Shown one piece after another: positions 1-30,730 of a DNA stretch of 30,730 bases (its first letter is position 1; every line of letters begins with the position of its first letter). The notes beneath the pieces were generated by a model, which saw only the letters and a list, made by a program, of their open reading frames with translations, was not told the origin of the DNA and did not search any database. A program made the position numbers and the translations under genes. This DNA is from a virus. The stretch is from positions 1 to 30,730 of IMG/VR virus record IMGVR_UViG_3300031741_000158. One strand, given 5' to 3'.

Positions 1-96
1 AAAAAGTGGAACCTGCAAGAGCTTGATATCAATGACCTACCACATTTAAGAAGCGAGGAAAAGGATAAGGAAGAAAATAGCGGGGATGAAATATGA
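1..96 (+). CDS. 3' end of a truncated upstream gene, unknown function
   Basis: An open frame enters from the left edge and stops at TGA 94-96. The 31 visible residues are hydrophilic and end in a highly charged Glu/Lys/Asp-rich tail, as is common at C-termini of small phage proteins. The stop overlaps the start of the next gene in the 4-base ATGA arrangement (93-96), which implies translational coupling and the same operon. Nothing in the visible fragment allows a functional assignment. Confidence 0.6.
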   Translation, partial: KKWNLQELDINDLPHLRSEEKDKEENSGDEI

Positions 97-314
97 ATAC
101 ATATCTAAGTCAAGAGTGGTTAAACGACTTATCAGCTAAAAACACACCTATATGGAAAACTAACCAGGTTCAAGAAGAGAACTATCTAAGGAAAGCCAGG
201 TGCCGGCTATGTAACTGGGAAGGGTTGTTAAAAGACTGTATAAAAGTAATCAGGCTCAAAGAAGAAAACGAGCCGGTCTGCCCGAAATGTGGATCAACCA
301 GGATTGATTGGTAA
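93..314 (+). CDS. small zinc-ribbon protein, unknown function
   Basis: This 73-residue protein has two Cys pairs: CRLC at about residues 37-40 and CPKC near the C-terminus (about 63-66), followed by GSTRIDW. The CxxC-x22-CxxC arrangement is typical of a zinc ribbon, so a nucleic-acid-binding or structural role is likely. It starts by ATGA overlap with the preceding gene. Small zinc ribbons of this kind are common in early phage operons and rarely have a known role. The fold is inferred from the Cys spacing only; no specific family is recognised. Confidence 0.7.
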   Translation: MNTYLSQEWLNDLSAKNTPIWKTNQVQEENYLRKARCRLCNWEGLLKDCIKVIRLKEENEPVCPKCGSTRIDW

Positions 315-324
315 AGGAACCCAA

Positions 325-507
325 ATGAAACAAGAAGAAATAATAAAACTAATAAACACCTTTGACCTCGCTGTTCGAGCTGATGAACTCCGTGGCAGTC
401 AATCGCCAGCAGAGTTTACTCAAAGTCTATTTGATTATGCAAATGCCAGAACAGCCCTTATAAACAGTGTAAAGTATTTAACCGATCAAAGGAGAAACAA
501 GAGATAA
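325..507 (+). CDS. hypothetical 60-aa protein
   Basis: The frame is open from 289, but the ATG at 325 is chosen because AAAGGAACCCAA lies directly upstream, the standard ribosome-binding leader in this genome. The product begins MKQEEIIKLINTFDLAVRADEL, looks entirely helical and ends in a basic tail (DQRRNKR). There are no cysteines, membrane segments or recognisable motifs. It follows the zinc-ribbon gene by about 10 bases and is probably in the same transcript. Confidence 0.6.
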   Translation: MKQEEIIKLINTFDLAVRADELRGSQSPAEFTQSLFDYANARTALINSVKYLTDQRRNKR

Positions 508-551
508 CCGAAGAAACTGGAGATCAAGCCCAAATAGTTTAACCTTTGCCC

Positions 552-582
552 AAGGGATCAGGACTGAACATCGTGATCCTTT
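552..582. other. hairpin in the intergenic gap 508-621
   Basis: AAGGGATCA (552-560) pairs with TGATCCTTT (574-582), nine pairs including one G-T, around a 13-base loop. It sits in the 114-base gap between two small genes. Only three T residues follow the stem, so it is at best a weak terminator; it could equally be an RNA-stability or processing hairpin. Nothing else is recognisable in this gap. Confidence 0.35.
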
Positions 583-621
583 CACCAGAAGTTAAACATC
601 AAACTAAAGGGGAGAACCAAC

Positions 622-855
622 ATGATCCATCATAGCGCAGCATATTACGCAAACGGTTCCTTTGTAATCAACGGTGTCAAGTCAGTTAACCTTGCAGGTC
701 ATATCAAGTACAGTCGAATCATGCGTCCTGGCCGATCTTTGTTTGTCGACGGCTTATGCGTACTTCCAGGCTATCTTGAACCTGCTCAAACAGAAGCTAT
801 CGAAACCCGCTTGGCTGGCGTAACAATCAGCAAAGACACAGCACCGTATAAGTAA
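622..855 (+). CDS. hypothetical 77-aa protein
   Basis: A good ribosome binding site (AAAGGGGAGAACCAAC) precedes the ATG. The product begins MIHHSAAYYANGSFVINGVK and has alternating short hydrophobic stretches suggestive of a small beta-rich fold, but no catalytic or metal-binding motif. It lies just upstream of the helicase gene, 26 bases away and in the same direction, so it is probably co-transcribed with it. No family is recognised. Confidence 0.6.
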   Translation: MIHHSAAYYANGSFVINGVKSVNLAGHIKYSRIMRPGRSLFVDGLCVLPGYLEPAQTEAIETRLAGVTISKDTAPYK

Positions 856-881
856 ACCATCAATTAGGAGAACGCTCAACC

Positions 882-2396
882 ATGCAATACAAAGGAACTA
901 TCCTAACCGAGGAACAAGAAGCAAATGTTCTTGCTATTCTCAAAGGCGATGACAATGTCATCCAAGCCCCACCAGGCAGCGGAAAAACATTCCAGCTACT
1001 TGCCACCGCACGCAAGCTATCCGGCCGCGGCCTAAGTGTCAGTTTCAACAAGCAACTCGCCATCGAAGCAGGAAAGAAGTTCGCCAGGCATGTCATTTGC
1101 AAAACCGGCCACAGCTTGGCCTTTGGTGCAATTGGCTATAAGTATCGCGATCGCCTGGTTAAGATCACCGGAGCCAGTCTTGCGCGCAACTATAGTTTAG
1201 GTGCTTGTAAAGGCTACAGAACCGCAGCTACTAAGGCATACTTAATCCTTGAGACCATTCGCCAATTCTGCTATTCCTCTGATCCAAAGTTCCTTGACCT
1301 CCATGTCCCGAAGCTCCCAACAGCAGTATCACCCGACGCTATGGTTGCTCTACGCCTTGATCTTGTCCTTCAAGCTCGTCGAATCTTCTACCAGATGTCC
1401 TTGGAAACCTCCAAGATCCCAATAACCCATGATATTTATCTTAAACTTTGGGCCTTAACCAATCCGCAGCTTCACAAAGACTTCATTCTGTTCGATGAAT
1501 ACCAGGACGCAAACCCTGTAATCTCCGCTGTCATCCATGCTCAACCGAATTGCCAAAAGATATTCGTCGGCGATCAATTTCAGCAAATATACGCTTGGCG
1601 CGGAGCCGTAAACGCTATCGCCAACACCGAGATCAATCGTCTCTACATAACCCGATCTTTCCGCTTTGGTCAAGCCATTGCAGATATGGCAAACAGCATA
1701 ATAACCAACTACTATCCCCAAGACGATCTGATCTACAAACCATTCTTCGGTAATGACCAGCGTGAAGCCACAGTCGATAACAGCGGCCTCCAACAGCCAG
1801 ATTGCATAATCGCCAGAACTAACAACGGCGTTATCGTAGCAACTTTCACCGAGCTTGCTAAAGACCGCAAAGTTTTCATCCTCGGAGGAGTTCAGCAGAT
1901 CATCAACTTGATCAAAGGCATAACCGAGCTACGCCTGACCCAAACATCGAAACACCCCGAACTCATGCTATTTCGTTCTTATCAAGATCTAATCGAGTAT
2001 TCTGAAAGTTCCTTCGGAGGTGATCTTAAAGCCTTGATCAAGATCCTTGACAAACATGGAAGTGAAGCAATTATCAAAGTCCTCAACCTTACCGAGAAGC
2101 GAGCCTCAAGCGCCGACGTCACCATAACCACCGCCCATAAAGCCAAAGGTCTGGAATGGCCAATAGTTCGCCTTGCCAATGACTACGCTATCCCTTGCGA
2201 GGACACAAGTCCAACACCAGAAGAAACCAACATCTTGTATGTTGCCTCAACGCGAGCACTTGAAATCCTAGACATCAGCCAATGCCAAGCAGCACAACTA
2301 AACACAATGTCCGCAGCACGAAAGATTAATGATAAAATAATCGAGGAGTTCCGACAATCAATGCAAAAAGAAACAAAGGAACTAACTTCTCCATAG
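882..2396 (+). CDS. UvrD/PcrA-like superfamily 1 DNA helicase
   Basis: This 504-residue protein carries the SF1 helicase motifs in order: Walker A APPGSGKT (29-36), Walker B/motif II DEYQD (205-209, usually DEAQD or DECQD), motif III GDQFQQIYAWRG (230-241), motif V region TAHKAKGLEW (from about 417), and motif VI YVASTRAL (about 452-459). It should couple ATP hydrolysis to 3'-5' strand separation during phage replication, recombination or repair. At about 500 residues it is shorter than bacterial UvrD (about 720), so the accessory 1B/2B subdomains are reduced, as in other phage and Fbh1-like members. The start has AGGAGAACGCTCAACC upstream. Its neighbours include a Cas4-like nuclease and a RecA-fold ATPase, which fits a recombination role. 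Confidence 0.9.
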   Translation: MQYKGTILTEEQEANVLAILKGDDNVIQAPPGSGKTFQLLATARKLSGRGLSVSFNKQLAIEAGKKFARHVICKTGHSLAFGAIGYKYRDRLVKITGASLARNYSLGACKGYRTAATKAYLILETIRQFCYSSDPKFLDLHVPKLPTAVSPDAMVALRLDLVLQARRIFYQMSLETSKIPITHDIYLKLWALTNPQLHKDFILFDEYQDANPVISAVIHAQPNCQKIFVGDQFQQIYAWRGAVNAIANTEINRLYITRSFRFGQAIADMANSIITNYYPQDDLIYKPFFGNDQREATVDNSGLQQPDCIIARTNNGVIVATFTELAKDRKVFILGGVQQIINLIKGITELRLTQTSKHPELMLFRSYQDLIEYSESSFGGDLKALIKILDKHGSEAIIKVLNLTEKRASSADVTITTAHKAKGLEWPIVRLANDYAIPCEDTSPTPEETNILYVASTRALEILDISQCQAAQLNTMSAARKINDKIIEEFRQSMQKETKELTSP

Positions 2397-2474
2397 CAAG
2401 AATATGTTCCAATGGAAAGCTATCTTCCACCTGAGCAACCAGCGAAACTTTTTGAAAAAACTTAATAAATGGTC

Positions 2475-2503
2475 TTGACTTTAGTCACACGTTGTGGTAG
2501 AAT
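2475..2503 (+). promoter_or_regulatory. sigma70-type promoter upstream of a ribbon-helix-helix gene
   Basis: TTGACT (2475-2480) is followed by exactly 17 bases and TAGAAT (2498-2503), a near-consensus -35/-10 pair. The spacer holds a small dyad, CACA (2486-2489) and TGTG (2493-2496), which could be an operator. It lies in the 148-base gap after the helicase gene and drives the small DNA-binding protein at 2545 and probably the genes beyond. Autoregulation is an inference from the layout. Confidence 0.75.
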
Positions 2504-2544
2504 AGCGGTAAAGATGAAAAACGACCAACACAAAAGGAACCCAA

Positions 2545-2727
2545 ATGAAAAGACGTTTGCACATTACAATGACCCACAAATTGTTCAATTGGATCAAAGC
2601 AAATGCAGTTGCAAATGGCCTAAGTGTTAGCAGTTTTATCACCTACAACATGAATCAAATTAAAAAGGAGCAAGAAAATGATCGCCTGGGAACTAAAGAC
2701 TCCCATCAAGATGTCCAACCTCAGTAA
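2545..2727 (+). CDS. small ribbon-helix-helix (Arc/CopG-like) transcription regulator
   Basis: This 60-residue protein begins with a short basic beta-strand pattern (MKRRLHITM), then a helix (HKLFNWIKANAVANG), the turn LSVSSF and a second helix. That is the ribbon-helix-helix layout of Arc/CopG/MetJ-type repressors, which bind DNA as dimers through the N-terminal strand. The ribosome binding site is AAAAGGAACCCAA. The gene stands alone behind a near-consensus promoter with a dyad in its spacer, the usual arrangement of an autoregulated repressor. The C-terminal ~20 residues are polar and probably disordered. The family call is from pattern only. Confidence 0.65.
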   Translation: MKRRLHITMTHKLFNWIKANAVANGLSVSSFITYNMNQIKKEQENDRLGTKDSHQDVQPQ

Positions 2728-2785
2728 CCTTTTTCGGATCATGCGATCCAACCAACTAACTTTTTAGCTAAAAGGAATTACCAAC

Positions 2786-3178
2786 ATGCCGACAATCAAA
2801 ACCGTAAGCAACGCCGCAGGCCGTACTATCGAAACAGAAGTACCAGCAATTTTCCTCGCCGAAACCCTTGCTGATATCGCCAAAATCCAGGGCGAAGACC
2901 TTTGCGTACAGCACATTAAATCTCAGCTTGCAATTTCTTTCCGCTCCATGATTCGCGGTCTGCTCGAAAAGAAAGTCAAAGATGCCGAGGGCAAAGACAC
3001 AGAAGATGATGCCAACGACGATGTCACAATCCTGGCAGTGGATTTCACAACCTGGTGTCCGACTCTCCGGGTAACCAAGACCCCAGAGGAAAAAGCACTT
3101 GAAGCTCTTGGCGCACTTGATCCTGCTGTCCGTGAAGCTGTATTGGCAAACTTTGCCGCAGCGAAGAAAGCGAAGTAG
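2786..3178 (+). CDS. hypothetical 130-aa protein with acidic linker
   Basis: AAAAGGAATTACCAAC precedes the ATG. The N-terminal half (MPTIKTVSNAAGRTIETEVPA) looks alpha/beta. Residues about 64-78 form a charged, Asp/Glu/Lys-rich linker (KDAEGKDTEDDANDD). The C-terminus is an Ala/Lys-rich helix ending AAAKKAK. No catalytic motif is visible and I do not recognise the family. It is the last gene before the structured non-coding tract at 3188-3386, in a transcript likely started at the 2475 promoter. Confidence 0.65.
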   Translation: MPTIKTVSNAAGRTIETEVPAIFLAETLADIAKIQGEDLCVQHIKSQLAISFRSMIRGLLEKKVKDAEGKDTEDDANDDVTILAVDFTTWCPTLRVTKTPEEKALEALGALDPAVREAVLANFAAAKKAK

Positions 3179-3187
3179 TTACAACCT

Positions 3188-3386
3188 TGAAACATAATCA
3201 CCTCGCCGGGCTTTTTCTATCTTGCTACCCATCCTGGTTGTCAGGAGCCTGGTGATTATGTTTCATATTTTGTGTGTGGTCGCACAGGATGCAAACTCTG
3301 CTCACACACTCCGGGCAACAAAGATTTTACTCTCCTAAGGTCTTTGTTGCCCAAATCTTTGCTTCAAGGTGAATAATTAAATTCAC
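3188..3386 (+). other. non-coding tract with four successive hairpins, candidate structured RNA
   Basis: The 231-base gap 3179-3409 has no gene but is full of inverted repeats. A perfect 15-base pair joins 3188-3202 and 3251-3265, with a small inner stem TCCTG/CAGGA (3232-3236 and 3242-3246). GTGTGTG (3272-3278) pairs with CACACAC (3303-3309). A perfect 12-base stem joins 3313-3324 and 3341-3352 around a 16-base loop. GTGAAT (3369-3374) pairs with ATTCAC (3381-3386), just before the next gene's ribosome binding site. None is followed by a proper T-tract, so this is not a standard terminator. It may be a non-coding RNA, an attenuation/processing leader for the recombination genes, or a DNA structure used in replication. 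Confidence 0.5.
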
Positions 3387-3409
3387 TTACCAAAGAAAAG
3401 GATCATACC

Positions 3410-4378
3410 ATGGACTATCGTGAAAAAATAGATTATTCAAGCCTATCAACTTATCTCGAGTGCCCGCGCAAGTTCCTCTATCAATACATTCTTCATCTCC
3501 GAAATCCCCGACCAAGCATCCATTTAGTCTTCGGCTCTTGTTGGCATTACGGCCTCGAGGTCGTTTATCTTGTCGAAAAAGACGATCCAACAATCGACAT
3601 CAAAACAGCCACCAAGCTCGCCGTCGATGCATTTAATCTCCTCTGGTCCATCGAAGGCGCTCCTCACTGGCCAAACGAAGACTCAATCTTTCCAAAATCC
3701 CCTGGGCATGCAGCAAACCTTTACAATGCCTACTTCAAGAAACATCTCCTCAACGATCGCCGACTAACCACAGTTCTTGCAGTCGAATCTCCTTTTGCCA
3801 TTCACATCAGCGAAAACTTGCCAAATTATATTGGTCGATTCGATCTGCTTCGAACAATAATCAAAACTCAAATGCTCGAAATCCTTGACCACAAAACAGC
3901 AGGAGCGATATACAAAATCACCGGCGCTGGCTTCCAGATGTCCTACCAAGCAACTGGCTACCTAACCGCCGGCCGGATCTTTTATGACTCAATTCCAGCC
4001 ATGGTCTATCGAGTCGCTGTATGTCAAAAAAGCAAGATCGAATTTCAAGACTTTGTTATCAACAAACGCGTCCAAGCAATCAACCAGTTTTTGCATGAAC
4101 TCAAGCATTACATGACTGAAATCGTAGCTCAACTCACAATCTTGGACGATGATAAAACTCGTTGTCTTGACCGTAATGACCTTCTTCATTCGTTCCATCG
4201 ACGCCCCGGCTACGGATGCACTACATTTAACAGTAATTGTTCTTTCTTTGACCTTTGCAAGCTTCGAAATAATCCACTTCTTTGGCTGGAGAAACCACCG
4301 CAAGGATATACGATTTTTGAATGGGATCCCGAGCTACACGAGGCAGAACTTAAACAAAAGATTAATGAAGCAAAATAA
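3410..4378 (+). CDS. Cas4/RecB-like PD-(D/E)XK exonuclease with probable Fe-S cluster
   Basis: The 322-residue product has the RecB/Cas4 nuclease signature: CPRKF with Cys18, a GxxxHxxxE element (GSCWHYGLE, His46 and Glu50), GRFD with Asp145, the D-x-K of ILDHKT (Asp160, Lys162) and QATGY (Gln180-Tyr184). A C-terminal cysteine group (Cys270, Cys277, Cys283) plus Cys18 could hold a 4Fe-4S cluster as in Cas4 and AddB, although the spacing (x6, x5) differs from the usual x2, x5. Such proteins resect DNA ends. No cas1, cas2 or CRISPR array is present, and the next genes are a RecA-fold ATPase and an SSB-like protein, so phage recombination is the likely job. The ribosome binding site is AAAAGGATCATACC. 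Confidence 0.85.
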   Translation: MDYREKIDYSSLSTYLECPRKFLYQYILHLRNPRPSIHLVFGSCWHYGLEVVYLVEKDDPTIDIKTATKLAVDAFNLLWSIEGAPHWPNEDSIFPKSPGHAANLYNAYFKKHLLNDRRLTTVLAVESPFAIHISENLPNYIGRFDLLRTIIKTQMLEILDHKTAGAIYKITGAGFQMSYQATGYLTAGRIFYDSIPAMVYRVAVCQKSKIEFQDFVINKRVQAINQFLHELKHYMTEIVAQLTILDDDKTRCLDRNDLLHSFHRRPGYGCTTFNSNCSFFDLCKLRNNPLLWLEKPPQGYTIFEWDPELHEAELKQKINEAK

Positions 4379-4390
4379 AGGATCATTCCA

Positions 4391-5206
4391 ATGCCAGTCA
4401 TGCAACCGAAACCAATTCCAGCCCCTCGACCAAAGACCAAAACCCCTTACGTTCCAGCAGAGCGTAAGTTCGATGTCAAGTTCTTGCTTGCGGGTAATTC
4501 CGGATCTGGCAAAACGCAGCTCCCATGCACCTACACCAAAGGCCCGGTCCATTTTTATATGTTTGACAAAGGAGGAGTCAAAACAATAGACAAACTGATC
4601 CACCAGCAGAAACGGCCAGCCAACGCACCAATCACCATCGATGATTTTTCAAACTCCAGTAACTCCTTTTCCGATTTTTGGACCGCGTTCCAAGAAGACG
4701 AAGCCAATGGATTTTTCACCGATCTTGCTGCACAATCGGGCATTGTCGTCATTGACTCCTTAACTGCAGCTAACCTCCGAGCCATCAAGGAAATCTGCAT
4801 GAAGAACTCAATAACCCCATCCGGTATCGGCAAGATCGTTAATCACAAACTCGGTATGGCAATGCCTCACTGGGGTCAATTACTCGACTGGATGCAAACC
4901 CTCACCGCAGCGGTTCAGGAACTGCCTTGTGCTGCTGTAGTAACAGTTCACCTACACACGCTTATGAACTCGTCACAAGAAGTAGTTGCCCGATATCCAT
5001 CTGTAAATGGCCAGTTCAGACAACTACTTGCAACTGATTTCGATGAAGCATATCTACTTGAAACCAAAGGAGGAAAGTTTAACATCAATTTTCGTGAGCG
5101 TTATAAGTACGAAGCAAAAACTCGAATCTTTGATATGAAAGAGGCAACTGATGTAACAATGGATCGTATTGCCGAAGCGTATCAAAAGTTTGAAACAACA
5201 TTGTAG
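4391..5206 (+). CDS. Sak4-like RecA-fold ATPase (AAA_24-type), phage recombination
   Basis: In this 271-residue protein a Pro/Lys-rich N-terminus (1-24) is followed by a Walker A GNSGSGKT (35-42) and Walker B GIVVIDS (Asp122), on a RecA-like core. Further on, the pattern VVTVHLHT (about 185-192) resembles the sensor strand of this group. Phage Sak4 proteins are RecA-core single-strand annealing or strand-exchange ATPases, usually next to an SSB and a RecB/Cas4 nuclease, which is exactly the order here. It starts 12 bases after the nuclease gene with the same AAAGGATCATTCCA leader. The distinction from other phage AAA ATPases rests largely on context. Confidence 0.8.
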   Translation: MPVMQPKPIPAPRPKTKTPYVPAERKFDVKFLLAGNSGSGKTQLPCTYTKGPVHFYMFDKGGVKTIDKLIHQQKRPANAPITIDDFSNSSNSFSDFWTAFQEDEANGFFTDLAAQSGIVVIDSLTAANLRAIKEICMKNSITPSGIGKIVNHKLGMAMPHWGQLLDWMQTLTAAVQELPCAAVVTVHLHTLMNSSQEVVARYPSVNGQFRQLLATDFDEAYLLETKGGKFNINFRERYKYEAKTRIFDMKEATDVTMDRIAEAYQKFETTL

Positions 5207-5250
5207 CCTAACCAACCAACCAACTAACATTAATTTTAGGAGATTTACCT

Positions 5251-5664
5251 ATGCCCGCAATTCCAAACTTAAGTGAAATCAAAGACCTTGCCCCCGTAAC
5301 CGAAGGCGAATACGATCTACGCATCATCAAAGCCCAGGATACAACCAGCAAGAAGACCGGCCGAAACGGCATCTTGTGTGTCATTGAAGTAGTCGGTGAA
5401 GACCTTGCGTCCAACATCATGCATACTATGTGGTTCGGCAACGATGGAACTTACAAAGGTGATGATGCAGAAAAGTCCGACATGATGTGGAGAATGGTCA
5501 AGGACTTCCTTGGAAACATTGGCCTCAATCGCGATGGTGAAGTTGAGCTTGACGAGTTCACAGATGTCAACTTTTGCGCCAACGTCACATACAACGATGG
5601 AACCGATGACAACGGAAAAGAAGTCTATGCACCCAAGAACGAAATCGGAAAGATCCTCGGGTAA
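5251..5664 (+). CDS. probable DUF669-type / SSB-like DNA-binding protein
   Basis: This 137-residue protein has an N-terminal GEYDLRIIKAQ strand pattern, a following hydrophobic strand (GILCVIEVVGED), an aromatic/Gly stretch (MHTMWFGNDG) and a rather acidic C-terminal half. The layout matches the DUF669 and related SSB-like phage proteins (an OB-like domain with an acidic tail) that accompany Sak4-type recombinases. It is the last gene of the nuclease-ATPase-SSB cassette and is followed at once by a palindromic element and a terminator. The family call is by pattern and position; an unrelated small beta-barrel is possible. Confidence 0.6.
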   Translation: MPAIPNLSEIKDLAPVTEGEYDLRIIKAQDTTSKKTGRNGILCVIEVVGEDLASNIMHTMWFGNDGTYKGDDAEKSDMMWRMVKDFLGNIGLNRDGEVELDEFTDVNFCANVTYNDGTDDNGKEVYAPKNEIGKILG

Positions 5665-5680
5665 GCAAGCAAGCCAGCTA

Positions 5681-5702
5681 CTCACCGTTCATTAATGAAC
5701 AC
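5681..5702. repeat. 22-base repeat with perfect palindrome, copy 1
   Basis: The element contains the perfect 14-base palindrome GTTCATTAATGAAC (5687-5700) preceded by CTCACC and followed by AC. An identical 22-base copy lies at 18262-18283. Each copy starts 5-20 bases after the last gene of a + strand block and 15-30 bases before an intrinsic terminator. The conservation of the flanks as well as the palindrome implies selection, for example as a protein-binding, RNA-processing or antitermination-related site. Confidence 0.7.
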
Positions 5703-5717
5703 AGAGTATTTAACTAA

Positions 5718-5754
5718 GGCCCATAGATCGTAAGTTGGTCTGTGGGCCTTTTTT
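5718..5754 (+). terminator. intrinsic terminator after the recombination cassette
   Basis: GGCCCATAGATC (5718-5729) pairs with GGTCTGTGGGCC (5737-5748), a 12-base-pair stem with two G-T pairs around a 7-base loop, followed directly by TTTTTT (5749-5754). This is a textbook Rho-independent terminator, and it separates the recombination genes from the peptidase gene at 5781. Confidence 0.9.
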
Positions 5755-5780
5755 ACCTTACAAACAAAGGAACACTTCTC

Positions 5781-6218
5781 ATGATCTCACCAACGGGAAA
5801 AGGAATCCGAAATGACTCCGAAGGCCTCGGACATTATGGTGCTTCGCGAGGCACTCGACGGCACAAAGGAACTGACTATCTCGCTCTGCCAGGCCAACCA
5901 ATCGTTGCTCCATTCGACATGGTGCTTTCTCGATACTCAAACCCATCAACCAAGTTTCCGCTGGAATCAGGCATTAAGTGGAAAACCCCAAGTGGCTCCG
6001 GCAAAATGTTTTACTTCGTTCCAATCGCAGAACTAATCGGAACATTTGTAACCAAAGCCCAGGTTATTGGAATAGCCATTGATCTTACACTCTATTACGG
6101 ACCGAACATTGACTCACATATTCACTTTCAAATTGATTCTTTTGATCCAGAAATTTTGCACCGCTTGTCTCAAATCATGATCGACTATCGTATGTTTTCT
6201 GAACCATCTTTACCATAA
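5781..6218 (+). CDS. M23 (LytM/lysostaphin-type) metallopeptidase-like protein
   Basis: The ATG at 5781 is preferred over the upstream in-frame one at 5742, which lies inside the terminator stem; 5781 has AAAGGAACACTTCTC upstream. The 145-residue product has the M23 zinc ligands: HKGTD (His28-x3-Asp32) and HIH (His113-x-His115), with the typical PGQPIVAPFD segment between them. M23 enzymes cut peptide cross-links in peptidoglycan. No signal peptide or transmembrane segment is visible, as expected for an endolysin needing a holin or for a virion enzyme. It is unusually short and sits among replication genes, next to another hydrolase-like gene. Confidence 0.8.
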   Translation: MISPTGKGIRNDSEGLGHYGASRGTRRHKGTDYLALPGQPIVAPFDMVLSRYSNPSTKFPLESGIKWKTPSGSGKMFYFVPIAELIGTFVTKAQVIGIAIDLTLYYGPNIDSHIHFQIDSFDPEILHRLSQIMIDYRMFSEPSLP

Positions 6219-6237
6219 CAAAAAAGGAATTCGCCTA

Positions 6238-6816
6238 ATGAATCATACCACATACCAAGCAATACGCCACACTCTCCGCACTGGCGACCTAATAGCTTTC
6301 GGCGGACAAACATTCGTTTCCGCAACAATCAAAACAATAACCAAATCCAATGTTTCTCATGTCGGTATGGTTCTACGAGTTAACACTGAAATGGCCAGTG
6401 TCCCGATAATTATGATCGTCGAATCAACGTCTGTCGGAGCAGGTTTTTCTGGTGTTCGAATCTCTCGACTATCAACCAGGGTCGCCAGTTACGACGGAGA
6501 CCTGTGGATCTTACCTATTGACAGTCCTATCAACATTCCTGGCACAGAAACTTTTCTTGTCTCCATGCTTGGGATTCCATATGACTACAAACAAGCCATC
6601 GGATCTGCTGTTGACTTTTCATTTCGTCCAGACCAACAAGAAGATCTTAGTAAATTGTTTTGCTCTGAGCTATGCAATGAAGCATACAAAAGATACTTGC
6701 TTAACTCAAATGAAATTCCAGCTAACTCATCGGAACAAACGCCTATCGATGTTTGCAGGTTACCTATTTATGCTGATGTTTATCAGCTCGTCGGAACTCA
6801 CCAAGAACTAAGCTAA
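6238..6816 (+). CDS. YiiX/NlpC-P60-like papain-fold cysteine hydrolase
   Basis: This 192-residue protein starts with the GDLIAF pattern (16-21) seen at the N-terminus of permuted NlpC/P60 (YiiX/YebB-like) proteins. NVSHVGMV supplies the candidate catalytic His41, IVES Glu62, and LFCSELC the nucleophile Cys142 in the CSE context. GIPYDYKQ (112-119) is also typical. The His-before-Cys order is the circular permutation that marks this family. Substrates may be peptidoglycan peptides or acyl/amide bonds. It follows the M23-like gene by 19 bases with an AAAAGGAATTCGCCTA leader, so the two hydrolases are probably made together. Confidence 0.75.
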   Translation: MNHTTYQAIRHTLRTGDLIAFGGQTFVSATIKTITKSNVSHVGMVLRVNTEMASVPIIMIVESTSVGAGFSGVRISRLSTRVASYDGDLWILPIDSPINIPGTETFLVSMLGIPYDYKQAIGSAVDFSFRPDQQEDLSKLFCSELCNEAYKRYLLNSNEIPANSSEQTPIDVCRLPIYADVYQLVGTHQELS

Positions 6817-6831
6817 AGGAACCAAAGCGCC

Positions 6832-7191
6832 ATGCACCTTCTTTATATTGCCGCCCCATACAGAGCATCCACCACCGCCGCTATTCATAACAATATCCAT
6901 GAAGCCTCTCTCATGGCCCAGTTCTATTGGCTTCAAGGATTCGCTGTCATCTGCCCCCATCTTAACTCTGCGCATTTTGATGGCTTACTTAATGACAAGA
7001 GCTTTCTTGAAGCTACAACGCTCATGCTGTCTAAATGCACCCACATAGCTCTGCACCCCCGTTGGTCATTTTCCGCCGGTTGCATGGAGGAATACGAGTA
7101 TGCAATGAACAACAACATCATTCCACACTACACAAATCTTGCCAGAGTCTATCGTAGACTTGGCTTAACCATGGGAGATCCAATGAAATGA
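6832..7191 (+). CDS. DUF4406 family protein (nucleoside deoxyribosyltransferase-like fold)
   Basis: The 119-residue product begins MHLLYIAAPYR, the first strand and loop of DUF4406 proteins, and has PHLNSAHFDG and the C-terminal LHPRWSFSAGCMEEYEYAMNNNI signature in which a Glu-Glu pair follows SAGC. The fold is related to nucleoside 2-deoxyribosyltransferases, so nucleotide metabolism is plausible, but the reaction in phages is not established. The ribosome binding site is AAAGGAACCAAAGCGCC. Its end overlaps the following small gene in ATGA style. Confidence 0.8.
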   Translation: MHLLYIAAPYRASTTAAIHNNIHEASLMAQFYWLQGFAVICPHLNSAHFDGLLNDKSFLEATTLMLSKCTHIALHPRWSFSAGCMEEYEYAMNNNIIPHYTNLARVYRRLGLTMGDPMK

Positions 7192-7451
7192 TACTTGATA
7201 CAAAAGAAAAAATACGGGAAGCTTTACGTAAATATAAATCTGACTTAGAAGAAAAAACCATCTGTACAGCGTGTAAATATTCAGGCCTTATTACAGTAGC
7301 CTTACCTTGTATAAACGTAAAAGAAAATCCTCTATTACATCCAGGTATTCATGATATAGAAATCAAAGCTATATGTACAAAAGTTGTTGGTATAAACATT
7401 ACAAACCATATTATTATTAACTGTCCATTTTTTAAGGATTTAATATCATGA
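7188..7451 (+). CDS. AT-rich Cys-containing 87-aa protein, unknown function
   Basis: The start overlaps the stop of the DUF4406 gene, and its stop overlaps the ligase start (both ATGA), so it is embedded in the operon. The product has CTACKY (about residues 26-31), a further Cys at about 41, ICTK at about 64 and NCPFF near the end, with DIEIKAICT in a strand-like stretch. The Cys pattern suggests a small metal-binding fold. The base composition is clearly more AT-rich and the codons (many ATA, AAA, TTA) differ from the flanking genes, suggesting recent acquisition. No family is recognised. Confidence 0.6.
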   Translation: MILDTKEKIREALRKYKSDLEEKTICTACKYSGLITVALPCINVKENPLLHPGIHDIEIKAICTKVVGINITNHIIINCPFFKDLIS

Positions 7452-8449
7452 CAACCAAACCCTTAACCCAATCCGAACTTGAAACCAAACTCTCGGCCGC
7501 AAACAAAGCATATGCTGTCGGAATCCCTTTTCTCACCGACACAGAATACGATATTCTCTGGCAGCAACTCTTTGCCTTTGATCAAACGCACCAGCTACTC
7601 TACCATACCGCCAACAATCCAAACATTGCTCATGATCTCTGCCAGCATCATCACCAGATATTCGGAACAAACAAAGCTTTCAACATCGACGATCTTAAAC
7701 CTTACCTTGCTCGATTTGGTAATTCCGAGCTTGTTCTTGAACCCAAGTACGACGGCTGTGCCGCTGTTCTATCAAAGTCCCCAGCTGGACTCAAGCTTGT
7801 CCTTGAAGGAGACGGCATCTCTGGGCATGATATAACCCACCATCTACCAATGATCTCCATGAATTTTGAACCACGCCATACACAAACCTGCGAAATCATT
7901 ATTCCATTCGTCAATTGGGCACCAAAATTCGGATCTAATCCGCGTAACGTAGTCGCTGGCTGGCTCAATCGAAAAGTCTTCGACCTGCCTGGCTTGGTCC
8001 ACATGATCCCGCATAACCATGGACCATTATTCATCCCATATGCTTTCGCCGGAGATTTTGAAGCCTTGGAAACTCATTTGCTCTCGGCCTATGCAACCTG
8101 GTCCAAAGTATTTCCTATCGACGGAATCATGGTCAAACCCCGATCCGAAAAACGGCGAGTCATCGCAGGCCATAACTCCAAGACTTATGCTTGGTCAATC
8201 GCTTGGAAACCTCCAATCCAGATAAAAGAAACTCGGGTTACTGATATCGAATGGAACGTTAGCCGCCAAGGCCGAATAATCCCAACTGTAATCTATGAAC
8301 CCATTACTCTCTGCCATACTGTAAACTCCCGCGCCACAGCCAATAATGCCAAATGGCTGGCTGACATGAAGATCAAGGTTGGCTCCATCATTAGTGTCGG
8401 CAAAGCAGGGGAGATTATTCCCAAGATTTTAAGTGTGACTAATGAATGA
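7448..8449 (+). CDS. ligA: NAD-dependent DNA ligase, N-terminal part (Ia, adenylation and OB domains)
   Basis: This 333-residue product matches the first half of bacterial LigA. Residues 22-37 carry the domain Ia NMN-binding helix pattern (Tyr22, Asp31, Tyr34, Asp35), though the usual His after Tyr22 is Ala. EPKYDG contains the adenylated Lys100. LEGDGISGHDITHH is the RGDG motif, NPRNVVAGWLNRK the later nucleotidyltransferase motif, and VSRQGRIIPTV through SVGKAGEIIPKI the OB fold. Translation stops 11 residues after that, exactly where the zinc finger should begin. The zinc finger, HhH and BRCT domains are encoded separately at 9538. Together they would seal nicks using NAD+. Alone, this part could self-adenylate but should join DNA poorly. 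Confidence 0.93.
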   Translation: MTTKPLTQSELETKLSAANKAYAVGIPFLTDTEYDILWQQLFAFDQTHQLLYHTANNPNIAHDLCQHHHQIFGTNKAFNIDDLKPYLARFGNSELVLEPKYDGCAAVLSKSPAGLKLVLEGDGISGHDITHHLPMISMNFEPRHTQTCEIIIPFVNWAPKFGSNPRNVVAGWLNRKVFDLPGLVHMIPHNHGPLFIPYAFAGDFEALETHLLSAYATWSKVFPIDGIMVKPRSEKRRVIAGHNSKTYAWSIAWKPPIQIKETRVTDIEWNVSRQGRIIPTVIYEPITLCHTVNSRATANNAKWLADMKIKVGSIISVGKAGEIIPKILSVTNE

Positions 8450-8533
8450 AAGTTTTTTTAAAAATAGCTTGACTTTTCCGAAAACGCTTTTCTTGTACGG
8501 TTTAAGACAGATTTGTTGTATGTGACCAGCAGG

Positions 8534-8614
8534 CCCAGGGAAGGGTTAAACCCTGGGAAACGGGCAGGAAACCCCCAAGGATTTAACCCGGCCCGGCGAC
8601 CAAGGATGGTTTCC
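8534..8614 (+). other. potential pseudoknotted RNA element upstream of the homing operon
   Basis: Three perfect helices are possible in about 80 bases. CCCAGGG (8534-8540) pairs with CCCTGGG (8551-8557); the loop segment GGGTTAAA (8543-8550) pairs with TTTAACCC (8582-8589); and GGAAACC (8567-8573) pairs with GGTTTCC (8608-8614). The second helix would be a loop-loop (kissing/pseudoknot) contact between the other two hairpins. The segment is GC-rich inside an AT-rich insertion. Upstream, TTGACT (8469-8474) could be a -35 element but no good -10 follows. It may be a non-coding RNA, a regulatory leader remnant, or a DNA site. Confidence 0.45.
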
Positions 8615-8616
8615 GG

Positions 8617-8702
8617 ATGTTAACACTATGTTAACACAAAGATAAAAATAGTTCTTGACAAAGTGTTATCAATATGTTATTATAGACTATAATTAATAAC
8701 AT
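8617..8702 (+). promoter_or_regulatory. sigma70 promoter with repeated TGTTA operator sites
   Basis: TTGACA (8655-8660), a 17-base spacer and TATTAT (8678-8683) form a near-consensus promoter. TGTTAA occurs at 8618 and 8629, within the 10-base direct repeat ATGTTAACAC, and TGTTAT at 8664 and 8675; both pairs are exactly 11 bases apart. An inverted copy AATAACA lies at 8696-8702. One-turn spacing of half-sites over and next to a promoter is typical of ribbon-helix-helix repressors, and such a gene starts at 8717. Confidence 0.75.
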
Positions 8703-8716
8703 GGGAGGAAAACAAC

Positions 8717-8884
8717 ATGATCAAACAAGTAGGTTTACGTATTGAAAGTAAGTTAGCTGACTGGATTAAGACAGAATGTAAAAAAGAAAATCGAAGTTTT
8801 AATAATTTCATATCGACACTTCTTCTTACAGAACAAAGCAAAAGATTTGGAAAAGAAAAGGAGGAGAAGAAAGATGAAAATTGA
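8717..8884 (+). CDS. small ribbon-helix-helix regulator of the homing operon
   Basis: ATGGGAGGAAAACAAC places GGAGG just before the ATG. The 55-residue product begins MIKQVGLRIESKLADWIKTE, then KKENRSFNNFISTLLL and a charged Lys/Glu tail. This strand-helix-turn-helix pattern (VGLRI; ESKLADWIKTEC; RSFNNFISTLL) is that of Arc/CopG-like dimeric repressors. The promoter directly upstream is lined with TGTTA repeats, so it very likely represses its own operon, including the HNH endonuclease whose start codon lies inside its last codons (overlap 8874-8884). It resembles the regulator at 2545 in layout but not closely in sequence. Confidence 0.75.
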   Translation: MIKQVGLRIESKLADWIKTECKKENRSFNNFISTLLLTEQSKRFGKEKEEKKDEN

Positions 8885-9563
8885 GTTTACAGAAGAAGAA
8901 ATGGAAAATTTACTTTACGCAGAAAAATTTTTTAGATCTTTAAAAGAGAAAAAAGTATTTAAAAGACAAGACAAACTATCTTTTACTTTAGTTCAGGAAT
9001 TATTATACTATGATCCTTTAGAAGGTCATTTTTATTGGACCTCAGCAGCCGGAAGGGATAAAGAAGGAATAAGGGCAGAAGCTCGGAATGAAGATAACTA
9101 TCGTTCTATAACCATTGATGGTAAATCATATGCAGCGCATCGAATTGCTTGGTTTTACATGGAAGGTTATTTCCCAGAGCACGAGATAGATCATATTAAC
9201 ATGCGTAAGTATGATAACAGATGGGAAAACTTACGGCATGTTACAAGAGCTTGTAATGCGCGTAATACAGGCCTAATGAAAACTAATACTTCAGGTGTTA
9301 AAGGAATTACTCGTTCTAAAAAACGCTGGGCTGTAACCATTGGACACCAAGGAATAGTTCTTAATCTCAAATCTTATGTTGATTTTTATACAGCAGTTAA
9401 AGTTCGTTGGGAAGCAGAGAAGATCCTCAAATATCCAGACTGTCAAACTACAAGTACTGCTTATCTTTGGTTAAAACAATATCATAAACAACAAGAACAA
9501 ATCAGAGCTCTTATAAAATCTTTTAAGGAGAACCCAAATGACAACCACAACCCAACCATTTGA
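8874..9563 (+). CDS. HNH homing endonuclease with AP2-type DNA-binding domain
   Basis: The ATG at 8874 is chosen over 8847 because AAAGGAGGAGAAGAA precedes it. In the 229-residue product, YDPLEGHFYWTSAAGRD and SYAAHRIAWFYMEG lead into the HNH core EIDHINMRKYDNRWENLRHVT..N..N (His-x-Asn, then Asn residues), followed by an AP2/ERF-like domain (TSGVKGITRSKKRWAVTI through YVDFYTAVKVRWEAEKIL). This is the standard layout of phage HNH homing enzymes, which cut allele copies lacking the insertion. It is translationally coupled to the regulator before it, and its last 26 bases contain the ribosome binding site's downstream start of the second ligase gene. It is AT-rich compared with the ligase parts. 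Confidence 0.9.
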   Translation: MKIEFTEEEMENLLYAEKFFRSLKEKKVFKRQDKLSFTLVQELLYYDPLEGHFYWTSAAGRDKEGIRAEARNEDNYRSITIDGKSYAAHRIAWFYMEGYFPEHEIDHINMRKYDNRWENLRHVTRACNARNTGLMKTNTSGVKGITRSKKRWAVTIGHQGIVLNLKSYVDFYTAVKVRWEAEKILKYPDCQTTSTAYLWLKQYHKQQEQIRALIKSFKENPNDNHNPTI

Positions 9564-10374
9564 TGCAACCATAGAGAGGCTGACATCAACCCTACCAGAA
9601 CCAGACAAACCCAAGCTGGCTCGACCTCTCAAACATTGTCCAGTCTGTGGAGCAGAAACCAAGTGGCAGGGCGTCGACCTCATATGTGACAGCACTTCAT
9701 GCATCGGCCAGTTAATCAAGCAAATTTCTTATTTCTACTCAAAGACCGGTTTTGATCTCAAGTCAATCGGCGAGAACATGATAGCAAAGTTAATCCTTAA
9801 TCCAGCTTGCTTCAAGATTCTTGTCGACCATCCGTGGGCTTTGCTTGATCCAGATTCTTTTTCTATCCTCGATGCACTAAAAGAAATCTGGGGAATCAAA
9901 CGAACAGAAACTTATCTTGATGAATTAACTAAAATCCAAGGGCGCAAAAACACAGCTCATTTTCTGGCTGCCATGGGATATCCCGGCCTAGCCTACAAGA
10001 CTGCGCTCAAAATTTTCTATTTCATCAAAGAAGGAATCGTCAACGCTAATATACCTCAGAAAGCCCAGACTAACTTTGTCCAGGCTTATGTTAAGTTCCA
10101 ATCAGTTGAACCATTACTAACGAATTTCACTTTCGCTGAGCTACCGGAAAGTCCAAAGGTTATCTACTGCATCACAGGATCGCTTGCCACCTCTCGGGTA
10201 GACCTTGTTGATTATCTAACCAAGTTCCGTTGGGAATGGTCGAACCAAGTTAGCAAATACGTAGACTATTTAATCATTGGATCAGAGCCTGGGAAAACTA
10301 AAATAACAAAAGCCGAGCAGTTAGGCACCCCAACCCTGACTGAGGCTGAATTCATGGAGAAGATAAAACAATGA
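9538..10374 (+). CDS. ligA: NAD-dependent DNA ligase, C-terminal part (zinc finger, HhH, BRCT)
   Basis: The ATG at 9538 has AAGGAGAACCCAA upstream, lying within the 3' end of the HNH gene. After about 30 residues with no counterpart in LigA the 278-residue protein has the ligase zinc finger (Cys34, Cys37, Cys50, Cys55), then the helix-hairpin-helix region (IKQISYF, FDLKSIGENMIAKL, through GIVNANI), and a BRCT domain (about 205-278; YCITGSLATSR, DYLIIGSEPGKTKITKAEQLG, TLTEAEF). These parts clamp DNA in bacterial LigA. With the 333-residue N-terminal part the total is 611 residues, against 671 in E. coli. The two chains probably assemble as a heterodimer. Confidence 0.92.
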   Translation: MTTTTQPFDATIERLTSTLPEPDKPKLARPLKHCPVCGAETKWQGVDLICDSTSCIGQLIKQISYFYSKTGFDLKSIGENMIAKLILNPACFKILVDHPWALLDPDSFSILDALKEIWGIKRTETYLDELTKIQGRKNTAHFLAAMGYPGLAYKTALKIFYFIKEGIVNANIPQKAQTNFVQAYVKFQSVEPLLTNFTFAELPESPKVIYCITGSLATSRVDLVDYLTKFRWEWSNQVSKYVDYLIIGSEPGKTKITKAEQLGTPTLTEAEFMEKIKQ

Positions 10375-10541
10375 TAAAAACAATCATCAGCATAATTCCT
10401 GGCGGATTCTTATTTGGAGTCATTGGCTCTCACATATTCTCTTTCCATGCTCTTGGTTTCATCATTGGCGTCATGATCTTTGCAGTTGGTTATTGCTGCC
10501 TGACTTTAGATGATCCACCAGATAATTCTAACCTACCATAA
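10371..10541 (+). CDS. small membrane protein, two predicted transmembrane segments
   Basis: The 56-residue frame starts by ATGA overlap with the end of the second ligase gene. Residues 4-20 (TIISIIPGGFLFGVIGS) and 27-43 (ALGFIIGVMIFAVGYCC) are hydrophobic enough to be two membrane helices joined by a short turn (HIFSFH), followed by an acidic tail LDDPPDNSNLP. Size and layout would fit a holin or a small host-membrane effector, but the position among replication genes gives no support for either. No family is recognised. Confidence 0.55.
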   Translation: MIKTIISIIPGGFLFGVIGSHIFSFHALGFIIGVMIFAVGYCCLTLDDPPDNSNLP

Positions 10542-10553
10542 GGAACCCAAACC

Positions 10554-10736
10554 ATGGACAAGAACCGAATATTAAAGGTATTACAAATGATTTCTGATGA
10601 TACGAAGAAAGATATTAAGGAACTTGAAGGCAAACCATTCGAGGGCAAGGTAGTTGCTGAACAATTTGGCAGACAAGCAGCAGCAATCCAAGCACTGGCT
10701 AACATTATAAAAGAACATCTTATTTGGAGTAATTAA
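10554..10736 (+). CDS. hypothetical 60-aa helical protein
   Basis: AAGGAACCCAAACC precedes the ATG. The product (MDKNRILKVLQMISDDTKKD at its start) looks like two or three amphipathic helices with a central ELEGKPFEGKVVAEQFG turn region. There are no cysteines or membrane segments. Similar short helical proteins with an 'EGK.VAE..G...A.I.AL' pattern occur widely in phage genomes without known function. It lies between two other tiny genes in the same operon. Confidence 0.6.
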   Translation: MDKNRILKVLQMISDDTKKDIKELEGKPFEGKVVAEQFGRQAAAIQALANIIKEHLIWSN

Positions 10737-10738
10737 CT

Positions 10739-10897
10739 ATGTGCTACACAAATTGTCCATACGAGAACTATGACGGAGACTGTACCCGAGGATCTCGCAT
10801 TCCTGCCGACGGATACTGTCAAGACGACATGATGCCAGACCCGGAGCCAGAAGAATGGATCTGTCCACCAGACGAAGATAACGCTTTAGATGATTAA
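10739..10897 (+). CDS. Cys-rich acidic 52-aa protein, unknown function
   Basis: The frame starts two bases after the preceding stop and ends at TAA 10895-10897. It begins MCYTNCPYENYDGDCTRG and has five cysteines (2, 6, 15, 27, 42) spread among Asp/Glu/Pro-rich sequence, ending in an acidic tail. The spacing suggests a small zinc-binding or disulfide-type knot. No strong ribosome binding site is present (only TTTGGAGTAATTAACT), so translation probably depends on coupling to the gene upstream. The repeated Cys and acidic pattern argues against a chance frame. Confidence 0.55.
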   Translation: MCYTNCPYENYDGDCTRGSRIPADGYCQDDMMPDPEPEEWICPPDEDNALDD

Positions 10898-10911
10898 GGA
10901 GAACCCCCCTA

Positions 10912-11145
10912 ATGCCAGCCGAATCATATCAGAACATACAAACCAAGAAAGTCACTGCCCGGATCGAGTTCGATCTTGCCGAGCGAGTTCAGATCAAACT
11001 TCATTCCGGCCAGCAACAAGCTTTGTTCCGGCAAATATTTCTTTCTCTTGACGCTCTGTTCGCCAGCGGAAAGCATACCATGATCACTGATTATATTTAT
11101 GGAGCCAAGGCGTTAACCCTCAAACCAGTAAAGGAAAAGAAATGA
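10912..11145 (+). CDS. hypothetical 77-aa protein
   Basis: AAGGAGAACCCCCCTA precedes the ATG. The product contains TKKVTARIEFDLAERVQIKL, a strand followed by a helix, then LHSGQQQALFRQIFLSLDALF and a basic end (KPVKEKK). The strand-helix-helix outline faintly recalls a ribbon-helix-helix protein, but the typical turn is not clear, so I leave the function open. It is followed at one base by the next small gene. Confidence 0.6.
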   Translation: MPAESYQNIQTKKVTARIEFDLAERVQIKLHSGQQQALFRQIFLSLDALFASGKHTMITDYIYGAKALTLKPVKEKK

Positions 11146-11146
11146 T

Positions 11147-11416
11147 ATGCCATTAATGGATCGAATAAAAGTTTTCGACTTCTTAAGCCTGCCGCCATCC
11201 GGGCAAGTTCACTTCATCAACAAGGTCCGAATAGCTCGGACAGCTGCTGTATCATTTGCCTTGATGCAAAAGAAAAAGAAGATTCCCAAGACCAAGATCG
11301 CCGGCAAGGCAAGAGTCAAATCACCTCGAGCACAAGCAAACAAGCAAGCTAAAGCAGAAGCGGCACTCAAGTTACTTACTCCAAGTCAAATTGCAGCCTT
11401 GGCTAAACTATTCTAA
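11147..11416 (+). CDS. small basic protein, possible DNA-binding
   Basis: AAAGGAAAAGAAATGAT precedes this ATG, which lies one base after the preceding stop. The N-terminal 40 residues (MPLMDRIKVFDFLSLPPSGQ at the start) look folded, while residues 42-75 are rich in Lys, Arg and Ala (QKKKKIPKTKIAGKARVKS), and the C-terminus LTPSQIAALAKLF is helical. The strong positive charge suggests nucleic-acid contact. It lies immediately before the ParB-methyltransferase gene. No family is recognised. Confidence 0.6.
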   Translation: MPLMDRIKVFDFLSLPPSGQVHFINKVRIARTAAVSFALMQKKKKIPKTKIAGKARVKSPRAQANKQAKAEAALKLLTPSQIAALAKLF

Positions 11417-11429
11417 AAGGAACCCAACC

Positions 11430-12896
11430 ATGACCGAAGTATCTCAGAAGAAGAAAAAACTATTCATTGTAGAAACCCTTGATATTAGTGACATCATAAT
11501 CGGAACTCGTGCTCGAAAGGAAATCGGAGACCTTGAAGATCTTGTCGGTTCAATCAAAGAATCCGGCCAACTCAATCCAGTTCTCGTCAATGAAAAACAT
11601 GAACTCATCGCAGGTGAACGTCGCATCAAGGCAATGAAAAAACTTGGACGGAAAAAAATAATCGCTCGAATCATGCCTGGCATCAGCTTCGACGATGCGT
11701 TGATAATCGAGCGAATGGAAAACCTGGCCCGTAAGGATTTTGAATGGCACGAAGAACTTAAAATCCGCCTTGACCTACATACCCATTGGAAAGAACAAGC
11801 TGAAGCAAAGAAAGAACCATGGGGGTTTAGAGAAACGGCTAAGCAACTTCGCTGTTCTCTTGGTGGACTCTCAACTGATCTCGTTCTTGCCGCAGCAATT
11901 ACAACCTTTCCTCAGCTTACTGAATACAATACAAAAGGCACAGCCAAGGATGCGTACAAAAAGCTCGGGCAACAAGCAGCAGCTATTCAAGCACAAGAAA
12001 ACTTGCCGCCAGAAGAAAAGGAAAGAATGGCCCAACTGATGTCCGGTGGTGCCATTGCCAAGCTCGTCTCAAAGAAAGCAGCTAAACCAAAGGCCGAACT
12101 CAAAGCCCAGCATGACGATGTTATCCCAGACATCGCTGGCTTAACTGGCGGTTCATTTTTGAACGACGATACGGGAGAAGATCCAATCGATGAGAATGAA
12201 CCACTCTCGACTAACATTGAACCAGTATACGCTACTCAATCCTACACTACATTCATCCCACAGATTCCAGATAACATTGTTGGGATGGTTGAACTTGATC
12301 CACCGTATGCCATTGACTTTGAGAACACCGCTGGCAAGGCAGCAAAAACTAAAGTCGATGTCACCGATTGGACACCCAAACAACTTTATGCTTTCTACAA
12401 CGAATACCTACCTATGCTTTATGCTAAGCTCTTACCTAACTCTTGGGTGCTTTGTTGGACTGGTAAAGAACACATTCAAGAAACACAAGCCATTGCAAAG
12501 GCTGCCAAATTTAAGACTCAGTCTCCTGGGGTATGGACTAAAACCGGTGGCGGTGGATGCAATACACCAAGCACAACCATGATTGCGAACTATGAAAACT
12601 TTTTGCTCTTCCGCAAAGGCAACGCGATCTTTAACCATAACTATCTACCAGCATCCATTGCCTGTGCATCAGCAATTTCAAGTTCTCGTATTCATGAGTG
12701 GGAAAAACCAGTCGAAGTTTATGACATAATCTTTAAACAAATTGCTCGAGCAGGAGCCATAATGCTAAGTCCTTTTGCCGGCTCAGGTAATGCCATGATA
12801 TCCGCGGCCAAACACGACATGACTCCAATGGGCTGCGATGATGATCAAACTTATGTTTATCGGTTCTATGAGAATTTTAAAAACTACTTTATTTAA
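11430..12896 (+). CDS. ParB-like domain fused to an adenine/cytosine-type DNA methyltransferase
   Basis: The ATG at 11430 follows AAAAGGAACCCAACC and is preferred to the upstream in-frame one at 11391. The 488-residue protein has an N-terminal ParB/sulfiredoxin-type domain (about 8-110) with SIKESGQLNPVLV and the box AGERRIKAMKKLG. A middle helical, Lys/Ala-rich part follows. The methyltransferase domain (about 280-488) has LDPPYAID (Asp290-Tyr293, motif IV) and later SPFAGSGNAMISAAK (448-462, motif I), the order of beta-class enzymes making N6-methyladenine or N4-methylcytosine. No restriction enzyme is nearby, so it is probably an orphan protecting phage DNA or marking it for other processes. 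Confidence 0.88.
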   Translation: MTEVSQKKKKLFIVETLDISDIIIGTRARKEIGDLEDLVGSIKESGQLNPVLVNEKHELIAGERRIKAMKKLGRKKIIARIMPGISFDDALIIERMENLARKDFEWHEELKIRLDLHTHWKEQAEAKKEPWGFRETAKQLRCSLGGLSTDLVLAAAITTFPQLTEYNTKGTAKDAYKKLGQQAAAIQAQENLPPEEKERMAQLMSGGAIAKLVSKKAAKPKAELKAQHDDVIPDIAGLTGGSFLNDDTGEDPIDENEPLSTNIEPVYATQSYTTFIPQIPDNIVGMVELDPPYAIDFENTAGKAAKTKVDVTDWTPKQLYAFYNEYLPMLYAKLLPNSWVLCWTGKEHIQETQAIAKAAKFKTQSPGVWTKTGGGGCNTPSTTMIANYENFLLFRKGNAIFNHNYLPASIACASAISSSRIHEWEKPVEVYDIIFKQIARAGAIMLSPFAGSGNAMISAAKHDMTPMGCDDDQTYVYRFYENFKNYFI

Positions 12897-12922
12897 TCAA
12901 CCCTAACAAAGGATCATAACCC

Positions 12923-13180
12923 ATGAATGATAAATACCTCCCAGGATCAGTGATGCAAAATCAAGTTACCCAACCCTTGGCTGCCCCGCCACCCTGCAAG
13001 CACAAGAACCTTGTTCCGCTTGAGTTCGCATTTGCAAAAGTAACCTATCCAAACAGATACACCAATCCGCCTGACTATGATTATGCCACAACTCTCATGG
13101 CAGCGAACATCTGTCGAGTTAAGCTTTACCTTTGTCTTGATTGTTGGACAGAAATCTCAAGCCCTAAACGAAAGGAATAA
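12923..13180 (+). CDS. small Cys/His protein, possible zinc ribbon
   Basis: AAAGGATCATAACCC precedes the ATG. In the 85-residue product CKH lies at about residues 25-27, another Cys at about 64 (NICRVK) and CLDCW at about 71-75, followed by a basic tail (KRKE). A CxH...CxxC arrangement suggests a zinc-binding fold resembling other small phage zinc ribbons. It stops three bases before the polymerase gene, so the two are co-expressed. No particular role is supported. Confidence 0.6.
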   Translation: MNDKYLPGSVMQNQVTQPLAAPPPCKHKNLVPLEFAFAKVTYPNRYTNPPDYDYATTLMAANICRVKLYLCLDCWTEISSPKRKE

Positions 13181-13183
13181 CCT

Positions 13184-15709
13184 ATGGTAATGATTCCAAC
13201 ACTCCGCCCACAGACAATCAAAGCCAGCAGCTTCAATCCTCTCGCTATTGATTGTCCTCCAACTGATAACATACTATCCGCTGACTTTGCCATCGTCGGC
13301 GAGGCCCCGAGCAGCACTGAATGCATGGAGCAAGAACCGTTTATCGGCCCAGCCGGCAGCCAGCTAAATCGCATCTGCGCCGCTGTTCGAATCGCCCGAT
13401 ATCAACTTTATCTTACCTATGCTTGTAAGGCGCAATTACCAAAATCTGGTTCCAATGCATTATGGACAGACAAGGGTGGTCGCTGTGCAGCTTGGGGTGA
13501 ACTTCAACTACGACTTATTGATGAACTATCCGCCTTCCCAGGAAAAATTATCATCCTCATGGGTGCTACTGCAATGAAGCTACTAATCGACGAGCCAAGG
13601 TTCAATGCAATAGGCAAGCTCCGAGGCAGCTTCTATAAGGCCGAGCAGTTCCCACACCTACGCGAGAAGTTGGCCGGTAAAATCCTGGCGATTTCATATC
13701 ATCCATCATTTACCATGGCCTATTCTCAACCGGTCCACTTTTATACTATGATCGCTGACATGCAAAAGATCCTCTTGCTAAACAATGATCCAACACTGCT
13801 CGATTCCAACACAACATTTATGATTCGTCCAAAGCATCAAGAGATCATGCAATTTTTAACCCTGGCCCTGACTAAGCCTCACGCCAGCTTTGATATTGAA
13901 GCTATTCCAGGATACATAACTTGCTTTGCAATAGCCATTTATCAAAACAACAAAATCTTCAGTATGTCAGTGCCTCTAATTGACAACCATGGTTCCATGT
14001 GGTCGCTTGAAGATGAGACTAAGATCTGGATCGCGCTGGCTGAAATCCTCAAAAGTCCAACAGTCGGTATCATCTGCCAAAACGGTATGTTCGATCTGGT
14101 CTTCATGCTCCGAGCCATGCACATTCTCACGGACAACTTTTATTTTGATACCATGCTAGCTCAGCACATTTGCTATACTGAACTTCCCAAAGGTCTCGAC
14201 TTCCTAACATCTATGTATACATACTTCCCTTACTACAAAGATGAGGGCAAAACTTCCCATGCGGCTATGATCAAAGACTGGGATGCTTATTGGCTCTATA
14301 ATGCCAAAGACGCAGCTTACTTATTCCCAATCACCGAACGCCTCCAAGAAGAATTAACTGACTTCGAGGCAACCGATACTATGGAGTATGAAATGAATCT
14401 CCATAAGCCATTAATCGAAATGGAATGGAACGGAATTCTTACAGATCAAGCTGGAATCAAAAAACATAAAGCCAGATTAACCCGTTACATAAACGCACTT
14501 CAACACGGCCTTAATAAGCTCGCTGGCAAGGATCTAAACTACAACTCTTCCAAGCAACTAATCGCATACTTCTACGGAATCTGCATGATCAAACCTTACA
14601 TCGATCCCAAAACCAAAAACGCAACTTGCGGTGCTGTAGCACTTAGTCGAATCGCGCGTAAGAAAGGCAAAGGATCAATTGAAGCCAGAGTAATAATGAA
14701 GCTACGAACATACGGTAAGCTTCTCAGTACATACTTCAACGTAGCTGTTGATGCAGATAATCGTCTTCGTTGCAGCCATAACATTTCTGGTACTGTCTCT
14801 GGGAGAATCTCCACAAATGCTACATTCTTCGGCACTGGCGCGAACCTACAAAACCAGCCATACGAATTTAAAAAGTACTTGATCGCATCGATCAAGAAGA
14901 TCCTTTGCGAATGTGATCTTGCTAAAGCTGAAGCACACGTTGTTGCTTATCTCTGCCAAGACGCTAACATGATTGAAGCATTCGAGAGTGGTATCGACGT
15001 TCATTCTTTCAATGCCTCCAAGATCTTTGACGTTTCAATCGAAGAAGTAATTGAAGAGGCTCATAGCAAAAAGGTCGATCAACGAAAAACAATGCGATAC
15101 ATGGGCAAGAAAGTAGTTCATGCGAGAAACTATGATATGAAAGGACCTACTTTTTCCGACAACCTTGCTAAGGAAGGCATCTTCAAAGGGATCTCCGAAT
15201 GCAATCACTTGCTCCAAGCTTACACTGACCGCTTTCCTGGTCTGCCTCGCTGGCATAAAACAATCGAAGCAGAGGTTCAGTCAACCCGCATGCTGCATAA
15301 TCTTTTCAATCGACCGCGCCGATTCTTGGGCATGATGAACGCAGCGCTTTATCGTAATGCTTATAGTTTCATCCCACAATCAACCGTGGCTGAACTACTT
15401 AACCGTGGCACCATCAAGATCGCCAACGATCCTCGGCTTGGACCAGATGGATTCGACATTGACCTCCTGACAACAGTTCATGACTCCGATGTCTTTGAGT
15501 TCTGGCAGAAACGCACAGAAGATTTGCTACAGATCCTACTTATTATTCGTGACCATATGTCTCATACATTCACCCATAAAGGTCGATCCTTCACAGTCGG
15601 CCTGGACGCCAAGATCGGCTACCAGTGGGCAGGAAAGACGGCGGAAATTTATCCATTTACACAAGAGAATGTTAACGTAGCACTTAAGAAAATAGGAGCG
15701 CCATTATGA
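13184..15709 (+). CDS. polA: family A DNA polymerase with N-terminal uracil-DNA-glycosylase-like domain
   Basis: The 841-residue protein has three parts. Residues about 20-205 resemble family 4 uracil-DNA glycosylases (VGEAPSSTECMEQEPFIGPAG and the later SYHPS). Residues about 230-395 are a 3'-5' exonuclease with FDIE (Asp237, Glu239), QNGMFD (Asn300, Asp304) and YNAKD (Asp376). The rest is the polymerase: SGRIS, motif A CDLAKAE (Asp578, Glu583), motif B RKTMRYMGKK (634-643) and motif C VHDSD (765-769). It is the replicative polymerase, with proofreading. The glycosylase-like domain lacks the clear cysteine set of Fe-S family 4 enzymes and may bind DNA rather than excise uracil. Start after AAAGGAATAACCT. 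Confidence 0.93.
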   Translation: MVMIPTLRPQTIKASSFNPLAIDCPPTDNILSADFAIVGEAPSSTECMEQEPFIGPAGSQLNRICAAVRIARYQLYLTYACKAQLPKSGSNALWTDKGGRCAAWGELQLRLIDELSAFPGKIIILMGATAMKLLIDEPRFNAIGKLRGSFYKAEQFPHLREKLAGKILAISYHPSFTMAYSQPVHFYTMIADMQKILLLNNDPTLLDSNTTFMIRPKHQEIMQFLTLALTKPHASFDIEAIPGYITCFAIAIYQNNKIFSMSVPLIDNHGSMWSLEDETKIWIALAEILKSPTVGIICQNGMFDLVFMLRAMHILTDNFYFDTMLAQHICYTELPKGLDFLTSMYTYFPYYKDEGKTSHAAMIKDWDAYWLYNAKDAAYLFPITERLQEELTDFEATDTMEYEMNLHKPLIEMEWNGILTDQAGIKKHKARLTRYINALQHGLNKLAGKDLNYNSSKQLIAYFYGICMIKPYIDPKTKNATCGAVALSRIARKKGKGSIEARVIMKLRTYGKLLSTYFNVAVDADNRLRCSHNISGTVSGRISTNATFFGTGANLQNQPYEFKKYLIASIKKILCECDLAKAEAHVVAYLCQDANMIEAFESGIDVHSFNASKIFDVSIEEVIEEAHSKKVDQRKTMRYMGKKVVHARNYDMKGPTFSDNLAKEGIFKGISECNHLLQAYTDRFPGLPRWHKTIEAEVQSTRMLHNLFNRPRRFLGMMNAALYRNAYSFIPQSTVAELLNRGTIKIANDPRLGPDGFDIDLLTTVHDSDVFEFWQKRTEDLLQILLIIRDHMSHTFTHKGRSFTVGLDAKIGYQWAGKTAEIYPFTQENVNVALKKIGAPL

Positions 15710-15879
15710 CACTTTACAGTGACCTCGAAAAAGATGTAATGATTTTATCAAAAGAAAACCAAGGATCGCCACAAGTATTCCAGATCTTTGAACTCCTCTG
15801 CAACTTGATTGACATCAAACTTGACCGCCTTGAGAAAGGCTTAACCACACAGACAGACTATAACCCTCTCGAGGACTAA
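15706..15879 (+). CDS. hypothetical 57-aa helical protein
   Basis: The ATG overlaps the polymerase stop (ATGA, 15706-15709), and AATAGGAGCGCCATT provides a ribosome binding site. The product (MTLYSDLEKDVMILSKENQG at the start) is predicted to form two helices, with FQIFELLCNLIDIKLDRLEKG the more amphipathic, and an acidic end. Coupling to the polymerase suggests a role in replication, but no motif is present. Confidence 0.6.
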   Translation: MTLYSDLEKDVMILSKENQGSPQVFQIFELLCNLIDIKLDRLEKGLTTQTDYNPLED

Positions 15880-15884
15880 CTCCC

Positions 15885-17126
15885 ATGCCCCGACAACTAA
15901 CCGACTGGCTTGAGTCCTACATGCTCTTCACCCAAAACACTGAGCCACCGACACTCTATCATCTATGGTCTGGAATAACTGCCATCTCCTCTGCTCTGCG
16001 CAGAAAGTGCTTTTGCAATTGGGGATCTCGTGGCTACATCTATCCAAACCTTTATGTCTCGCTGGTTGGTCCTCCCGGCGGCCGTAAAGGAACAGCAATG
16101 AAGACCGCAAAAAAGATGGTTGAACTTCTCGAGATTCCTATGGGCTCTGACTCTCTTGGTTCAACGCAGGCACTTTATGCAGAAATCATGAACTCAGAAG
16201 ATCATTATATAAACTCTGGTGGTCTGGCTTGCAAATACAAGAGCCTGTCAATCTGGTCAGAAGAATTCCAAGTTTTTCTATCCGACCGAGACTTAACGCT
16301 GGTCGGAGCATTGACTGATCTTTTCGATTGCGCGGATAGCTGGAAATACACAACGCTCAAACGCAAGACCGAGGACATCTCTAACTGTTGGCTTACCATC
16401 ATTGGGGCAATAACTCCATCACTACTTCAATCAAAACTTTCACAAGACGCCGTTGGAGGTGGTCTCTTGAGTCGTATAATTTTCGTTGTCGGATACGGAC
16501 CGATCAGACGAATCGCACTCCCGTTCCTAACCGAAGAAGAAGAGAACCTTAAGAAAGCTCTCAACGAAGACCTACAGCAAATCGCTAACCTTAGTGGACC
16601 ATTCAAGCTTTGCAACTCCTTTCTCCGTTCTTATGCGCGCTGGTATGAAAATGGTTCATCTGCTGATGGAGTCTCAAATGACAAATTCCTAGGCTATAAT
16701 TCTCGTCGTGCCTTGCACTTGAACAAAATCTGTATGGTTGTCTCAGCCTCGGAAGACTCATCAATGGAACTTCATGACCGGCACTTTGAAAAGTCACTGG
16801 CCATTCTTGAAGCCACCGAAAAGGAAATGCCAAACGCATTTCATGGTCTCGGAATGGCAACACAATCAAATGTATATGCGAAGATAATGTCATATATTGA
16901 AACCCACGATCAGTTCTCCTGGAACGAAGTTCTTCGTCATGTTCATCTTGACATTAACAACACCCAGGAGTTACGTAACCTAATGGAAATGGCTGAACAA
17001 TCCGGACAAGTCAAAGCAGAACAATCAACAACAACTTTGATGTATGAGTCAATTCAAAAGACAAATAAATCCAAAGGGTCAAAGTATCTGACTGAGACTC
17101 TTTATCAACAAATGACTAACCTTTAA
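15885..17126 (+). CDS. DUF3987-like replicative helicase/primase-type ATPase
   Basis: This 413-residue protein begins with a helical region (LTDWLESYMLFTQNTEPP), then GPPGGRKGT (62-70), a Walker A variant with Gly after the Lys that is usual in DUF3987-like phage and plasmid proteins. A Walker B-like LSIWSEEF follows at about residues 120-128, and LTIIGAITPSLL and GGGLLSRIIFV continue the RecA-type core. Such proteins are thought to be replicative helicases or primase partners. Its place between the DNA polymerase and a DnaQ-like exonuclease supports this. The C-terminal 100 residues look like a winged-helix DNA-binding part. No separate DnaB-type helicase or primase is visible in the window. 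Confidence 0.75.
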   Translation: MPRQLTDWLESYMLFTQNTEPPTLYHLWSGITAISSALRRKCFCNWGSRGYIYPNLYVSLVGPPGGRKGTAMKTAKKMVELLEIPMGSDSLGSTQALYAEIMNSEDHYINSGGLACKYKSLSIWSEEFQVFLSDRDLTLVGALTDLFDCADSWKYTTLKRKTEDISNCWLTIIGAITPSLLQSKLSQDAVGGGLLSRIIFVVGYGPIRRIALPFLTEEEENLKKALNEDLQQIANLSGPFKLCNSFLRSYARWYENGSSADGVSNDKFLGYNSRRALHLNKICMVVSASEDSSMELHDRHFEKSLAILEATEKEMPNAFHGLGMATQSNVYAKIMSYIETHDQFSWNEVLRHVHLDINNTQELRNLMEMAEQSGQVKAEQSTTTLMYESIQKTNKSKGSKYLTETLYQQMTNL

Positions 17127-17140
17127 AGGAGACCTATCCA

Positions 17141-17767
17141 ATGACCGATCAACCTATCGACATCCGCCTAACCCAGCCAACACTTTTCTTCGATACAGAA
17201 ACCAGCGGCTTCATGAGTAAGAAAACCAGCTTCGATGATCCCAACCAGGCTTGGTGCGTCCAGATTGGAGCTATTCTCTCTGACTTCGAATCCATCCATG
17301 CGGAACTTAACATCCTCATCCAGGCCAATGGCCGATCCATAAACTACCATGCCCAGGAAATTCACGGCATATCAACTGAGCGCGCAGACCTTGAAGGTGT
17401 CCTTGAAGAAACTGCTTGTGCCGATTTCGCAGAACTCCTTATGCTAACCCCAACAATCGTATGTCATAACTTTGATTTCGATTGGCCCTTCGTATATCAA
17501 ATGATGCAGCGTAACCTGGAAGAACTAACCGATGAACATCGTTCGCGCTTTTACATTGAATATCCAAATTTCTGTACCATGAAAACACCGGCTGTCAAAA
17601 CTTATGTCGATGCTCGAAACATCAAGGGCCATAAGAAAGTACCAAAGCTTAGTGAACTTTACTTCAAGCTCTTTGAAACTGACTTTGCAAATGCCCATGA
17701 TGCCATGGCTGATATCCAGGCGACACGCAAATGTTATTATGAACTAATCAACAGAGGGATAATCTAA
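17141..17767 (+). CDS. DnaQ-like 3'-5' exonuclease (DEDDh family)
   Basis: The 208-residue protein has all DEDDh catalytic elements: FFDTET with Asp18 and Glu20, HNFDFD with Asp112 (His109 start), and HDAMADI with His186 and Asp191. YHAQEIHGIS is the conserved segment before motif II in DnaQ/epsilon proteins. It should degrade single strands or proofread in trans. As the polymerase already carries an intact exonuclease domain, this one may act in repair, recombination or host nucleic-acid degradation. The ribosome binding site is AAAGGAGACCTATCCA. Confidence 0.9.
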   Translation: MTDQPIDIRLTQPTLFFDTETSGFMSKKTSFDDPNQAWCVQIGAILSDFESIHAELNILIQANGRSINYHAQEIHGISTERADLEGVLEETACADFAELLMLTPTIVCHNFDFDWPFVYQMMQRNLEELTDEHRSRFYIEYPNFCTMKTPAVKTYVDARNIKGHKKVPKLSELYFKLFETDFANAHDAMADIQATRKCYYELINRGII

Positions 17768-17778
17768 GGAACCTCAAT

Positions 17779-18033
17779 ATGTGGCAAGTCATTAACTTCA
17801 AGACCATCGATTCCAATATGCGTTTCTGTTATCCGGACGAACTCTATAAAATAATAACTTCTCTTAAATACACCTACGTATCTGAATATATGTACGTCAG
17901 TTATTATATTCTCAAAAAGTCATTACTAACAATATCCAAAGAACTCGGCATATCAGATAACGCTTGCGCCTATTGGATGAAGAAATGGAATTTTCCCAGA
18001 CGACCATCATGGAGATTTAACAATGCCAACTAA
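17779..18033 (+). CDS. small helix-turn-helix DNA-binding protein
   Basis: AAGGAACCTCAAT precedes the ATG. In the 84-residue product the C-terminal half, LKKSLLTISKELGISDNACAYWMKKWNFPRR, has the helix-turn-helix pattern found in resolvase-like and homing-endonuclease-associated DNA-binding segments. The N-terminal part is rich in Tyr and Ile (YKIITSLKYTYVSEYMYVSY overlaps this). It may be a regulator or a remnant of a larger DNA-binding protein. Its end overlaps the next gene by 11 bases. Confidence 0.6.
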   Translation: MWQVINFKTIDSNMRFCYPDELYKIITSLKYTYVSEYMYVSYYILKKSLLTISKELGISDNACAYWMKKWNFPRRPSWRFNNAN

Positions 18034-18259
18034 CAGTAACAACAACGGAGGCTCTACGGATTATTATGATTTTGACCCAGCTTGGAAAGGCGCACAAGAT
18101 GTAATAGAAACCAAGGCTATGAACTTTTCTCAAGGAACTATTTTCAAATGCGCTTTTTGTTTTAATACTGGCCGACATGAAGCTACAACATATGAACGAG
18201 AACTTAATAAGATTCTTTGGTACACTCAAAGAGAGCTTAAAAGAATTAAAAAATCTTAA
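18023..18259 (+). CDS. DUF3310-like small protein
   Basis: The ATG lies inside the end of the preceding gene, with GGAGATTTAACA upstream. After a short polar N-terminus the 78-residue product has WKGAQDVIETKAMNFSQGTI, then a Cys pair (CAFC) and LNKILWYTQREL. The pattern 'D-IE-x-NFxxGx-xK ... L-K-WY--RE' matches DUF3310/nucleotide-kinase-like small phage proteins, although the K-Y-x-x-R segment is altered here. It is the last + strand gene before the shared palindrome element and the terminator. Confidence 0.55.
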   Translation: MPTNSNNNGGSTDYYDFDPAWKGAQDVIETKAMNFSQGTIFKCAFCFNTGRHEATTYERELNKILWYTQRELKRIKKS

Positions 18260-18261
18260 TG

Positions 18262-18283
18262 CTCACCGTTCATTAATGAACAC
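18262..18283. repeat. 22-base repeat with perfect palindrome, copy 2
   Basis: This copy is identical over 22 bases to 5681-5702 and contains GTTCATTAATGAAC at 18268-18281. It begins two bases after the stop of the last + strand gene and lies 25 bases before a strong terminator stem, repeating the context of copy 1. Confidence 0.7.
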
Positions 18284-18308
18284 GCTCAACTAACCACTCC
18301 GCCAGCAG

Positions 18309-18351
18309 AAAGGCCGGGACATTAACAACTTGTCCCGGCCTTTTCTTTTTT
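18309..18351 (+). terminator. strong intrinsic terminator between convergent gene blocks
   Basis: The stem joins 18309-18321 to 18331-18343, with the perfect GC-rich core GGCCGGGAC (18312-18320) and GTCCCGGCC (18332-18340), a 9-base loop, and TTTTCTTTTTT after it. It stops + strand transcription. Read on the - strand the same stem is followed only by TTTC, so it may also work weakly for the late genes coming from the right. Confidence 0.92.
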
Positions 18352-18375
18352 GCTGCTCTCTTTTTTGCTGCTCTC
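18346..18375. repeat. 15-base tandem duplication
   Basis: TTTTTTGCTGCTCTC occurs twice head to tail (18346-18360 and 18361-18375), extending from the terminator's T-tract. It looks like a slippage duplication in the untranscribed gap between the convergent blocks; no function is evident. Confidence 0.8.
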
Positions 18376-18381
18376 CTCCGT

Positions 18382-18522
18382 TCAATCCTTTGGATTAATC
18401 AACATCAACAATCCTCCCAATGCCGTTCCTGCCAGCGCATCCAGCCGATCAACCACACAAACAAACACAATAGCAGTCAAACAAATCATTGCTAATCTTT
18501 TACTCCACGGAGTTAGTTCCAT
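18382..18522 (-). CDS. 46-aa membrane protein at the end of the late operon
   Basis: GGAGGAATTAAAAG precedes the ATG at 18522. The product begins MELTPWSKRL, then has a hydrophobic stretch LAMICLTAIVFVCVV (about 10-24) and a second weaker one ALAGTALGGLLMLI (about 29-42), ending NPKD. It overlaps the lipoprotein gene by 23 bases. A small two-helix membrane protein at the end of a late block next to a lipoprotein could take part in lysis (holin or spanin accessory), but there is no specific motif. Confidence 0.6.
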   Translation of the reverse strand: MELTPWSKRLAMICLTAIVFVCVVDRLDALAGTALGGLLMLINPKD

Positions 18523-18760
18523 CTTTTAATTCCTCCAAAGGTACTAAAGCTTCTATGTTACCAGCCTCGAGACTTTCTAATTCTTTTAACTCTTCTAAGC
18601 CAGGACATAATCTAGAATCATAATCAACATCAGCCCAGATCGACCTGATCTTTACGGATATATCTTTGTTCGATACTGTTTCATACTTCGTACTACAGCT
18701 TGACAAAATCAAAGCCAAGCCCAGGCTCAAGCCCAAAGCCACTTTGTTTTTTCCTATCAT
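18500..18760 (-). CDS. lipoprotein, possible outer-membrane spanin
   Basis: AAGGAGGTCTGG gives a strong ribosome binding site. The 86-residue product has a lysine-containing N-terminus, a hydrophobic core and a lipobox LSSC with Cys22, so it should be lipidated after signal peptidase II cleavage. The mature part is Glu/Leu-rich (LEELKELESLEAG, LVPLEEL) and probably helical. A short lipoprotein near the end of a phage late operon is the profile of an o-spanin (Rz1-like), but the Pro-rich composition of classical Rz1 is missing and no clear inner-membrane partner is seen. A superinfection-exclusion lipoprotein is an alternative. Confidence 0.7.
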   Translation of the reverse strand: MIGKNKVALGLSLGLALILSSCSTKYETVSNKDISVKIRSIWADVDYDSRLCPGLEELKELESLEAGNIEALVPLEELKDGTNSVE

Positions 18761-18770
18761 CCAGACCTCC

Positions 18771-19124
18771 TTATAAAACTTTCATTATCTTCAGCAAACA
18801 ACCTGACAACAGCGTGGCTAAAAGTCCAATCGCTACCCACTGTTGATTCAAAGCTTTTTGAAAGTTTCTTTTTGGACAGCTTGCTTGAAATTGCCTCATC
18901 TGATTAATCACGCCAGTCGAGCCAAAAACTTCATCATGTTTTGCCCATAGCGTTTGAAGTTGTTTTTGCATCCCGTTTATTCTTTCCGACTGAACAGCAA
19001 TTAATCCAACAGCAACTTCAATTTTATCTACTTTTTGATCAAGCTTGTTAGATTGCTTCTCAAGATTTTCTAATTTTTCAAGTATCAATTGTTCCGACAT
19101 AGCAACCCCAAAGTTTAGTTTCAT
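18771..19124 (-). CDS. coiled-coil protein with C-terminal membrane anchor, possible holin-like
   Basis: The frame starts at 19124, overlapping the preceding stop (TAATG). A second start at 19100 (MSEQLILEK) with TTGGGGTTGCT upstream is equally possible and would remove eight residues. Heptad-like LEKLENLEKQSNKLDQKVDK and VQSERINGMQKQLQTLWAKH predict a coiled coil, followed by FQASCPKRNF and a final membrane segment WVAIGLLATLLSGCLLKIM. This coil-then-anchor layout recalls XhlA-like holin-associated proteins. The lysis role is inferred from layout and position only. Confidence 0.65.
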   Translation of the reverse strand: MKLNFGVAMSEQLILEKLENLEKQSNKLDQKVDKIEVAVGLIAVQSERINGMQKQLQTLWAKHDEVFGSTGVINQMRQFQASCPKRNFQKALNQQWVAIGLLATLLSGCLLKIMKVL

Positions 19125-19348
19125 TACCTGCCAATTCTTAACATAGCTCCTAAAAACCTAATCCCACGATGACCAACAGCTAACATATTCCCTAAGAAAT
19201 CTTTCGGAACAGGTGCAGCAAACTCTTCAACCAAGCCATAACTAATAAACAATGACGCTATATTAGCCCCTTGAGCAGAACCATAATTTTTTGTCCATAC
19301 TCCACAAGAAACAATCCCAACGGTGTCCAATCCATTATGCAAAGCCAT
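19124..19348 (-). CDS. hypothetical 74-aa phage protein overlapping the upstream gene
   Basis: AGGAGGATTTATCGA precedes the ATG at 19348, giving a strong site inside the 3' part of the 183-residue gene. The product has DTVGIVSCGVWTKNYGSAQG then ANIASLFISYGLVE; the 'D-x-GxVS-G...YG....I-SL..SYGL-E' pattern is one I associate with small proteins near phage structural genes. The frame overlaps the upstream gene out of phase for 91 bases (19258-19348), which is long for a phage overlap. The ribosome binding site and coherent sequence support it as real. Confidence 0.65.
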   Translation of the reverse strand: MALHNGLDTVGIVSCGVWTKNYGSAQGANIASLFISYGLVEEFAAPVPKDFLGNMLAVGHRGIRFLGAMLRIGR

Positions 19349-19809
19349 TCGATAAATCCTCCTATTAAAAAGACCCCACTAACTAAACTTGCCACAAGCA
19401 TTGTAGGTCTTGGCTGGATAAACATCCATTTAACTTTTTGCCACTTGGTCATCTTAATAATCATCTGCGTTCTAACCCTACAATCATCTCTCGTACAAGC
19501 TGCGAATTCTTTAATCTTATCAATAGTCTTCTGTACTGTTTGATGTGTCGTCAGTTCAATACACTGAGCATTGATACAAGAAAACAACTCAGCTCCAGCG
19601 GAACCATAGCTTCCATCGCCTTTGAACTCAAGGCCTTCATTGGCCATTTTTGAAAACACTTTATAGATCGCCAAGCCAACTACATCAGCTGGATGTTTAT
19701 AACTCAACATCAACTTAGATGTTATTGTGCCCAAGGTTCTCGTTACTTTCGCTGTTTCTAAGCCACCTTCAGAGTATGGCTTTAGCAATATGTCAAAATC
19801 TTTTCTCAT
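19258..19809 (-). CDS. 183-aa protein with C-terminal transmembrane segment
   Basis: TAGGAGATAAGAA precedes the ATG at 19809. The N-terminal two thirds look helical and soluble (MRKDFDILLKPYSEGGLETA at the start, FKGDGSYGSAGAELFSC centrally) with four cysteines in the middle (FSCINAQCIE and AACTRDDCRV). Residues about 136-157 (TMLVASLVSGVFLIGGFIEWL) form one membrane helix, and a last hydrophobic stretch follows in the part that overlaps the next gene. It sits between the tail-fibre gene and the lysis-like genes. I do not recognise a family. Confidence 0.65.
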   Translation of the reverse strand: MRKDFDILLKPYSEGGLETAKVTRTLGTITSKLMLSYKHPADVVGLAIYKVFSKMANEGLEFKGDGSYGSAGAELFSCINAQCIELTTHQTVQKTIDKIKEFAACTRDDCRVRTQMIIKMTKWQKVKWMFIQPRPTMLVASLVSGVFLIGGFIEWLCIMDWTPLGLFLVEYGQKIMVLLKGLI

Positions 19810-19819
19810 TTCTTATCTC

Positions 19820-22045
19820 CTAACTCCAAATAACTTCTGTTCTAACTGTTATGGTATCGTTATCAGTAATTCCCCAGCTTGCAAGGTCAGCACTATCGCC
19901 TACGTTTCGAAGCACTACTGCGCCAGTAGCATCAACGATTGATTCCTTATTAACATGCCATTGGTAAAGCTGCTCAAGCAACGTACCAAAGTCAAGCGTC
20001 AATCCACTGGCTTCGTTCCAAACATCAGCAGCAGCCAAGGTCGAGGTAAGCCAGTTCCCTTGGTTAAGTTGAAGCTCATTTGTGTCAACCAAAATAGTAT
20101 CTACGATCCCATCTATGACATCAACCTTTCCATCAGTTATCCCATGCAAAGTAGCAGCAGTTCCAGCAGCATCAGGTACAGTAGTATTTGCTCCATCTGT
20201 TCCTCGCATAGCATCACCATCAAGGCCAGCAACATCAATAGCAATCGCATTAACCTTGGGTTGCATATCCGCTGTGTCTGTCAAAATAGATTGCATGTCA
20301 GTAGAATTAACCGTTGCGTTTGTAACCGTAGTTCCTGTGGATGTATCAGTAACAGCACTTGAAACGCCATAAAGATTAACGACTCCGGTGGTTGCTGATC
20401 CAGAGATAGCAATCGGTCCAGTCACGCCAACAACTTGAATGACTTGATTGGTTCCTCCAACGGTTAATGTGGCAGACCTGAACGTGCCTCTCAACTCCAT
20501 ATTACCACCAGTATCAGCGTCTATTGTTTGTTCTCCTCCGGCCAAGACTTCATGCGACAACGTAACATTCGCATCAACCCCAGAATAATTACTACCACCT
20601 GACCATGCCCGGTTATTTACTCCCGTCGTACCTGTTATATTCGTGTCAAAATCAAACTCTGGAGATCCAGCACCCGGAACAAGAGAATAACATCTTACAA
20701 AAGTATAATCTCCGTTGCTTGCCGCCGTGAACTTTCCAGATGCTTGCCCGATACCACAATTCGTTAATCTACCGGGTGGTATAGTCGCTTCTCCGATCTC
20801 ACAATGCTCAAAAACGCTATGGTCAGCAGCGCTACCTACCCCGGTTACTTCTGCCCCAACGATATGACTATCATTTATTGACTGACCACCTAGAGCTAAA
20901 TACCAATGCTCGCCGGTTATGGTCTGGTCATTAAAATCTGCACCCAATGTGATTGTGTTATCGTTCGCCACATGGAACCTATTTAAGTTCAGTGTCCCAT
21001 CTATAGTCAGAGCATCTGCCCAAGGGCATGGATTATCAGCCGTTCCATTAATGTATAACTCAGTGCCTGCCGTCCCTCCAGTATCAACCCAAATCATCCC
21101 ATTTGCATATCCAACGGATTGCGCAACCACAGCATAAGAACAAAGAACCTGATCAGTGGCAATAAGCGTACAATCAATAGATTTAAATGCAAGCCGAACC
21201 TTACCTAAGTCAGCCCCGGTCCCAACATGATTTACCGTGAAGTTAAATTCATTGTTCTTTATCTTTATCCCGTCTTCTGGTTTATCAATCGTTCCTATCT
21301 GCTCATATGTCGTAGTACCATAGTTATAACCGTACACACCAATAATATCATTCTTTGCTTGTGCATAGCCTGTCCAAGTAGCTGAGACCGGTATCCCATT
21401 TCCGCCGACACTGAATTCATAATAAACATCAATGTCAGAATTCCCATCGGATGTTATAATATGATAAGTCGTGTTTAGTTCCGAAGTATCTGTATATGTT
21501 CCGCTTGTTTCTGTGCCTTTAGAAGCAAGAATAGTAAAGCTTGCAGATACTGCACTGATCGCAGCGGATGAACTCGATAAATTATCCAGTTGCGCTTGGG
21601 TCGCCGGAAAGGTGTCTCCAGAAAGCCCAGTAGTATCATATTGAAGTTCAAGATTATCCGCTGCCGTTGTGTCACCAGATATAGCTGTAACATCTGCCGT
21701 TACTTGATTCGTTACAGTAGCAATAGTTCCTGCAGTAATATTCGTTGGAGTCGCAAATCCGGTTGCTTTATAATCTGCAAGCACAGCCGGATAAACATTG
21801 ACTGTCTGGCTAACTGCGTCAGCTAAAACCATGGTAAAAGCTACATGATCAAAGTTACTATCCGCTGCCGAAACTACATATGACCAGCATCCATTTCCTT
21901 CATGTACTTTTGCCCCTGCCCCAGTTCCTTGTGTACCACCATCACCCGTCACATAGACAACTGGAGTTCCAGTAGTAACAGGAGCACCACTTGCAATGGC
22001 TATCATTTGAAATGCTACTACTTGGCTTGCTGTGTTCTTAATCAT
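19820..22045 (-). CDS. tail-fibre-like structural protein
   Basis: The ATG at 22045 is preferred to 22078: it overlaps the previous stop as ATGA and has CGAGGATATCAAT upstream. The 741-residue product is rich in Thr, Ala, Gly, Asp and Val with few charged residues, typical of trimeric fibres. It opens with NTASQVVAFQMIAIASGAPVT, a fibre domain type seen in many phage tail proteins. A middle region has beta-helix-like repeats (HVANDNTITLGADFNDQTIT). The C-terminus has repeated short D-x-x-x-VD units, then LLEQLYQWHVNKESI and WGITDNDTITVRTEV, an end seen in upper fibre/baseplate proteins. It probably mediates contact with the host surface. Confidence 0.8.
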   Translation of the reverse strand: MIKNTASQVVAFQMIAIASGAPVTTGTPVVYVTGDGGTQGTGAGAKVHEGNGCWSYVVSAADSNFDHVAFTMVLADAVSQTVNVYPAVLADYKATGFATPTNITAGTIATVTNQVTADVTAISGDTTAADNLELQYDTTGLSGDTFPATQAQLDNLSSSSAAISAVSASFTILASKGTETSGTYTDTSELNTTYHIITSDGNSDIDVYYEFSVGGNGIPVSATWTGYAQAKNDIIGVYGYNYGTTTYEQIGTIDKPEDGIKIKNNEFNFTVNHVGTGADLGKVRLAFKSIDCTLIATDQVLCSYAVVAQSVGYANGMIWVDTGGTAGTELYINGTADNPCPWADALTIDGTLNLNRFHVANDNTITLGADFNDQTITGEHWYLALGGQSINDSHIVGAEVTGVGSAADHSVFEHCEIGEATIPPGRLTNCGIGQASGKFTAASNGDYTFVRCYSLVPGAGSPEFDFDTNITGTTGVNNRAWSGGSNYSGVDANVTLSHEVLAGGEQTIDADTGGNMELRGTFRSATLTVGGTNQVIQVVGVTGPIAISGSATTGVVNLYGVSSAVTDTSTGTTVTNATVNSTDMQSILTDTADMQPKVNAIAIDVAGLDGDAMRGTDGANTTVPDAAGTAATLHGITDGKVDVIDGIVDTILVDTNELQLNQGNWLTSTLAAADVWNEASGLTLDFGTLLEQLYQWHVNKESIVDATGAVVLRNVGDSADLASWGITDNDTITVRTEVIWS

Positions 22046-23391
22046 ATTGATATCCTCGTTGCTATGTTTGATATCCAAAAAGGTTTAAATCCTGCTGTAT
22101 CTGCTGTTATCGTAAAAGTAGGGCTCGCCACTGTAGCTATCGTTGTTGTTGTCAATGACGCTGCTGGAATCGTAGCTGTTATCGTATCATTTGCTGTTAT
22201 TGAATAACCAGAAGACGCTGGCAGAGTAACAGTAGCCACTTTATCGCTGCCGGTCAATGCGACATTAGTGTTGTCAAGGTTATCTCTTACTTCACTGTTC
22301 CATGAAGCACTGCCGCTAATTCCTGCGGCTATTGCATCTTCACTTGTTGTACCAGTTACAAACGTATCCGTTCCAGCAATTGTAAGAACTATCGTCTTGC
22401 CACCAGTCACTATGTCACTTTCTGTTACTCCTGTGGATATTGTGCCTGTAACGTTTATAGGCAATATACCGCCCACAACAACTTCCCATGCGCCTATCGT
22501 TGGTGCGCTCGTTCCAGTACCAGTTCCACGGTCCTGCCCAACGACATCAAGGTCATTAGTGTTGACTTGATCCCTCACCCCATTTTCATCAAGATCGCCA
22601 GCCTTAGTCCTTAAATCAAGATTCGCCGCGTTTGTTATATTTTCAAACTGACTTGATGCTGTCTTAATATCCTGGTTTGACGTTCCTGGCATACTGGTGT
22701 CATCAGAAGCATTGTTTGATGATGTGCCATATGTGCCTGTTTCTGCTGATGTTGTCCAACCAAAAACAGCAGTGTTTTTTATGATGGTTGCCGGGCTGTA
22801 TAACTGATCAATCCCAACTACGCCAGCGCCTAAACAGAAAAAGGTACAGTTTAAGATTTGTGGACTATTTTGATATGTCCTTACTGCGGGCTTTGTACTT
22901 TCCTGGATAACTACTGTATTTATTAACTTGCTACCATCCCTAAGATCTATAACACCAGTGGCTTCCGAACCACCATGCAGGATACAATCTTTTGCTACAC
23001 AGTTTGCACCGGATAGCGTTAAAGTAATAGCAGAAGTAGTTGTGCTATTACTTGCGCTAACCTGCATACCCGATAGCTCGAAATAGTTAGAATTTATGCT
23101 TAAAGCTGCATCATACCTGGACGTTTTATTGATCCCAGCACCCTTTGTGGCATCATATCGTAGCGGATTTGTAAGTACATCTACGTGGTCAGCAAATCCC
23201 TCCCCGGTTGCGGGTCTTAATATGGCATGATATGTAGATGTTCCATCTGTTCCTGCGCAATCGAGTTGAGATGTTGTTGTAAGCTCTCCAGTTATTTCCC
23301 CAATCCAATCAGATGCGGAAACATCTACATCAACCCACCATTCTTCTACGCCAGCATAAGTCTTTCCGGACCCTATTGAGTTAGTTGTCAT
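22042..23391 (-). CDS. beta-helix tailspike-like protein with Ig-like C-terminal domain
   Basis: The start overlaps the previous stop, with GGTGGTAGG directly before the ATG. In this 449-residue protein residues 1 to about 300 look like a right-handed parallel beta-helix (NSNYFELSGMQVSASNS, NCVAKDCILHGG, KLINTVVIQES, NCTFFCLGAG) and close with the DxDExGxxD...IGAWE pattern typical of such proteins. Residues about 310-440 resemble an Ig/cadherin-like domain found in phage structural proteins (TGTISTGVTESDIVTGGKTI). It is most likely part of the receptor-binding or depolymerase apparatus; no catalytic residues can be assigned from sequence alone. Confidence 0.8.
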   Translation of the reverse strand: MTTNSIGSGKTYAGVEEWWVDVDVSASDWIGEITGELTTTSQLDCAGTDGTSTYHAILRPATGEGFADHVDVLTNPLRYDATKGAGINKTSRYDAALSINSNYFELSGMQVSASNSTTTSAITLTLSGANCVAKDCILHGGSEATGVIDLRDGSKLINTVVIQESTKPAVRTYQNSPQILNCTFFCLGAGVVGIDQLYSPATIIKNTAVFGWTTSAETGTYGTSSNNASDDTSMPGTSNQDIKTASSQFENITNAANLDLRTKAGDLDENGVRDQVNTNDLDVVGQDRGTGTGTSAPTIGAWEVVVGGILPINVTGTISTGVTESDIVTGGKTIVLTIAGTDTFVTGTTSEDAIAAGISGSASWNSEVRDNLDNTNVALTGSDKVATVTLPASSGYSITANDTITATIPAASLTTTTIATVASPTFTITADTAGFKPFWISNIATRISI

Positions 23392-23747
23392 CCTACCACC
23401 ACCGTCTTTTCTTGAACAATAACAGTTTTAGATTTGATGGAAATCTTTGTCAGTAATTCGGCTTTTGTGATAACTGGTTCTGTCTTCTCTGTCGATAACT
23501 CGGTTATGGTTGAAATGTCGACTGTCTTATTCCTCTTCTTTACAATACCCCCAAAAAGATCGGTATCAGAAGATAGCATCTCTTGTGCCTCTTCAAGTTT
23601 CATATCTGATTTTATGACTTTAAATCTTGGGTTGGAATAAAATTCTTTGCTTATTACATAGGTTTCAGGGTATACCCCAATTATATCACCAGGATCAAAT
23701 ACAGATCCTTTTACATATCCTGCCATAATAGTAAGATAACAACTCAT
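23388..23747 (-). CDS. 119-aa protein in the tail region, unknown function
   Basis: The ATG at 23747 overlaps the sulfotransferase stop (ATGA) with GTGAGGGAAAT upstream; an in-frame ATG at 23762 is less likely. The product begins MSCYLTIMAGYVKGSVFDPGD. It then has the segment IIGVYPETYVISKEFYSNPRF and a C-terminal Lys/Thr/Val-rich stretch (VITKAELLTKISIK, then VIVQEKTVVVG). A short beta-strand N-terminal domain with 'GDIIGVYP...F' resembles phage proteins near tail fibres and baseplates. The function is unknown; position implies a virion or assembly role. Confidence 0.65.
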   Translation of the reverse strand: MSCYLTIMAGYVKGSVFDPGDIIGVYPETYVISKEFYSNPRFKVIKSDMKLEEAQEMLSSDTDLFGGIVKKRNKTVDISTITELSTEKTEPVITKAELLTKISIKSKTVIVQEKTVVVG

Positions 23748-24286
23748 ATTTCCCTCACCCATACTTTCATTGGATCATAACCAAGGGCCATTTCTAACTC
23801 CAACCCACCAGATTCAACCCACTTCGTTGCAATTACAGGGGTCCAGAAATCACGCCAAATTGAAGGATCTGGTGTGAATGTTGGAGTCTGCCCCCATAAG
23901 TCTATAAAATGGTTTTCGACAGGTTCCATGCCGATAAACTCAGCTATTACATTTATCTGATTCGGGTCGGTCAGCAACTCTTCAAACTTAATATTAAGTG
24001 TATTAGGAGCACTTAACCACCCAACATATACAGACATATTATCAATAATATATTCGATTTGCCCTATGTAATTTTCTTCTGAAAAAGGTATCTTATTAAA
24101 CTTTAGCCAGCTTGCCACAACATTCCGTGGAGATCGTGTGATATGTAAATGTTTATCAGTATCAGCGTATGAATGTGGGTAAGGATCATGTCTATGGGAT
24201 TCTGGGTTAAACTCATACCCAAACATAAGGACAGCTTTCCAAAGCAAGTGTGTTCCTGTTTTATATGCTCCGTTGCAAATTATCAT
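23744..24286 (-). CDS. PAPS-type sulfotransferase
   Basis: The 180-residue product has both PAPS-binding elements: GAYKTGTHLL (Lys9-Thr-Gly-Thr, the 5'-phosphosulfate loop) and ITRSPRNVVASW, in which Arg51 and Ser59 have the eight-residue spacing of the 3'-phosphate site. IKFEELLTDP is the conserved strand-helix that follows, and WRDFWTP is near the C-terminus. It should move sulfate from PAPS to a hydroxyl or amine of a glycan or small molecule. At 180 residues it is near the minimum for the family. It is coupled to the small gene downstream and lies between two beta-helix genes. A TTG-started 17-codon frame (24336-24283) with AGGACAGGGA overlaps its start and could be a leader peptide. Confidence 0.85.
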   Translation of the reverse strand: MIICNGAYKTGTHLLWKAVLMFGYEFNPESHRHDPYPHSYADTDKHLHITRSPRNVVASWLKFNKIPFSEENYIGQIEYIIDNMSVYVGWLSAPNTLNIKFEELLTDPNQINVIAEFIGMEPVENHFIDLWGQTPTFTPDPSIWRDFWTPVIATKWVESGGLELEMALGYDPMKVWVREI

Positions 24287-24357
24287 TTATTAAAATCCAT
24301 TTTATCTCTCATTAAGTTGAACTTCACCGTCTTCAATCCCTGTCCTATAAAATAAGT

Positions 24358-25995
24358 TTACCCGAGTATTCCGTTGCCGCCTATGTTTAGGATTCTGCTG
24401 GGTCGTTTTGGTGCGCCTGCTCCCTGGTCTGCTCCGATGTTTGGGAGTCTGTGGACATATTTACCCCACAAATCTGCTTGACCTTCTTCGTTTACGCCTG
24501 TAATCCATGTGCCTATGCCGATTAATGGGTTATCTGACCTGTTTACAAGTTTTCCAGAATCGGAGACAGGACAGTAATCAAGTGTTTCTGATATTGTTCC
24601 TGGTGCAGATCCAAGGTAAACATCCCATGATCCTGAGTTTTCGACTACACAAACGGAATTAACATCATACCCAGCTCCAACCCAATCGGCAAAAGTGGCA
24701 TACGTTACCGCCCCAACCTGCCCAAAAAGGCATGTACCAGAAATAACGAAAGCATTATAATCAGATATAGCGGTACCATTTTTAATATACATAATGGCCC
24801 TGTCCACCTTGGTCATACCATCCAACAGAACAATAAGATTATTTTTAATAATTGTGTCATTAGCTGCATAGCTGGTGTCTCCTACCATAACAGGATGATA
24901 TTTCATTGGTATAGTTGAGACTACTGTGTTGTGATACACTGGGACACTATGCTGCCCCTTAACGTGTAATCCGTAAGCACAATTATGAATCAAATTATAC
25001 TGTATCCCATATCCAGACCAAGTATCACTCGCAGCGTCGCCATTCCCTTTTACAACAATCCCGAAACCTGCGCCGTAAACCGTGTTTCTATACACACTAG
25101 CATTTATGTTATTTCCAACAAGTAAAGCGTGTAAATACATAGCTTCATCATGGGCTGCTGTATCAAAATAAGCAGGACCATATACTGTGTTATCAGATAG
25201 ACTGGGAGTGGTATACCCATTTTTTAATAGCGGATCTGTTGCAGGTGCGTCTTTTCCGATTGCCAAGACAAGCCCAGCGTACTGTTTCACATGAGCCACA
25301 TTACTATCAATAGTACAAGTCCCCTTTGCGCTTGTAGCTTGCAGCAAGATCATTGCGAGATTGGCTGCGTCAGTGCTGCGATTGTTGTAAAAAACATTAC
25401 CAGTAAAAGAGGGATCTGCTTGTTCTTCTGCACGCCAAAAACCGCCCGTCCCCTCGTTACTATTAATTGTAAAGATAGAATCAGACACATCGAGTGCCCA
25501 TGTGCTTGCAGATCCAGGCCAGAACCAATTGTCAATGGATACATCTGCTGCGGCTGAGACAGTCACCACCGCCCCGCTCATATCAAAAGAGTATATCCGA
25601 GCCGAGCCACTGGAATACAGTATACTTCCGGTTATAACCCCATTTATATTGATTATCGTATCTATCATTGATATGGTTGTTGAACGTGTGAAACGCATAA
25701 ATGAGGATGAAAAAGCACCAGCATTAATGGTGACATCACCAATTGTTAAGATACCGGCAGCATCAGCAGTTATATTAACAAAGTTAGCTCCAGAAGTGGT
25801 TATTACACCAGGACTGCTCCCTGATCCTATTACCAGATTTTTGGTGATGCCAGTCCCGACAAACGGGTTTATACCTACAAAATCCAATTCATCATTTGCT
25901 GCCAGTGCGTTGTGCGCGACAACTGCATCTGTGTAATATCCATCATACCCTGACGGGGTTGCTGTTAAATCTGGACCAACTATATATTTTGCCAT
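24358..25995 (-). CDS. beta-helix (pectate-lyase-like) tailspike protein
   Basis: TTTGAGGTGATATAG precedes the ATG. The 545-residue product starts MAKYIVGPDLTATPSGYDGY, and its middle has the repeated Asn/Val/Ile/Gly turns of a right-handed beta-helix (NVFYNNRST, DNTVYGPAY, YRNTVYGAGFGIVV, YNLIHNCAYGLHVKG, YHNTVVS, KNNLIVLLDG). The end ...LPNIGADQG is the usual closing motif of these helices. Such spikes bind and often cut host polysaccharide. The sulfotransferase is the next gene downstream. No depolymerase active site can be assigned from the sequence alone. Confidence 0.82.
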   Translation of the reverse strand: MAKYIVGPDLTATPSGYDGYYTDAVVAHNALAANDELDFVGINPFVGTGITKNLVIGSGSSPGVITTSGANFVNITADAAGILTIGDVTINAGAFSSSFMRFTRSTTISMIDTIININGVITGSILYSSGSARIYSFDMSGAVVTVSAAADVSIDNWFWPGSASTWALDVSDSIFTINSNEGTGGFWRAEEQADPSFTGNVFYNNRSTDAANLAMILLQATSAKGTCTIDSNVAHVKQYAGLVLAIGKDAPATDPLLKNGYTTPSLSDNTVYGPAYFDTAAHDEAMYLHALLVGNNINASVYRNTVYGAGFGIVVKGNGDAASDTWSGYGIQYNLIHNCAYGLHVKGQHSVPVYHNTVVSTIPMKYHPVMVGDTSYAANDTIIKNNLIVLLDGMTKVDRAIMYIKNGTAISDYNAFVISGTCLFGQVGAVTYATFADWVGAGYDVNSVCVVENSGSWDVYLGSAPGTISETLDYCPVSDSGKLVNRSDNPLIGIGTWITGVNEEGQADLWGKYVHRLPNIGADQGAGAPKRPSRILNIGGNGILG

Positions 25996-26076
25996 CTATA
26001 TCACCTCAAAAGTCATCTTATTACCTCATTTAGTTGATTCACACATTAACCTAATCTTATCCCGGTTGTAACAATA

Positions 26077-26361
26077 TCATCTTCCACGATGTCTTCTTAG
26101 CGGTTGAACTTCAACCACAGCAGCCGAACTAATCGATTGCACATAAAAGAACCCTGCACCAGGACCAAGAATCTCATTCAACGAAATAGCTGCATCAGCT
26201 TTAATTGTCCAATAAGTAGCACCAGCATCATCAGAAGAAATCTTCAAAGCTACAGAAGTTCTTGCCTGGACCGCATAATCTTCTACATCTTGACCAGACC
26301 CAAGCACCACCATTGTCCAGGTTGTTGTTGCTGCGTTATGATTGATAGTATCTAAAATCAT
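26077..26361 (-). CDS. 94-aa phage structural-type protein
   Basis: The start overlaps the stop of the large polyvalent gene (ATGA). The product opens MILDTINHNAATTTWTMVVL, then VALKISSDDAGATYWTIKADAAISL and FFYVQSISSAAVVEVQPL. The all-beta look with 'L-I-S-D-D-A-x-x-Y-W-T-I-K' and a late 'F-Y-x-Q-S-x-x...x-V-E-V' pattern is a common small phage structural or head-tail type protein. The basic end RRHRGR is odd for it. The exact function is unknown. Confidence 0.65.
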   Translation of the reverse strand: MILDTINHNAATTTWTMVVLGSGQDVEDYAVQARTSVALKISSDDAGATYWTIKADAAISLNEILGPGAGFFYVQSISSAAVVEVQPLRRHRGR

Positions 26362-29300
26362 TTTTTAATCCTTTTCTCAAAGCGTTCATTAAATTTATTT
26401 TGCAATTTCTTGATTCGATCATTAAGTCTCTTTTTACTATTCTCTGATCGAGCACGTTTGATTATTTTTCTCAACGCATTTATTTGTCTCTCAGTGCTTT
26501 TTAAAGTTTCCGTAAGTCTAAACCTTGGGTCTTTCATGAACTCACGACGCCGTTCTGGGTATGTCTTGATCTTCTTCAGCAGCATCTTGACTTCTTCGGC
26601 ATTGGCATAAAAGTCTTGTCGACCTTTAGTCTTATCAAGCCCACCTATAAACTTTCGAGCCAGCGGAACTTTACGTATATCTACTGGATCTTCGCTAAGT
26701 GCCTGAGGCAAACCAACAACACCAGAGACAAATCTCCCCAGACCACCAGTAAAAGTATCCTCAACCAAGTCAATGATTTCAGGAGAAATATCGACTAAAC
26801 CTTTCTCAACTTTATCTCCACCAGAGATGTTGTTAAGAAACTCAGCCATTGCCTTTGAACTTGGTCGAACAGATTTCCAATAACGTTGAGATTCCGGAGT
26901 TGGTACATCTTCAAATTTATTCTTCTCTGGCATGATTGGAGCGCCAAAAAAGTTCTTGTTCTCGGCTATCTGAACAACAGGATCAGTGATCGTTGGTGAA
27001 ATCATCTGGGCGAATGTCGCCGATTGGATTGGATTAAAAGCATTGAGGCCAGCGTTAAGTAAGCGACTTGCTCCTTCCATTGGGTCATACTTAAACTGGC
27101 TTGGATCACCACCAGCTAAGATCGCATCTCCGATTTCTGTTCCTATATTCCAGAAGAAATTCAATCCCCAGCCAAGAGGAATTTTCAAGACTTTGCCCCC
27201 AGAGTTTGGAATTATAAAGATCATATTCCGTTCTTTCTCATGATCTTTAACTTGTGCATATTTATTCTTTCCTTCGTCATCATCGCCGCCAAGCAAACCA
27301 TTAGCAACAGTTACGCCGATAGCAGAAATCATCATACCACCAACTATCTTTCTGGCCTTCGAGCTTTTGACAAGACCACTAATCAACCTTGCCGACCCCT
27401 GAACACCGGCACTGGAAAACAGATAAAGACTATTATAAAGTTCTCCGTACAAGCCTTTTTGCTCAAAGTTAACTGTTAGTTCTTTTGCCAACAACGCTGC
27501 CTTAGCCTTGCTTAAACCAACATTCCGAGCATTTTTATACGCGGCCAACCTCGTTGCATTCTCTGCTATTGAGTTATAATCCTCAATTAGCTTCCCAACT
27601 TTCTTGATTGTTTTCCAAGTCATTGGTAAAGCCTTCCCTTGAGCTGACCAAACTTCGCTGTTGATACTCTTCGCGAGCTTTTCTACTTCCTGACCTCGAT
27701 CAGCCCAGGCCATCTTTCCCCCAGCTGCTTCGAACTCCTTAGCAGTCTTACCCCAATCCGATGTTCCAGTTCCTCGAATTGCATCCCGCAAGCCCATAGC
27801 AGCCGCTGGAATATCTTTCATAACCTTCATAGTCATGTCTTTAAGCTCGGTGCTGCTCAAGTTAACTGCTGCAATTTGAACATCACGCGGAAGATTCGTC
27901 AAGATAAACTCTGGATTCAAACCAGTATGAATCGTCGCGAAGTAACGGTTGAGCTTGGAAAGTCCTCGAACAATAGCTCCAGTATTTGCATTGTTGCCTT
28001 TGAGATGATTAACAATTCTCATAGCATGTTCATTTTCTGAATTCATTGTAATGATATAATACTTTCCGTCTATCTTCAATGGGACTTGGTTGTCCTTGAT
28101 TTTGAAGTCTTCTTTCTTGTAGATGTTGCCATTGGAGTCATAGGCATTAACCATGGCTTTTTCAGAAATACTCCAAAACTTCTTATTCGGAAAGTCTTTG
28201 ATAAGCTGCAGTAAGGTCCGTCCTGACTCTGCTTTACCAGCTCTCTCGATTGCCCGCTCATGCTGGACAAGAACATTCTCAAGGACATTGACTGCGCGCT
28301 TGGTTGAGCCGCCTCTGATTTTGTAATCCTTTCCAAGGTTAACGATCCCCTGACCTGTGCCAAAAAGTCCTGATTGACTCTTGTGTCCCTCACGGTATAG
28401 TGGAACATAGTGTTTGAACGTTGACTTGAATGCATCATATTCTGCTTGGGTTATTCGACCAGAGTCCAGGGAAACATCCAGTGTTGCCGCAGTCACCTTG
28501 TCGATCATCTTGAGAATGCTTTGCATGTCCGCATCGTCAGCCCAATCAGCATTGATTTTTTTTGCTTCGATATCTGTAATCCCAGAGAAACGATCTTTCT
28601 TATCAAGCCAGTCTTGCTTGATTGCCTTGGTATCCTTCGAGACCGTATATTGAAGCTCTTTGCGAAGCAGATCCAAGTAAGCCCTCTGGGTTACTGCGTT
28701 CGGAAGATCAAGCTCTTTCATGACTTCATCAATGGCATCAATCTTTTCTTTGAGGTAATCCTTTTCATTTGTTTCTGCAAGATCGAGCAAGAAGCGCCTA
28801 GCATTTGTAAGTTGCAACCTCTTGTTCGCTTCGATTGCATGTCGACCATAAGCAGCTTCTCCGACATCAGTGACATCGAAATCATTCTTTGCCATGAGGT
28901 CAACCATCGGCTGGACAAGTGTTTCTTTATCAGCCTTGATTTGCGCGCCAGTTTTGTTTCGCCTCAAGCGTTCAGACAGCAGGTAGTCAGCTTTCTCCTG
29001 GATTTCTTTTCCAGTATCACGTTCGATTGCCTTCTGGACTTTACTCACAGGAGCTAAGACATCAACAAAAGCATGGTATGCTGTTTCTCGTCGCGTTGAT
29101 TCATCGTCGACTTCAAATGGCTGAGAGTTGATTTTGCCTTCCGAAGTCTGAAACATCGGCATGCCGGTCTTGACAGCAGCGACTTTCATCTGTGGAGTTA
29201 TGGTCATTGACATTACAGTTTTAGGCACAACACCTTCGCCACGGGCACTTGCAGGTAAAGCAGCTTCCATAGATGGATTAATCATTCTGAGGTCTGTAGT

Positions 29301-30730
29301 CTCAATCCGGCCGCCAAACTTCTTAAAGAACTTCTTTGCCATGCTCGGTAGCATCTTGTCATAAAATGCTTTCATTCCTTCGCCACCGACCTTTAGATCA
29401 GTATTAGAAAGTCTTTTAGCCCAAATACCACTTCGGTTTGTTTCTTCTTGTTCAATAAGTTTCTTTGCTATATCTTTGCCGATGTAATCTTCGAGTTTAT
29501 CTTCTTCTACGTTTTCATTAATTAATGTTAGATCACCATCACCATAAGCAATTAATCGACCATTAGCATATTGAATATTATCAACTTGCTTACTCAAATC
29601 ATACCGAGCCGCTTGTTGCTCTCCAGTAGTCCAAGCGATTTTATCAAACCCATTCTCTGCTGCATACCGTACCATTCGTTTAAGCGTCAATAAGGGCCAG
29701 GACTTTTTGAATGGTGCGTCTGGGACTCCAGAAAGAAGAGTTTGTCTTAACTCTCCGCGCTCCGCATAATCCGAACTAAAACTTTCTTCTTTTCTAAGCT
29801 GTATAAGAGTTTGTGTTAATGATTGTTCTGAGTTAGCATCTCTATAAATAGCTATTTGATTGTCTATTTTATCAGTTAATTCATTAAGTCGTTTTACTTT
29901 TTTTATCTCTTCTGGTGTTCTTTGATATCCTTCTTTCCGCCCAGCCTGGTGCCAATCACTCTGCACCTCTTCCAAAAACAATACCTTGTTTCCTTCGGCA
30001 TCGGGGCGAGAATTAAATCGAACATGAGCAACTATGTTTGGTTCGGAATAATGACCGGATTTGTAAACATCTTTGGGATCATCTAATTCAGATTTCATCA
30101 TCTTAACTTGTTCTCTATTAAGATCGATAAAATCTTTCCCAAATATTCTTTGTGCATCTGCATTCATGGAAGTCTGCTTCTGTGGAATCGTCAACAAGAG
30201 TTCTTTGTAATCCTCGCCGCCAGGTTCTTGCCATTTGGCATGTACTGGCATTAAACCTTTTTTACGATGTTCAACAGATTGTTTAATAAGTTCTTTTTCT
30301 TGTTCAATTAATTTCGTATGTTTTAATCTTAAATCTAAAACAGTTTTTGGTAATTTTGAATATGGAATATCTTCCTTTGTACTTTTCTTATAAAAAATTA
30401 TCTTACCAAAAGATAAACCAGTAGTATAATCATCATTATATTGAACTAATTTTTCATCTATTTTATTATTTAAATCAATTATTTCTTCTCGGAGTAAGGC
30501 TAATTTTTCTCTGTTAATAGAATCTTCAAGAGTAACTTCTTCCAATTGAACATTATTCGCCTCAATGAAATCTACCAAATCATCTTTCGTTACTTTCCCA
30601 GTCTGTTCATCCAACCATTCATTAACCTCAACCCAGGAAAGTTCCTCAGCCTTAACAGGAAGCTTACTAATCATCGCTTTCCATTGACTTGCAGGTGCAA
30701 TCTTCTGTTTGATTCCTTCAACACCTTTGA
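26358..30730 (-). CDS. large polyvalent (LPD38-like) virion/ejection protein, 5' end outside window
   Basis: The frame stays open from the ATG at 30674 to the right edge (in-frame KGVEGIKQKIAPASQWKAM precedes it), so the protein begins beyond the window and at least 1,456 residues are present. SWVEVNEWLDEQ through NNVQLEEVTL, then ARLGGED-type YKELLLTIP, EPNIVAHVRFNSR, LFLEEVQSDWHQAGRK (about 29,940-30,000) and ENGFDKIAWTTGEQQAARYDLSKQV form a polyvalent-protein domain. The C-terminal third (about 27,990-26,900; FATIHTGLNPEFILTNLPRD, then PMTWKTIKKVGKLIEDYN) is LPD38-like, with two hydrophobic segments (ARKIVGGMMISAIGV, LGWGLNFFWNIGT). Such giant proteins are thought to be ejected or internal virion proteins. 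No catalytic site is assigned. Confidence 0.8.
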   Translation of the reverse strand, partial: KGVEGIKQKIAPASQWKAMISKLPVKAEELSWVEVNEWLDEQTGKVTKDDLVDFIEANNVQLEEVTLEDSINREKLALLREEIIDLNNKIDEKLVQYNDDYTTGLSFGKIIFYKKSTKEDIPYSKLPKTVLDLRLKHTKLIEQEKELIKQSVEHRKKGLMPVHAKWQEPGGEDYKELLLTIPQKQTSMNADAQRIFGKDFIDLNREQVKMMKSELDDPKDVYKSGHYSEPNIVAHVRFNSRPDAEGNKVLFLEEVQSDWHQAGRKEGYQRTPEEIKKVKRLNELTDKIDNQIAIYRDANSEQSLTQTLIQLRKEESFSSDYAERGELRQTLLSGVPDAPFKKSWPLLTLKRMVRYAAENGFDKIAWTTGEQQAARYDLSKQVDNIQYANGRLIAYGDGDLTLINENVEEDKLEDYIGKDIAKKLIEQEETNRSGIWAKRLSNTDLKVGGEGMKAFYDKMLPSMAKKFFKKFGGRIETTDLRMINPSMEAALPASARGEGVVPKTVMSMTITPQMKVAAVKTGMPMFQTSEGKINSQPFEVDDESTRRETAYHAFVDVLAPVSKVQKAIERDTGKEIQEKADYLLSERLRRNKTGAQIKADKETLVQPMVDLMAKNDFDVTDVGEAAYGRHAIEANKRLQLTNARRFLLDLAETNEKDYLKEKIDAIDEVMKELDLPNAVTQRAYLDLLRKELQYTVSKDTKAIKQDWLDKKDRFSGITDIEAKKINADWADDADMQSILKMIDKVTAATLDVSLDSGRITQAEYDAFKSTFKHYVPLYREGHKSQSGLFGTGQGIVNLGKDYKIRGGSTKRAVNVLENVLVQHERAIERAGKAESGRTLLQLIKDFPNKKFWSISEKAMVNAYDSNGNIYKKEDFKIKDNQVPLKIDGKYYIITMNSENEHAMRIVNHLKGNNANTGAIVRGLSKLNRYFATIHTGLNPEFILTNLPRDVQIAAVNLSSTELKDMTMKVMKDIPAAAMGLRDAIRGTGTSDWGKTAKEFEAAGGKMAWADRGQEVEKLAKSINSEVWSAQGKALPMTWKTIKKVGKLIEDYNSIAENATRLAAYKNARNVGLSKAKAALLAKELTVNFEQKGLYGELYNSLYLFSSAGVQGSARLISGLVKSSKARKIVGGMMISAIGVTVANGLLGGDDDEGKNKYAQVKDHEKERNMIFIIPNSGGKVLKIPLGWGLNFFWNIGTEIGDAILAGGDPSQFKYDPMEGASRLLNAGLNAFNPIQSATFAQMISPTITDPVVQIAENKNFFGAPIMPEKNKFEDVPTPESQRYWKSVRPSSKAMAEFLNNISGGDKVEKGLVDISPEIIDLVEDTFTGGLGRFVSGVVGLPQALSEDPVDIRKVPLARKFIGGLDKTKGRQDFYANAEEVKMLLKKIKTYPERRREFMKDPRFRLTETLKSTERQINALRKIIKRARSENSKKRLNDRIKKLQNKFNERFEKRIKK

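Follow-up and report, generated by a model that had tools for sequence, protein, structure and literature searches.

A putative sulfotransferase gene lying among presumed receptor-binding genes of a phage raises two questions, namely whether the protein is such an enzyme and, if so, what it modifies. The gene is found in an IMG/VR virus record of 30,730 bases, here called the window. Replication genes occupy the plus strand of the window up to about 18 kb, and virion-type genes lie on the minus strand beyond. A preliminary description had reported an open reading frame of 180 residues at 23744-24286 without giving its strand. The frame is real and lies on the minus strand, running from 24286 to 23744; the plus-strand frame across the same positions is riddled with stop codons. 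Both PAPS-binding motifs named in that description are indeed present, KTGT at residues 9-12 and Arg51 with Ser59, and their spacing agrees with that of sulfotransferases. The gene, its motifs and the gene upstream of it are as follows.

23744..24286, minus strand: compact PAPS-type sulfotransferase gene (P0001, 180 aa), ATG start; evidence from open reading frame, fold and profile
24251..24262, minus strand: 5'-phosphosulfate-binding motif K9-T-G-T12, followed by invariant His13; evidence from sequence and a 16-member alignment
24188..24190, minus strand: codon of His33, at the position of the SULT catalytic histidine (H-x-P); evidence from profile alignment to SULT4A1/SULT7A1 (SHLPYRF / THLNYEM)
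24110..24136, minus strand: 3'-phosphate-binding motif from Arg51 to Ser59 (R-S-P-R-N-V-V-A-S); evidence from sequence, alignment and SULT profile alignment
24358..25995, minus strand: 545-aa upstream gene, Ser/Thr/Gly-rich, possible beta-helix, outside the conserved cassette described below

On its own, P0001 gave no match in PHROGs or NCBIfam, in a tblastn search of phages or in an 8-mer scan of viral contigs, and it scored 18.1 bits against Pfam PF00685 (Sulfotransfer_1), below the gathering threshold of 22. Scanning viral contigs with degenerate motif patterns yielded 18 further distinct members, and thus a family of 19 (the window, L022, L023, L029, L045, L047, L051, L054, L055, L064, L068, L072, L077, L086, L087, L088, L105, L106 and L107) with lengths of about 166-197 aa. 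One of these relatives, L022, clears the PF00685 threshold at 28.4 bits (cut-off 22), and Sulfotransfer_1 matches 13 of 16 family members, at best with 8e-10. An HMM built from 15 homologues without P0001 gave P0001 189 bits. Since 2000 residue shuffles reached at most 9.8 bits, this family match is not a chance event, and a motif arising by coincidence was ruled out.

The identity claimed earlier was borne out by the predicted fold, in which a sulfotransferase core is present. An AlphaFold model of P0001, built from a ten-member alignment, had a pLDDT of 90.2 and a pTM of 0.86. In a Foldseek search of the PDB with this model, the best 50 matches were sulfotransferases or PAP-binding relatives, with SULT1C3 first (E=9e-7). 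Sulfotransferases also occupied the top rows of the VIA-align list, where TPST2 (Z 15.2, rmsd 3.0, 170 residues) and SULT1C3 (Z 14.9, rmsd 2.9, 171 residues) were tied. TPST1/2 act on proteins, but they are Golgi membrane enzymes with 16% identity to P0001, and the likeness is structural and comes from the model.

In SULTs, the histidine of the H-x-P motif is the catalytic base and the P-loop lysine is the catalytic lysine. The 16-member profile reached SULT4A1 at E=2.8e-9, with His33 aligned to the H-x-P histidine. K9, G11, H13, H33, R51, P53, S59, E102, T134, T136, W148, W156, G169 and Y170 are invariant in 16 of 16 members, and they hold among members as divergent as about 28% identity. Whether the motifs persist in homologues, a point raised by the preliminary description, has a divided answer: positions 10 and 12 of KTGT vary (K-x-G-T/N/V-H, for example KHGVH or KxGNH), but the lysine and histidine at catalytic positions and the 3'-phosphate Arg/Ser pair do not. 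The enzyme reading survives the KTGT variation because Lys9, His33, Arg51 and Ser59 are invariant.

With the cytosolic SULTs (SULT1/2/4/7; PF00685), the phage family shares the core fold, the lysine loop for the 5'-phosphosulfate, the H-x-P histidine and the R-x-P...S motif for the 3'-phosphate. However, SULTs are about 285-300 aa long and carry K-S/T-G-T-T and RKG, whereas the family has KxG(T/N/V)H, no RKG and a place in a phage operon. The C-terminal RKGxxGxWK motif of cytosolic SULTs was not found in the members, where its place is taken by T-x-T-[FW] (T-F-T or T-W-T) and then S-x-[WYF]. P0001 is some 100 residues shorter than a SULT, and much of the missing part is substrate-pocket sequence. 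Because the RKG motif is absent and about 100 residues are missing, P0001 is best placed in the superfamily at large, as a compact form, and not among the cytosolic SULTs. Profiles and model together make it almost certain that P0001 is a PAPS sulfotransferase, and we conclude that it is a trimmed-down PAPS-dependent enzyme predicted to be catalytically competent.

Independent support for PAPS use comes from APS kinase genes attached to some members, since APS kinase makes PAPS. Such a gene overlaps the sulfotransferase start in L077, L086 and L088 (PF01583 E-values of 7e-20, 1e-20 and 2e-15, respectively), the best PDB match of the upstream kinase being adenylyl-sulfate kinase (E=2.9e-13), and L105 has an APS kinase in the same arrangement, identified by its PDB match. 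In these four relatives the enzyme is a shortened form of APS kinase (CysC, PF01583), about 105-111 aa long and covering two thirds or less of the PF01583 profile. No APS kinase was found in the window contig. We infer from this gene content that the family uses PAPS. As a side observation, a CTP_transf_like nucleotidyltransferase gene that could belong to a PAPS-making pathway lies upstream of the APS kinase in L077 and L086, and in L077 a HAD-family gene is inserted between the sulfotransferase and the small gene that follows it.

L077 5023-5349 and 6273-6764; L086 2053-2394: HAD-family (L077) and CTP_transf_like (L077, L086) genes

What, then, does the enzyme act on? The genes downstream of it bear on this question.

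23744..23747, minus strand: ATGA start/stop overlap from the sulfotransferase to the small gene, preceded by GAGGG
23388..23747, minus strand: small partner gene, 119 aa if started at the ATG overlapping the sulfotransferase stop, 124 aa if started at the ATG further upstream (23762)
23388..23391, minus strand: ATGA start/stop overlap from the small gene to the beta-helix-like gene
22042..23391, minus strand: beta-helix-like protein, 449 aa, third gene of the cassette, with an N-terminal domain homologous across the scanned loci
19820..22078, minus strand: repetitive virion-type protein, 752 aa, downstream; relatives occur in L003 and L029

A homologue of the window's small gene follows the sulfotransferase in 18 of the 19 members, the two genes mostly overlapping or lying within a few bases of each other, and the beta-helix-like protein comes after the small gene wherever the contig is long enough. 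This conserved cassette supports the proposed association of the sulfotransferase with virion-type genes. The proposed coupling to its neighbours stands in the downstream direction, where the ATGA overlaps lie, but not upstream; translational coupling is one-sided because a 71-nt gap separates the sulfotransferase from the 545-aa gene. The label 'tailspike', given earlier to both flanking genes on composition and position only, found no support in Pfam, PHROGs, NCBIfam or PDB profiles. The 545-aa protein had no family match (Pfam and PHROGs among the searches), the 449-aa beta-helix-like protein matched no Pfam or PDB profile, and the similarity of the neighbouring genes to Pfam Beta_helix was weak (E=0.16).

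The sole member outside the cassette is L054 (5077-5631), where the gene directly precedes a terminase large subunit gene. In L087 the small and beta-helix-like genes form one open frame (4734-6278), and this fusion has a twin-arginine-like stretch (SRRGILKGILGVSALMLM) between its two parts; in other cassettes (also L074, L091 and L093) neighbours start with signal-peptide-like sequences, which is odd for virion proteins.

The phages that carry the cassette are diverse, with terminases from different PHROGs and a tape-measure gene in one. Judged by the large 1438-aa protein encoded elsewhere in the window, the window phage is closest to L002 (60% identity) and then to L003 (50%). In L003 two other genes, of 102 and 335 aa, stand in place of the sulfotransferase and small gene, while in L002 the whole block is missing. 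The cassette is a mobile unit in this region, because other genes or none take its place in L003 and L002.

The small partner family is about 100-155 aa long, with the consensus GDVIxVxPDGWxWG..E..NPxWRIIK. Its model had a pLDDT of 89 and matched no solved fold in the PDB. On the tree of the small protein, 3 changes of the sulfotransferase label were enough, where shuffles gave 12.1 and none of 500 went as low; on that of the beta-helix domain 9 were needed, against 13.1 (4 of 500 shuffles as low), although trees of such short proteins are poorly resolved and label clustering can stem from shared descent and linkage instead of function. By these trees, the enzyme stays with its small protein through descent, and the beta-helix part is exchanged more freely. 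The small protein of L029 falls among cupin-linked copies, beside L066 (support 91/90), a placement suggesting that the enzyme has been exchanged at least once. A column test of the small protein gave no hydroxyl residue (Ser/Thr/Tyr) specific to sulfotransferase-linked copies beyond multiple testing. Taken together, we consider it probable that the sulfotransferase and the small protein are functional partners.

The cupin-linked copies came from a scan keyed on the beta-helix-like protein only and thus blind to the upstream gene, which returned 38 stretches, 34 of them distinct. The slot upstream of the small gene holds a sulfotransferase in 11 of these 34 cassettes and a cupin-like protein in 16 (L082 being a weak match), with both in none; the remaining seven have neither enzyme, or the slot is not visible in the stretch. 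No APS kinase was present in the 16 distinct cupin records.

L065 4080-4412, L092 1148-1585, L080 3241-3597 and 13 other loci: cupin-like slot occupants

The cupin-like protein is about 105-160 aa long, with H25, H27, H31 and H75 invariant in 14 members and the consensus GHxHxFDHTTIVFxGxVxV...HFLVKAxVxHEI. Its matches to PDB profiles were mostly cupins, though weak (best 0.0033), with weak similarity to FdtA and oxalate-decarboxylase cupins, and in PHROGs it resembled only a 'short tail fiber protein' family, and weakly. The motif and the weak profile matches point to a cupin-like, putatively metal-type occupant. Because a cupin can replace the sulfotransferase there, the slot looks like a place for interchangeable modifying enzymes.

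The analysis thus establishes the fold, the PAPS-binding and catalytic residues, the operon of sulfotransferase, small partner and beta-helix-like gene, and the APS kinase in four relatives. Our main reading, to which we give an even chance, is that a PAPS sulfotransferase and its small partner act on the product of their own module. The sulfotransferase would be made late, alongside virion genes, by coupled translation; the donor would be host PAPS or, in the relatives, PAPS from the phage's own kinase; and the enzyme may bind, or act through, the small partner. Sulfate would be placed on the small protein or its receptor-binding assembly before virions are finished, and this would tune binding to the host surface. 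That the acceptor is a product of the module itself we hold at slightly under even chance. These phages seem to carry out a sulfation step themselves, with the virus particle as a possible target. Two roles were proposed earlier, both of them predictions; since the gene keeps company with a single small partner gene, action on the virion proteins of the phage itself is the better fit, ahead of sulfation of host polysaccharide. The fullest form of the proposal is tentative and somewhat unlikely as a whole: a dedicated late sulfation module, in some phages with its APS kinase, would act on a small virion protein or the receptor-binding assembly, and its slot could be swapped for a cupin making a different modification. 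If such a module exists, it would to our knowledge be the first phage system that alters receptor-binding proteins by sulfate.

The main rival is late sulfation of host capsule, LPS or exopolysaccharide, by which progeny would avoid debris or superinfection would be resisted, much as phage O-acetyl- and glucosyltransferases modify the host surface. The gene adjoins presumed surface-binding proteins, and a glycan acceptor is compatible with the fold because its characterised relatives include enzymes for small-molecule and protein acceptors; the alternative cupin, given its weak similarity to FdtA and oxalate-decarboxylase cupins, could also modify sugars. Seroconversion enzymes, however, tend to be encoded by moron or lysogeny genes that have separate promoters and no tie to one virion gene, whereas translation of the sulfotransferase is coupled to that of one small partner, with which it is co-inherited. 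Moreover, the 180 residues of the enzyme show no evident membrane segment, and access to an exported or lipid-linked glycan would therefore be difficult. We therefore regard host-surface modification as unlikely.

A structural or binding role is less probable still. The protein would retain binding of PAPS or of a sulfated ligand and serve, with no turnover, as a virion adaptor or chaperone for the small and beta-helix pair, which would accord with the P-loop variants (KHGVH, KxGNH), with the small size of the protein and with a slot shared with a cupin weakly similar to a 'short tail fiber protein' PHROG. Yet no aligned member, even at about 28% identity, departs from Lys9, His33, Arg51, Ser59 or Glu102, and the APS kinase brought by four members is sensible only if PAPS is consumed or at least needed. 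Least probable is an auxiliary metabolic role, such as sulfation of a small molecule for detoxification or signalling by a gene merely located in a virion operon: marine phage sulfotransferases are generally filed under metabolic genes (PMC10580990), but the gene is not scattered, since 18 of 19 members lie ahead of the same small gene in phages whose terminases and tails are not related to one another.

Phage sulfotransferases have been known for years, with unclear roles (PMC10580990). Genes of cyanophages, roseophage SIO1 (gp5.1), P-SSM7 and marine methylotroph phages likewise encode sulfotransferase folds (PMC10580990), but their fold similarity to the P0001 family is weak and they are not reported in this cassette. 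No description of a cassette of sulfotransferase, small gene and beta-helix-like gene was found in the open-access literature searched. Among 50,697 phage records there was no sequence match to the family apart from one chance match, a tblastn hit in Pseudomonas phage Psa21 that was rejected as antisense to an annotated CDS. The preliminary description had called such enzymes rare in this gene context, which is true of sequenced phages but not of uncultured ones, where the sulfotransferase occupies roughly a third of the distinct cassettes. A strict C-terminal pattern found 14 stretches in 84,980 bacterial and archaeal genomes, none of them a family member by HMM. The family profile, which does detect known members, had no hit at an E-value of 1e-15 in two bacterial classes (385 and 369 genomes), a result that is weak evidence of absence because the classes were picked without knowledge of the host. 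Four things were absent from the phage records and literature searched and are new here: this compact family, its constant position in the operon, the cupin that can replace it and the APS kinase that accompanies some members.

The fixed operon position, the co-inherited partner and, in some phages, a PAPS-making kinase make the function of a phage sulfotransferase testable. If the acceptor is the virion, sulfation would join the ways in which phages alter receptor binding. A very small sulfotransferase with an intact catalytic set may also serve enzyme work.

Several further features were observed. Phage contigs also carry a second sulfotransferase class, full-length at about 270-310 aa, with NGFPK[SA]GTH and a C-terminal TFRKG-like motif; its L057 member passes Pfam Sulfotransfer_1 at 3e-14.

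L052 7698-8537, L056 1976-2899, L057 4544-5362, L060 3332-4171 and L061 6131-7063: second sulfotransferase class

In the window itself, an NAD-dependent DNA ligase is encoded in two open reading frames with an HNH endonuclease gene between them (7448-8449, 8847-9563 and 9538-10374). Both ligase frames match phrog_3869 (positions up to 382 and from 388, respectively), an arrangement that reflects either a homing endonuclease insertion or a split ligase. One frame at 11391-12896 has an N-terminus matching ParB-like partition nuclease families and a C-terminus matching DNA methyltransferase families. ARAGORN called a tRNA-Lys (ctt) at 16497-16586 on the minus strand, possibly falsely, within a plus-strand primase/helicase-like frame (15885-17126). 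Lastly, the 1438-aa protein (26358-30674) shows, in its second half, about 30% identity to a large protein of Stx-converting phages, Vibrio phages and Methanosarcina virus MetMV.
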